Shown: piece by piece, positions 1-52,244 of the stretch
How the letters are laid out: every line of letters begins with the position of its first letter
Position numbering within the stretch: position 1 is the first letter of the stretch
Origin: Desulfobacterales bacterium
GTDB lineage: Bacteria; Desulfobacterota; Desulfobacteria; Desulfobacterales; JAIPEE01
NCBI GenBank assembly: GCA_021737275.1
Contig: JAIPEE010000028.1
Location: 1 to 52,244 of the forward strand
Direction: 5' to 3'
Length of the DNA stretch: 52,244 nt
Notes under the pieces: model-generated
What the model was told of the DNA's origin: nothing
Seen by the model: only the letters and a program-made list of their open reading frames with translations
Database searches by the model: none
Position numbers and translations under genes: made by a program

Positions 1-120
1 ATGAATTTTAGAAAACTGATTAAGTGGCTGGAGGAGTTTTTTTATTTTTTAAATGTTTCGATAGTGTTTGGGTTAAAAATACCCCGGCTGCCTTCAGAAG
101 TGATGGCAACCGAGGAATAG
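1..120 (+). CDS. small ORF or 3' end of an upstream gene
   Basis: An open frame begins with ATG at the first base of the window and stops at 118-120, giving 39 residues. The peptide is rich in Phe, Leu and Trp at its N-terminal half and ends MATEE. Because the frame is open to the window edge, the ATG may be internal and this may be the C-terminus of a longer gene. I do not recognise a family. The hotdog gene begins 49 bases downstream on the same strand, so co-transcription is possible. Confidence 0.3.
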   Translation: MNFRKLIKWLEEFFYFLNVSIVFGLKIPRLPSEVMATEE

Positions 121-169
121 GTTTTTCAGAATCGACTAAACTATAGTATTAAATATAAAAGAGGTAATT

Positions 170-595
170 ATGAATATAAAAACATATATTTCACACCGTT
201 TAATAAAAAGTGAAGATCTTAACCATCACGGAACTCTATTTGCCGGTCGAAGCGCAGAATGGTTTGTCGAGTCTGCTTTTATTGCCGGATCAAGCTTGGT
301 TAATGCCAAAAATCTGGTTTGTGTTAAAATAAATGGAATGCATTTTAAAAAACCGGTTCAACTTGGGGATATTCTTTTTTATGAAAGTAAGATTGTCTTT
401 GCCGGCCGCACCAGCCTCGTTGCCCATGTTGCCGCTTCATTGCGGGATAATCCTGATGATACGCTTGTTGAAGGATTAATTTCATTTGTACATGTTGATC
501 ATCAAACAAAACCTGTTCCTCACAATATTACTATTGAAGCTGAAACAGCTGAAGATATTAAGCTGCAGAAACAAGCTGCCTTTTTAAAAAATTAA
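170..595 (+). CDS. acyl-CoA thioesterase-like hotdog-fold protein
   Basis: This 141-residue protein has the length and pattern of a single hotdog domain of the acyl-CoA hydrolase group. The N-terminal DLNHHGTLFAG (about residues 16-26) matches the family's catalytic helix region, where an Asp/Asn-His-x-G-x-x-F-G stretch precedes the central helix. Members hydrolyse acyl-CoA thioesters in the cytoplasm; the substrate here cannot be told from sequence. An AGAGG ribosome site lies about 7 bases before the ATG. The stop codon abuts that of convergent thyX with no gap, so no separate terminator fits between them. Confidence 0.75.
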   Translation: MNIKTYISHRLIKSEDLNHHGTLFAGRSAEWFVESAFIAGSSLVNAKNLVCVKINGMHFKKPVQLGDILFYESKIVFAGRTSLVAHVAASLRDNPDDTLVEGLISFVHVDHQTKPVPHNITIEAETAEDIKLQKQAAFLKN

Positions 596-1189
596 TTACT
601 CAAAAAGAACAGGAACAACCTTATTGAAACCTTTTTTGCAATCTATCATCAAATCCCTTATCTGGGGATGGGAAGCCTTGCTGCATCTTAATTTAAAAAT
701 ATGCATCCACTCCCGAAGATTGGCTGTCACAACTATTTCTGTTTTCAGACTATTGGGAAGAACTTCTCGGGCCTGTTCAGGGCGGCTGCCTGATTTTAAA
801 AGAGAAAGATAGGCTTGTTCAGAATCCTGAATTGATTTTTTAAACGTGTTTTGCTCATCCTTTGACCATTTCTCCCACCACACCGGTTTAATAAACTCCA
901 TATTTCCGTCATATCTGACATAACGGGTTGACTCCTGGGAGTATGAAGCCATGCGGTGCCTTACAAGTTCGTGAGTTACGCCCCTGTTTGTTATAAACCT
1001 GATAGAGGCAACAGCATGTTCTATAACAGACTCATGACCCTGTTTTTTTATCATGTTTGCAAATTTTTTAGATGAGCCTGAATTGATTTTATCTTCTGAT
1101 TTATAACAGGTTCTGCCTGCCATTTCTATAATTTCCAAAGCCTTGTTTGGTTTGTTTATCCATTTCCAGCTTTGTTTAATTATTTTCAT
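596..1189 (-). CDS. thyX: flavin-dependent thymidylate synthase
   Basis: ThyX converts dUMP to dTMP using FAD, NADPH and methylenetetrahydrofolate. The signature RHRxxSxxxxSxR is present as R77-H78-R79, S82, S87 and R89. The 197-residue length is a little short of the common 210-250 but covers the domain, including the C-terminal region with RDLM. An AGGAGAG ribosome site is 5 bases before the ATG. It is the last gene of the leftward dnaN-gyrB-thyX run, 26 bases after gyrB, so it is probably co-transcribed with replication genes. No thyA is seen in the window. Confidence 0.93.
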   Translation of the reverse strand: MKIIKQSWKWINKPNKALEIIEMAGRTCYKSEDKINSGSSKKFANMIKKQGHESVIEHAVASIRFITNRGVTHELVRHRMASYSQESTRYVRYDGNMEFIKPVWWEKWSKDEQNTFKKSIQDSEQAYLSLLKSGSRPEQAREVLPNSLKTEIVVTANLREWMHIFKLRCSKASHPQIRDLMIDCKKGFNKVVPVLFE

Positions 1190-1215
1190 CAGTCTCTCCT
1201 TTTAATATAATAAAA

Positions 1216-4760
<3,545 letters not shown>

Positions 4761-4847
4761 ATATTATTCCCTTTTTTTAATAAAAATTTTATAATAAATA
4801 CAAAATTTTAACCGAAATTTCAATCTAAAAATGGTTCCATCTGATGC

Positions 4848-5381
4848 TTATTTATATTCAATATTAATCCACTGTTTAATTTTATTTAAAATATTATTTT
4901 CCCATTTTTCCGAAAGACGTTCATTTAAAAACGCCATATAAACATCATCAATAAATTTAATAGCCTTATTGTATAAAAAATTTTTTTCTATTACTGAACC
5001 TTCAATATCTTTTTCTGATTCAATGGGTGCTGTTTCGGGTACTTTTAATCCCTCAAAACTGAAACTCTCCCCTTTTAGTGTGAACTGCCAGTTAAAATCT
5101 CCTGATTTATAAACCAGATTAATATCTTTTACATCAGCCCCTTTTTTAAGAGAGAGCATCCCCTCTTCAAGGCCGGCATCATCTCCTTTTATAACAATAG
5201 TTTCATTTTTATTATTGGAACTGTTTTCAAGGGTAATTTTATTTCCTATTTCAAGTGCCACCAGTTCCTTATCAATAGATTGAAGTTTTTTCTGATCATT
5301 TTCTATAATAAACCAAAGCCAGGTTAAAAATTCATATCCTAAAAATTTATATTTATTATAAGATACTGAAACATCTAACAT
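4848..5381 (-). CDS. RdgC-like protein, C-terminal half (split gene)
   Basis: This 177-residue protein has no strong stand-alone motif. Its region KKGADVKDINLVYKSGDF and the following GLKVP resemble the second half of RdgC, a ring-shaped DNA-binding protein that restrains RecA. The preceding gene looks like the first half and lies only 3 bases upstream, so the two probably form one functional unit expressed as separate chains. The C-terminus is rich in aromatic and charged residues (EKWENNILNKIKQWI). The RdgC assignment rests on position plus weak similarity; it could instead be a lineage-specific partner. It belongs to the run leading into dnaN. Confidence 0.5.
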   Translation of the reverse strand: MLDVSVSYNKYKFLGYEFLTWLWFIIENDQKKLQSIDKELVALEIGNKITLENSSNNKNETIVIKGDDAGLEEGMLSLKKGADVKDINLVYKSGDFNWQFTLKGESFSFEGLKVPETAPIESEKDIEGSVIEKNFLYNKAIKFIDDVYMAFLNERLSEKWENNILNKIKQWINIEYK

Positions 5382-5384
5382 AAT

Positions 5385-5999
5385 TTACCCCGTCGCACCT
5401 GATGTGGAAATATTTTTTAATATATCTTTCTGTTTTTCTGAAAGATTAAATTCAAGATCAGCCATGGTATAAGGAAATAGTCTTATTAGTTTTAATTGAA
5501 ATGATTTAAAAAATAGAGATTCAAGTTCTTCATTAGCTGCTTTAAGATTAGAAAAAAATATAATTTTTTTATTTTCATAATCCCATATAATATCATAAAT
5601 GTTTGGCGTAGCAGGTATTTTAAGAGAAAGCCGGCTCACAACCCGTTCTTTTATCATTTTTTTTTCATTACGGGAAAGATTGTTTTTTTCGTTATCTTTT
5701 AGTTTTTTTACAACTTCTGCCGTATAAAATTTTTTTACAACTTTTACGGGTATATTTTTTTTATCTATTCTTAATGAAAAAACAAAGTACGTATCAATAC
5801 TAAAAGAAGATTTGTTAAAATCAGGTATATATGGATTTTCAAAAGCTGTCCAACCTGCTGTTTTTTCTGTAATACTGCTATCTATATCTCTGATGGCATT
5901 TTTTTTAAGGCCGTTTGTAACAGCTTCCATAACATTTTTTTCAAATATACCATCAACTCTGTATCGAGTTATGGAGACACTTGAAGATAATATACCCAT
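5385..5999 (-). CDS. RdgC-like recombination-associated protein, N-terminal half
   Basis: This 204-residue protein begins MGILSSSVSITRYRV and continues with WTAFENPYIPDF and YFVFSLRIDKK, a pattern recalled from short RdgC-like proteins of deltaproteobacteria. Classical RdgC has about 300 residues and binds DNA as a ring that limits RecA access. Here the chain ends after the region equivalent to the first half, and the next gene, 3 bases away, supplies a candidate second half. It is the first gene of the leftward dnaN-gyrB run and its promoter must lie in the AT-rich gap. A role in recombination or replication-fork maintenance is inferred from family and position. Confidence 0.6.
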   Translation of the reverse strand: MGILSSSVSITRYRVDGIFEKNVMEAVTNGLKKNAIRDIDSSITEKTAGWTAFENPYIPDFNKSSFSIDTYFVFSLRIDKKNIPVKVVKKFYTAEVVKKLKDNEKNNLSRNEKKMIKERVVSRLSLKIPATPNIYDIIWDYENKKIIFFSNLKAANEELESLFFKSFQLKLIRLFPYTMADLEFNLSEKQKDILKNISTSGATG

Positions 6000-6290
6000 A
6001 TTTTAAAAACCTTTATTAAAGAGATTTGTTTAAATATATATATTTATATATTTAAAAACTTATAATTATAAAGACTGTTCATATTGTTAATAACTTTTTA
6101 ATTTACTAAATTTATTTAAAAAAAATAAAAAATAAACTTTCTAAAAACAAACAAAATAGTGTAAAATAAAAAAAAGGTTTTAATCAGATATATAATAGTT
6201 GTTCATAATCTAATATTTTTTAACAAATTAATTTAATATAAAAACATATTTATTAACAAATTATAAACAATAGTTTAATATCAAATATTT
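6000..6290. other. AT-rich divergent region with DnaA-box-like repeats; candidate origin or regulatory region
   Basis: This gap separates the leftward rdgC-like/dnaN/gyrB run from the rightward helicase and is extremely AT-rich, with long A and T tracts. It holds four copies of TTATNAACA: reverse-strand at 6085-6093 and 6200-6208, forward-strand at 6250-6258 and 6261-6269. The DnaA-box consensus is TTATNCACA, so each copy differs at one defined position. Divergent transcription away from an AT-rich segment next to dnaN and gyrB is the usual layout at oriC. No dnaA gene is present. It must at least carry promoters for both flanking units. Confidence 0.4.
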
Positions 6291-9200
6291 ATGAAATATA
6301 TTGCAGATTTACATATTCATTCCAAATATTCTATTGCAACATCAAAAAACCTTGATTTTGAAAACCTTTATATAGCCGCTCAATTAAAAGGAATTACGGT
6401 TATAGGAACAGGTGACTTTACCCATCCTGAATGGTTTTCTGAAATCAAAGAGAAACTTATACCTGCTGAACCGGGCCTTTTCAAGTTAAAACCTGAAATT
6501 GGAAAAATATGTGATAAAAAAGTTCCTTTATCATGCAGGGGACATGTAAGGTTTATATTAGTTTCAGAAATAAGCAATATTTATAAAAAAAATGGTAAAA
6601 CAAGAAAAAACCATAATCTTGTTTTTATGCCGAACATCGAAAAAGCAGAACAATTTAATTATAAACTGGATAAAATAGGAAATATTAAATCAGACGGTAG
6701 ACCTATTTTAGGATTAGATACAAGAAATCTTCTTGAAATTGCCATTGAAACAACCGAACAAAGCTTTCTTATACCAGCGCATATATGGACGCCATGGTTT
6801 TCTCTTCTGGGTTCAAAGTCAGGGTTTAATTCAATAAAAGAGTGTTTTGAAGATCTTTCAGAATATATATTTGCTGTAGAAACAGGGCTTTCTTCAGATC
6901 CGGCTATGAATTGGCGGGTTTCAGAACTTGATAATATAACGCTTATTTCAAATTCAGATGCACACTCTCCATTAAAATTGGGAAGAGAAGCGAATATATT
7001 AAATACGGAATTATCTTATTCAGCCATAAAGGCAGCTATAAAAAGCGGCAATAAAGAAAATTTTTTAGGAACCTTTGAATTTTTTCCTGAAGAAGGAAAA
7101 TATCATTTCGATGGTCATAGAAAATGTAATATTAGATTTGATCCAAAAGAATCTATAAAAAATAATGGTATGTGCCCTGTGTGTGGAAATCCATTAACAC
7201 TCGGTGTTTTATACAGGGTAGAAGAGTTGGCAGACAGGCCTGAATTTTTAAAGCCGGAAAAATGTCATCCTTATTACAGTATAGTTCCCCTCACAGACAT
7301 ATTATCTGAAATTTTAAAAGTGGGACCCAAATCTAAACAAGTGCTTGAAGCTTATTTTAAAGCTATTAAAAAAATTGGATCTGAATTTGATATTTTACAC
7401 ACATTTGAAAAGGACAAAATTAACAAAACAGATATTCCGTTGCTTGGTGAAGCTATAGACCGTATACGAAAAAAAAAAATAACCCTTATTCCCGGGTATG
7501 ATGGTGAATTTGGATCAATAAAAATCTTTTCACCGGAAGAGAGAAATAAACTGGCCGGACAGAAAACAATTTTTTCAATACCGGAAAAAAAAGAGAAAAC
7601 AATATTAAAAAAGCCCTTTGAAAAAAAACATTTGAATAATAAAGAAGATGAAAAAAAATTAAATAATGAAGCGGATGTTAAGCCGGTTAATATTTTTAAT
7701 GATCAGCAGAAAAAGGCGATACAAAATAATTTTAAATCATTATTAATAAAAGCAGGGCCTGGCACCGGTAAAACATTTACCATTATCCAAAAAATAGCTC
7801 ATCTGATAAAAGAAAAAAATATTGCGCCTAAATATATATTGGCGGTCACATTTACAAATAAGGCGGCTCATGAAATAAACCAGAGATTATCCACTATTTT
7901 AAATAGAAAAAGCTTGCCAGTGGTAGGCACATTTCACTCTTTTTGTTTTAATATTTTAAAAACCAGTGATAGATATCCAGGAAATTCAATTATTATCTGC
8001 GATGATGAAAGAAAAACCCTAATAAAAGATTCTATTTTAGATATTTCCGGGAACAGAAAAAATATAAATGTATCAATTGCAATGAATTATATTATTTCAG
8101 CTAAACAGAAACTGTTGTCACCGGATGAAATATATAAAATATGTGACCCCGATCATGCTTCAGAGATGAAAGCAATCTATAATAATTATCAGCAACTTTT
8201 ATTAAATTATAAATATTTTGATTATGAAGATTTAATATTCAACGTCATCAAAATATTTGAAGAAGATAATGATTTATTAAAAAACTGCCAAAACAGATTT
8301 AAATATATTTTTGTAGATGAATATCAGGATATTAATAAAGGCCAATATAAACTTATTAATTTATTGGTTCAGAACAGTCGACCCCGGATAAATATTTGTG
8401 TGATAGGGGATAAGGATCAATCCATATATGGATTCAGGGGATCAGATTTAAAGTATTTTAATAGATTTACTGAAGATTTTGAAAATTCCGAAATTATAAT
8501 ACTGGAAAAAAATTATCGATCCACAGAAACAATTCTGGAAGCTTCTTATCAGGTTATAAAGCATCAATATAAAGATGATAGCCAAATCCGTGTTTATTCA
8601 GACATTGACGGGCATAGAACCATCAATGTTCTGGAACTGCCCAACCATCGTAAGGAAGCCCTCACTGTTGGAAATACAATCGAACAGATGGTTGGCGGAA
8701 CAGGGTTTCATGATCTGGATAAAGGTAGGATAAAAGAAAGAAAATATTGTAATTACAGGACTTTTTCTGATTTTGCTGTGTTGAGCAGAACCCGAAAACA
8801 GTTAAGAATTATTGAAAAGGTTCTTATAAGCAAAGGAATTCCCTGCCAGACAGTTATGAGGGAAAAAATATTTGAAAAAAAATATGTAGGAGAGTTGCTG
8901 TCTCTTCTAAAAATAACAGAGAATAAAGGTTGTTTTACGGACTTTGAAAAAATTTTAAAGCTTTTTCAAACAGGAATAGGGAAAAAATCATCCGATAAGT
9001 TTAAGCTATGGCTTTATAATAAAGCGTTTACTTTAAATGAAGCCTTTATTAAGGCCTGCACATTTCCTGTTCCGGGCATAAGGGGAGATATTCAGAATAA
9101 ATTAACCGACTTTATTGAAAATATTGATATTTTAAAAAAGAAGACAACAGGCAAAGCCGTAAGTAATAAGTTGAAAATTATTATTGAAAACACACCCATA

Positions 9201-9677
9201 CGATCGGCAATGGAAAGAGACGATATACTGAAAGATATAATAGACAACATGGTTTCCTTTGCCGAAGCCTTTAACCATGAAATCGGTGATTTTTTATCGG
9301 CTGTGGCAATGCAGACAGATATTGACAGCTATGAATATGAGGCTGAAAAAGTAACCCTGATGACCATGCATGCTTCAAAAGGTTTAGAATTTCCAGTAGT
9401 TTTCATATGCGGATGTGAGGAGGGGTATATTCCATATAAAAGAGCTGATGAAGAAGGATTAATAGATGAAGAAAGGCGGCTTTTTTATGTCGCCATGACC
9501 AGGGCAAAAGAACGACTTTATATATCTTATGCCAGAAAAAGAATAATTTATGGAGAAGATGTGCCTAGAAGAATATCGCCATTTTTAATGGATATTGAAA
9601 AAAAATTAAAATATCATGAAACCCCGGTTAAGGGAGCAAAAGATGAGCCGGCGCACAAGCAATTAGAATTGTTTTGA
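6291..9677 (+). CDS. PHP-domain / UvrD-type superfamily 1 helicase fusion
   Basis: This 1128-residue protein joins a PHP phosphoesterase-like domain to a UvrD/Rep/PcrA helicase. Residues 1 to about 250 carry PHP metal-ligand motifs (DLHIHS at 6-11, NSDAHSPLKLG near 222). A CPVCGN zinc-knuckle-like segment follows near 295. The helicase shows a Q motif (FNDQQKKAI, about 470), Walker A AGPGTGKT (488-495), FVDEYQD (about 674), GDKDQSIYGFRG, EKNYRST, TMHASKGLEF and EERRLFYVAMTRAKERL. It probably unwinds DNA in repair while the PHP domain processes ends or phosphates. The C-terminal QLELF resembles a beta-clamp-binding peptide (QLxLF), fitting proximity to dnaN. Hairpin 9719-9752 ends the transcript. 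Confidence 0.9.
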   Translation: MKYIADLHIHSKYSIATSKNLDFENLYIAAQLKGITVIGTGDFTHPEWFSEIKEKLIPAEPGLFKLKPEIGKICDKKVPLSCRGHVRFILVSEISNIYKKNGKTRKNHNLVFMPNIEKAEQFNYKLDKIGNIKSDGRPILGLDTRNLLEIAIETTEQSFLIPAHIWTPWFSLLGSKSGFNSIKECFEDLSEYIFAVETGLSSDPAMNWRVSELDNITLISNSDAHSPLKLGREANILNTELSYSAIKAAIKSGNKENFLGTFEFFPEEGKYHFDGHRKCNIRFDPKESIKNNGMCPVCGNPLTLGVLYRVEELADRPEFLKPEKCHPYYSIVPLTDILSEILKVGPKSKQVLEAYFKAIKKIGSEFDILHTFEKDKINKTDIPLLGEAIDRIRKKKITLIPGYDGEFGSIKIFSPEERNKLAGQKTIFSIPEKKEKTILKKPFEKKHLNNKEDEKKLNNEADVKPVNIFNDQQKKAIQNNFKSLLIKAGPGTGKTFTIIQKIAHLIKEKNIAPKYILAVTFTNKAAHEINQRLSTILNRKSLPVVGTFHSFCFNILKTSDRYPGNSIIICDDERKTLIKDSILDISGNRKNINVSIAMNYIISAKQKLLSPDEIYKICDPDHASEMKAIYNNYQQLLLNYKYFDYEDLIFNVIKIFEEDNDLLKNCQNRFKYIFVDEYQDINKGQYKLINLLVQNSRPRINICVIGDKDQSIYGFRGSDLKYFNRFTEDFENSEIIILEKNYRSTETILEASYQVIKHQYKDDSQIRVYSDIDGHRTINVLELPNHRKEALTVGNTIEQMVGGTGFHDLDKGRIKERKYCNYRTFSDFAVLSRTRKQLRIIEKVLISKGIPCQTVMREKIFEKKYVGELLSLLKITENKGCFTDFEKILKLFQTGIGKKSSDKFKLWLYNKAFTLNEAFIKACTFPVPGIRGDIQNKLTDFIENIDILKKKTTGKAVSNKLKIIIENTPIRSAMERDDILKDIIDNMVSFAEAFNHEIGDFLSAVAMQTDIDSYEYEAEKVTLMTMHASKGLEFPVVFICGCEEGYIPYKRADEEGLIDEERRLFYVAMTRAKERLYISYARKRIIYGEDVPRRISPFLMDIEKKLKYHETPVKGAKDEPAHKQLELF

Positions 9678-9718
9678 TAAAAAAATATAAACAAAAAGGG
9701 CTCTTTCCATCACAGTTT

Positions 9719-9763
9719 AATCCCGACCGGACAACGATGTTTAGTTGGGATTTTTAATTTTTT
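9719..9763 (+). terminator. rho-independent terminator after the helicase
   Basis: AATCCCGAC at 9719-9727 pairs with GTTGGGATT at 9744-9752 (9 pairs, one G-U), followed by TTTAATTTTTT. The right arm overlaps the last codons of the convergent TPR lipoprotein gene. Confidence 0.75.
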
Positions 9764-10829
9764 CAATATAAACGGAATATCTCTTAAAATTATTACAGCC
9801 ATTTGGTGTTTTCAGGCCGCAACTTATTTCATAGTTTAAAAGCGCCTCTTTTTCTTTTCCCATCAACTCATATATATAGCCCTTATTATTATAAGCTATT
9901 CCAAAATCCGGATTGAGAGATAATGCTTTATCGGCATCTTTTATTGCTTCATCCAGCAGTCCTTTGTTGGCTTTAGCGCCGCTTCGGATTGTATAGGCCA
10001 GTTCATTATCCGGATTAAATTTTAAAGCCTCGGTTGTCTGATGAATAACAAGATCCCAGTTTTGTGTAAAAAAACTTTCCTTACCCTGTTCAACAATGGC
10101 CCTGGGAATCAGTTCATTATAAAATCCGCTAGCAAAAACATAGTTATCGCAGGCCACATTAAATCCAAGTCCGCATGCTTTTTTAAAATCCGCTATGGCA
10201 AGCTTGCTTTCACCCATTTTATAATATGTTAGCCCCCTGTTGTTATAAGCCCGAACACTATCTGGTGAAAGTTTTAATGCCTGGTTGCAATCTGAAATGG
10301 CTTCACTAAAAAAGCCTTTTTCAGCATAAGCCCAGGCCCGATTTATATAGGAATTGGGGAAATATGGATCCTTAAGAATAGCAACAGATGTCGCGCGAAT
10401 TGTTTCGGCCCATTTTTCATCTTTCAGATTTTTATATCCTATTTCCGACCATATTACGGATTCCGGATCAAAAATTTTGTGGTTTTTTCCAAAGACCACA
10501 TTATAATTGTTTCCCTGGTTTGATGATCCGATTCCAAAACCGTCCATCTCTTCATTAGATCTGAAATCAATTTCAATAATTTTATCGTAATCAGGGTTTG
10601 AAAGAATAATATAGCCAAAATATTCTGTACCGATTGTATAGATGTTTGTTTTGCCTTTCAGTCGGGAACCGTCTTTAAATTCTACCCAGGCTTTTTTTGA
10701 AACGGGGCTCACTTTCCCAAAATATTTGTCGCCGGAAGCACGATCTATAATTGTCATATCACACGCACAGCCGGAAAATAATAATATTAATGAAAAAAAC
10801 AACAATAGTTTTTTTAGAAAGGGAATCAT
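9741..10829 (-). CDS. TPR-repeat lipoprotein
   Basis: The N-terminus is a lipoprotein signal: basic MIPFLKK, a Leu/Phe-rich core, then LFSGC with C21 as the probable lipidated residue. About 100 residues without a recognised fold follow. Two groups of tetratricopeptide repeats come next (roughly 125-215 and 245-345), with typical A-Y-N-N-R-G and A-I-D-K-A-L-x-L-x-P spacing, e.g. SDCNQALKLSPDSVRAYNNR. TPRs mediate protein contacts, so an envelope scaffold role is likely; the partner is unknown. The gene is a single leftward unit converging on the helicase. Confidence 0.8.
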   Translation of the reverse strand: MIPFLKKLLLFFSLILLFSGCACDMTIIDRASGDKYFGKVSPVSKKAWVEFKDGSRLKGKTNIYTIGTEYFGYIILSNPDYDKIIEIDFRSNEEMDGFGIGSSNQGNNYNVVFGKNHKIFDPESVIWSEIGYKNLKDEKWAETIRATSVAILKDPYFPNSYINRAWAYAEKGFFSEAISDCNQALKLSPDSVRAYNNRGLTYYKMGESKLAIADFKKACGLGFNVACDNYVFASGFYNELIPRAIVEQGKESFFTQNWDLVIHQTTEALKFNPDNELAYTIRSGAKANKGLLDEAIKDADKALSLNPDFGIAYNNKGYIYELMGKEKEALLNYEISCGLKTPNGCNNFKRYSVYIEKIKNPN

Positions 10830-11221
10830 TTTTTCACCATATTTATTTTAGTAAAGGAAAAGTCCATATCTAAACCATTTAAAAATATTATTAATATCAG
10901 TAATAATCAAACTTATCAAATATTTAAATTATTAACGAGATAAAGAGTTTGAGATTTATTAACTTGACACACTGTGTACTTTCGGGCATATTTATTGAAC
11001 ATTGCAATATCTCATCCAGTTTAACTAAAGTTGAAAAGTTCAGGCAATACAGTGTTATTTTAAAAAATCGCCACAGAATAAGTATTTAATTTTAAGCCGT
11101 TTGCTACGACGATTTTTTTTAACGGCAACAATAAAAACCATCGCAAAAGTATATATTTCTTATTCCGACAAGGGGTCGGATAAAAAGAAAAAAAACCCAT
11201 AAAAACATGAGGAGGCGTTGT
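10830..11221 (+). promoter_or_regulatory. intergenic region with candidate promoter for the potDBCA operon
   Basis: This 392-base gap between divergent genes contains no convincing gene. A sigma-70-like pair stands out: TTGACA at 10964-10969 and CATATT at 10987-10992, spaced 17 bases. Downstream, TCCGAC (11164-11169) and GTCGGA (11175-11180) can form a small leader hairpin. AGGAGG at 11209-11214 is the ribosome site that decides the potD start. The TPR gene promoter must lie in the left part but I see no clear hexamers. Confidence 0.5.
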
Positions 11222-12301
11222 ATGAAAAATTTTTTAGGATCATCCATTTCCAGGCGTAAGTTCTTAAAAGGTGCCGCCGCCTTTAGTGTAGGTGTAACAT
11301 TTGCGCCGGGCATGGTGTGGGGAGCTGAAGAAAAAAAGCTTAATGTTTACAACTGGGATACTTATATCGGTGAGGATACTATTTATAATTTTTCAAAAGA
11401 GTTCGGTATGAAGGTCCAATATGATCTTTATGCCAACAATGAAGAGCTTTTTTCAAAACTGAAAGAGGGTAATCCGGGATTCGACCTTATTTTCCCTAGT
11501 GATTATCTGGTGGAAACCATGATCAAGCTAGACAAACTGGTTCCGCTTGATCACAGTAAAATTCCAAACAAGAAACATATTGATCCGGATCCCAACTTTT
11601 CAGACCCGACATTTGACCCCGGCTTAAAATATCATATGCCCTATATGTGGGGAACAATGGGCATCGGCTATCGTAAATCCAAATTTAAAACACCGCCGGA
11701 CAGTTGGAAAGTTCTGCTTGACAGCGATGAGTATAGTGGAAAAATTTCTCTTTTAGCTGATCAGCGTTCAACCATCGGTATTACTTTGAAATATCTGGGT
11801 TATTCAATGAACTCCGTAAATCCTAAAGAGATAGCTGAAGCCAGAGACCTGCTTATAAAACAGAAAAAACACATCAAATCTTTTGCTGAAGATAATGGGC
11901 AGGACCTTCTTCTTTCAGGAGAGTGTGATGCCGTAATGGAGTGGAGTGGCGATATTGTTCAGGTAATGAATGAAGATGATGATCTCGCTTATATTGTACC
12001 CAAAGAAGGTTCCAATGTCTGGCAGGATACCATGTGCATCCCCACAGGTGCACCGCACCCTGGAAATTCACATACCTTTATAAATTATATTCTGGATCCG
12101 AAGGTGAATGCTGAAATCACAAAATTTATTCAATTTGCAACACCAAACAAATCTGCAAAACAGTATCTTCCAAAAGAAGACCTGGAAAATCCGGCAATTT
12201 ATGCACCGCCGGAAGTTATTGCCAAGTCAGAAACGACAATGGATGTTGGAGACGATGCACGGCTTTATGATGAGGCATGGATTGCAATTCAGGCATCTTA
12301 A
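11222..12301 (+). CDS. potD: spermidine/putrescine ABC transporter substrate-binding protein
   Basis: This is the periplasmic polyamine-binding subunit of an ABC importer. The ATG at 11222 is chosen over the in-frame ATG at 11207 because an AGGAGG lies 7 bases before it and the other start sits upstream of that site. The protein opens with a perfect twin-arginine motif SRRKFLK followed by GAAAFSVGVTFAPG, so export by Tat is likely. Mature sequence starts near AEEKKLNVYNWDTYIG, the classic PotD/PotF beginning, and continues with DLIFPSDYLVE and YMWGTMGIGYRKSKF. Four genes potDBCA form an operon with short gaps. Putrescine versus spermidine preference is not decidable here. Confidence 0.9.
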   Translation: MKNFLGSSISRRKFLKGAAAFSVGVTFAPGMVWGAEEKKLNVYNWDTYIGEDTIYNFSKEFGMKVQYDLYANNEELFSKLKEGNPGFDLIFPSDYLVETMIKLDKLVPLDHSKIPNKKHIDPDPNFSDPTFDPGLKYHMPYMWGTMGIGYRKSKFKTPPDSWKVLLDSDEYSGKISLLADQRSTIGITLKYLGYSMNSVNPKEIAEARDLLIKQKKHIKSFAEDNGQDLLLSGECDAVMEWSGDIVQVMNEDDDLAYIVPKEGSNVWQDTMCIPTGAPHPGNSHTFINYILDPKVNAEITKFIQFATPNKSAKQYLPKEDLENPAIYAPPEVIAKSETTMDVGDDARLYDEAWIAIQAS

Positions 12302-12341
12302 CAAACGGTCTGACACATAAAAAGAAACGGAATAAACGATT

Positions 12342-13256
12342 ATGAGCGTGCAGGACTGGCGTGAAAACAAACTGGTGGCGGCTATTTTACTGGTGCCGTC
12401 ATCAGCATGGCTGCTGATCTTTTTTACCCTTCCACTTGCAATTGTCTGGGTATACAGTTTTGGCGAACGAGGACCCCAGGGCCAGACTTATCTGGCCCTG
12501 AACTTCGAAAACTATAAGCGGGCCTTAGAGTGGATTCATATCGGTATCCTGTGGAAGTCCACATGGATAGCTTTTGTAGCAACCGCGCTCTGTTTTATAA
12601 TGGGTTTTCCATTGGCACTGGGCATTGCTTTTGCGCCGACAAAATACAAGAATTTATTGATGCTGCTTGTGATATTACCATTCTGGACAAACCTCTTAAT
12701 CAGAACATACGCATGGATAGCGGTTTTGCGTACCAGGGGGTTTCTTAATTTTTTCCTGGAGTGGGTGCATGGAAAGCTGGATGCACTTTTTTCATTGATC
12801 GGACTTTCCGATTTAATGGGTGTTTTTGAGCCGCTGGCCCTGCTTTACAACACACAAGCTATCATTATCGGCCTGGTTTATGTGTCTTTGCCCTTCATGG
12901 TTCTGCCGATTTATGCCACCCTTGAAAAGCTGGATAAGTCATACCTGGAAGCTAGTCTGGATCTGGGTGCAGGCCAATGGCGAACCCTGTTTTCCGTGAC
13001 AATGCCACTGTCATTTCCAGGTATCTTTTCCGGCGTAATGTTGGTGTTTATTATCTCCCTGGGGACATATCTGACCCCGGTTCTTCTGGGTGGTGCGGAC
13101 AGAATGATGATCGGCAACCTGATTGCGCAGGAGTTTGGCCCTGCAAGAGACTGGCCTTTTGGGTCAGCACTTTCATTTGTCCTGCTTTACATTACCTTTA
13201 TTATTCTGTGGCTGCGGGCCGTTGTTTCATCACGGTCAAAAGGAGTAAGTTATTAA
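12342..13256 (+). CDS. potB: spermidine/putrescine ABC transporter permease PotB
   Basis: An inner-membrane permease of 304 residues with about six hydrophobic segments, the first at LLVPSSAWLLIFFTLPLAIV. The coupling-loop EAA motif is visible as LEASLDLGAGQWRTLFSVTMP-like sequence around residues 205-225, where the ATPase docks. It forms the transmembrane pore with PotC. The gene lies 40 bases after potD and ends one base before potC. The family and order match polyamine importers; ferric or phosphonate importers are unlikely given PotD. Confidence 0.9.
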   Translation: MSVQDWRENKLVAAILLVPSSAWLLIFFTLPLAIVWVYSFGERGPQGQTYLALNFENYKRALEWIHIGILWKSTWIAFVATALCFIMGFPLALGIAFAPTKYKNLLMLLVILPFWTNLLIRTYAWIAVLRTRGFLNFFLEWVHGKLDALFSLIGLSDLMGVFEPLALLYNTQAIIIGLVYVSLPFMVLPIYATLEKLDKSYLEASLDLGAGQWRTLFSVTMPLSFPGIFSGVMLVFIISLGTYLTPVLLGGADRMMIGNLIAQEFGPARDWPFGSALSFVLLYITFIILWLRAVVSSRSKGVSY

Positions 13257-13257
13257 T

Positions 13258-14115
13258 ATGGAAGGTAAGACGGAAATGAAAAAAAAGAGACGCCGCCGTC
13301 CAAGGCCCACGCCTCTGGAGTATTCCAAGAAAAAGTGGTTTCAACTTGTGATGTGGGGCAACTTTATCTTTCTGTATTTTCCCATCTTGTCGCTTATTGC
13401 ATTCAGCTTTAATGACAGCAAGCGAAACATTACCTGGCAGGGCTTTACATTTAAATATTATGTAAAAGCTTATCACAACGCATCTCTGTTTGATGCGTTT
13501 ATTAATAGTCTCATTGTGGCCGGTATTTCTACTGTCGTTTCAACTATACTGGGAGCAATGCTGGGACTAGCGCTTTATCGATTCAAGTTCCCGGCAAAAA
13601 ATGTGTTTGACGGCTGGGTCCACCTGCCCATTATTATTCCGGAAATATGTATGGGCGTAGCAATGATGGTTTTTTTCGCAAAAGCAAATATACAGTTGGG
13701 CCTCTTTACCATTACAGTAAGTCATATCGCATTTACCATACCATTTGTGGCTGTGGTGGTAAGGGCAAGAATGTCCGGCTTTGACATCTCCCTGGAAGAA
13801 GCGGCACGCGATCTCGGAGCCAACCAGTTTCAGACATTTAAAGATGTTACTTTTCCCTATATGGTACCCGGGGTTATTGCCGGTGCTCTTCTGGCGCTGA
13901 CACTTTCTCTGGATGATTTTGTTATCACCTTTTTCACATCCGGACCGGGATCAACAACGCTTCCCATCAAAATTTTTTCAATGGTGCGGTTCAGCGTAAC
14001 GCCGGAAATTAATGCGGCATCTACGGTTCTTATTGTTTTGACGCTGACACTTGCGTTGAGCACTATGATCTATCAATCTCGTAAAAACAAAAAGGGCGGT
14101 GGTATAGTAATATGA
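13258..14115 (+). CDS. potC: spermidine/putrescine ABC transporter permease PotC
   Basis: This second permease of the polyamine importer has 285 residues, about six membrane helices and an EAA loop (LEEAARDLGANQFQTFKDV). The extreme N-terminus is strikingly basic (KKKRRRRPRP), placing it in the cytoplasm. Two starts are possible: ATG 13258, used here with AAGGAG about 12 bases upstream, and ATG 13276. Its stop codon overlaps the potA start by 4 bases, suggesting translational coupling. Confidence 0.9.
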   Translation: MEGKTEMKKKRRRRPRPTPLEYSKKKWFQLVMWGNFIFLYFPILSLIAFSFNDSKRNITWQGFTFKYYVKAYHNASLFDAFINSLIVAGISTVVSTILGAMLGLALYRFKFPAKNVFDGWVHLPIIIPEICMGVAMMVFFAKANIQLGLFTITVSHIAFTIPFVAVVVRARMSGFDISLEEAARDLGANQFQTFKDVTFPYMVPGVIAGALLALTLSLDDFVITFFTSGPGSTTLPIKIFSMVRFSVTPEINAASTVLIVLTLTLALSTMIYQSRKNKKGGGIVI

Positions 14116-15203
14116 CTGAAGCGAAACCTATAATCAGTATTCAAAATGTGACCAAAAAATTCGGCAGTAAGGTTATTGCGGTAAATGATGTAGTTCTTGA
14201 TATTTATGAGGGGGAATTTTTTGCACTGCTGGGGCCTTCCGGCTGCGGTAAAACAACCTTGCTGCGCATGATTGCCGGATTTGAAAATCCGACAGAAGGA
14301 GAGATTGCGGTTGACGGTCAGGATATGAGCGGTGTGGACCCAAACCACAGACCGGTCAATATGGTGTTTCAGTCCTATGCCGTTTTTCCCCATATGACCG
14401 TGGCAAAAAATGTTGCATACGGTTTGAAGGTAACCGGCGTTGCAAAAGAGGAAGCTGAGAAACGGGTATCGGAAGCGCTTTCACTTGTTAAGCTGGATGG
14501 CTTTGAAAATCGTTATCCGCATCAGATGTCAGGAGGCCAGCAGCAGCGTGTTGCGCTGGCGAGAGCGCTGGTAAAAAAACCGAAAGTACTGCTTTTGGAC
14601 GAACCGCTTTCAGCCCTTGATGCAAAGTTGCGTGAAGCTATGCAGATTGAGCTTGTAAAACTACAAAAGTCTGTAGGGATAACATTTGTTATTGTAACCC
14701 ACTCTCAGGATGAAGCACTGTCTGTGGCAGATCGTATCGCTGTTATGGAGTCGGGCCAGGTTCGCCAGGTTGCGAAACCGATGGAGCTATACGAACACCC
14801 CAACAGCAGGTTTGTTGCTGACTTTATCGGTCAGATTAACGTCCTTGAAGCGGATGTGGCCGGTATCGAAGGAGAAAACCTTGTTGCAGAAATAAAGGGC
14901 CTGGGACGTTTAAGTGTTCCCCATAAGGGTGAAGCCCATGGCAATATTGGAATTGCCATCCGTCCGGAAAAACTCAAGTTATCCAAAGAAGAGCCGGCCG
15001 GCGATATTGTAAAAGTACACAGTACAGTAAAAGACATTGTTTATTATGGTAATGCCAGCCATGTATATCTTGAAAACAGCAGCGGCCTAAAGTTGTCTGT
15101 AGATGTTCAGAATGAGGAAAGAAGCTCAACCCCATCAATAATTATTAATAAAAAAATGTGGGTTTCCTGGAACGCAGTGGACACTCTTGTTCTGGATGAA
15201 TAA
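14112..15203 (+). CDS. potA: spermidine/putrescine ABC transporter ATP-binding protein
   Basis: This cytoplasmic ATPase energises the polyamine importer. Walker A GPSGCGKTT (about residues 40-48), the ABC signature MSGGQQQRVALARAL, Walker B VLLLDEPLSALD and the switch His in VIVTHSQDEALS are all present. The C-terminal third is a TOBE-like regulatory domain, giving the normal 363-residue PotA length. It is the last gene of potDBCA, overlapping potC by 4 bases, and is followed by the hairpin at 15244-15268. Confidence 0.93.
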   Translation: MTEAKPIISIQNVTKKFGSKVIAVNDVVLDIYEGEFFALLGPSGCGKTTLLRMIAGFENPTEGEIAVDGQDMSGVDPNHRPVNMVFQSYAVFPHMTVAKNVAYGLKVTGVAKEEAEKRVSEALSLVKLDGFENRYPHQMSGGQQQRVALARALVKKPKVLLLDEPLSALDAKLREAMQIELVKLQKSVGITFVIVTHSQDEALSVADRIAVMESGQVRQVAKPMELYEHPNSRFVADFIGQINVLEADVAGIEGENLVAEIKGLGRLSVPHKGEAHGNIGIAIRPEKLKLSKEEPAGDIVKVHSTVKDIVYYGNASHVYLENSSGLKLSVDVQNEERSSTPSIIINKKMWVSWNAVDTLVLDE

Positions 15204-15551
15204 TCGATTATAAAATCATTCCTTTTAAAAACAGGTTTAACAAAAACCTCCCGACTGGCGGGAGGTTTGCCGGTTAGACTGAAGATTAAAGGCTTAAAAA
15301 ATTCCTCTGTTGTCCTTATCAACGAGCGTAAATCAACCCACGAAATCCGTTTTATGATTGGCGTTTAAAGGCTAAGGTTACCAAAAATAACCAGGTTGCT
15401 TCTTTTGGATAAAAAATTTTCAAAATAAAATTTTCATTACAGTTGACACTTGAACACCGTTATCTGTTCTGATAAACCTTAAGTTATTTTATCTTCTTTA
15501 TCGAAATCGATAAACAAATATAATTCAATCTATAAAAACAAGGACCTTATT
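15204..15551 (+). promoter_or_regulatory. intergenic region between potA and a small lipoprotein gene
   Basis: No gene is seen in these 348 bases. Left part: the terminator-like hairpin described separately. Right part: TTGACA at 15443-15448 could be a -35 box, but no good -10 lies at 16-18 bases. A palindrome TTTATCG-AAAT-CGATAAA occupies 15497-15514, about 40 bases before the lipoprotein start, and could be an operator. TTATC and GATAA also flank 6 bases at 15460-15475. Confidence 0.35.
15244..15268 (+). terminator. hairpin after potA
   Basis: AAACCTCCCG (15244-15253) and CGGGAGGTTT (15259-15268) form a perfect 10-pair stem with a 5-base loop, 40 bases after the potA stop. The following bases (GCCGG) are not a T run, so termination rightward may be weak. 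The opposite strand has a TTTTTG tail. Confidence 0.55.
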
Positions 15552-15779
15552 ATGAAAAAGTGTTTAGTTCTTATCCTTATAATTACAACAATTTTTTTTG
15601 GCTGTAGCTATGTTTCATGGAAGCATCCCACAAAACCGGATTCCCAGTGGGCTGTCGACCACGCCGATTGTGAAAAACAGATAAGAGAAATTATTCGTGA
15701 AAAGCCGGAACTTTACAGCCCTATTGACGAAGTTACCATGATTAAAGAGTGTATGAAAAAGAAGGGTTGGCGAAAATAA
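15552..15779 (+). CDS. small putative lipoprotein
   Basis: A 75-residue protein with a lipoprotein signal: MKK, a hydrophobic core, then FFGC with C18 as the likely lipidation site. The mature part is about 58 residues, polar, and contains two further Cys (in ADCEKQ and KECMKKKGW) that could pair in the periplasm. AAGGA precedes the ATG by about 8 bases. I do not recognise the family by name. It stands alone between the polyamine and efflux operons with a candidate operator upstream. Confidence 0.65.
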   Translation: MKKCLVLILIITTIFFGCSYVSWKHPTKPDSQWAVDHADCEKQIREIIREKPELYSPIDEVTMIKECMKKKGWRK

Positions 15780-15780
15780 T

Positions 15781-16029
15781 AATATTTTTGAAAGCAAGGA
15801 GCTTAAAGGTATTGAGATTGAGATGGCCAGGTCTCTGGGCAACGATTTAAGCAGAATGCTTGTTTTTAATGAGATGTCCTTAACAGAAGAATCTCTTGCC
15901 TGGGCCATAAAAAGAGACAATGTTCAGCTTCAGGCAGAAATTGATTCGGTTTTGGCCGAATGGAAAAGCAACGGCTTTTTACAGACAATATTAAATAACC
16001 GGATACCGGTAAAAATAAGTTTTCAGTAA
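15781..16029 (+). pseudogene. remnant of a family-3 periplasmic solute-binding protein
   Basis: A frame open from 15757, with no ATG until 15823, reads ESKELKGIEIEMARSLGNDL and then LAWAIKRDNVQLQAEIDSVL, ending EWKSNGFLQTILNN and IPVKIS. The first block resembles the N-terminal lobe of amino-acid ABC binding proteins (G-x-E-x-E-x-A-x-x-L-G). The second resembles their C-terminal helix region (LAWA, L-x-x-W-x-x-x-G). About 150 residues normally lie between them, and the signal peptide is missing. It is best explained as a gene with a large internal deletion. A 68-residue protein starting at 15823 could still be translated. Confidence 0.55.
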
Positions 16030-16103
16030 AACCAAATTCCTTAGCTAAAAGAGTTACCTGAATAAATATCAAAAAGGAAAACAATTTAGAGGGAGCAGGT
16101 ATA

Positions 16104-17216
16104 ATGAAAAACAAGAAAAATGTTCAAAACAAAGTTTCAATTAAACAAGCATATTCGCAGGCACTCCTGTTAATTGTTTTTTTTGCAAGCCATTTACTGC
16201 TCTTTTCCGCTTGCGAGAAAGCTGAAGAGCAGGTCGTCGAAGAAGTTGTCAGACCGGTCAAAATTATTACCGTGGTTGGCGCCGAAGATATTATGTCAAG
16301 AAAGTTTCCCGGTCGGGTGAGAGCCTCACAACGGGTAGATCTGGCATTTCAGGTATCAGGGCCACTTATTGAACTGCCTGTAGACGAGGGGCAGGATATA
16401 AAAAAAGACCAGGTGATCGCCAGAATTCTTCCCAGGGATTTTAAAACAGAAATAGATAAGGCAAGGGCCAGAGCGCTTGAAGCCGAACAGCAATACCAAC
16501 GCTACAGAGCGCTTTATGTGCAGAAACAGGTGTCCAAGGCGGATTTTGATAAATATAAAAGTGAACGTGATATAGCAACCGCTCTTCAGCAGGAAGCCCA
16601 GGCCAAACTGAATGATACTTATTTGAAAGCGCCATTTTCAGGTGTTATTGCAAAGCGTTACGTGGAAAATTTTGAAGATGTTCAGGCCAAACAGCCAATC
16701 GTTAGCCTTCAGGATATATCCAATATAGAAGTGTTAATTGATTTACCTGAAAATATTATTTCAACGCCTCCAAAAATTGGTGAAACCGTCGCAGATGCTG
16801 AATTTGCTGCTGCCCCAGGAAAGCTTTATCCGCTCAAAATGAAAGAGTTTTCTACCGAGGCTGATTCCAAAACACACACTTACCAGGTAACACTGGAAAT
16901 GATTCAGCCAGATGATATAAGGGTCTTGCCCGGAATGACGGCAAATGTCATTGGGTCAAGAAAAGTAGCAAACGTTATTGAAAGCCAGATTATCATTCCT
17001 GCCATTGCGGTATTCTCTGACGAAACCGGCTCTTCTCATGTATGGAAAGTTAACCCTGAAACCATGACTGTTCAAAAACAACCGGTTACCACCGGTGAAT
17101 TAACAGGATCGGATAAAATTCAAATTCTTTCGGGAATCAACTCAGGTGATATGATTGCGGTCAGTGCCGTCAGTCAACTTCGCGAGGGTAAGAAGGTACG
17201 CCCCATGGAACAATAA
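16104..17216 (+). CDS. RND efflux periplasmic adaptor (membrane fusion) lipoprotein
   Basis: The adaptor bridges an inner-membrane RND pump and an outer-membrane channel. A lipoprotein signal ends at LLFSAC with C37 lipidated. The lipoyl/hairpin pattern follows: RVDLAFQVSGPLIELPVDEGQ, a coiled-coil helix pair (about 115-165, rich in Glu/Lys/Gln), then LKAPFSGVIAKRYVENFEDV. The C-terminal beta barrel includes VLPGMTANV. At 370 residues it is standard HlyD/AcrA size. GGGAG precedes the ATG. It is the first gene of a three-gene efflux operon, 15 bases before the pump. Confidence 0.9.
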   Translation: MKNKKNVQNKVSIKQAYSQALLLIVFFASHLLLFSACEKAEEQVVEEVVRPVKIITVVGAEDIMSRKFPGRVRASQRVDLAFQVSGPLIELPVDEGQDIKKDQVIARILPRDFKTEIDKARARALEAEQQYQRYRALYVQKQVSKADFDKYKSERDIATALQQEAQAKLNDTYLKAPFSGVIAKRYVENFEDVQAKQPIVSLQDISNIEVLIDLPENIISTPPKIGETVADAEFAAAPGKLYPLKMKEFSTEADSKTHTYQVTLEMIQPDDIRVLPGMTANVIGSRKVANVIESQIIIPAIAVFSDETGSSHVWKVNPETMTVQKQPVTTGELTGSDKIQILSGINSGDMIAVSAVSQLREGKKVRPMEQ

Positions 17217-17231
17217 GATAGGAGCCGTTAA

Positions 17232-20200
17232 ATGAATATCGCTGAACTCAGTATTAAAAAAAGCGTTATTACCTGGGTAATGACCATATTGATGGTGGTT
17301 GTCGGAGCCATGTCCTTTTTTAATTTAAGCTGGCTGGAAGATCCGGAGTTTTCAATCAAGGAAGCCGTTGTTCTGACACCCTATCCCGGTGCTTCGGCAG
17401 CAGAGGTGGAAGAAGAGGTCACAAATGTTCTGGAGATGGCATGCCAGGAGTTGGGACAGCTTGACTATGTGGAGTCCCGATCTTCCAGGGGCTTTTCCCA
17501 ACTGAAAGTTGTCATGAAAAGCAAATATGACAAAAAAGCGCTCCCCCAGGTATGGGATGAGTTACGCCGCAAAATAAATGACTACCAGATAAAACTTCCG
17601 CCCGGTGCGGGACCCTCCATTGTAAATGATGACTTTGGAGATGTGTATGGTGTGTATCTTGCGCTTACCGGTGAGGGATATACATATAATGAGATGTACG
17701 AGTTTGCAAAATTTCTCCAGAGAGAATTGCTTCAGGTACAGGGTGTTAAAAGAATAGTTCTTTATGGAAACCAGTCGGAAGTTATCTATATTGAAATGCG
17801 ACGAGAGAAGATGGCTGAACTCAGAATATCCCAGGAGGATATTTACTCTTCCCTTGCGGCCAAGAACCTGCCGGTTACTTCAGGCAACCTTACGCTTGGC
17901 AAAGAATATATACCGGTCAACCCGACCGGTGAGTTTAAATCGGAAGCGGATTTTGGGTCCCTGCTGGTCAGCAGCAGAGGAAAAACCTCAGACAGGCTTA
18001 TTTTTCTTCGAGACGTTGCCACTATAAAACGCGGATATAAAGACCCGCCGAAGAACATTTTAAGATTTGACGGCAAAGCAGCCATTGGGCTTGGTATTTC
18101 AACGGTAGAGGGCGGCAATGTTGTAACGATGGGAGAAGCGCTGGAAAAACGCTTAAAAGAGCTTAAACCACAGGCACCCCTGGGTATTGACGGACATATC
18201 ATTGCGCTTCAGTCAGAGGCGGTTACGCAGTCCATAAGAGGGTTTCTTGTCAACCTGGCCGCAGCGGTTATCATTGTTGTCCTCATTCTCCTTGTTTTTA
18301 TGGGGTTTCGCAGTGGCATGATTATTGGCGCCATTTTGCTTGTGACGATCATGGGCACCTTTATTTTTATGGATATGTATGTCGTAACCCTCGAGCGCAT
18401 CTCTCTCGGTGCACTGGTCATTGCACTTGGTATGCTCGTGGATAATGCCATAGTCGTAACAGACGGTATACGGATGAAAATGAAACAGGGCATAGATGTT
18501 GTTGTTGCCGCAAAAGAGATTGTGGGCCAGACGGCCGTTCCGCTTTTGGGGGCAACCGTTATTGCCGTAACGGCATTTGCCTCTATCGGAACGTCCAAGG
18601 ACAGCACCGGTGAGTACTGCAGTTCTCTTTTTTCCGTTATTATGATATCCCTGATGTTGAGCTGGGTGACAGCCGTTACCGTTACACCATTGTTTTGTAA
18701 ACTGTTTTTAAAGGAAAAAAATAAAAGCAGTAATGATGAGGAAAAAGATCCGTATGATGGAAAATTTTATCAATTATACAGCACGCTTCTTTCAGCCTGT
18801 ATCCGTCAACGTTGGATAACAATAGGTGTCGTTGTCGGTTTTTTTGTATTATCCATCATCGGTTTTGGCTATGTAAAAACCAGTTTTTTTCCTGATTCCA
18901 CCCGACCCCAGTTTTATGTAGACTTCTGGTTTCCCGAAGGAACCCATATTGCTGAAACGGCCAGACAGATGGAAACAGCTGAACGGAACCTGCTTTCCAG
19001 GGACGAGATTACACATATTTCAACCCATATCGGTGGGGGCCAGGTTCGGTTTCTACTGACATATTCGCCGGAATCCACATATCCCAGTTTTGGTCAGATC
19101 ATTGCCGATGTAAAAGATTACAAGGTGATCCCGCAACTGGCCAAAACGCTTCAATCGGACCTTGAGCAAACATTTCCACAGGCGATTATCAATGTTCGGC
19201 AGTTTGTTTTAGGGCCATCTGTCGGGGGAAAGATCCAACTACGACTTTACGGCCCGGATCCGGAAGTCTTGAGGATTCTATCAAAAAAGGCGACAAATGT
19301 CTTGCTTGACGACCCTGTTTCAAGAGCGGTTAGGGACGAATGGCGAACTAAAATAAAGGTTATGCGACCCCAGCTTTCAGAAGCCCAGGCTCGAAGAGCG
19401 GGTATAACTCGTCCGGATCTTGCCCGGGCAATCGAGGCGGCGGTAGAAGGAACGACCGTTGGTGTTTACAGGGAACGGGACGAACTGCTTCCCATTATTG
19501 CCCGATCTCCGGAATCAGAGCGAGTGGATCTGAACAACCTTAAGGGTATCCAGGTCTGGAGTCCGGTCGCCCAGCAAATGATTCCTGCCGGCCAGGTCGT
19601 GACGGACTTTAAGCTGGAATTTGAAGATGCATATCTCTGGCGCAGAAACAGAACAAAGATGCTTAAGATTCATGCGGATCCGAGGGAGGGGCTTCCCAGC
19701 GAACTTTTTGCGCGTATAAAACCTCAGGTAGAAAAAGCGCTTAATGTGGATGTGGCCCAGATCACCGGAAAACGATTTGGCTCGGATGAAGATCCTTTTG
19801 AAACATATGACAATTCGACGCTCAAGGTTGGAGAAAATGACAACTGGCCAATTAAGGATATGCCCGGATATTCAATGGCATGGGGTGGAGAGGCTGAAGA
19901 TTCGGCAAGAGCTCAAGGGTCTCTTGGAAAGACGGTTCCGATCTTTTTCGGCCTGATGGTTCTGATTGTCATCTGGCTCTTTAACTCCATCAAAAAAACA
20001 CTTATTATATGGTTAACGGTACCGCTCGCACTGATAGGCGTTACGGCGGGCTTGTTGATGTTTAATCAGCCATTTGGGTTTATGGCGCTGCTGGGCCTGA
20101 TGAGCCTTTCAGGGATGTTGATAAAAAATGCGATTGTGTTGATCGACCAGATTGATACAGAGATCGCCAGTGGGAAAAATCATTTTCAGGCTATTGTTGA

Positions 20201-20399
20201 CTCCGGTGTCAGTCGTCTGATTCCGGTATCCATGGCAGCATTGACAACTATTCTTGGCATGCTGCCGTTGTTGACAGATGCCTTTTTTGTTGCCATGGCG
20301 GTTACCATTATGTTCGGTCTGGGTTTTGCGACGGTGCTGACGCTGATTGTTGTGCCGGTGTTTTATGCAACTTTCTTTAAAGTACCGAATACGGCATAA
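17232..20399 (+). CDS. RND family efflux transporter permease
   Basis: This 1055-residue inner-membrane pump of the AcrB/HAE-1 type uses the proton gradient for export. It has the duplicated layout of one N-terminal helix, a large periplasmic porter domain, a bundle of helices (about 340-540), a second porter domain and a final helix bundle (about 890-1045). The relay-helix segment LGMLVDNAIVV has Asp-Asn where AcrB has Asp-Asp, a common variant in this family. Substrate cannot be read from sequence. TAGGAG precedes the ATG; the TolC-like gene follows after 91 bases. Confidence 0.93.
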   Translation: MNIAELSIKKSVITWVMTILMVVVGAMSFFNLSWLEDPEFSIKEAVVLTPYPGASAAEVEEEVTNVLEMACQELGQLDYVESRSSRGFSQLKVVMKSKYDKKALPQVWDELRRKINDYQIKLPPGAGPSIVNDDFGDVYGVYLALTGEGYTYNEMYEFAKFLQRELLQVQGVKRIVLYGNQSEVIYIEMRREKMAELRISQEDIYSSLAAKNLPVTSGNLTLGKEYIPVNPTGEFKSEADFGSLLVSSRGKTSDRLIFLRDVATIKRGYKDPPKNILRFDGKAAIGLGISTVEGGNVVTMGEALEKRLKELKPQAPLGIDGHIIALQSEAVTQSIRGFLVNLAAAVIIVVLILLVFMGFRSGMIIGAILLVTIMGTFIFMDMYVVTLERISLGALVIALGMLVDNAIVVTDGIRMKMKQGIDVVVAAKEIVGQTAVPLLGATVIAVTAFASIGTSKDSTGEYCSSLFSVIMISLMLSWVTAVTVTPLFCKLFLKEKNKSSNDEEKDPYDGKFYQLYSTLLSACIRQRWITIGVVVGFFVLSIIGFGYVKTSFFPDSTRPQFYVDFWFPEGTHIAETARQMETAERNLLSRDEITHISTHIGGGQVRFLLTYSPESTYPSFGQIIADVKDYKVIPQLAKTLQSDLEQTFPQAIINVRQFVLGPSVGGKIQLRLYGPDPEVLRILSKKATNVLLDDPVSRAVRDEWRTKIKVMRPQLSEAQARRAGITRPDLARAIEAAVEGTTVGVYRERDELLPIIARSPESERVDLNNLKGIQVWSPVAQQMIPAGQVVTDFKLEFEDAYLWRRNRTKMLKIHADPREGLPSELFARIKPQVEKALNVDVAQITGKRFGSDEDPFETYDNSTLKVGENDNWPIKDMPGYSMAWGGEAEDSARAQGSLGKTVPIFFGLMVLIVIWLFNSIKKTLIIWLTVPLALIGVTAGLLMFNQPFGFMALLGLMSLSGMLIKNAIVLIDQIDTEIASGKNHFQAIVDSGVSRLIPVSMAALTTILGMLPLLTDAFFVAMAVTIMFGLGFATVLTLIVVPVFYATFFKVPNTA

Positions 20400-20490
20400 T
20401 TTATAAGGTCGAAAAAACCGATTATGACCAGAGAATAAGATAAAGAAGAAAATTGATATAGATCCGTATTAACATTAAAGGAGCAGATAA

Positions 20491-22857
20491 ATGAATACCA
20501 GGCTGGTGAAACTGTTATTTTTGGTTTTGATCATATCTTTTCCTGCGTCAGCGGTTCAGGCGGTTACCGGGCTTCCGGTAGTCCGAATCGGAATTATAGT
20601 GGACGGACCGTGGCAGAGAGACTCGAATACACCGGAAATTTTTAAAAAAGAAATTAGAGATATGACTTCCGGGGAGTTTGATGTGACGTTTCCGGAAGAC
20701 AAACAGATTATCGGAAACTGGACTACGGATAGCGTAAACAAAGCGCTTGATACCCTGTTTTCGGATAAAACAACAGACATTATTCTTACGTTGGGTGCCA
20801 TAGGATCTCATGAAGTCTGCTTAAGAAAGGATTTAAAAAAACCGGTTGTTGCCCCTTTTATTATAGACACAAAAATTCAGGGCCTGCCCTATAAAAATAA
20901 CACCAGCGGTGTAAAAAATCTGAGTTATATAGACGCTTTAAAAAGCTTTGAAAAGGATGTGGAAACGTTCCGGCAGATTGTACCGTTTAAACACCTGACG
21001 GTATTGGCCGATAACCAAATTGTTGAAACCATTCCTGCTTTGAGGGATTTTGCCAGGGCGCTTTCCGAAAAAAATAACTATAATCTGGAACTGGTCGAAG
21101 TTGGATCTTCTGCTGAAGTGGCTTTGCAGAAGTTATCGCCGGAAACAGAGGCGGTTCTGGTTACTGAGCTTAAACAGTTTAATAAACAGGCGTTTCAGCA
21201 ATTAACGGATGAACTGATAAAAAGGAAGCTGCCCAGCTATTCATATAAAGGTATTGAAGAGGTAGAAATGGGTATTCTGGCAGGGCTGGCACCGGCAGCC
21301 GGACTGGAGCATCTTGCCAGAAGCGTTGCCATTAATGTTCAGGATATTCTTCGGGGAGAAAAAGCAAGTTCGTTACCGGTTGATTTTGATCCCGGCGAAA
21401 GGTTGACCATTAATATGGCAACGGCCCGGGCGATTGATGTTTATCCTTCATGGGATATTTTAACTAAAGCGGATTTGATTAACGAGGAAGATACGGTTGG
21501 TGCAAAAGAGCTGACGCTGGAAATCGTTGTCAACGAAGCGCTTATGGCAAACCTTCATCTTGCTTCAGCTAAAAGATCTGTTGAGGCGGGTCGTCAAAGT
21601 GTTTATGAATCCCGATCTACCCTTTTGCCGCAAATCAGTATTGGTTCCCAGGCAAGGATGATTGACGATGATAGGGCCGAGGCCTACCTTGGCCTTCTAC
21701 CTGAAAAACAGTGGACCGGTAGTGCGGATGCATCCCAGCTAATTTATTCAGATAAAGCATGGTCAAATTATACCGTACAAAAATATCTGCAGGCAGGCCG
21801 TGAAGAGGATTATGAAGCACTGAGACAGGATATTATTCAGATTGCGGCAACGTCTTATCTGAACTATCTCAGGTCAAAGGCCATTGAAAATATCCAAAAA
21901 GATAACCTGCGCCTGACAAGAGAAAACCTGGAGCGGGCCCAGGTAAGGTTATCTGCCGGAATAGCCGGGCCGGATGAAGTTTACCGGTGGGAGAGTGAGG
22001 TTGCAGGAAGTCGTCAGCTGGTTCTGGCAGCAGAATCTTTTACAATGGATGCACTCAGTTCGCTTAATCGTATTTTGAACCGTCCACAAGATGATATGAT
22101 TAATGCACTCGAAGCAGACTATAAAGATCCGGCAGAATTTTTAAAAAATAAAAAAATAACGCAGTACATTGATAACGACAAGTCTCTTCGTACGTTCAGG
22201 GATTTTATGATCCAGGAAGGGCTGCTAATGGCCCCCGAGCTTCGACAGATTGACGCAGCCATAGCCGCTAATGAAAGAGTCCTGACCGCTTCAAAACGGG
22301 CTTTTTGGATACCGGATGTCAGCATAAAGGGGAATGTAACAGAACTGTTTGATGAAAGCGGTGCCGGGTCAAACATTACCGGCCCGACAGAAACCGATGA
22401 TACCGCATGGACAGCGGGTGTTTATGCAACGCTGCCTCTGTTTAACAGTGGTGGAAAAGTATCTACCATGCGCCGTTCCCGGGAAGAGTTGGCCAAACTG
22501 AGATTTGATCATGATGCAACGGCAGAACTGATAGAAGAACGTATCCGTCATGCGGTACATCTGATTCGGGCTTCTTATCCCTCCATCTGGCTTTCAAAAG
22601 ATGCTGCCGTAGCTGCAAACAAGAACCTGACACTGGTAACCGATTCCTATACACGCGGCATAAAATCAATTATCGACCTGCTTGATGCACAGAATCAGTC
22701 CCTTGTTGCAGACCAGAAGGCCGTAAATGCAGTATATGATTTTATGATAGACCTGATGTCTCTCCAGAGAAGTGTCGGGTACTTTGTGATGTTTGAAAAT
22801 GAACAGGCTATTGATGAGTGGTTTAAAAAAGTCGATGCTTTTTTTGTACAAAAATAG
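20491..22857 (+). CDS. TolC-like outer-membrane efflux protein with N-terminal ABC-type substrate-binding domain
   Basis: This 788-residue fusion starts with a Sec signal peptide (about 1-24). Residues about 28-330 follow the ABC_sub_bind type of periplasmic binding fold: VVRIGIIVDGPW, ILTLGAIGSHEVCL, KKPVVAPFII, LTVLADNQ, PSYSYKGIEEVEMGILAGLAP. Residues about 340-785 match an outer-membrane efflux protein, with the duplicated coiled-coil region (RLTRENLERAQVRLSAGIAG, and DSYTRGIKSIIDLLDAQNQ). A usual TolC has about 450 residues. The extra domain could sense or gather a ligand at the channel entrance. AAAGGAG precedes the ATG. It is the third efflux gene. Confidence 0.85.
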   Translation: MNTRLVKLLFLVLIISFPASAVQAVTGLPVVRIGIIVDGPWQRDSNTPEIFKKEIRDMTSGEFDVTFPEDKQIIGNWTTDSVNKALDTLFSDKTTDIILTLGAIGSHEVCLRKDLKKPVVAPFIIDTKIQGLPYKNNTSGVKNLSYIDALKSFEKDVETFRQIVPFKHLTVLADNQIVETIPALRDFARALSEKNNYNLELVEVGSSAEVALQKLSPETEAVLVTELKQFNKQAFQQLTDELIKRKLPSYSYKGIEEVEMGILAGLAPAAGLEHLARSVAINVQDILRGEKASSLPVDFDPGERLTINMATARAIDVYPSWDILTKADLINEEDTVGAKELTLEIVVNEALMANLHLASAKRSVEAGRQSVYESRSTLLPQISIGSQARMIDDDRAEAYLGLLPEKQWTGSADASQLIYSDKAWSNYTVQKYLQAGREEDYEALRQDIIQIAATSYLNYLRSKAIENIQKDNLRLTRENLERAQVRLSAGIAGPDEVYRWESEVAGSRQLVLAAESFTMDALSSLNRILNRPQDDMINALEADYKDPAEFLKNKKITQYIDNDKSLRTFRDFMIQEGLLMAPELRQIDAAIAANERVLTASKRAFWIPDVSIKGNVTELFDESGAGSNITGPTETDDTAWTAGVYATLPLFNSGGKVSTMRRSREELAKLRFDHDATAELIEERIRHAVHLIRASYPSIWLSKDAAVAANKNLTLVTDSYTRGIKSIIDLLDAQNQSLVADQKAVNAVYDFMIDLMSLQRSVGYFVMFENEQAIDEWFKKVDAFFVQK

Positions 22858-22893
22858 AACTAAAACCAAAATATAAAAAAAATTAATAAAGAC

Positions 22894-23571
22894 ATGGGAC
22901 ACAGACATCCTGTTTTAAAAAGAATTATTTATAATAGACTTCTCTTTTTACTGGCCACCCTGGCATTATACATTGGGCTTGGACCTTTTTTAAGGGAGTT
23001 TATCAAGGCCCGCGTTTTGATGGACATCCTGTTTACTTTTATTTTAATTTCAGGAACCTATGCCATAGGTCAGAACAAAAGACAGATCATCATATCCGTT
23101 GTTTTTGCAATTCCCATGCTTATATCCATATGGATAGCGCATTTCATAAAAACACCCGCCACTGCTGTTACGGCAGATGTGCTGACCATAATTTTTTTAA
23201 CACATATAACACTTGTAATACTGAAAAATATTTTAACTGAAAAAGAGATTACGATCGATATTATTTTTTCGGCTGTTGCTGCATATCTGCTGATGGGCGT
23301 CATTTGGGCGATTTTGTTTTCTCTGCTGGATGTTTCTCATCCGGGATCTTTTTCTGTAAAGGACGGACCGCTTGGCTCAGGCGGTTATCTTTTTATCTAT
23401 TATAGTTTTACAACATTGACGACACTGGGTTATGGAGATGTTTTACCCTTAACAGATAAAGCAGCGGCTTTGGCTATATTTGAAGCGATCACCGGCCAGA
23501 TTTACCTGACGGTTGTTATTGCACGACTGGTTGGACTCCATATTTCTCAAAGCGTGACCGAAAAAAAATAG
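22894..23571 (+). CDS. six-TM potassium channel-like protein
   Basis: A 225-residue membrane protein with about six hydrophobic helices and a pore segment TTLTTLGYGDVLP before the last helix. TLGYGD is the potassium selectivity filter. No RCK or cyclic-nucleotide domain follows; the chain stops about 15 residues after the last helix, so gating must be by voltage, lipid or a partner. There is no charged S4-like helix. The start ATG lacks a clear ribosome site, so the N-terminus is uncertain. It lies 36 bases after the efflux operon and may be cotranscribed. Confidence 0.8.
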   Translation: MGHRHPVLKRIIYNRLLFLLATLALYIGLGPFLREFIKARVLMDILFTFILISGTYAIGQNKRQIIISVVFAIPMLISIWIAHFIKTPATAVTADVLTIIFLTHITLVILKNILTEKEITIDIIFSAVAAYLLMGVIWAILFSLLDVSHPGSFSVKDGPLGSGGYLFIYYSFTTLTTLGYGDVLPLTDKAAALAIFEAITGQIYLTVVIARLVGLHISQSVTEKK

Positions 23572-23695
23572 TAATCTGAATAACGTGTTATCCCTGATCT
23601 TTCTGGAGGCACGGTTAGTATTGGGCCGATAAAAAAACGGAAGAGAGAACCCTTAATGCATACTTTTTTATTTAAAGAGCAAGCGAGGTTTCTTC

Positions 23696-25054
23696 ATGAT
23701 GCATAAAAAGAAAAGCGGACTTAACCTGAAGGATGTCCACAAAGTACTTAGACGGCGCCTAATCATAGCCGGCTTTACGCTTTCCATATTACTCGGTACG
23801 GCAGTATGGTTTTCAGAATATGATAAAATTGGTGAAGATGTTACAGAACGGGCGATTCAGGGAGCCAGCATCTTTAATTCCCAGATAAGGAGCCTTCTCG
23901 ATGAATCCGGTGTCTCTGACCGGATGGCCGTAAAGCGGGAGTCAGAGGCTTTTAACCATGCATCCAGAAGTCTTGTTGATACCCGAAAGGGACATTTTGT
24001 TTTTTCCAGCGTTTATGACAAAACGTCCGGTACCATAACAAGAAGTTCTGATGATGACTATCTTCATATTGAAGCGCTCGAAGTGGCTCTGGCCGGCGCG
24101 GTCCGACCTTTTCCAGGGGAGGGAGAAACGTTTACAAAAATTATTAAAGTTGCAGAGATTCCGCATATCTATATTGCAGCACCGCTTCTGGACAGCAAGG
24201 GAGAAGCGATTGCTTATATTGATGGAATTTTTGCCATTTCACAGGACACTATATTGGGGTTCAGAAAAAAGGCGTTCAGAACAGTAATACTTTCAGTTGG
24301 AATTGTTTTTTTAACCACCCTTCTGCTTTATCCAATTATCATATTGCTGACAAGAAAAGTTACAACAATTTCAATGAACCTTCAAGATTCCCACATTGAA
24401 ACACTCAAGGTCCTCGGAAGTGCTGTCGCGAAACGAGACAGCGATACAGATTCTCATAACTATCGGGTTACCATTATTTCTGTTAGAATTGCTGAAACAT
24501 GCGGACTTGAGGCAGAGACAATTCAGAGCCTGATAAAGGGAGCGTTTCTCCACGATGTGGGCAAAATTGGAATAAGGGATGATATATTGCTTAAGCCGGC
24601 CAAGTTAACTGACGGAGAGTTTGATACGATGAAGCATCATGTTCCTCACGGGCTGGATATCGTTAATCGATCGGCATGGTTGAAAGATGCTATTGAAGTT
24701 GTCGGATTTCACCATGAAAAATTTGACGGCAGCGGATACGGTAAGGGGTTGAGCGGAAAAGAGATTCCCATCAATGCACGAATTTTCGCCATAGCCGATG
24801 TCTTTGATGCCCTGACTTCAAAACGCCCCTATAAAGAGCCTTTTTCATATAACAAAGCAATGGATATTCTTGAAGAGGGTCGGGGCGCTCATTTTGATCC
24901 GGATCTTCTGGATCGGTTTAAAACCATTTCCGAATTGCTGTTTGTGGAGCTTGCCGGTTGCGATCATGAAGAGCTGACCGTCTCTCTGGATAATATTATT
25001 CAGATGTATTTTCCAAAAGCTGTTGAGATTAATATGGAGAAGGTAAGTAGATAA
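23696..25054 (+). CDS. membrane-bound HD-GYP domain protein (putative c-di-GMP phosphodiesterase)
   Basis: This 452-residue protein has one helix near residues 22-43, a periplasmic sensory segment of about 150 residues, a second helix near 200-225 and a cytoplasmic HD-GYP domain (about 235-430). HD-GYP enzymes hydrolyse cyclic di-GMP. Visible motifs are AKRDSDTDSHNYRV, FLHDVGKIGI, KHHVPHGLDI, GFHHEKFDGSGY and ADVFDALTSKRPY. The name-giving GYP triplet reads GYG here, but metal-binding His and Asp residues are kept, so activity is plausible. The PAS-LuxR regulator follows after 33 bases. Confidence 0.87.
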   Translation: MMHKKKSGLNLKDVHKVLRRRLIIAGFTLSILLGTAVWFSEYDKIGEDVTERAIQGASIFNSQIRSLLDESGVSDRMAVKRESEAFNHASRSLVDTRKGHFVFSSVYDKTSGTITRSSDDDYLHIEALEVALAGAVRPFPGEGETFTKIIKVAEIPHIYIAAPLLDSKGEAIAYIDGIFAISQDTILGFRKKAFRTVILSVGIVFLTTLLLYPIIILLTRKVTTISMNLQDSHIETLKVLGSAVAKRDSDTDSHNYRVTIISVRIAETCGLEAETIQSLIKGAFLHDVGKIGIRDDILLKPAKLTDGEFDTMKHHVPHGLDIVNRSAWLKDAIEVVGFHHEKFDGSGYGKGLSGKEIPINARIFAIADVFDALTSKRPYKEPFSYNKAMDILEEGRGAHFDPDLLDRFKTISELLFVELAGCDHEELTVSLDNIIQMYFPKAVEINMEKVSR

Positions 25055-25087
25055 ACGATTGAATTAACGAATAAACGGGTATAGTGA

Positions 25088-26458
25088 ATGGAAAAGATTG
25101 TTCAAAAACCAGACGATAACAGGCTGCCTGTTAAACTAGTTAAACCTGAGCAAGCACCTTATTCACCTTCCGACAACCTTGGTGTTTACAGACAATTATT
25201 TCAAGAGTCTCCTATTCCTGCATTAATTTTCAAAAAAGATGGAAAGAATATACGGTTAAAAGGCTTCAATAAAACTGCAGCGTTAAAGATACAAAACATA
25301 TCATCAAAATCATTGGAACAATCGGTTGCTAAAATTTTTTTAAGCGAAAAGGAGATTCAAAACAAGATCGTCCTTTGTTTGACACATAAATTTTCTTCAA
25401 ACAGCGAAGAGCAGCTCAAACCAAAAAACAAGAGCGGTTATAAACACCTGCTTTTCAGATACACGTTTATTAGTCCGGATATGCTGCTTGTGCAGACAGA
25501 AGATATAAAAAAGCGCAGGCTTGTTGAAGATGCTCTGACGAAGAGTAAGGAAAGGCTCGAGCTTGCACTTTTTTCATCCGAGGCAGGTCTCTGGGATTGG
25601 AATGTTTCTACAGGAGAACTTGTCTTAGATGAGAACTGGGCCGGAATTCTGGGATATTCGCTTGATGAAATTGAGGGACATATTTCGACCTGGGAAAAAC
25701 TAATTAACCCTGAAGACAAGCCCAGAACATTAGAAATAATAAACGCTCATCTGGAAGGGAAAACAGTAAGATATCAATCAGAACACCGGTTGTTAGGCAA
25801 GCACGGAAATTGGGTATGGGTGCTGGATACAGGGAAGGTCGTTGCAAGAGATAAAAGGGGTAACCCATTACGAATGACAGGCACCAAGATTGATATTACA
25901 AAGCGCAAGCATATGGAAAAAGAGCTTGAGTCTTTTAACTTAAAACTTGAAAAAATGGTTGAAGAAAGAACACACAGGTTAAAGCTTAAGCAGCGGTTGC
26001 TATTAACAAAAAAACAGGAATTGAATAATAAAACGCTGCGCCTTGAAGAGGTAAATAATGCACTTAAAGTCCTTTTAAAAAAAAGTGATGAAAACCGAAA
26101 AGAGAGCGAAGAGAATATGGTGGCTAATCTGACTGAGTTGGTTATACCGTATCTTGAAAAAATTGAAAACAAGGGGTTAAATGATGACCAAAAGACATTT
26201 TTAGATATAATAAGATCCAACCTGGGTCAGATTGTTGAACCCTTTTCACGCAAATTAACTTCCAAATATTTAAATCTGACGCCGGCAGAAATCAATGTGG
26301 CAAACCTGATAAAACAGGGTAAGTCCTCAAAGGAAATAGCCGAGTTGTCATTCTTATCCTTTAAAACAATAGAAACACAAAGAAGAAATATCAGAAAAAA
26401 ACTGGGTATAACCAGTAAAAAAGTTAACCTTAAGACTTATCTTCACACTCTTTCATAA
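25088..26458 (+). CDS. PAS-domain LuxR-type transcription regulator
   Basis: A 456-residue cytoplasmic protein without membrane segments. A degenerate PAS region lies at about 30-140. A clear second PAS with PAC ending covers about 150-275 (GLWDWNVSTGELVLDENW, then GTKIDITKRKHMEKEL). A coiled coil spans about 275-350. A LuxR helix-turn-helix sits at about 395-445 (LTPAEINVANLIKQGKSSKE, FKTIETQRRNIRKKLGI). It lacks a receiver domain and a kinase domain, so the PAS domains probably bind the signal directly. It ends at a strong hairpin, so the channel/HD-GYP/regulator genes form the end of a transcription unit. Confidence 0.85.
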   Translation: MEKIVQKPDDNRLPVKLVKPEQAPYSPSDNLGVYRQLFQESPIPALIFKKDGKNIRLKGFNKTAALKIQNISSKSLEQSVAKIFLSEKEIQNKIVLCLTHKFSSNSEEQLKPKNKSGYKHLLFRYTFISPDMLLVQTEDIKKRRLVEDALTKSKERLELALFSSEAGLWDWNVSTGELVLDENWAGILGYSLDEIEGHISTWEKLINPEDKPRTLEIINAHLEGKTVRYQSEHRLLGKHGNWVWVLDTGKVVARDKRGNPLRMTGTKIDITKRKHMEKELESFNLKLEKMVEERTHRLKLKQRLLLTKKQELNNKTLRLEEVNNALKVLLKKSDENRKESEENMVANLTELVIPYLEKIENKGLNDDQKTFLDIIRSNLGQIVEPFSRKLTSKYLNLTPAEINVANLIKQGKSSKEIAELSFLSFKTIETQRRNIRKKLGITSKKVNLKTYLHTLS

Positions 26459-26494
26459 ACGAGTACAAAACATACCTGTTTTATACTCGTTTAT
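26455..26494 (+). terminator. hairpin terminator after the PAS-LuxR gene
   Basis: ATAAACGAGTA (26455-26465) pairs with TACTCGTTTAT (26484-26494), and the inner AAAAC/GTTTT pairs extend the stem past one mismatch. The hairpin starts at the stop codon. The T-rich tail is short. Confidence 0.7.
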
Positions 26495-26870
26495 TCAGTC
26501 TTGCAACTTGATTTAGATTATTTTATATATGATTCCACTGGCTACGCATCCTGATCTCTAAAAACGGAACCTAACTTCAGTATAGCCAATTTTTTAAATG
26601 AAAACCTTTCTTACAAAACCTGAGTTTTAAGTTAAAGCAGTAATTTCCATTTTAGCCGGATATTTATATTTGAGTTGTAATTGAATTTTTTCCACGCACT
26701 TTTTTTCTTGTAAAAAATTAAAAGATATCGGGTGGTTTTATGCCCATAACCGGTCTTCTATCGTTTTTTGTAAACTGTGATTAAATCGAATGGTGATACA
26801 TTGTGTTTACAAATATCGATAAAGAAGGCTTCTCATTCAAATACACCTAACTAAACAGGGGGAAAGGCTT
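26495..26870 (+). promoter_or_regulatory. intergenic region upstream of livJ-like gene with an inverted repeat
   Basis: No gene is seen in this AT-rich gap. A 9-base inverted repeat, TTTGTAAAC at 26767-26775 and GTTTACAAA at 26805-26813, lies 60-100 bases before the binding-protein start and may be a pair of regulator sites. A run of G (AGGGGGAAAGG) at 26857-26867 is the ribosome site for the ATG at 26871. I cannot assign a clear -35/-10 pair. Confidence 0.4.
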
Positions 26871-28124
26871 ATGAGAAGAAAAGTATATCGTATTTTAGTA
26901 TGGATTTTTGTCTTGAGCTTTATTGTCACGTTTGCACCATCGGCATTTGCAGGAAAAGATGTTGTTAAAATTGGTTTTAATGCACCATTGTCCGGCCCTG
27001 CGGCAGCATGGGGGCTTCCTGGAATGGAGGGCGTCAGTATTTGGGTTGACAAAGTTAATGATTCCGGCGGCCTTGAAGTTGGCGGCAAGACATACATGGT
27101 GGAAATTGTTCAGTTTGATAATGAAGGCGTTGGGAGTAAAGCGCTGCTGGGCGCAAGAAAGCTTGTCCTTGAAGATAAGGTCGAGGCCATGCTCATGCTG
27201 GGAGGAGCTCCCAGTGCCGTAGTTCAGCCTTTTTTAACAAAACATAAAATAATGACATTTGTTCTGGTCTCTTCAGATATTGCCCCGGATAGACCATATC
27301 TGCTGGATGTAACCGATAACTTTCCTACATATCACCTTCTGCACGCAGAGTATATTGCCAAAGCACACCCTGAGGCTAAACGCGTAGCGATCATTTCCCA
27401 GGATGATGAAATCGGTCTTAACGCAATAGCCTGGTCGGAAGCCGGTTTTAAGGCTGCAGGCATTGAAGTTGTTTATTCAAAGCCTTTTGGTTTGGAAACT
27501 ACGGATTTTGCGCCAATTGTAACGGCTGCATTGGCGAAAAATCCGGATATTATCAGTACGGGTGCCGCATATCCTGAGTTTCAGGCCCTTATTTTTGAAC
27601 AGGCTCATTCACAGGGTTGGAAAGGCGTCGTGACCTCAGCCTGCTGGGACTTCAAAGCTATTACAGCCAAGGTTCCAACAAATTGGATGGATGGTGCTGT
27701 TTCAGGATTTCCGGATTTTGATGACCCTAAGCTTTCAAGTGAACATAACGAGTTCTGGAAGGCCTGGAAGGAAAAATACCCGACCCATAGTTTTTCTGAA
27801 ATTACCTGGGAATATAAAGCGGCTCTTGATGTATGGGCATATGGTGCCAAAAAAGCCGGGAGTGTTAAATCAGAAGATGTTTATAAGGCTTTGAAATCAT
27901 CTGATACGGTTCCGCACGCTTTTGGCGACGGTGTATGGTGGGGAGAAGAAATTTATGGACTGGATAACCTTCTGGTACCAACCTGGCCCATCACTGAAGT
28001 TAAAGACAGTAAACCTGTAATTGTAGATTATGGTAGTCTGACCGACTGGCTCAAGGATGAGAATAAGAAAAAAATTCTTATGGAAAGCCTTGAAAAATGG
28101 AACATGAATACGGTTAAGAAATAA
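26871..28124 (+). CDS. livJ: branched-chain amino acid-type ABC transporter substrate-binding protein
   Basis: This periplasmic binding protein (417 residues) has a Sec signal peptide ending near AFAGKD. The mature chain begins VVKIGFNAPLSGPAAAWG, the usual start of LivJ-type (Peripla_BP_6) proteins. Other family features are ALLGARKLVLEDKVEAMLML and KRVAIISQDDEIGLNAIAW. Family members bind branched-chain amino acids, but many anaerobe homologues bind aromatic or other organic acids. The genes downstream encode an aldehyde oxidoreductase, so another substrate is possible. A hairpin follows before the permeases. Confidence 0.85.
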   Translation: MRRKVYRILVWIFVLSFIVTFAPSAFAGKDVVKIGFNAPLSGPAAAWGLPGMEGVSIWVDKVNDSGGLEVGGKTYMVEIVQFDNEGVGSKALLGARKLVLEDKVEAMLMLGGAPSAVVQPFLTKHKIMTFVLVSSDIAPDRPYLLDVTDNFPTYHLLHAEYIAKAHPEAKRVAIISQDDEIGLNAIAWSEAGFKAAGIEVVYSKPFGLETTDFAPIVTAALAKNPDIISTGAAYPEFQALIFEQAHSQGWKGVVTSACWDFKAITAKVPTNWMDGAVSGFPDFDDPKLSSEHNEFWKAWKEKYPTHSFSEITWEYKAALDVWAYGAKKAGSVKSEDVYKALKSSDTVPHAFGDGVWWGEEIYGLDNLLVPTWPITEVKDSKPVIVDYGSLTDWLKDENKKKILMESLEKWNMNTVKK

Positions 28125-28132
28125 ACAGGAAT

Positions 28133-28167
28133 TGGGCCCATTCACAATTTTTAGATGAATGGGCCCA
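28133..28167 (+). terminator. intra-operon hairpin between livJ and livH
   Basis: TGGGCCCATTCA (28133-28144) and TGAATGGGCCCA (28156-28167) form a perfect 12-pair stem with an 11-base loop. No T run follows, so it more likely protects the binding-protein mRNA and reduces read-through than stops transcription fully. Confidence 0.65.
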
Positions 28168-28208
28168 TGTTCTGAGTCAATGATATTTCTATGAGGAACG
28201 GAAATAGT

Positions 28209-29072
28209 ATGGAATTTGTCGGACAAACATTTTTAAACGGACTGATGACCAGCTCTTTTTATGCCCTTATTGCTGTAGGCTTGAGCCTGGTTTTTGGAGT
28301 CATGCATATTGTAAACTTTGCACACGGAGAGTTCTATATGGTCGGTGCTTATACCGTGTGGGTTCTTTTTGCTGTTATGCACTGGCCCTTTTTTCTGGCG
28401 GTATTAGCTGCCATCGTGCTGGTTGGACTGCTGGGTGTGGTTACAGAACGGCTGGTATTCAGGCAGGCCCACGGAAACGTCCTTTCCGGGTTTATTATGT
28501 CCGTTGGACTGGTTTTTATTCTCCAGGTAGCGGTTGTGAAACTTTGGGGCGTAGGCAAAATGAAACCGGTACCGGCGGCATTTCCCCAGATTCTTGACAT
28601 GGGTGGAATTTCAGTTAGCTGGCAAAGGTTTATTGTGGTGCCGGCAACCATTATACTGCTTAGTGCGTTATGGCTTTTTCTGGACCGAACCAAACTGGGC
28701 AGAGGGCTTCGGGCCTCAGCGCTGGATCCTGATGCAGCGGCCCTCCAGGGAATCAGCCCTCAGAAATGTGCGACAATTGCAATGCTGCTGGGCTCTGCCA
28801 TGGCCGGGGCAGCAGGTGCCTTTATGGCACCGATCATGTCTGTTCATCCCTACATGGGGCATTCCGTTGTATGGACAGCATTTGTGGTGGTCATCGTGGG
28901 TGGTCCGGGAAATATAAGAGGAACAATTCTGGCTTCACTTCTTTTCGGATTTCTAACTACAATTATTACCACGTTACTTGATTCAACCATCGCCAATATG
29001 GTCAATACACTGGTAATGCTCGTGCTGTTATCTGTCAGACCACAGGGGGTTGCAGGACATGCAGAACACTAA
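28209..29072 (+). CDS. livH: branched-chain amino acid-type ABC transporter permease LivH
   Basis: An inner-membrane permease of the LivH family with about eight hydrophobic segments. The N-terminal MEFVGQTFLNGLMTSSFYAL and VMHIVNFAHGEFYMVGAY are strong family features. I place the start at ATG 28209, since GAGGAA lies about 10 bases before it, whereas the in-frame ATG at 28191 has no ribosome site. A conserved cytoplasmic loop is seen at GLRASALDPDAAALQGI. It overlaps livM by a few codons, so the two permeases are made together. Confidence 0.88.
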   Translation: MEFVGQTFLNGLMTSSFYALIAVGLSLVFGVMHIVNFAHGEFYMVGAYTVWVLFAVMHWPFFLAVLAAIVLVGLLGVVTERLVFRQAHGNVLSGFIMSVGLVFILQVAVVKLWGVGKMKPVPAAFPQILDMGGISVSWQRFIVVPATIILLSALWLFLDRTKLGRGLRASALDPDAAALQGISPQKCATIAMLLGSAMAGAAGAFMAPIMSVHPYMGHSVVWTAFVVVIVGGPGNIRGTILASLLFGFLTTIITTLLDSTIANMVNTLVMLVLLSVRPQGVAGHAEH

Positions 29073-30030
29073 ACGTTTAAGTCCGGGATGGGTGGTGTTG
29101 GCAATTATCGCGATTGGTGCACCATATACTCTGAGTGAATATAAAGTGGATGTCTTGACAATGCTTCTGGTTAACATCATCCTTGTCGCAAGCTTTCGAT
29201 TGATAACAACAACCGGAGGCTGGTCTCTGGCCCATATACCGATGATGGGTGCCGGTGCTTACGCGACAGCCCTGCTGACAAACAGCTTAGGCCTCCCTTT
29301 TCTGATATCCCTCCCATTGTCAAGCCTGGCAGCGGGTCTGGTGGGACTGATAATCAGTTATCCGCTATCCAGAACCAAGGGTTTTTCTTTTTTTGTCGCC
29401 TCTTTTGCTGCCGGTGAAGCGATCAGGTTATGCTGGATCCGGTTTAAATTTCCCTTCGGTGGCCATAGGGGTTTGAGTAATATACAACCGCCGAGATTTA
29501 TACCAAGTATAGATTTTAGTGACGCCATACCTTATTACTTCCTGACGCTGGTGGTAACGATTATAAGTCTGATGATTTTATATCGTGTGGATAAGTCCCG
29601 GATAGGTAAAACATTTAAGTCAATCGAATCTCAGGAAGACCTTGCGAACAGCCTTGGAATTTATGTTACCAAATATAAGATGCTTGCCTTTGCTATAGGT
29701 TCCTGTTTTGCCGGTACAGCCGGCGTCATGCTTGCTCACAGGCTTTGGGCCATAGAGCCGCATCAGTTTGGATTTATGAGCACCTTGTACCTTCTTGTAT
29801 GGGTTGTCTTTGGCGGAACACATACCTTTTCCGGTCCGATTATCGGTGTTGTGGTAATGACTGTTCTGGGTGAAATTCTTCGTCCCCTGGCGGAGTGGAT
29901 TCCGATGGTTTACGGTTCAATAATAATTTTAACGTTGATCTTTTTGCCGGAAGGCCTGGAGGGGTTACGAGATAAAACAGGTTTAAGGCTTGGCCGTTTT
30001 GGAAAGATCAAAATTTCTTTTGAGAAATAA
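29059..30030 (+). CDS. livM: branched-chain amino acid-type ABC transporter permease LivM
   Basis: The second permease of the importer, with roughly nine hydrophobic segments and the family loop around residues 190-220 (IGKTFKSIESQEDLANSLGI). ATG 29059 is preferred because GGGGG lies 9 bases upstream. A TTG at 29050 would be immediately next to that ribosome site. It overlaps the livH stop by 14 bases. The C-terminal FLPEGLEGLRDK is typical of LivM. Confidence 0.88.
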   Translation: MQNTKRLSPGWVVLAIIAIGAPYTLSEYKVDVLTMLLVNIILVASFRLITTTGGWSLAHIPMMGAGAYATALLTNSLGLPFLISLPLSSLAAGLVGLIISYPLSRTKGFSFFVASFAAGEAIRLCWIRFKFPFGGHRGLSNIQPPRFIPSIDFSDAIPYYFLTLVVTIISLMILYRVDKSRIGKTFKSIESQEDLANSLGIYVTKYKMLAFAIGSCFAGTAGVMLAHRLWAIEPHQFGFMSTLYLLVWVVFGGTHTFSGPIIGVVVMTVLGEILRPLAEWIPMVYGSIIILTLIFLPEGLEGLRDKTGLRLGRFGKIKISFEK

Positions 30031-30061
30031 CAATCTGTTTGAGTAAAATAAGGAAAAAACA

Positions 30062-30838
30062 GTGACGATACTTGAATTAAAGGGGTTAGGAAGAAATTTT
30101 GGTGAAAATGTAGCTGTTAATTCAATTGATATTGATATTAAAAAGGGACAGATAAGAGGCCTGATCGGGCCCAACGGGTCAGGTAAAACAACAATATTTA
30201 ATCTGATTTCCGGATTTATCCAACCCACAAGGGGTAAGGTTATTTTTCAGGGAGAAGATATTACAGGCCTGGCACCCCACCGCGTAGCAAAAAGAGGAAT
30301 AGCACGGACATTTCAACTCACAGCATTATTCAAAGAGATGACGGTTTTGGAAAATGTAATGATGGCCTGCCACCTTCACGTCAGGGCGACATTATGGGAA
30401 CAGTTCTGGAGAGACAAAAGAACTCGCCGTGAGGAGAAAGAAATTGAGGAGAAAGCTGTTGCTTTGCTGGACGTTATGGGCATTTCAAACATGAAAGATG
30501 AAACAGCCGGGGATCTTCCTCATGGACATCAGGCCGCACTAGGCATTGCAAATGTTCTTGCCACCGAACCGAAACTGATTATGCTTGATGAACCGGTGGG
30601 AGGTATGAACCCAACAGAGACAGCTGAAACTATGGAAAGAATACAGCTGGTTAGGGAGCGGGGTATTACTGTTTTTCTGGTAGAACATGACATGAGGGCT
30701 GTCACGACTACCTGTGATGAAATAACCTGTATCAATTTTGGAAACAAACTTACCGAAGGTACACCTGACGCTGTATGCAGGCACCCTGAAGTAATAGATG
30801 CTTATCTGGGTGGAGACGTTAACGCATGCTCAGTATAA
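30062..30838 (+). CDS. livG: branched-chain amino acid-type ABC transporter ATP-binding protein LivG
   Basis: A cytoplasmic ATPase of 258 residues with Walker A GPNGSGKTT and Walker B LIMLDEPVGGMNPTE. The signature region reads LPHGHQAALGIANVL where LivG usually has LSYGQQ. I recall similar LPHGHQ versions among anaerobe importers, so this is not read as loss of function. The start is GTG with AAGGA 8 bases upstream. It overlaps livF by 13 bases. Confidence 0.88.
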   Translation: MTILELKGLGRNFGENVAVNSIDIDIKKGQIRGLIGPNGSGKTTIFNLISGFIQPTRGKVIFQGEDITGLAPHRVAKRGIARTFQLTALFKEMTVLENVMMACHLHVRATLWEQFWRDKRTRREEKEIEEKAVALLDVMGISNMKDETAGDLPHGHQAALGIANVLATEPKLIMLDEPVGGMNPTETAETMERIQLVRERGITVFLVEHDMRAVTTTCDEITCINFGNKLTEGTPDAVCRHPEVIDAYLGGDVNACSV

Positions 30839-31974
30839 AAAATTTAGTTGTTCATTATGGTGGTGTTCAGGCACTGAAAGGGATTTCCCTTGAAGTCAAA
30901 GAGGGATCAATTACTAGTTTGATAGGTGCCAATGGTGCAGGCAAGAGCACAACCCTTAGAGCTGTTTCGGGGTTAATTCCAAGTACTTCAGGCGAAATTC
31001 GGTTTGAGGGAAAAAGAATTGACGGACTGGATACCGAAAGAATTGTAGAGTTAGGTATTGTCCATGTTCCGGAGGGAAAAAGGCTTTTTCTCGAAATGAG
31101 TATCCAGGATAACTTATTATCCGGTGCTTACTTGAGTAAAAATAAGGATCGCCAGGCAAAAGACCTGGAACGTATTTACGGTTATTTTCCGGTTTTAAAA
31201 GATGCTCGCTATCGTCCAGCCTCCAAGCTGAGCGGTGGTGAGCAGCAGATGGTGGCAATCTGTCGGGGGCTTATGGCTAACCCCAAACTTCTTTTATTGG
31301 ATGAACCCTCTCTGGGATTGTCACCTCTTCTAACGAATGAAGTTGGCGCCATAATAAAACGCATTGCTGATGAGGGTGTTTCAATTCTGCTTATTGAACA
31401 AAATGCAAGCCTGGCTCTGAGTCTTTCAAGTAATAACTATGTTATGGAAACCGGTACAATAGCTGTCGAAGGCAAAAGTTCAGAATTACAGAACAACGAT
31501 CATGTAAAGGCCGCCTATCTTGGAATTGTTCCAGGTGAAGAGATAACAAAAAAAGTACCGGCAATCCCGTCAAAAGATAAAATTGTGGAAACAAAACGGC
31601 AGGAATGGCAAGAGCAAAAAACTGTTGTGTCTGGAAATGAAGTATATGAAGAAAATCGACCACCTCATGTGTCACAAACCCGATGGGATACGGAACAAGA
31701 GCAGCCACAAAAAATATTTTCCAGTCAAAATTCAGTGAGATGGCCTGTTAGCAGTGGTTCCGTCAATCAATGGGGTTTGGATCAGGCTCTTCCGAAAAAA
31801 CAGGGAAATGTCAGAAACACAGGTTTGAAGGAACAAGGAGCAGCTTATCGTTGGACACCTCCCGGATCTTTATCTTTCGAAAAAAAATACGAGGCAAGAT
31901 GGCGTGATGAAAAAAGTGCGCAACCCCGGGTGATCAAAAAAAGCTATGTGCCCTCTACACGAGGAAGTAATTAA
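30826..31974 (+). CDS. livF: branched-chain amino acid-type ABC transporter ATP-binding protein LivF with C-terminal extension
   Basis: Residues 1 to about 233 are a normal LivF ATPase: Walker A GANGAGKST, signature LSGGEQQMVAICRGL, Walker B LLLLDEPSLGLSP and the final AAYLGI. About 149 extra residues follow, rich in Gln, Ser, Pro, Lys and Trp and probably disordered. The dipeptide Arg-Trp recurs four times there (near residues 286, 305, 342 and 358). LivF proteins are usually about 235 residues. The extension is in frame without a visible junction and its role is unknown. The MoaD-like gene follows closely. Confidence 0.88.
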   Translation: MLSIKNLVVHYGGVQALKGISLEVKEGSITSLIGANGAGKSTTLRAVSGLIPSTSGEIRFEGKRIDGLDTERIVELGIVHVPEGKRLFLEMSIQDNLLSGAYLSKNKDRQAKDLERIYGYFPVLKDARYRPASKLSGGEQQMVAICRGLMANPKLLLLDEPSLGLSPLLTNEVGAIIKRIADEGVSILLIEQNASLALSLSSNNYVMETGTIAVEGKSSELQNNDHVKAAYLGIVPGEEITKKVPAIPSKDKIVETKRQEWQEQKTVVSGNEVYEENRPPHVSQTRWDTEQEQPQKIFSSQNSVRWPVSSGSVNQWGLDQALPKKQGNVRNTGLKEQGAAYRWTPPGSLSFEKKYEARWRDEKSAQPRVIKKSYVPSTRGSN

Positions 31975-31997
31975 AAGCCTGAAAGGGAGCTTTGTTT

Positions 31998-32288
31998 ATG
32001 GGGAACACGTTTAAGGTAGAAGCGGTATTTTATGGCGGCCTGGAACATATCTTTAAAAAAAAGAAAATTGAAGCTGATCTTAGCCTTGTCCCGGATATCC
32101 GTTCTCTTCTGAAATATTGTTGTGTTTCCAATGAAAGCCGGACGAAACTTTTTGACGGCAGCAGCAATCTCCAACCGGACATAACTATATTGAGAAATGG
32201 GCGAAACATCGTGTTCCAGAATGGTTTGGAGACAATGCTTAGCGGGGGAGACACCATTGCAATCTTTCCTCCGATGACCGGTGGTTGA
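31998..32288 (+). CDS. MoaD/ThiS-like ubiquitin-fold sulfur carrier
   Basis: A small protein of about 96 residues ending in MTGG. The C-terminal Gly-Gly is the mark of MoaD/ThiS sulfur carriers, where it is adenylated and thiocarboxylated. Preceding residues (LSGGDTIAIFPP) match the final beta strand of the fold. ATG 31998 is chosen because GGGAG lies 8 bases upstream; a TTG at 31992 is too close. MoaD-like genes often accompany tungsten aldehyde oxidoreductases, whose cofactor needs pyranopterin dithiolene sulfur. Such a gene occurs with the Aromatoleum aldehyde oxidoreductase. Confidence 0.78.
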   Translation: MGNTFKVEAVFYGGLEHIFKKKKIEADLSLVPDIRSLLKYCCVSNESRTKLFDGSSNLQPDITILRNGRNIVFQNGLETMLSGGDTIAIFPPMTGG

Positions 32289-32358
32289 TGCTGTAATATA
32301 TGAAGCGCGATATGGCGTTTCTTTGTAATCCAAATGAAGTATAAGGAGGGATAGTAAT

Positions 32359-32841
32359 ATGCCAAAGGGGCTTGTCATAGATATCGGGAGGTGTACGGGA
32401 TGCGGCTATTGTGAACTTGTTTGCTCGTTTACCCATCATGGGGAGTTCAACCCCCTCAAATCCAGAATTAGCGTAAATATGTTTATCAGTCGTTCCATGG
32501 CTGTACCTGTTGTCTGCAGTCAGTGTGATGAACCCTTGTGTGCAAAAGCCTGTCCATCAGGAGCGCTTCAGATAAAAATATCCGCCAAGGATGGAAGTAA
32601 GGTAATTGAGGTAGATACTGATCAGTGTGTGGGGTGTAAAATGTGCACCCTAGCCTGTCCTTTCGGTTGTGTCGTTGTTTCAGAAGGTAAGGCTGAAAAA
32701 TGCGATCTTTGTGGAGGAGACCCCCAGTGTGTAAGGTTTTGCCGGACAAAAGCAATCCGGTTTGGAGAAGAGAACACATCAATCTCAGAAAAAAAGAAAA
32801 ATATGGCTGAACGGCTTTTGGGATCATTTCAGGAGGAATAA
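32359..32841 (+). CDS. four-cluster ferredoxin-like electron-transfer subunit of aldehyde oxidoreductase
   Basis: A 160-residue iron-sulfur protein with four Cys-rich groups: CTGCGYCELVC, CSQCDEPLCAKACP, CVGCKMCTLACP and CDLCGGDPQCVRFC. This is the four [4Fe-4S] HycB/DmsB-like layout. It has no signal peptide and so is cytoplasmic. AAGGAGG precedes the ATG by about 8 bases. The AOR gene starts 2 bases after its stop. It probably carries electrons between the tungsten subunit and the FAD subunit encoded next, as in multi-subunit bacterial AORs. Confidence 0.87.
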   Translation: MPKGLVIDIGRCTGCGYCELVCSFTHHGEFNPLKSRISVNMFISRSMAVPVVCSQCDEPLCAKACPSGALQIKISAKDGSKVIEVDTDQCVGCKMCTLACPFGCVVVSEGKAEKCDLCGGDPQCVRFCRTKAIRFGEENTSISEKKKNMAERLLGSFQEE

Positions 32842-32843
32842 TT

Positions 32844-34688
32844 ATGTGGAGTGGCTGGACAGGAAATATACTGAGAATAGATTTAAGTCGGCCCCTGGTA
32901 ACCATTGAGGAGTTGAACCGTCAAAGCGCAGTTAATTTTATCGGTGCCAGAGGTCTGGGCGTAAAATATCTTTACGATGAAATTGATCCGGGTATAGATG
33001 CACTGAGCCCGGCTAATAAGTTGATTTTTGCCACCGGACCTTTAACCGGAACGGGTGCGCCGGGAGGAAGCCGTTATATGATAGTGACCAAAGGGCCACT
33101 GACAGGTGCTATTGCCGAGTCAAGCGGCGGGGGTCCACTTGCAATGGCTATCAAATACGCCGGTTTTGATATGATTATTTTAGAAGGCCGGGCCTCAAGG
33201 CCGGTTTATCTCTGGATTGATAATGATCAGGTTGAGATACGGGATGCTGCACACCTTTGGGGCAAAACCAGTTCTGAAACAGAAGCTGCTGTTATTGATG
33301 AAACCGATTCGGACGCAAAGGTGGCGTGTATCGGTCCGGCCGGAGAAAACCTGGTTCGTTTTGCCTGTATTATGAGTGATTCAGGCCGGGCGGCGGGAAG
33401 ATCAGGCGTAGGCGCTGTCATGGGATCCAAGAATCTGAAAGCCATCGCTGTTCGAGGAACAAACGGTCTGGGTGTCGCAGATAATGCTGCTTTTATGACC
33501 GCCATGCAAAATGCGTTCAATGTTATCGACAATGATGATACAGAGCATTTTCATCAAAATGGTACACCGGGTGTATTGGCTTACGTGAAGGAATTCGGTG
33601 TTCTACCAACACGAAATTTCCAAACAGGTGTAAATAAGTGCTGGGACAAGCTGAGTGGAGAAACACTGGCAAAGACTATTTCTACAAGAAAAAATATGGG
33701 ACTGGCCTGTCCGAGCTGCCCTGTCGGGTGCGGTCGTGTAACAAAAGTGACGAATCCGGAATTTAAAGGTGAAGGCGTCGGACCTGAGTATGAAACCATC
33801 GGTCTTTTCGGTTCCAGTTGTGAGACCAATAGCCTGGATGTGGCTTCCAAGGCCGGTTTTATCTGTAATGAGTTAGGGATGGATACGATTTCAACAGCAG
33901 GGGCTATTTCCTGTGCCATGGAGATGTATGAACGGGGAATACTTCCTGAAAGTGACGTAGGCATGCCCCTTAACTTTGGAAACGCTCAAGCCGTAATCCG
34001 GTTAACACAGGATATAGGTTTAAAAAGAGGATTCGGTGGCATCTTATCGGAAGGCTCCTGGCGGTTAGCTCAAAAATACGGTCACCCGGAATTTTTTATG
34101 GGTTCAAAAAAAATGGATTTCCCCAGCTATGATCCAAGAGGACTTCAGGGAATGGGCCTTGGTTATGCAACCAACTCACGGGGCGCCTGTCATATCCGGG
34201 GAGAAGTGCATGATCTTAGTCTTTATGGTGTCAGCCATTGGCGCCTGACAATGGACCAGAACCTGGGCCCCATTGATCCTCTTCGGTGGGATGACAAACC
34301 ACGAATAACCGCAGATATCCAGGACTGGTTTTGCATGATTGATTCCTGCGGTATGTGTAATTTCATGTTTTTCCTTATCATGAATGAAGATAATATGATC
34401 GAACTGCTTGAAGCAGCCACAGGTATTGATATTGGCGGCAGAAATGGCCTGATGAAGATTGGTGAAAGAATTTTTAACCTGGAAAGGCTTTTTAACCTGA
34501 AGGCCGGACTGACATGGCGGGATGACTCCTTGCCAAAGAGAATGCTTGAAGAGCCTATGCCCGAGGGGCCGGCAAAAGGAATGGTTGTCCATCTGGACGA
34601 GATGTTGCCGGAATATTACAGGATTAGAGCCTGGAGCCCGGAAGGTATTCCCAGTAAAACCAAGCTTCAGGAACTCGGATTAAATTAG
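32844..34688 (+). CDS. tungsten-containing aldehyde:ferredoxin oxidoreductase
   Basis: This 614-residue enzyme oxidises aldehydes to carboxylic acids, and can reduce acids with strong reductants, at a bis-pyranopterin tungsten site. The N-terminal AOR domain begins GWTGNILRIDLS and contains GPLTGTGAPGGSRY. The [4Fe-4S] Cys ligands appear as CPSCPVGC (C289, C292, C296) with a fourth Cys at about 502 or 505 (DSCGMCNF). The second metal-binding region includes DPRGLQGMGLGYATNSRGAC. Length matches archaeal and bacterial AORs. With the FeS and FAD neighbours it resembles the NAD-linked Aromatoleum-type enzyme. The aldehyde substrate is unknown. Confidence 0.92.
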   Translation: MWSGWTGNILRIDLSRPLVTIEELNRQSAVNFIGARGLGVKYLYDEIDPGIDALSPANKLIFATGPLTGTGAPGGSRYMIVTKGPLTGAIAESSGGGPLAMAIKYAGFDMIILEGRASRPVYLWIDNDQVEIRDAAHLWGKTSSETEAAVIDETDSDAKVACIGPAGENLVRFACIMSDSGRAAGRSGVGAVMGSKNLKAIAVRGTNGLGVADNAAFMTAMQNAFNVIDNDDTEHFHQNGTPGVLAYVKEFGVLPTRNFQTGVNKCWDKLSGETLAKTISTRKNMGLACPSCPVGCGRVTKVTNPEFKGEGVGPEYETIGLFGSSCETNSLDVASKAGFICNELGMDTISTAGAISCAMEMYERGILPESDVGMPLNFGNAQAVIRLTQDIGLKRGFGGILSEGSWRLAQKYGHPEFFMGSKKMDFPSYDPRGLQGMGLGYATNSRGACHIRGEVHDLSLYGVSHWRLTMDQNLGPIDPLRWDDKPRITADIQDWFCMIDSCGMCNFMFFLIMNEDNMIELLEAATGIDIGGRNGLMKIGERIFNLERLFNLKAGLTWRDDSLPKRMLEEPMPEGPAKGMVVHLDEMLPEYYRIRAWSPEGIPSKTKLQELGLN

Positions 34689-34721
34689 AAGATAATAAAG
34701 AAATATTTTTTAAGAACCGTT

Positions 34722-35981
34722 ATGGCTGAAAGATATAAAAAACATGTGATCATCGGAAACAGCGCAGCCGGTTTGTCTGCTATTAAAGCTATTCGAAAAA
34801 CCGGTGATACGGGATCTATTGTCTTGATATCTGCTGAGTCCTGTAATGCTTATTCTCCGGTATTAACCACATACTATATCTCCGGCCAGATCGGGAAATC
34901 CAATCTCTTTTTTGTGGATGATTCATTTTATAAATTATTTGATGTTCACAGGGTGTTTGGGCACAAAGCCATTGGAATCGATTCTCTGGAAAGGGAGGTT
35001 TTGCTGGATAATCGTACCCGGATTACTTATGACAACCTTCTTATTGCGACCGGAGGATCAGCCAAGCCTCTGGATTGTGTTGATCAAAATGCTTTGGAAT
35101 TTGTTTCAACACTTCGGACCATCAAGGATGCAGACAAGATAAAAAAAGCAGGTGAAATGGCAAGAGAGATGGTTTTTCTTGGTGCGGGCCTTGTTAGCCT
35201 TCAGTCTATAAAGGCCCTGCTTGGAAAGGGCATAGAGATGACAGTGGTTGTAGGCTCGAACCAGGTGTTATCCCAACAGATGGATTCTGATAGTGCTTAC
35301 ATTCTCCAGGAAAAGCTTGAGTCTGCCGGCGTAAATATTCTTTTCGGCAGAGGGGTAGAAAAGGTGGTTCGAAATAAAAATCGAGCCTGTGTTTTTACGA
35401 GTTATGGGGAACGGTTACCGGCGGACATGGTTGTTGTCGGAAAAGGCGTCAGTCCAAATACTGAACTGGTCAACGGTACCGGGATCAAGGTAAACAAAGG
35501 TATTCTGGTAGATAACCGGATGCAAACCTCTTTAGAAAATGTGTTTGCAGCCGGTGATGTTGCCGAAGGTGAAAACGAGATTACAGGACAGATGGAAGTG
35601 ATTGCAACCTGGTTTAACGCCTGTGCCCAGGGTGAAGTTGCCGGACTTAACATGGCCGGGTGTTCGGTCATTCGCCGAGGCCAGTTCCGTGAAAATGTAA
35701 CAACAATACTCGGGCTGGAAATAACCTCGCTGGGACTCTCCTCACCTGAAGAGGGAAAGCACAATGTCTTTCATTATAAGGACAGAAAAAATGATATCTA
35801 CAGAAAGTTTTTAATAGAGGACTCTCACGTTGTTGGAGCGCTTCTTCTTGGAAAAGGCAATGATGCGGGTGTAATCAGACATTGTATTGCTAACCGTATT
35901 GATATTACGCCATGGCGAGAAGAGATTGCAAAGACACCTCTTGATTTTGGAAAAATTATGTATGGACATGGTATAAATTAA
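34722..35981 (+). CDS. FAD/NAD(P)-dependent oxidoreductase, probable third AOR subunit
   Basis: A 419-residue flavoprotein of the pyridine-nucleotide:disulfide oxidoreductase fold. The FAD-binding N-terminus reads HVIIGNSAAGLSAIKAIRK, a second nucleotide motif lies near residue 148 (MVFLGAGLVSLQSIKAL), and VFAAGDVAEG marks the FAD-binding C-terminal part. There is no redox CxxC pair, so it fits the NADH oxidoreductase type. It begins 33 bases after AOR and likely passes electrons between the iron-sulfur subunit and NAD. Confidence 0.85.
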   Translation: MAERYKKHVIIGNSAAGLSAIKAIRKTGDTGSIVLISAESCNAYSPVLTTYYISGQIGKSNLFFVDDSFYKLFDVHRVFGHKAIGIDSLEREVLLDNRTRITYDNLLIATGGSAKPLDCVDQNALEFVSTLRTIKDADKIKKAGEMAREMVFLGAGLVSLQSIKALLGKGIEMTVVVGSNQVLSQQMDSDSAYILQEKLESAGVNILFGRGVEKVVRNKNRACVFTSYGERLPADMVVVGKGVSPNTELVNGTGIKVNKGILVDNRMQTSLENVFAAGDVAEGENEITGQMEVIATWFNACAQGEVAGLNMAGCSVIRRGQFRENVTTILGLEITSLGLSSPEEGKHNVFHYKDRKNDIYRKFLIEDSHVVGALLLGKGNDAGVIRHCIANRIDITPWREEIAKTPLDFGKIMYGHGIN

Positions 35982-36095
35982 GCGTCATTTTTTTTGTGTA
36001 AGGCAATAAGGGTGTTGATTATTTAACCCATTAAACGAAGTAAAGAAATTTTTAAATGGGCTTATAGCCAAATAAATTATCAAACGGGGGAAAAC

Positions 36096-38018
36096 ATGAC
36101 AGCTTCTTCATTTATTTTTACCTTTTTAACGGTTGGACTGATCGCCATTTTAATTGCCTGGCTGATCATTTGGAGATTTTATAAAAGAACCTCCAAAGAG
36201 ATGGCTTTTGTTCGAACAGGTTTTCGAGGACAAAAAGTTGTTATAACCGGCGGCGCACTTGTCTTTCCAATGCTGCATGAAACAACACCGGTAAAAATGA
36301 ACACGCTGGTTCTGGAAGTAACGCGTTCAAACAACCAGGCGCTTATAACGCAAGATCGAATGCGGGTAGACATTAAGGCTAATTTTTATGTCAGGGTTAA
36401 ACCAACCGAAGAAGCTGTGGCAGATGCAGCACAAACCCTTGGCCGAAGAACGACTGATGAAAAGTCACTCAAGGGCTTACTTGAGGGTAAGCTTGTGGAT
36501 GAACTCAGGGCAGCAGCCGCAGAGATGACTATGGATGAACTTCACGACCAGAGAAGTGAATTCGTAAGAAAGGTCTATGCAAATACCAGCGAGATTCTTG
36601 TAAAGAATGGTCTTGAGCTTGAATCGGTTTCGTTGACAGATTTTGACCAGACAGACAAGAGCTACTTCAACGCCCAGAATGCGTTCGACGCCCAAGGCCT
36701 GAGCACACTTACCAGGGTTATTCAGGATCGCATGAAGCAGCGAAATGATATAGAACGAGACACAGAGATTGCCATTAAAAAGAAGACCCTTGAAACAGAA
36801 CGGCAAAAACTTGAATTATCCAGAGAAGAAGAGTTTGCCAAGCTCGAACAGCAAAAGGAGATAGAGGTAAGGCGCGCGGAGCAGCAGACCACCATTTCAA
36901 ACGAACAGACACAAAAGGAAAAACAGGCCAGGGAGGCTCAGATTATTGCCAAACAGCAGGTCGAACAGGCTCAGCTTTTGGCTGAAAAGAGTATTGAAGA
37001 GGATCGGATTAGTAAGGAACTTTATTTGAAAGAAAAAGATATTGCCAAAGAGGGTGCGCTTGAAAGATCCCAGATTGAAAGAGAAAGACAGGCCAGGGAG
37101 GCCCAGATAGCTGCTAAGCTAAAAGTTGATGAGGCTCAGATGCTGGTCGAAAAAAATCTTGAAGAGGGACAAATTGCTAAAGAACTTCATCTAAAGGAAA
37201 AAGATATTGAACGATCAAAAATTATTGAAGTTGCGGAGATAGACCGTCAAAAGAGTGTTGCGTTGGCAGATCAGGATCGATCGGTTGCCCTTGCTGCCAA
37301 GTCAAAAGAGTTGTCTCAAGCCAGAAGTGAGGTTGAGAAAGCACGAGCCCTGGAGGCTAAAGCGGAAGAACAAGTTATAACAGCACGCCAGATTGAGGTG
37401 TCTGAACGGGAAAAAGCCATTGAGCTTGTGGAGGCGCGGAAAAAAGCCGAGCGAGAGGCAATTAATATTACTCAAACAGCTGAAGCACGGAAAAAAGCAG
37501 CGGTTGCCCAGGCTGAAACGGTCCGCATTATTTCAAAGGGAGAAGCAGATAAGATTATGCTTATAACCCAGGCTGAAGTTGACGCTGAAGTATCAAAATC
37601 CAAAGCGGCAGAAATAAAATATGCTGTAGATGCGGCAGGCCGACATGCTCTGCATGAGGCTGATAATATACTGAATCCGGACAAGAGTGCTGATAACATT
37701 AAGATGGCGCTCATTAACCGTATGGAAAATATTATCCGGGAAAGTGTAAAGCCCATGGAGGCAATAGAGGGTATTAAAATAATACATGTCGGCGGTTTAA
37801 CTCCCGGGGGCTATGTGTCCGGAAATGGGAATGGTGATGGAAATGTGACAGCTGGATCCGGTGATAACCTGGCTGACCAGGTGGTTAACAGCGCTTTGCG
37901 GTATCGAGGACAAGCGCCGCTCATTGATTCTCTTCTGAAGGAAGTTGGAATCACCGGCAGTGATATTAATGGCTTAACAGGTTCAATAAAGGTAGATGAT
38001 AAAAAACCGACTGAATAA
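36096..38018 (+). CDS. flotillin/SPFH-domain protein (YqiK-like)
   Basis: A 640-residue membrane-anchored scaffold. One N-terminal helix (about residues 4-26) is followed by the SPFH/PHB domain (about 40-220, with FVRTGFRGQKVVITGGALVFP at its start). A long charged coiled coil (about 220-500) contains two tandem copies of a 55-residue unit. The end is Gly/Asn-rich. Flotillins assemble membrane microdomains and influence fluidity. GGGGG precedes the ATG. It appears monocistronic, ending before hairpin 38080-38110. The partner NfeD-like protein often seen with flotillins is not adjacent. Confidence 0.88.
   Translation: MTASSFIFTFLTVGLIAILIAWLIIWRFYKRTSKEMAFVRTGFRGQKVVITGGALVFPMLHETTPVKMNTLVLEVTRSNNQALITQDRMRVDIKANFYVRVKPTEEAVADAAQTLGRRTTDEKSLKGLLEGKLVDELRAAAAEMTMDELHDQRSEFVRKVYANTSEILVKNGLELESVSLTDFDQTDKSYFNAQNAFDAQGLSTLTRVIQDRMKQRNDIERDTEIAIKKKTLETERQKLELSREEEFAKLEQQKEIEVRRAEQQTTISNEQTQKEKQAREAQIIAKQQVEQAQLLAEKSIEEDRISKELYLKEKDIAKEGALERSQIERERQAREAQIAAKLKVDEAQMLVEKNLEEGQIAKELHLKEKDIERSKIIEVAEIDRQKSVALADQDRSVALAAKSKELSQARSEVEKARALEAKAEEQVITARQIEVSEREKAIELVEARKKAEREAINITQTAEARKKAAVAQAETVRIISKGEADKIMLITQAEVDAEVSKSKAAEIKYAVDAAGRHALHEADNILNPDKSADNIKMALINRMENIIRESVKPMEAIEGIKIIHVGGLTPGGYVSGNGNGDGNVTAGSGDNLADQVVNSALRYRGQAPLIDSLLKEVGITGSDINGLTGSIKVDDKKPTE
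36924..37253 (+). repeat. tandem 165-bp repeat within the flotillin coiled coil
   Basis: Two adjacent 55-residue units begin QAREAQI at 36924 and 37089 and both contain a KELxLKEKDI segment. Fifty-five residues equal five 11-residue steps, which suits a hendecad coiled coil. The copies are diverged at the protein level, so the duplication is old. Confidence 0.75.
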
Positions 38019-38079
38019 ACATTGATTAGACAGCATTGTTAATCACGAGCTTTACTTGCTGAAGAGGCAAACCTTAAAA

Positions 38080-38110
38080 GGTAGAGACAGTTTTGAAAAC
38101 TGTCTCTACC
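38080..38110. terminator. bidirectional-type hairpin between flotillin gene and aminotransferase remnant
   Basis: GGTAGAGACAGTT and its exact complement AACTGTCTCTACC flank TTGAA, giving a 13-pair perfect stem between convergent units. The leftward transcript is followed by CTTTTAAGG-type sequence on its own strand (TTTT), and rightward there is no T run, so it best serves the leftward operon. Confidence 0.65.
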
Positions 38111-38136
38111 GAGTTGACATCAGTAAAACGAAAAAA

Positions 38137-39133
38137 TTATAACATCTCAAACGATCGGTCCAAAGCCTCAATCAGAATATCCGCATGCTTCGGTTTGAAT
38201 ATCATGGGTGGGCGAATCATTAATATATTTCCCAACACGGACCTTCAGTGCCCACAAAAACACCATTGTCGCGCAGCAGATCAAGAATACACCGCGTTTC
38301 CGTATCTGCCGGTTCAAGCGTTTTACGATCTCTTACCAGTTCAACGCCTGCCAGCATACCGCGGCCGCGGACATCTCCAATAATGGAATGCCGGGACATC
38401 AAAGAACGTATTCCCTGGCGAAGAGATTCACCGGTTGTTGTTGCATTGGCCATCAGTTCTTCATTTTCAATTACATCCGGAATGCCATTACTGATATAGG
38501 CGGTATCAACCATGCAGGCAGAAAGCCCGAAGTCGTTCTTTGCCAGATCTTTAACAGTCCTGTCTGTGTCGGCAGCATAACGTTCAGCAAGATCTGCGTC
38601 ACCATGTTTATAAATACCAAGATAAGGGTCGGGCGACATCAGGGTTCGAACATGAGGTGCCAGATCTTCTTCTTTTACTTCATAGGGCGAAAGTTCTGCA
38701 ATGGTTTCGGTAATGCCATGGTATGCGTTATGCGTAAATAACGCACCCCGCTTGCCCGTAACAAACCTTGCCATACGAAGGGCAATATCATTGGCCTCGC
38801 TTCCGGAATTAACAAAAACACAAACCGAAAGTTTGTCCGGCATACCACTTGTAATTCGCTCGGCATAATCCAGAATGTTCCGGAATAAATAGCGTGTATT
38901 TGTATTGAGAGCGCCTATCTGCCGAGAAACAGCTTTTACAACATGGGGGTGACAATGTCCCACGACAGGCACATTATTATAACAGTCCAGATATGCCCTG
39001 CCCTGAGCATCGTAAAGCCAGGGGCCTCTTCCCTGTTCAACATGAACCGGTCGGGTGTAGAAGAGCGCTAACTCCGTACCCAGTACATCATGTCGGATTT
39101 AAGCAAGGCATCGGTATTATCTGCATCTGCCAC
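38137..39133 (-). pseudogene. decayed class-III aminotransferase / phospholyase (AGXT2-like)
   Basis: Reading starts at a GTG (39133) as MADADNTDALLKSD. A frameshift near 39096 is needed to continue as RHDVLGTELALFYTRPVHVE and VGHCHPHVV. The central part has the family's FVNSGSEANDIALRMAR. At about 38475 the chain jumps from ISNGIPD to VIENEELMANA, an in-frame loss of roughly 110 residues including the PLP lysine. A second frameshift near 38230 leads into NILMIRPPMIF and HADILIEALD, stopping at 38137. It follows the kinase-like gene by 7 bases. The family includes ethanolamine-phosphate and phosphohydroxylysine phospholyases. It cannot be active. Confidence 0.82.
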
Positions 39134-39140
39134 TTAATTA

Positions 39141-40223
39141 TCATTCTCTATCGGGGCAATAAGGAGGAAATCGGCATGCATCACGAAGTTTATTTATTGC
39201 CTTTTCGCGGCCTGTCGCCATCAGGCCGGCAATTATTTTCCCGGTGGTTGCTTCATAGTCCTGAAGATAACCGGGCTGGCCAGGGCACATTACCCGGCGC
39301 CAGGCAACAATACTGGTCGTAATAGCCTGCCTGACCAGAACAAGATCATAAAGAAGATCAATCTCTTCTTCTTCCAGAGGCAGCACGCTATCAAACCCGA
39401 CAGCAACATTGACAAGCGCATCCAGATAGCCTTCCGTACCAAGGTTTTCATTGTCAACAGCATTGGCAACTTCTATAACCAGTGGTGCATATATCAGGTC
39501 TCCGAAATCAATAAGACCGGTTATGCTGTCCGGTATCGCCGGATCTGTCAGAACATTTATGCTTGTCGCATCACCGTGGATAACCTGTTGGCGCAAGCCC
39601 TTCAGCTTAGGCAAAATATCTTTTTCCATATGATCAAATATCGTTTCAACATTTTGACGAGTGACAGGATCCTTTATCTTGTCGGTATGCCGGCGAAGAC
39701 CAAGGCAGCGCATGGTGTCCCAGATCAGTTCATGCCGGGCATGTGAATGAAAAAAGCCCCGCAGGGAAATATCTGTACGGGCCAGCAAGTTTCCCAGGTT
39801 ACGCAGCATAAGGGGTGATGGTGGAGGCGATTCTTCCAGGGTTGTTCCGGAAAGAAACGTTAATACATAAACAATGTGTCGGTTTCCATTGGCGGTTTCA
39901 AAGAAATCAGTATCATCGTCATTTTTATTTTTAACCACCCGCGGCACAGGCAATAAGGGTTCCTGCTGTTCAATATACTGAAGCGCCTTTATCTGAAAAT
40001 ATATGACATCCGGATCTTCATCGACATTGGTCATTTTTAATACAAAGCGGCGGCCATCATCTGTTTTAATTCGATAGTTCTGGTCCCTTTCACTTTCCAG
40101 CGGTTTGAAATCACCGCTCAGACCATAAAGATCCAGTGCAACCTGTCTGGCTTCTGATTCGGGGATTTGAGGAGGGTTGCGGTCCAGGAATTTAACATCG
40201 TTGTTATTGGTTTGGGGAGTCAT
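39141..40223 (-). CDS. aminoglycoside-phosphotransferase-fold kinase, hydroxylysine-kinase-like
   Basis: A 360-residue APH-type small-molecule kinase. The N-lobe has NYRIKTDDGRRFVLKMTN with the ATP-binding Lys. The catalytic loop is QQVIHGDATSINVL (HGD-x5-N) and the metal-binding DFGD follows in GLIDFGDLIYAPLVIEVAN. Homologues linked or fused to class-III aminotransferases include hydroxylysine kinase, which makes 5-phosphohydroxylysine. The partner aminotransferase next door is broken, so the product of this kinase may have no route. It lies between a saccharopine-dehydrogenase-like gene and that remnant. Homoserine or choline kinases are alternatives. Confidence 0.78.
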   Translation of the reverse strand: MTPQTNNNDVKFLDRNPPQIPESEARQVALDLYGLSGDFKPLESERDQNYRIKTDDGRRFVLKMTNVDEDPDVIYFQIKALQYIEQQEPLLPVPRVVKNKNDDDTDFFETANGNRHIVYVLTFLSGTTLEESPPPSPLMLRNLGNLLARTDISLRGFFHSHARHELIWDTMRCLGLRRHTDKIKDPVTRQNVETIFDHMEKDILPKLKGLRQQVIHGDATSINVLTDPAIPDSITGLIDFGDLIYAPLVIEVANAVDNENLGTEGYLDALVNVAVGFDSVLPLEEEEIDLLYDLVLVRQAITTSIVAWRRVMCPGQPGYLQDYEATTGKIIAGLMATGREKAINKLRDACRFPPYCPDRE

Positions 40224-40288
40224 ATTTTACCTTATATATTTATATTGGCCAAAACTTTTTACAGGAAGCGTTTCTTTGAAAGATACGT

Positions 40289-41512
40289 TTATTTTACTTC
40301 TTCAATCGTTGTTTCTACCGTTATTTCGAGTTTTGCGGCTTCATCGAAGTAGTATTTTCTCTGTTCTTCATTCAGCATTTCAGGGGTGAACATGCCCGGT
40401 TCAATAATCTTGTCATTTACGAACATCTTTGTAAAAAGAGCCCCCCCCTGCCCTGTGAAATATGTTTCACCGGTAAGTCCTGATTTTTCGAAGGCTTCAA
40501 CACATCCAGGGGCACTGACATAGCTTTCAACCATAATCTTTTTGCCATCTTTCATACCAATGGCCTGTACAACCATAGCACCATTGTCCTGCTCAAGACC
40601 TTCATCAAGAATTTCCTTGATCTCATCATGATATTTCGGCGCTGGCGGGGTGAGCTTCAATGCAAGGTTCATGGGAATCACCATCTGGCCATCAAGTTCA
40701 ACCGGCTCTCTGGAAAGCATGCCCATTCTGTAGAGCGGCTCAGCAAATTCAACACCGGCTCCACCATATTTAAAATAGATATTTTTTGCGCCCTTGAGAT
40801 ATTTGTCAGCATTGATACCCATTTCAAGCGGTTCATCATGCGCATGTTCGACCAGCCTTACCGGTTCGTCTACATGTTTGAATTTAACCATCATTGGCCT
40901 GCTGAAGGGTTCGGTTTCAATGATTTTGCCATTTTCATAAGCTACGGCCGTATCAGACATATCGCCGTATGCAACCTGCGGTGACCACCAGAACGGAAGA
41001 AATCTTTTGGCGACAACCCCTTCCCATACAAAATTGTAAATGGTTTCACATTCATCGAGGCGGTTTGCGGCATCTGCCGTTACAACACTGATAATACCCG
41101 GAGCAGATCCTGTACTCATAAGTCCTGTTTTTCCAATGGCTTTGAATCTTTCAGATGTTTCAGAGAGCATATATTTTGCGCCGTCAATCCAGGGCATGTC
41201 GTCTGCATCGGTCAATGCGAAGTCCTGATAGTTTGTTTTCACTTCAAGCGCGGCTTCCTGAACAATTCGCCCGAAAGGAAGCGGGAGTGCGTTAACAATA
41301 AGGTCAACACCCTGAGCGGCTTTTACAATATTTTCTTTCTTAGTTGCATCAATCTGTAACGGTTTACCTTTTGTAAGCTGTGAAGCAAGGTCGTTAACTG
41401 CCTTTTCATCATAATCGGCAATGATAAGTTCAGATACATTCGGTTCTTCGTCCATTCTTTTTGCTACGGTGCTTCCCTGAGCACCAACTCCGAGAATTAA
41501 AAGTTTTTTCAT
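40289..41512 (-). CDS. saccharopine dehydrogenase-like oxidoreductase
   Basis: A 407-residue NAD(P)-dependent enzyme. The N-terminal Rossmann fold is clear (KKLLILGVGAQGSTVAKRM, then an acidic ADYDEKAV end of strand 2 favouring NAD). LIVNALPLPFG and GSAPGIISVVTADAA are typical of the family. Saccharopine dehydrogenases cleave or form saccharopine via allysine; relatives act on carboxynorspermidine or lysine. GAGGGG lies about 9 bases before the ATG. It heads the leftward unit with the kinase-like gene and the aminotransferase remnant, which favours a lysine or hydroxylysine context. Confidence 0.75.
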   Translation of the reverse strand: MKKLLILGVGAQGSTVAKRMDEEPNVSELIIADYDEKAVNDLASQLTKGKPLQIDATKKENIVKAAQGVDLIVNALPLPFGRIVQEAALEVKTNYQDFALTDADDMPWIDGAKYMLSETSERFKAIGKTGLMSTGSAPGIISVVTADAANRLDECETIYNFVWEGVVAKRFLPFWWSPQVAYGDMSDTAVAYENGKIIETEPFSRPMMVKFKHVDEPVRLVEHAHDEPLEMGINADKYLKGAKNIYFKYGGAGVEFAEPLYRMGMLSREPVELDGQMVIPMNLALKLTPPAPKYHDEIKEILDEGLEQDNGAMVVQAIGMKDGKKIMVESYVSAPGCVEAFEKSGLTGETYFTGQGGALFTKMFVNDKIIEPGMFTPEMLNEEQRKYYFDEAAKLEITVETTIEEVK

Positions 41513-41783
41513 TTTATTATCCCCTCTTTGGTTTTTTTAATAACACTATGTATATTGGATTTTTTTTAACAGATATTCCGATACAGAATAAATAAATGGA
41601 AGTCAAACTATATATATAAAAACATATTATTTGTGGTAATATTTTAACGGATTCAGATATATTTTAACTAAATCCGAAAACAACCTGCTGCCGTAAGAAT
41701 TAAATCGCTTTTGCCGGAAGCGGAGAGAACAAAGATCCTCCAGCCCCCTGCAAAGCAGCGCAACTATAAAAAGGTATTAGTAA

Positions 41784-42473
41784 TTAACTATCTGATAAAA
41801 TTCGATAAGCTACATTTTTCAGATATTTTCTTAATTGGGCATATGATGTATCATCATCCGTTATGTTGGCATAGAAATCTTTTCCTTCAAACAGTACAAT
41901 AAGCAGGCCTGATGCCAGATCAGCATCAGACGTATTGATAACGCCCGCTTCATTCAGGTCTTCCAGTTCTTGTGTTAACGCCTTTCGGAAGCGGCCATAG
42001 AACTGGCGAAATTTTTCTTTTACCTTTGGATGTGTGATGCTCAGCGCATAGCACTCATAAAACCCCCTGTCACTGACAAGTTCTTCAATATTGCCACTTT
42101 CCAAAAGTAGCGTATCAATCAGGTATTCAAGCCGTTTTTTTGGATTCTTAAGCGCTTTTAAGCGATTCAGATAAAAATCTTCGTATTTACAGATAATAAA
42201 ATCTGAAAATCCGACAATCATCTCCTCTTTGGATTTGTAATAGTGGAGCAGCAGACTAGGATTCATGCCAATACTTTTTGCCACTTTGGCAAGGGTGGTA
42301 CCTGAAAAGCCATACTCATTGACCACTTTATGAAAGTGTTCCATGATCTCCAGCTTTCTTATATCTTTTAGTTGTTTCAAGGGGATGGGTTCCTTTTTAA
42401 AAAAGCGATCTTTGAGAGCCATGCTGTTTATCAATACTTCAAATCCAATTTTCTTTAATGGCTCTGACGGCAT
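41784..42473 (-). CDS. TetR-family transcription regulator
   Basis: A 229-residue frame with the TetR helix-turn-helix at about 40-90: IMEHFHKVVNEYGFSGTTLA, VAKSIGMNPSLLLHYYKSKE. The remainder is a ligand-binding helical domain. The first 35 or so residues are unlike TetR starts and overlap the FAD-oxidoreductase remnant, so the true start may be the internal ATG at 42422. Neither has a clear ribosome site. It sits between two leftward catabolic sets; its targets could be the saccharopine-dehydrogenase-like unit 271 bases downstream. Confidence 0.8.
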   Translation of the reverse strand: MPSEPLKKIGFEVLINSMALKDRFFKKEPIPLKQLKDIRKLEIMEHFHKVVNEYGFSGTTLAKVAKSIGMNPSLLLHYYKSKEEMIVGFSDFIICKYEDFYLNRLKALKNPKKRLEYLIDTLLLESGNIEELVSDRGFYECYALSITHPKVKEKFRQFYGRFRKALTQELEDLNEAGVINTSDADLASGLLIVLFEGKDFYANITDDDTSYAQLRKYLKNVAYRILSDS

Positions 42474-42972
42474 GCAGGAGCTTTTTCTGTTAACCGGATA
42501 AAATCGTTAAAATTCAGTATCTTTTTTGCATAGAGCTGACTTTGTATATCACCAAACGCGGTTCCAATTTTTATAGTTTTGCCTAAGACGACTTTCATAG
42601 CACGGGTTTGTTCGTACACTTCGACACTCAATGCTTCTACAACTTTCTTCATGCCCATCAGCAGTTTTGCCGTATCCGGAATTCTTTCCGCTTCGGAATC
42701 AAGTTTTCCATAAAGGTGGTTCATTGTGAGCCGTCAGAGACATTTTTTTCAATTACTCTGAAATCAATACCAAGCTTACCCAAAGCCCTGTTCATGTTAT
42801 GGCGTTCTTTCAGGTGGCTCTCTTCTTCAGATAGATAGAGGGCTTTACTCTTTCTCAAAGCATAATCCAGGCCGTTTTTTTCAATCATGGAACAAATATT
42901 TGAAAAGCCCTGCCTCGATGCTTTGGCCATTTTCCTGGCATTTTCAGGCCCTCTATCATGATAAGCATCAAT
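42455..42972 (-). pseudogene. remnant of a DadA-like FAD-dependent oxidoreductase
   Basis: Two overlapping frames give pieces of one protein. The first (42972-42721) reads AYHDRGPENARKMAKASRQG, IEKNGLDYALRKSKALYL and GKLGIDFRVIEKN, like the segment after the FAD motif of DAO-type oxidoreductases. The second (from about 42733 to 42455) reads IPDTAKLLMGMKKVVEAL and VEVYEQTRAMKVVLGKTIKI, like their P-A-K-L-x-x-G-L region. The dinucleotide motif upstream and about 250 residues downstream are absent, and there is a frameshift near 42725. It follows the aminotransferase gene by 6 bases. Two novel coupled small genes are the alternative, which I consider less likely. Confidence 0.55.
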
Positions 42973-42978
42973 CTATTT

Positions 42979-44340
42979 TCAATCCAACAGTGTTTTTACA
43001 CTTTCCCGAAAAATCCCGGTATGGGTATCTACATCCGATTCAGTTGTCTGGGGTGCGATCAGTGCCATGTTGTGAAACGGAGTCATTAGTATATTCCGGT
43101 TCATAGAAAAAAGATGCATGTACTGATCCAGTTCATCATCTACGGCCGCCGCCGCTTCACCGCCATTGCGGGCAGGCGTTTTAGAGAACCAGTATTCGGT
43201 CCGACAACCCAGGCGTGTGACATTCCATGGTAGGCCAAATTCATCAATTACACTGGAAATGCCTTCTGCAAAACGTTTTGCAAGGGAAATGGTATGAGCG
43301 AAAGTTTCCTCGGTCAGGGTGTTTTGTAACGTTGCCCTGATTGCTGCTACGGCCAGGGCATTACCGGCAAGAGTGCCGCCAATGCCGGTTTCGTCTGATG
43401 CAGAAGATTCCTTTTTAGGGGCATTGGCACGAATCATATCCACCATTTCGTTGCTGAAGCCGTATGCTGCAGTTGGAAAGCCACTGGCGATCGGTTTTCC
43501 AATGGTCAGGATGTCCGGCTCAAGGCCATTGGCTTTCGTGTAGCCGCCGGGACCGCAGCAGATGGTATGGGTTTCATCAATAAGAAGAAGCGTACCGGTC
43601 TTTCTGGTAATTTCTCTCATTGCTTCATGAAAACCCGGGTCCGGGTGAACGATTCCGATATTGGTCATGGCCGGTTCCGCCAGAACTAAGGCTACATCGC
43701 CCGGCGTAAGCGCAGCTTCAAGGGCATCAATATCATTAAATTCCACCACCCTGGTAGTTATTGCCGGATCAACCGGTGCACCGGTATTGCTTTTTCTGGA
43801 CGTGGGTACACCATCCACAAGAATGATCTGCGCCTCATCAACAGTACCGTGATAGCAGTAGTTAAAAACCAGAATTTTGGGGCGTTTGGTTACAGAGCGG
43901 GCAAGGCGAATACAAAACCGGTTAGCATCTGTAGCGGTCATGGCAAGCTGCCAGTAAGGAATGCCAAACCGCCGGGCCATCTCCTCGCCTACCCAGATCG
44001 AATCTTCGGTGGGGCACATGAAAGTAAATCCTTTAGTCATTGCTTTCCGGATTTCCTTTACAGATGCTTCAGGCGCATGTCCGGTCATAGCGCCGGTATC
44101 CCCCAGACAGAAATCAATATAGTTGTTTCCGTCTACATCCACAAAACCGGCACCTGAAGCCTTGTCAATAAATATGGGAAACGGACTGGCCCATTCCGTC
44201 ATCCAGGGCATGGGAACACCATCCAGCAGACTGGACTGGGCTTTTTCAAACAGCGCTTTTGATTTAGGGTGCATTGCAATAAATTTTTGTTCTTCATTTT
44301 TGATAAGGCTTTTTAATTTTTGACGATTAATTTGAATCAT
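42979..44340 (-). CDS. class-III aminotransferase, glutamate-1-semialdehyde aminomutase-like
   Basis: A complete 453-residue PLP enzyme. The PLP Lys is K282 in LTIGKPIASGFPTAAYG, with LLLIDETHTICCGPGGY before it and FCLGDTGAMTGHAP near the N-terminus, as in GSA aminomutases (FxxGDTGxMxGH). Here HemL itself is unlikely: the gene sits among SDR dehydrogenases and a FAD-oxidoreductase remnant, and the N-terminus carries about 40 extra residues. It more likely transaminates an amino acid or amine in the local pathway. GGAG precedes the ATG; it begins 12 bases after the SDR gene. Confidence 0.85.
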   Translation of the reverse strand: MIQINRQKLKSLIKNEEQKFIAMHPKSKALFEKAQSSLLDGVPMPWMTEWASPFPIFIDKASGAGFVDVDGNNYIDFCLGDTGAMTGHAPEASVKEIRKAMTKGFTFMCPTEDSIWVGEEMARRFGIPYWQLAMTATDANRFCIRLARSVTKRPKILVFNYCYHGTVDEAQIILVDGVPTSRKSNTGAPVDPAITTRVVEFNDIDALEAALTPGDVALVLAEPAMTNIGIVHPDPGFHEAMREITRKTGTLLLIDETHTICCGPGGYTKANGLEPDILTIGKPIASGFPTAAYGFSNEMVDMIRANAPKKESSASDETGIGGTLAGNALAVAAIRATLQNTLTEETFAHTISLAKRFAEGISSVIDEFGLPWNVTRLGCRTEYWFSKTPARNGGEAAAAVDDELDQYMHLFSMNRNILMTPFHNMALIAPQTTESDVDTHTGIFRESVKTLLD

Positions 44341-44352
44341 TTTGAGTTCTCC

Positions 44353-45135
44353 TTAATATCCGGCCGTTAGACCAAAGTCGATGGATATGGGCGAGCCCGT
44401 AAAGGCAAGCGCTTTGTTTGATGATAAAAAGAAGACAATCTCGGCAATTTCTTCCGTTTTGATAAAACGGGCTTTTTCCTTTTGCGGGTACATGTTTAAC
44501 AGATCCTTGAAATATCCTTCCGGATCACCTTTTCCGAAAGCATCCGCCTGAAATTGAAGCATGGGTGAAAAAATATCGCCCGGGCATATGGGAATTACGC
44601 GGACCAGCCAGGGGGCCAGTTCGACAGCAAGCGCCTTGCTTAATAATGTAACACCGCCCTTGCTGGCGCAATAGATGGCGGCCTCATTATTTCCCATCAG
44701 GCCGGCGTCTGAGCTGAAATTGATGATGCAACCTTGGGTTTTTTTCAACTCAGGTATGGCTCGAGAGCACATAAAATAGGTTCCCTTAAGGTTGATATCA
44801 ACAACATGATTCCACTCTTCCTCGGTGCTTTTCTCGCTCTCTCCTTCAGTCCAGACACCGGCTGCATTTATCAAAATATCCAGTTGTCCGAATTTTGAAA
44901 TAGTTTCGCGAATTGCATTTTCACAGGCCGCAACGTTTTTTACATCGCAAACCACAGTTTGAATCTTGCCTTTTAAAGCAGAGAGTTTTTTAGCATCTTC
45001 TGCCAACTTGGCTTCATTGATATCAGCCAGCATCACATTGGCCCCTTCTGTTAAAAACTTAACAGCAGAAGCACCTCCAGCGCCGCCGGTTCCGCCACTT
45101 ATCAGAACAACTTTTTCTTTCCAATTTGTTTCCAT
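44353..45135 (-). CDS. short-chain dehydrogenase/reductase (SDR), copy A
   Basis: A 260-residue classical SDR. The cofactor motif reads ISGGTGGAGGASAV (TGxxxGxG type, with an extra Gly), Asp-Ile in MLADIN favours NAD, and the NAG equivalent is INAAGV. The catalytic residues are Ser in NFSSDAGLMG and Tyr-x-x-x-Lys as YCASKGG. It shares long blocks with the SDR at 47479-48261, including NLKGT(Y/F)FMCSRAIPEL and a common ending G-x-x-x-GY, so the two are paralogues on opposite sides of the LacI gene. AGGAGA precedes the ATG. Substrate unknown. Confidence 0.88.
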   Translation of the reverse strand: METNWKEKVVLISGGTGGAGGASAVKFLTEGANVMLADINEAKLAEDAKKLSALKGKIQTVVCDVKNVAACENAIRETISKFGQLDILINAAGVWTEGESEKSTEEEWNHVVDINLKGTYFMCSRAIPELKKTQGCIINFSSDAGLMGNNEAAIYCASKGGVTLLSKALAVELAPWLVRVIPICPGDIFSPMLQFQADAFGKGDPEGYFKDLLNMYPQKEKARFIKTEEIAEIVFFLSSNKALAFTGSPISIDFGLTAGY

Positions 45136-45154
45136 TATTTATATCTCCTGAGGG

Positions 45155-45949
45155 TTAGTAAAATAGTTCGCTCGGGCCTTTATACTCCTGAATAGTGTTA
45201 CCGCCGTCGATTACAAAAACCTGACCCGTAATATAGGTTGATTCATCGGAAGCCAGAAAGGCGATGAGCTGACCCACTTCATGAGGCGTTCCGGCTCGTT
45301 TCATGGGGGTGTTCTCTGCGCCAATCGCCTCTTCATCCCTGGTTGCGCCCGAGGCAATCCACCCTGGGGCAACATTGTTTACAGTGATACCGTATTTAGC
45401 TACTTCTATAGCCAGACTGCGGCTCATGCCAATCATGGCTGATTTTCCGGCACTGTAGCCGGTTTGACCGGGATTGCTGACAATCGGGCCGGTTACAGAG
45501 GAGACATTCACAATCCGGCCATAATTATTTTTTATCATATAGGGCAGGACTTCTTTTGTGATATTAAAGCAAGTGTTCAGGTTGCGGTCTATGCTGATAT
45601 CCCAGGCTTCATAAGGGTAGTCGACCATGTTTTCATAAACATCTTTCCTGCCGGTCTGAGTCATGCCTGCATTGTTTACAAGAATATCGATCCGTCCATA
45701 TTTACTGACAACTGTTTTGACCAGTTCGCGAACCTGATCCCGATTCATTAAGTCTGCAATGCAGGAAAAGGCCCGATCTCCGGCATCAAGTTCTTTCAGG
45801 CGGGTATAAATCCGGTCCGATGTCGCAGTGATTACGGTTTTTGCGCCACTCTTCACCAAAATTCCGGCAGCGGCAAAGCCAATGCCCGTATCGCTTCCAG
45901 CTCCTGTGACCAGAGCGACACGATCTTGAAAACGGTTTTTTTCTGTCAT
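45155..45949 (-). CDS. short-chain dehydrogenase/reductase (FabG-like)
   Basis: A 264-residue classical SDR with cofactor region VTGAGSDTGIGFAAA, NNAG in LVNNAGMTQTG, catalytic Ser in NVSSVTGPIVS, YSAGKSA (YxxxK) and the C-terminal VFVIDGGNT. It resembles FabG-type 3-oxoacyl reductases but its catabolic neighbours suggest oxidation of a hydroxy compound. GGAAGG lies 6 bases before the ATG. It heads the leftward set that faces the LacI gene; its promoter lies in 45950-46108, where TTGACT on the minus strand (46025-46030) is a possible -35. Confidence 0.88.
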   Translation of the reverse strand: MTEKNRFQDRVALVTGAGSDTGIGFAAAGILVKSGAKTVITATSDRIYTRLKELDAGDRAFSCIADLMNRDQVRELVKTVVSKYGRIDILVNNAGMTQTGRKDVYENMVDYPYEAWDISIDRNLNTCFNITKEVLPYMIKNNYGRIVNVSSVTGPIVSNPGQTGYSAGKSAMIGMSRSLAIEVAKYGITVNNVAPGWIASGATRDEEAIGAENTPMKRAGTPHEVGQLIAFLASDESTYITGQVFVIDGGNTIQEYKGPSELFY

Positions 45950-46074
45950 AGTAGCCTTCCGATCTTTTAAGATTATAAATGAGCGTTTAATTTATTGAAT
46001 ATTTATTGAATAATTTAAATAAAAAGTCAACAATTGTTTTTTAACTTGTTTGTATTTTTCTGATAGACACTTCA

Positions 46075-46104
46075 TTGAAAAGGCATATTTATTTTCTTGA
46101 TATT
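46075..46104 (+). promoter_or_regulatory. candidate promoter of the LacI-family gene
   Basis: TTGAAA (46075-46080) and GATATT (46099-46104), spaced 18 bases, match sigma-70 boxes at 5/6 and 4/6. Transcription would start near 46111, inside the palindromic operator, which fits autorepression. Confidence 0.5.
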
Positions 46105-46108
46105 TTAG

Positions 46109-46138
46109 TTTAACACGTGTATTGTTACACGTGTTAAA
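46109..46138. promoter_or_regulatory. palindromic operator upstream of the LacI-family gene
   Basis: A 30-base perfect inverted repeat: TTTAACACGTGT, ATTGTT, ACACGTGTTAAA. Each arm contains the self-complementary core ACACGTGT, so it may be two operator sites. The core with central CG matches LacI-family operators. It ends 12 bases before the regulator ATG and recurs as TAACACGTGTTA at 47247-47258. Confidence 0.8.
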
Positions 46139-46150
46139 TGAGATGAATTT

Positions 46151-47203
46151 ATGAATGATACTCAGAAAAAACTCACCATGCAGCAACTTGCAGACGAACT
46201 CGGTTTAAGCCGGGTAACGGTGTCGTCTGTCATAAACGGCAAGGGGTTGCAAAGAAATATCTCACAAAAAACAATTAACCGGGTTAAAGCGTATGTCAAA
46301 ACAAGAGGGTTTGTCCCCTCTCAGCACGCAAGAGATCTGAGGCTTGGCAGCAGGGCGCCGGTAGGGATTATTCATAGTGGACAGTTGTATAGCCATTTGA
46401 TTGAGGCATTTAATCTTTTTAACAATTATTTTAGTAGTCAAAATCTGATTACTGAAATTGTGGTTGTCAACCGGGGTAATTTGGTCAATGGATTTAAAAA
46501 CCTGATTTCCAGAGGGATTAACAAACTGATATGGATTAATACGAGGGATCCGGGGTTGGAACTTGATAGCGCTGAAGAGATATTATATCTGCTTAAAAAT
46601 GTTCATTCAGTGATTTACCAATATATATTTGATAACGGCCTATGGGATAGAAGACTAACTGAAAGCGGTATTTATCTGGTCGGCCCCAATGAAAGAAAAA
46701 TTCATGCTGAGTTGGCCCTATTCATAAAGTCTTTAGGACATAGAAACATTATTGTCTGTGAATATTTTGAGTCATTAGAATGCGCCGGATATGGATTTGC
46801 TGAAGCATTTAAAAAAGTTGGATTAAATGTGTTAACGCTGGAACAGCCTACGAAAGATGCCAATCGTATATCATCGATTGGAAAGTTTTTTGCAGAAAAA
46901 ATTGTTGATGCAATGAGATCAGATGAAATTACAGCAGCCTGCTTTTATGATGATGAAATTGCATCGGAATGTATGCATGAACTACTTTCAATGGGCGTAA
47001 AAATTCCCGAAGAACTATCAATGACAGGGTATGATAATTTAAAATTCACCAAATATTTATCGGTACCGCTAACCACTGTTCAAATGCCCGTTCAGGAAAT
47101 GGTTTCAAAAACAGTGGCGCTTATCGAATCAAAGCAAGATAAACAAAAACATCTATTTGATTTAGAAATTATAAAAAGAAAAAGCCATGGGTTTAAAATA
47201 TAA
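46151..47203 (+). CDS. LacI-family transcription regulator
   Basis: A 350-residue repressor-type protein. The N-terminal helix-turn-helix reads TMQQLADELGLSRVTVSSVI followed by NGKG, the LacI pattern, and the rest is a periplasmic-binding-like sensor domain (Peripla_BP_3 type) with ISMTGYDNLKF-like effector region near residue 290 (ELSMTGYDN). The ligand is probably a sugar-like or small catabolite. It sits between two catabolic operons. The operator at 46109-46138 overlaps its start region, and the same site lies at the promoter of the next operon, so it probably controls itself and that operon. Confidence 0.9.
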   Translation: MNDTQKKLTMQQLADELGLSRVTVSSVINGKGLQRNISQKTINRVKAYVKTRGFVPSQHARDLRLGSRAPVGIIHSGQLYSHLIEAFNLFNNYFSSQNLITEIVVVNRGNLVNGFKNLISRGINKLIWINTRDPGLELDSAEEILYLLKNVHSVIYQYIFDNGLWDRRLTESGIYLVGPNERKIHAELALFIKSLGHRNIIVCEYFESLECAGYGFAEAFKKVGLNVLTLEQPTKDANRISSIGKFFAEKIVDAMRSDEITAACFYDDEIASECMHELLSMGVKIPEELSMTGYDNLKFTKYLSVPLTTVQMPVQEMVSKTVALIESKQDKQKHLFDLEIIKRKSHGFKI

Positions 47204-47239
47204 TATTTACAGGCGGTCGGGAAAGATTGGTTTTTTTGT

Positions 47240-47258
47240 TATAATTTAACACGTGTTA
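47240..47258 (+). promoter_or_regulatory. -10 box and LacI-type operator of the SDR/P-protein-like operon
   Basis: A perfect TATAAT (47240-47245) directly joins TTTAACACGTGTTA (47245-47258), containing the 12-base palindrome TAACACGTGTTA. A half-site-like TGTGTTAA follows at 47263-47270. The -35 region is weak. A bound repressor would cover the start of transcription. Confidence 0.75.
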
Positions 47259-47478
47259 TGTCTGTGTTAAGTGGAAACTAATCCTTTTGATAGCTGAATG
47301 AAGGCTTATAAATTAAGGATACCTCTAGTTGTCTTTCACTCTGATTTCAGAGTTATACTAAAAATTTAAACTCTCGAAATACATTAGTATTCTTCCGGTA
47401 AAAATTTTTAGAGACATCCTGAATAAAAAATAACAAATGGAGAGATATCAACAATTTTAAATTATCAGGGGTGCTGAA
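47259..47478 (+). ncRNA. long structured 5' leader of the SDR/P-protein-like operon (putative)
   Basis: About 220 bases separate the promoter from the first start codon, with no gene. ATCCTT (47281-47286) can pair with AAGGAT (47315-47320), enclosing ATAGC and GCTTAT. ACTCTGA (47338-47344) is complementary to TCAGAGT (47347-47353). AGGGGTG near 47467 is the ribosome site. No known riboswitch core was recognised, including that of the glycine riboswitch. A regulatory leader is only a possibility. Confidence 0.3.
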
Positions 47479-48261
47479 ATGAATGACATAAAAAATGAAA
47501 TGAAAGGGAAAACAATAATTATTTCAGGCGGTTCAGGAGGTATTGGACTGGCTGCGGCCAGGAAGTTTTTAGAAAATGGTGGAACTGTATATTTATCGGA
47601 TATTGACGAAGATAAGTTAATTGCTTCTGTGAAGGAATTAAACCAATATGGAAATATAAAGTATATTGTTACTGATGTTACAAACGTTACTGATTGTGAA
47701 CGTTTAATAAAAATTGTTGTGAAAGATACCCGAAGAATTGATGTAGTAATTAATTCTGCTGGAATATTTGTTGAAGGGCCAACGGAGGCAATGATGGAGG
47801 ATATCTGGGATAGAACGATAAATGTAAACTTAAAAGGTACCTTTTTCATGTGCAGCCGTGCAATACCGGAACTTGAAAAAACAAAGGGTTGTATTGTAAA
47901 TGTTAATTCTGATGCAGGAATTGGTGGTAATCCTGAAAATTGTATTTATAATGCCTCAAAGGGTGGCGTCTCTCTCATAACTCAATCATTAGGTCTTGAA
48001 CTAGCACCGAAGCAAATTAGAGTCAACTCGGTTTGCCCATGTGATGTTGATACACCAATGTTCGACGGACAAATCAGGAATTCCGGAGAAGGCCAGGCCT
48101 ATGTTGATAAACTAGTTAGCAAGTATCCTGCAAAAGAGAACGCAAGGCTTATTGCGCCGGAAGAGGTTGCGGAAGCAATATATTTTCTTGCATCCTCAAA
48201 ATGTCCACCAATTACGGCACAAAACATATCTCTTGATTGGGGGCTAAACTCAGGATACTAA
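47479..48261 (+). CDS. short-chain dehydrogenase/reductase (SDR), copy B
   Basis: A 260-residue SDR with cofactor motif ISGGSGGIGLAAA, LSDID (NAD preference), INSAGIF, Ser in NVNSDAGIGG and YNASKGG. It is paralogous to copy A (44353-45135): same length, same ending style (G-x-NSGY / G-x-TAGY), same block NLKGTFFMCSRAIPEL. The two probably act on related compounds. It is the first gene of the LacI-operator-controlled rightward operon, 65 bases before the P-protein-like pair. Codon use here is more AT-rich than copy A, hinting at separate histories. Confidence 0.88.
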   Translation: MNDIKNEMKGKTIIISGGSGGIGLAAARKFLENGGTVYLSDIDEDKLIASVKELNQYGNIKYIVTDVTNVTDCERLIKIVVKDTRRIDVVINSAGIFVEGPTEAMMEDIWDRTINVNLKGTFFMCSRAIPELEKTKGCIVNVNSDAGIGGNPENCIYNASKGGVSLITQSLGLELAPKQIRVNSVCPCDVDTPMFDGQIRNSGEGQAYVDKLVSKYPAKENARLIAPEEVAEAIYFLASSKCPPITAQNISLDWGLNSGY

Positions 48262-48325
48262 AAATAACCAGATAACAAAAAAGGTAAGGTATAAAATAAT
48301 AAAACGATAGTGTGGAGGAACTGTG

Positions 48326-49738
48326 ATGAATATAACCAAATTTGAGCATCCCTATATCCCTAATGCCGGGAGCGATGCAAAAGAAGAACTAATGATGTCA
48401 ATCGGCAAGCGTAATGAAAGAGAAATTTTTGATATGATCCCCGATCATTTATTATATCAGAAATTTAATCTACCAGAGCCGATATTAGATGAGTATACGC
48501 TAAAACGACATGCGAATGCAATTTTATCAAAGAATGCTAACCTGAATACACACCTCTATTTTTTAGGGGCAGGATGTGCCCCTCATTTTATTCCGGCTGT
48601 TGTTGATGAAGTCCTTGGCAGAGGAGAATTTTATACGTCGTATTCAAGTATAATGGGTGACCAGGGAAGAGGTCAGCTTCAATTTGAATACCAAAGCATG
48701 ATGGCAGAATTGCTCGATATGGATGTTATCGCATTTCCACAATATGATGGCGGCAGTTCAGTGGGACACTCTTTCAGGATAGCATGCCGTCTCACAAAGC
48801 GTAAAAAAATACTTATTCCAAAGAGTATGAGCAATCAAAATTATCAAATAGCATATAACTATATTAATCAAATTGATGGAAAGTATTGTGAATTAATAAC
48901 AGTTGATTATGATAAAAATACAGGGCTGTTGGATTTAAATGATCTCAAATCTGAATTAAGCGAAGAGATAGCGGCAGTGTTTATTGAAAACCCCACTTTT
49001 TCCGGAATTGTTGAACTGCAGGCAGAAGAAATTGGCAAAATGGCCAAAGCCGTAGGGGCAGAATTTATTGTATACGCAGATCCAATATCACTTGGTGTAA
49101 TTGAAGCGCCAGGTAATTATGGTGCAACTATTGCGTGTGGGGATCTTCATTCTCTTGGTATTCACATGTTAGCAGGTGCCGGCGTTGGCGGTTTTGTAAT
49201 GGTAAAAGATAACTCAAAATATGCATATCAATTAAAAGATATGATGTATGCCGCATCGCCGACAAATGTAGAGGGAGAAATTGCGTTTAGCTATGAAGCC
49301 GCATTTGACAGAACTTCTTATGAAATACGTGAAAAGTCAGCAGAATATACTGGAACCAGTTCCGGTTTATGGACTGCTTTAGCCGGGGTATACCTGGCAG
49401 TAATGGGACCAAAAGGAATGTCAGAAGTTGGAACAATCATTATGCAAAATTCCCAATATGCCGCCAAAAGAATATCTGAAATCCCCAATGTTGAGATAAA
49501 ATTTGGAGGCACCTTTTTTAAGGAATTTGTTGTGGATTTTACTAAAACAGGGAAAACAGTGAGTGAGATAAATAAAAGTCTGCTTAAGAAAAATATAATA
49601 GGGGGTTATGAACTTTCAAAAGCAGACATTGAATTAAAAGACTGCATGTTAGTTTGTGTAACTGAAATTCATACCAAAGCTGATATTGATAAATTTGTAA
49701 ACGCTGTTAAAGCGGTTGTTCAGACAGGGGGTAAGTAA
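48326..49738 (+). CDS. glycine decarboxylase P-protein subunit 1-like protein (GcvPA paralogue)
   Basis: A 470-residue protein matching the N-terminal half of split glycine decarboxylase. FLGAGCAPHFIPAVVDEVL and EFYTSY fit GcvPA. However, the normal signature TPYQPE-x-SQG-x-LQ is replaced by SSIMGDQGRGQLQ, and MYDGAT-like sequence reads QYDGGS. ATG 48326 is chosen over GTG 48323 because GGAGG lies 7 bases upstream. It pairs with the subunit 2-like gene next to it. No gcvH, gcvT or lpd is nearby, so an ordinary glycine cleavage role is doubtful; a PLP decarboxylase or lyase on another amino compound is inferred. Confidence 0.82.
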   Translation: MNITKFEHPYIPNAGSDAKEELMMSIGKRNEREIFDMIPDHLLYQKFNLPEPILDEYTLKRHANAILSKNANLNTHLYFLGAGCAPHFIPAVVDEVLGRGEFYTSYSSIMGDQGRGQLQFEYQSMMAELLDMDVIAFPQYDGGSSVGHSFRIACRLTKRKKILIPKSMSNQNYQIAYNYINQIDGKYCELITVDYDKNTGLLDLNDLKSELSEEIAAVFIENPTFSGIVELQAEEIGKMAKAVGAEFIVYADPISLGVIEAPGNYGATIACGDLHSLGIHMLAGAGVGGFVMVKDNSKYAYQLKDMMYAASPTNVEGEIAFSYEAAFDRTSYEIREKSAEYTGTSSGLWTALAGVYLAVMGPKGMSEVGTIIMQNSQYAAKRISEIPNVEIKFGGTFFKEFVVDFTKTGKTVSEINKSLLKKNIIGGYELSKADIELKDCMLVCVTEIHTKADIDKFVNAVKAVVQTGGK

Positions 49739-49739
49739 A

Positions 49740-51302
49740 ATGCAAAAAGTTAAGATAAGAGATTTTCATCAGGCACGCTGGAACGAGCCTATTGTTATGG
49801 AATTAAATATTCCCGGTGAAAGAGGCGTTCTTATTCCTAAAGCTGATAAAGAAATTAAGAATGAAATAGGCGACGGCGTTTCTAATCTTAAAAGTTTAAA
49901 AAGAAAAAGTGAGCTTGGATTACCGGAAGTTAATCAGGCCCGATTAGTCCGGCACTATATTCGGCTAACCCAGGAGTGTATGGGATCAGATAATACCCTT
50001 GGAATATCTCAAGGCACATGCACGTTAAAATATAATCCTAAAATAAATGAGTTTTTGGTTAAGCATCCGGGGCTTTTAGATGTACATCCACTTCAAGATG
50101 ACGATACGATGCAAGGCGTACTTGAAATATACTATAAAACTGAGCAGATAATGAAAGAACTTGCCGGTATGGACAAATTTTCATTTTTACCGGGAGCCGG
50201 AGGACAAGCCATATATAGCAATGCGGTTATTGTAAAAAAGTACCAGGAATATAAAAAAAACACACATAAGAATGAAATTATTACAACATTGCACTCACAT
50301 CCTGTAGATGCTGCCGCTTCATCAACCGTTGGATATAAAATAATAACATTAATGCCAAATGATGAAACAGGGCTACCTGACTGGAACGAATACCAGGCCG
50401 CATTGAGTGAAAAAACAGCCGCTATCTTTATAACAAACCCTGAAGACACAGGAATCTTTAACAAAAGAATTGACGAATATACAAAGGCGGCACATGATAT
50501 CGGCGCGCTAAGTGTTTATGACCAAGCTAATGCAAATGCGCTAATTGGAATTGCGAGAGCGGGTGAAGCAGGATTTGACTTAATGCACTTTAATCTTCAC
50601 AAAACATTTTCTTCTCCACATGGTGCTGATGGCCCCGGTTGTGGCGCACTGGGGTGTTCAGATGAATTAGCAAAGTTTCTGCCAAAGCCAACAGTCGAGT
50701 TCAATGGAAGCAAATACTATTTAGACTATGACAGAGAACATAGTATCGGATATATTAAACAATTTTTAGGAAATACGGCTGCAGTTCTAAGGGCATATTT
50801 GTGGTGCATGAATCTGGGTGAAGAAGGCTTAAGGCAAGCGGCTACAATTTCCGTGTTAAATAATCAATATATGACAAAAGAGATTTTAGATAAAGTTCCC
50901 GGAACATCCATTCATTATAATGTTGATGCTGAGCAACGTATGGAGCAAACACGCTTATCATTTGATAAATTATTTGAGCAAACAGGTTTAGGTATTATGG
51001 ATGTTAACAATAGATTAATCGATTACGGTATATCTGAATTATGGATGTCACATCATCCTTTCACTGTTCCGGAACCATTTACTCCTGAACCATGTGAGTC
51101 TTATAACAAAGAGGACATTGATTATTATGTAGAGGTTTTAAGAAAAATTGCTAACGAATGTAAAAATACGCCTGATATAGTAAAAAATGCGCCTCATAAA
51201 GCATCAAAACATTCTCCGGTCAGAATACCTTTACATTCTACTGAGGAAGACTTCAAACACTTAGCAACTACCTGGAGAGCATATATAAAGCGATTTAAAT
51301 AG
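49740..51302 (+). CDS. glycine decarboxylase P-protein subunit 2-like protein (GcvPB paralogue)
   Basis: This chain corresponds to the C-terminal, PLP-bearing half of glycine decarboxylase. The PLP lysine is K288 in HFNLHKTFSSPHGADGPGCG, matching NLHKTFSTPHGGGGPG. NPKINEF and HPLQDDDTMQG are also family features. Changes from the usual motifs are marked: AHGTNPASA reads SHPVDAAAS, DGANLNA reads DQANANA, and PLGSCTMKYNP reads ISQGTCTLKYNP. ATG 49740 follows GGGGG by about 8 bases and the previous stop by 1. Probably forms an alpha2beta2 enzyme with the preceding subunit. Substrate unknown. Confidence 0.85.
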   Translation: MQKVKIRDFHQARWNEPIVMELNIPGERGVLIPKADKEIKNEIGDGVSNLKSLKRKSELGLPEVNQARLVRHYIRLTQECMGSDNTLGISQGTCTLKYNPKINEFLVKHPGLLDVHPLQDDDTMQGVLEIYYKTEQIMKELAGMDKFSFLPGAGGQAIYSNAVIVKKYQEYKKNTHKNEIITTLHSHPVDAAASSTVGYKIITLMPNDETGLPDWNEYQAALSEKTAAIFITNPEDTGIFNKRIDEYTKAAHDIGALSVYDQANANALIGIARAGEAGFDLMHFNLHKTFSSPHGADGPGCGALGCSDELAKFLPKPTVEFNGSKYYLDYDREHSIGYIKQFLGNTAAVLRAYLWCMNLGEEGLRQAATISVLNNQYMTKEILDKVPGTSIHYNVDAEQRMEQTRLSFDKLFEQTGLGIMDVNNRLIDYGISELWMSHHPFTVPEPFTPEPCESYNKEDIDYYVEVLRKIANECKNTPDIVKNAPHKASKHSPVRIPLHSTEEDFKHLATTWRAYIKRFK

Positions 51303-51317
51303 AAAGGTTGTTTATTA

Positions 51318-52187
51318 ATGAAAAAATTAGGCGTCATTGTCAACCCTATTGCCGGCATAGGGGGACGCGTAGGGCTAAAAGGAAGTGATGGTGAAGAAAT
51401 ATTAAAGATGGCGTTAGCTCTCGGCGCCAAACCGGAATCTCCTGACAGGGCTATAGAAGCATTAAAAATAATCAGCAGAATAAAAGATAAGATCGACGTT
51501 ATTACCTTCCCAAAAAACATGGGTGAATATGAGTTAAAAAAAGCAGGCTTTAGTCCAAAAGTTATTGGTGAAATCGCTGGAGATACGTCATCCTTTAAAG
51601 ATACAATCATGGCTGCACAAGCCATGATTGTTGAGGAGGTTGATCTCCTTGTTTATGCAGGAGGAGATGGGACTGCAAGAGATATATATAATGCAGTAAA
51701 AAACAAATTGGTAACATTAGGGATACCAACAGGCGTTAAAATTCATTCGGGTGTATATGCAATCAACCCCAAAAGTGCTGGCGTCGCAGCGCTTCAATAT
51801 CTTCAAAGTGAAACACCTCAAGTAAAAGAAGCTGAAGTTATGGATTTAGATGAAGAAGCGTATCGGTCCGGAAGGGTTAGCGCGAAACTTTATGGTTTTA
51901 TGAACATACCTAATAATGAGCATTTTATTCAAAATAAAAAAGTCCGAAGTAACTCTGAAGAAAATTCTCTTAATAGTATTGCCCATAACATTATTGACAA
52001 TATGGAAAATGACGTTAATTATATTATCGGGCCCGGCACAACGACCGGAAGGGTTATGCAAATCCTTAATTTATCGAATACATTAATTGGCATTGATATT
52101 ATAAGACTAAAGTTTAGAGTTACAGCTCCACCTGGCATCTCATTTTATAGGTGGATGATTTTTAACAATTTGCTCTTTTACAATTAA
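51318..52187 (+). CDS. AcoX / ATP-NAD kinase-like protein, abnormal C-terminus
   Basis: A 289-residue protein starting KKLGVIVNPIAGIGGRVGLK, with LLVYAGGDGTARDI (the GGDGT nucleotide motif of NAD and lipid kinases) and IPTGVKIHSGVYAINPKSAG, as in AcoX-like proteins. Late family sequence YIIGPGTTTGRVMQ and TLIGIDII is present. After about 52100 the sequence (RLKFRVTAPPG onward) no longer resembles the family, which usually runs to about 370 residues. A frameshift, deletion or insertion boundary there is likely. Its link to the P-protein-like pair suggests a role in the same pathway; AcoX function itself is poorly known. The 57 bases after it show no gene. Confidence 0.72.
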   Translation: MKKLGVIVNPIAGIGGRVGLKGSDGEEILKMALALGAKPESPDRAIEALKIISRIKDKIDVITFPKNMGEYELKKAGFSPKVIGEIAGDTSSFKDTIMAAQAMIVEEVDLLVYAGGDGTARDIYNAVKNKLVTLGIPTGVKIHSGVYAINPKSAGVAALQYLQSETPQVKEAEVMDLDEEAYRSGRVSAKLYGFMNIPNNEHFIQNKKVRSNSEENSLNSIAHNIIDNMENDVNYIIGPGTTTGRVMQILNLSNTLIGIDIIRLKFRVTAPPGISFYRWMIFNNLLFYN

Positions 52188-52244
52188 CGGTGCACCCTTT
52201 ACTACAGTCAGGTACAAAATGGCTCATTTGGCGGTTTGAATTTT

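Follow-up and report, generated by a model that had tools for sequence, protein, structure and literature searches.

The window analysed here, a stretch of 52,244 nucleotides, contains near its end two divergent operons flanking a pair of predicted operators. The first gene of the forward operon encodes a LacI-family regulator (46151–47203, +) with HTH (PF00356) and ligand-binding (PF13377) domains. The first structural gene encodes an SDR dehydrogenase (47479–48261, +) identified by a Pfam match, and the next two genes encode a GcvPA-like subunit (48326–49738, +; PF02347, 151 bits; NCBIfam GcvPA, 397.5 against a cut-off of 364) and a GcvPB-like PLP-binding subunit (49740–51302, +; NCBIfam GcvPB, 493.1 against a cut-off of 441) with Lys288 in an LHKTF motif, both belonging to a non-canonical clade. 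These are followed by the 5′ part of an interrupted acoX-like gene of the NADK/DAGK superfamily (51318–52106, +; PF01513). The divergent operon (42979–45949, −), whose start and the operator pair are approximately 160 bp apart, encodes two SDR dehydrogenases (45155–45949 and 44353–45135, −; PF00106/PF13561) and, as its last gene, a class-III transaminase (42979–44340, −; NCBIfam PRK07046/NF005453, 654.9 bits against a cut-off of 425). The best NCBIfam model for one SDR of the unit is a meso-2,3-butanediol dehydrogenase, at a score below cut-off (201.5 vs 270). Gene calls and an NCBIfam/Pfam scan identified no transport gene in these two operons.

The 12-mer TTTAACACGTGT is present in three exact copies. 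Two of them, at 46109–46120 (+) and 46127–46138 (−), are inverted and form a predicted operator pair (46109–46138) in the gap between lacI and the divergent operon, and the third is a predicted box at 47245–47256 (+) between lacI and the SDR gene. LacI operators are palindromic boxes with a central CG, a trait matched by these boxes. The 4.26-Mb genome holds these three exact copies only, all flanking lacI, which upholds, as predicted sites, the matching operators proposed in the sequence-only reading of this DNA. The shorter 10-mer AACACGTGTT occurs three times in the window with at most one mismatch and at least three times in 12 of 100 shuffles, making it weak evidence alone; for the 12-mer with one mismatch allowed, at least three copies were seen in 0 of 100 shuffles of the window. 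A chance origin of the operators was rejected on these shuffles and the genome-wide exact search, the 12-mer being significant and the 10-mer not. The NCBIfam model nearest to the regulator is RbsR, with a score below cut-off. The regulator resembles LacI-family catabolic regulators in its HTH and sugar-binding-protein-like domain, but its operons contain no sugar gene, judged by the families found. The transaminase-SDR-SDR operon is probably part of the LacI-controlled unit. The single unit of LacI, SDR, two P-protein-like subunits and an AcoX-like protein that was described earlier is thus correct as to its genes and their places, and is to be amended by the probable inclusion of the divergent operon and by an acoX cut by an insertion sequence.

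The open frame of the acoX-like gene (51318–52187) lies within this insertion sequence from approximately 52107, and its last 27 or so codons are foreign to acoX; a complete acoX in the window was therefore rejected, as the insertion near 52107 splits the gene. The left end of the element (52107–52244), recognized by repeat matches across the genome, lies outside the operon and closes the contig at 52244. Its segment 52131–52244 gave 12 matches at 100% identity (own copy counted) and seven at about 81%, and 10 of these 19 start at contig base 1 or 2. An 8-bp target-site duplication, TTATAAGA, is located at 52099–52106, with the other copy at L014:135–142, close to the start of contig C15 (L014). 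The missing 3′ part of acoX is found there as an open frame (L014, about 140–472), together with a second PA2-PB2-AcoX2 set. The 5′ part of the window gene is 49% identical to the intact AcoX2 (L014:3486–4277), and a transaminase copy 60% identical to that of the window (L014:4673–6022) adjoins the second set. The insertion interrupts acoX1 in this strain; AcoX2, encoded in the neighboring second set, may substitute for it.

Separate gcv genes, whose presence the sequence-only reading had suggested checking, were found on contig C8, which carries canonical gcvPA, gcvPB and gcvH, each over its NCBIfam cut-off. The canonical pair scores 590 and 713, versus 397.5 and 493.1 for the window pair. 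A GcvT-like gene of the genome scores below the NCBIfam cut-offs (218 vs 300, 172 vs 236), and a lipoamide dehydrogenase was not identified with the canonical genes on C8. The genome encodes one strong H-protein, and LipA/LipB-type genes are present. The window pair passes the NCBIfam cut-offs as GcvPA and GcvPB, cut-offs that fail to separate the two kinds of protein.

In phylogenetic trees with true GcvPA and GcvPB, both subunits were placed outside the canonical clade; this outcome and the separate canonical gcv genes both favor the earlier reading, which had named the opposite results as refuting it. A single branch with SH-aLRT 100 separates 91 clade rows from 38 canonical rows in the PB tree and 83 from 35 in the PA tree, both trees being quick searches with no bootstrap and with some long branches (L134, L136, L138, L139, L095). 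Clade labels were assigned by the higher-scoring reference, and rows were dropped for length in PB (1 of 92), PA (2 of 85) and canonical PA (2 of 37). Clade members are found in bacteria and archaea, among them cultured strains such as Rhodococcus jostii RHA1, Paracoccus aminophilus and Brevibacillus. Among the best 40 of 160 plasmid records matching a Rhodococcus member, eight are 55–100% identical, followed by a gap down to 36%. A viral trait was rejected after an IMG/VR scan returned no relative.

The best PDB sequence match of the pair is the two-subunit glycine decarboxylase of Thermus (1wyt/1wyu; 374 and 259 bits), with which it has in common the two subunits, the fold and the PLP Lys, Asp and His. 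The Thermus protein is also among the best structure matches, the predicted fold of PB being closest to P-protein beta subunits, at a mean pLDDT of 74.5, which is sufficient for the fold and insufficient for active-site geometry. The PLP-binding Lys and the conserved Asp and His columns are each kept in 92 of 92 clade PB rows. In contrast to the Thermus type, the clade has D.G..Q (80/83, canonical 0/35) and SH.P...P[EQ]P (85/92, canonical 0/37) in place of the active-site motif YTPYQ[PA]E (clade 0/83, canonical 35/35) and the C-terminal P[PM]T.[YA]FP motif, which is missing from the clade. The first-Tyr column of YTPYQ[PA]E retains its Tyr in 75 of 83 clade rows. A published study gives Y161 to Y164 of human P-protein as active site, and its docking model predicts H-protein contacts at I372, R373 and K376 (PMC7259800); the equation of the YTPYQ[PA]E loop with Y161–Y164 and the mapping of the contacts onto the clade are our own. 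At the equivalents of these predicted contacts, canonical proteins have Ile in 36/36, Arg in 35/36 and Lys in 33/36, versus 0/83, 2/83 and 29/83 in the clade. As judged from the alignments, the clade has kept the PLP-binding core and rebuilt its substrate and carrier side.

Gene neighborhoods were compared in 91 loci: seven from plasmids, 80 from genomes (the best 80 of 578 relatives) and four with short flanks (L100–L103). The window's own copy is L100, and the C15 copy is outside the 91. The 578 relatives may include canonical P-proteins, and the best 80 are skewed toward sequences close to those of the window. No H- or T-protein gene was detected in any of the 91 loci by tblastn (1e-6) with the H and T-like queries of this genome, contig ends cutting many loci, and the window cluster itself has none beside it, as noted earlier. 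AcoX was found by tblastn in 72 of the 91 loci, the best 80 of 578 relatives included, and was not found in 19, some of them well within long contigs. Applied to 20 canonical regions, the same queries found H or T in 18 and AcoX in none, a count that checks the queries more than it gives an unbiased rate, since these regions (3.5–6.5 kb) were picked when the positions of H and T had already been seen. Of 87 loci (best 80 of 578 included), 58 have an SDR no more than 2.5 kb away. SDR-family matches were also exhibited by 52 of the 141 operon neighbors scanned (of 156 predicted members, 11 over 650 residues and four others being dropped), which were called by a home-made gene caller that is error-prone in GC-rich loci. 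Compared with two-subunit glycine decarboxylases, the clade loci, again including the best 80 of 578 relatives, show AcoX and SDR with no H or T found nearby.

The order SDR-PA-PB-AcoX is shared with the two closest relatives among the best 80 of 578, and the first structural SDR is 58% and 57% identical to the SDRs of these loci. In one locus AcoX-PA-PB adjoins genes for an SDR, an acyl-CoA synthetase, an amine oxidase and a permease; CoA transferases are encoded in two further loci, and transporters, permeases and M20 hydrolases in others. Since neighbors beyond SDR and AcoX vary, no single substrate may exist for the clade. The predicted co-occurrence thus extends widely for SDR, PA/PB-like and AcoX-like genes, with LacI apparently outside the conserved set, as other loci show different regulators. 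A six-frame search with an Lpd-type redox motif gave no match in the 91 loci (best 80 of 578 included). A reference flavoprotein (L013:7813–9228) proved to be CoA-disulfide-reductase-like rather than a lipoamide dehydrogenase, so that its tblastn result of 0 of 91 loci, the best 80 of 578 included, is no test of Lpd; its one match in the neighbor scan is the window's own gene 34722–35981. A saccharopine-dehydrogenase-like gene of the window has weak matches in two loci, and an APH-like gene has none.

Genes for H, T and P were searched for in 49 genomes that carry the set, drawn from 50 of the best 80 loci with longer contigs or isolates favored. An H-protein over cut-off is encoded in 45 of the 49, which makes H service in trans possible for most of them, the window's genome included; the other four are G069, G078, G089 and G092. 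Two of the 49, G078 and G089, gave no H over cut-off and no match to T, canonical P, LipA or LplA/LipB, the last two having been sought in eight genomes. G078 looks incomplete, with three frames matching the tRNA-synthetase family used as a test, and in G089, whose locus comes from a MAG, four such frames exceed the cut-off and a fifth is weak. G092 also looks incomplete, because a fragment of canonical P and genes of the LipA/LplA type are retained there. G072 encodes H (129 bits) and an LplA-type protein, and T and canonical P were not found there. These gene inventories suggest that some clade members may be lipoate-independent, and the rule that P-protein needs a lipoyl-H protein, cited in the earlier reading, may not bind the clade in general.

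The intact AcoX2 contains PF01513 (NAD_kinase) and PF20143 (NAD_kinase_C), and its GGDG motif is invariant in 35 of 35 aligned members. AcoX shares PF01513, GGDG and an N-terminal alignment with the NAD kinase, diacylglycerol kinase and sphingosine kinase superfamily, from which it differs in its length of about 375 residues and its own conserved C-terminal GGQG...GRGN block. No PDB entry matched the AcoX2 sequence at E 0.01. The AcoX model (pTM 0.56) aligns with the same three kinases over residues 1 to approximately 210, with VIA Z no higher than 10.7 over 147 residues, a weak match because unrelated chains score nearly as high (3lkv 10.4, 7cgp 9.6, PurE about 9). AcoX occurs in acetoin-catabolism operons beside acetoin dehydrogenase, itself a lipoyl enzyme, and we know of no established function for it. 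In the window, too, a putative NADK-like protein neighbors an SDR and an enzyme that would break down a small molecule, here a PLP enzyme in place of the TPP acetoin dehydrogenase. The acoABC families (TPP E1, lipoyl E2) were seen neither in the two window operons, whose eight genes were all scanned, nor among the 25 commonest Pfam families of the 141 operon neighbors.

Ordinary glycine cleavage was rejected on the motif, tree and gene-company tests, and the window pair is unlikely to be a glycine-cleavage P-protein. The earlier statement that this does not look like glycine cleavage holds to that extent; substrate, chemistry and the role of the SDR lie outside this support. The separate and widespread branch, the changed active site and the other partner genes indicate that the pair probably acts on an amino compound other than glycine, and the operon with its gene switch probably degrades such a compound. 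It is plausible, if tentative, that the unit is an inducible catabolic module that oxidizes an amino alcohol through its SDRs and cleaves the resulting compound with its PLP enzyme. LacI, as suggested by its sites and family, would bind the three TTTAACACGTGT boxes and so hold down the two divergent operons, to be freed by a small molecule. An SDR would then oxidize the hydroxyl adjacent to the amine of an amino alcohol or beta-hydroxy amino acid, giving an alpha-amino ketone or beta-keto amino acid, a step that we infer solely from the neighboring genes and the chemistry of the families. Ephedrine-degrading Arthrobacter reportedly use SDRs to make an amino ketone (methcathinone), a possible lead rather than evidence for this step. 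At the core of the module, a PLP enzyme built of two subunits, whose clade diverged from the glycine-cleavage P-protein, would bind the amine on PLP and break the adjacent C-C bond by deacylation or decarboxylation, passing no carbon to H- and T-protein. The products might be processed by the transaminase and the other SDRs, or elsewhere by amine oxidase, CoA ligase or CoA transferase, and AcoX may assist as a metabolite or NAD kinase.

Two alternatives retain the H-protein. A specialized glycine decarboxylase isoform borrowing the cell's H-protein (and T and L) in trans would agree with the scores over both NCBIfam cut-offs and with the H-protein in 45 of 49 genomes and in the window's own. 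Against it, the YTPYQ[PA]E and H-interface motifs are each missing from 83 of 83 rows, no H or T neighbors occur in 91 loci (best 80 of 578 included), G078 and G089 lack H over cut-off and lipoylation genes, and the genome already has canonical gcvPA/PB and gcvH; we consider this quite improbable. Also unlikely is a P-protein that depends on lipoyl-H and serves an amino acid other than glycine, decarboxylating it onto H-protein with AcoX or SDR replacing T-protein: the kept fold and PLP core, the H-protein of most genomes, the lipoyl enzyme known beside AcoX and the gene content of G072 speak for it, but the predicted H-interface residues are mostly lost and some genomes are without lipoylation genes.

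A kinase-lyase pair resembling sphingosine kinase and S1P lyase, in which AcoX phosphorylates an amino alcohol or amino ketone and PA/PB, as a fold-type-I PLP lyase, cleaves the phosphorylated product, draws on the Pfam NAD_kinase and DAGK_cat matches, on the kinase alignments and on AcoX being the most constant partner found in the 91 loci (best 80 of 578 included). S1P lyase is present only among the weaker PB matches, far below P-proteins; with functionally unrelated chains scoring near the best of AcoX, and with no AcoX detected in the 19 loci, this pairing is improbable. Least expected is a biosynthetic or detoxifying operon running like chemistry towards synthesis. Such an operon would suit the missing transport gene, but LacI with predicted operators, the transporters, permeases and M20 hydrolases of other loci and the enolase- and glycerate-kinase-like genes found close to the second set make it very unlikely.

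A broader form of the catabolic module is rather doubtful: a widespread P-protein-type PLP clade, without lipoate or H-protein and with a dedicated SDR and AcoX kinase, would be a general module oxidizing amino alcohols (or hydroxy-amino acids) and cleaving the resulting alpha-amino ketone, a PLP-based analogue of acetoin cleavage, concealed in databases as glycine dehydrogenase. Were the clade lipoate-independent, it would break the rule tying P-protein chemistry to the H-protein arm and would offer a two-subunit PLP scaffold for a new C-C cleavage. In the open-licence PMC literature we recognized no description of AcoX with a glycine-dehydrogenase-like pair or of a lipoate-independent P-protein. 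The clade also gives AcoX a second home in which its function can be tested. Automatic annotation labels the clade proteins as glycine dehydrogenase subunits, a naming that may assign to genomes a second glycine decarboxylase that they do not have.

The gene cluster described by the sequence-only reading was located on the + strand of the window, which is one entire contig (C80, 52244 bases) of a 4.26 Mb genome assembled in 104 contigs. The cluster begins with lacI (46151-47203), followed by an SDR gene (47479-48261), GcvPA-like and GcvPB-like genes (48326-49738 and 49740-51302) and, from 51318, an AcoX/NAD-kinase-like gene; by their coordinates, the structural genes are tightly packed, with spacings of 64, 1 and 15 bases. 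The earlier account of the unit stands for this strand, yet it omitted a divergent - strand operon opposite lacI (42979-45949) that encodes two SDRs and a class-III transaminase and has its regulatory gap in common with the lacI side. This gap holds two of three candidate operator boxes. The motif AACACGTGTT, allowing up to one mismatch, occurs three times in the window against a mean of 1.16 in shuffles and is not rare alone. The longer box TTTAACACGTGT has three exact copies where 0.18 would be expected with one mismatch permitted, and the rest of the genome contains no further exact copy, in agreement with the operators first proposed. The two copies within 46109-46138 are inverted relative to each other, and the third lies before the SDR gene (47245-47256). 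Based on position and family, LacI is predicted to bind all three.

Whether the genome holds a complete separate set of gcv genes had also been raised, and genes for glycine cleavage are found on contig C8 in the order GcvT-like, gcvH, gcvPA, gcvPB, a CoA-disulfide-reductase-like flavoprotein and LipB- and LipA-type genes. The gcvH, gcvPA and gcvPB products exceed their NCBIfam cut-offs (159, 590 and 713 bits), while the GcvT-like product scores below its own. The flavoprotein (L013:7813-9228 in the extracted C8 region), also below cut-off, sits where lipoamide dehydrogenase (Lpd) might be expected and lacks the Lpd-type redox motif, and no Lpd was identified with these genes. The genome encodes a single strong H-protein, the other match (22.3 bits) falling within a 682-residue frame.

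The GcvPA-like (PA) and GcvPB-like (PB) subunits of the window belong to a clade that is real and extends beyond a lone oddity, comprising misnamed, widespread enzymes with their own partners. When PB was compared across 58 genomes (that of the window plus 57 from its order), relatives scored 548-616 bits, other PBs no more than 286 and the window itself 1211; this PB type is present in four of them (G000, the window's own, G013, G018 and G053). A scan of GTDB genomes returned at least 578 relatives. The best 80 loci of these derive, by record title, from Bacillota, Synergistaceae, Chloroflexota, Actinobacteria, Proteobacteria and archaea (Bathyarchaeota, Heimdallarchaeota and Thorarchaeota), and all 80 score higher with the PB of this clade than with canonical PB. 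The nearest among the matches listed are from Bacilliculturomica (74%) and a Clostridiales MAG (71%), whose loci have the SDR-PA-PB-AcoX order in common, and we infer horizontal transfer. In trees where the set is represented mainly by the best 80 of at least 578 loci, a single branch with support of 100 divides it from canonical proteins for both PB (91 vs 38) and PA (83 vs 35), placing both subunits outside true glycine decarboxylases; for 20 of the canonical regions, the source genome has the set as well. The parent family, the PLP fold-type-I P-proteins, is already known, and by sequence the set appears to be a separate branch of it with partners of its own. Three PLSDB entries (NZ_CP030101.1, NZ_OL790811.1 and NZ_OL790812.1) are "plasmids" of 2.9-4.1 Mb that look like misfiled chromosomes. 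A P-protein pair of in-between type was observed in Bathyarchaeota (L135, G071:C113:1000-5000), with a PA scoring 371 with the reference of the new clade vs 283 canonical and a PB scoring 416 with the canonical reference vs 365; the same contig carries H and T genes at a distance of about 5 kb. This pair may show how the clade arose.

The gene company of the set was surveyed in 91 loci, mostly the best 80 of at least 578. AcoX was detected by tblastn in 72, lying downstream of PB on the same strand in 61, upstream in 8 and on the opposite strand in 3. Neither H nor T was found in any of the 91, nor was an Lpd-type motif; the same tblastn queries found H or T in 18 of 20 canonical regions, which had been picked with their H and T places already known, and AcoX in none. 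An SDR lies within 2.5 kb in 58/87 loci (again mostly from the best 80) and in none of the 20 canonical regions, which are shorter. Among the loci listed, SDR families account for 52 of 141 operon neighbours, and variable partners include M20 hydrolases, amino-acid permeases, CoA ligases, CoA transferases, amine oxidase, class-III transaminases and methylmalonyl-CoA mutase.

The PLP lysine, Asp and His are conserved in the alignment of all 92 clade PBs (mostly from the best 80 of at least 578 loci), and the predicted PB fold is nearest to P-protein beta subunits by Foldseek (E 2.6e-35 to a GCSPA-GCSPB model and 9.4e-31 to 1wyu). The surrounding motifs are altered. The alpha-subunit loop YTPYQ[PA]E is present in 35/35 canonical PAs and 0/83 clade PAs, where D.G..Q occurs close to the site (80/83 vs 0/35 canonical) and the first Tyr column remains Tyr in 75. 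Similarly, P[PM]T.[YA]FP is found in 34/37 canonical and 0/92 clade PBs, and gives place to SH.P...P[EQ]P, which occurs in 85/92 clade PBs and 0/37 canonical ones. PMC7259800 assigns Y161, Y164, T894 and W897 to the active site of human P-protein and, by a docking model, I372, R373 and K376 to its H-interface; these residues were placed on the alignments by our own mapping. The predicted interface stretch is present in 35/35 canonical and 0/83 clade PAs. AcoX is NADK/DAGK-superfamily-like by Pfam, and its predicted model agrees with this superfamily over the first 210 residues (Z 10.7, 147 residues, 3.6 A); chains with unrelated titles reach Z 10.4, so the fold match contributes little.

The separate clade, altered motifs and other partners favour the earlier reading that the operon does not serve glycine cleavage. 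Among 49 genomes hosting the set (from the best 80 of at least 578 loci), 45 encode an H-protein above cut-off and 44 a T-protein-family match, which weighs against any sweeping claim of lipoate independence. H above cut-off was not found in G069, G078, G089 and G092. The last of these looks incomplete and retains a canonical P fragment with LipA and LplA-type genes. The other three have no T match, and the PF02347 matches listed for them (174-216 bits) all belong to the set. An LplA-type gene is present in G069. LipA and LplA/LipB gave no match in G078 (Lachnospiraceae IMSAGC_019) or G089 (a Thermovirga MAG), and because these two also lack H above cut-off and T, at least some clade members may work without a lipoyl arm. 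As a rough completeness check, G089 has tRNA-synthetase frames of 899, 930, 834 and 648 residues plus a weak one of 482, and G078 three only, making G089 the stronger case for absent lipoylation. A Synergistaceae MAG (G072, locus L047) encodes the set, an H-protein (129 bits) and an LplA-type gene, with no T-protein or canonical P found, and is a candidate case of H serving the new enzyme.

In acetoin catabolism, the enzyme that cleaves the C-C bond is assisted by 2,3-butanediol dehydrogenase and AcoX, and this pathway offers a guiding analogy for the proposed module. The substrate would induce the operon, the SDR would oxidise an amino alcohol or hydroxy-amino acid, the PLP enzyme would drive C-C cleavage and AcoX would act in a kinase role. 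The best NCBIfam model for the window SDR is meso-2,3-butanediol dehydrogenase, although its score is below the cut-off (201.5 vs 270).

Near 52107 the acoX frame of the window passes into foreign sequence. The final 114 bases of the window have 12 matches of 100% identity, counting the window's own copy, plus 7 others of about 81%. Ten of the 19 start at base 1 or 2 of a contig, the pattern that an insertion sequence breaking the assembly would give. The two groups seem to be related elements that interrupt this assembly, with matches at contig ends such as C5, C37, C56 and C80. Contig C15 starts with the apparent other end of such an element, followed by an open frame for the absent acoX C-terminus. 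Since this frame is present and TTATAAGA lies on both sides of the break (window 52099-52106 and 135-142 of L014, the start of C15), C80 and C15 are very probably neighbours. C15 then encodes a second set, with PA2 (L014 525-1931), PB2 after it and an intact AcoX2 (3468-4607), and on the opposite strand a second transaminase 60% identical to the first. Beside this set are five genes in a row (L014:6237-11572), running from an IclR regulator to a cupin-like protein (by reading) and including an enolase and a nickel-pincer cofactor-dependent isomerase (NCBIfam group 22), both above cut-off, and a glycerate-2-kinase-like gene below it; this row may belong to the same pathway. Further along, L014:17516-18499 resembles the MttB trimethylamine-methyltransferase family by reading of its translation and lies near ETF and acyl-CoA dehydrogenase-like genes.

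Elsewhere in the window, the - strand at 39141-41512 encodes an APH-family phosphotransferase and a saccharopine-dehydrogenase-like protein, and a TetR-type regulator (41784-42473) lies between these genes and the transaminase operon. Loci L029 and L077 also have distant saccharopine-dehydrogenase-like genes. The region 26871-35981 starts with a periplasmic binding protein and an ABC ATPase, by reading of branched-chain amino-acid type; next come genes for an aldehyde ferredoxin oxidoreductase (32844-34688) and, at 34722-35981, a pyridine-nucleotide-disulphide oxidoreductase whose C-terminus is of rubredoxin-reductase type. The left end of the contig (1-9000) has a GC content of 0.29-0.35 compared to 0.36-0.46 in the rest, carries gyrB (1216-3645) and a UvrD-type helicase (6291-9677), and may be a replication-origin region.
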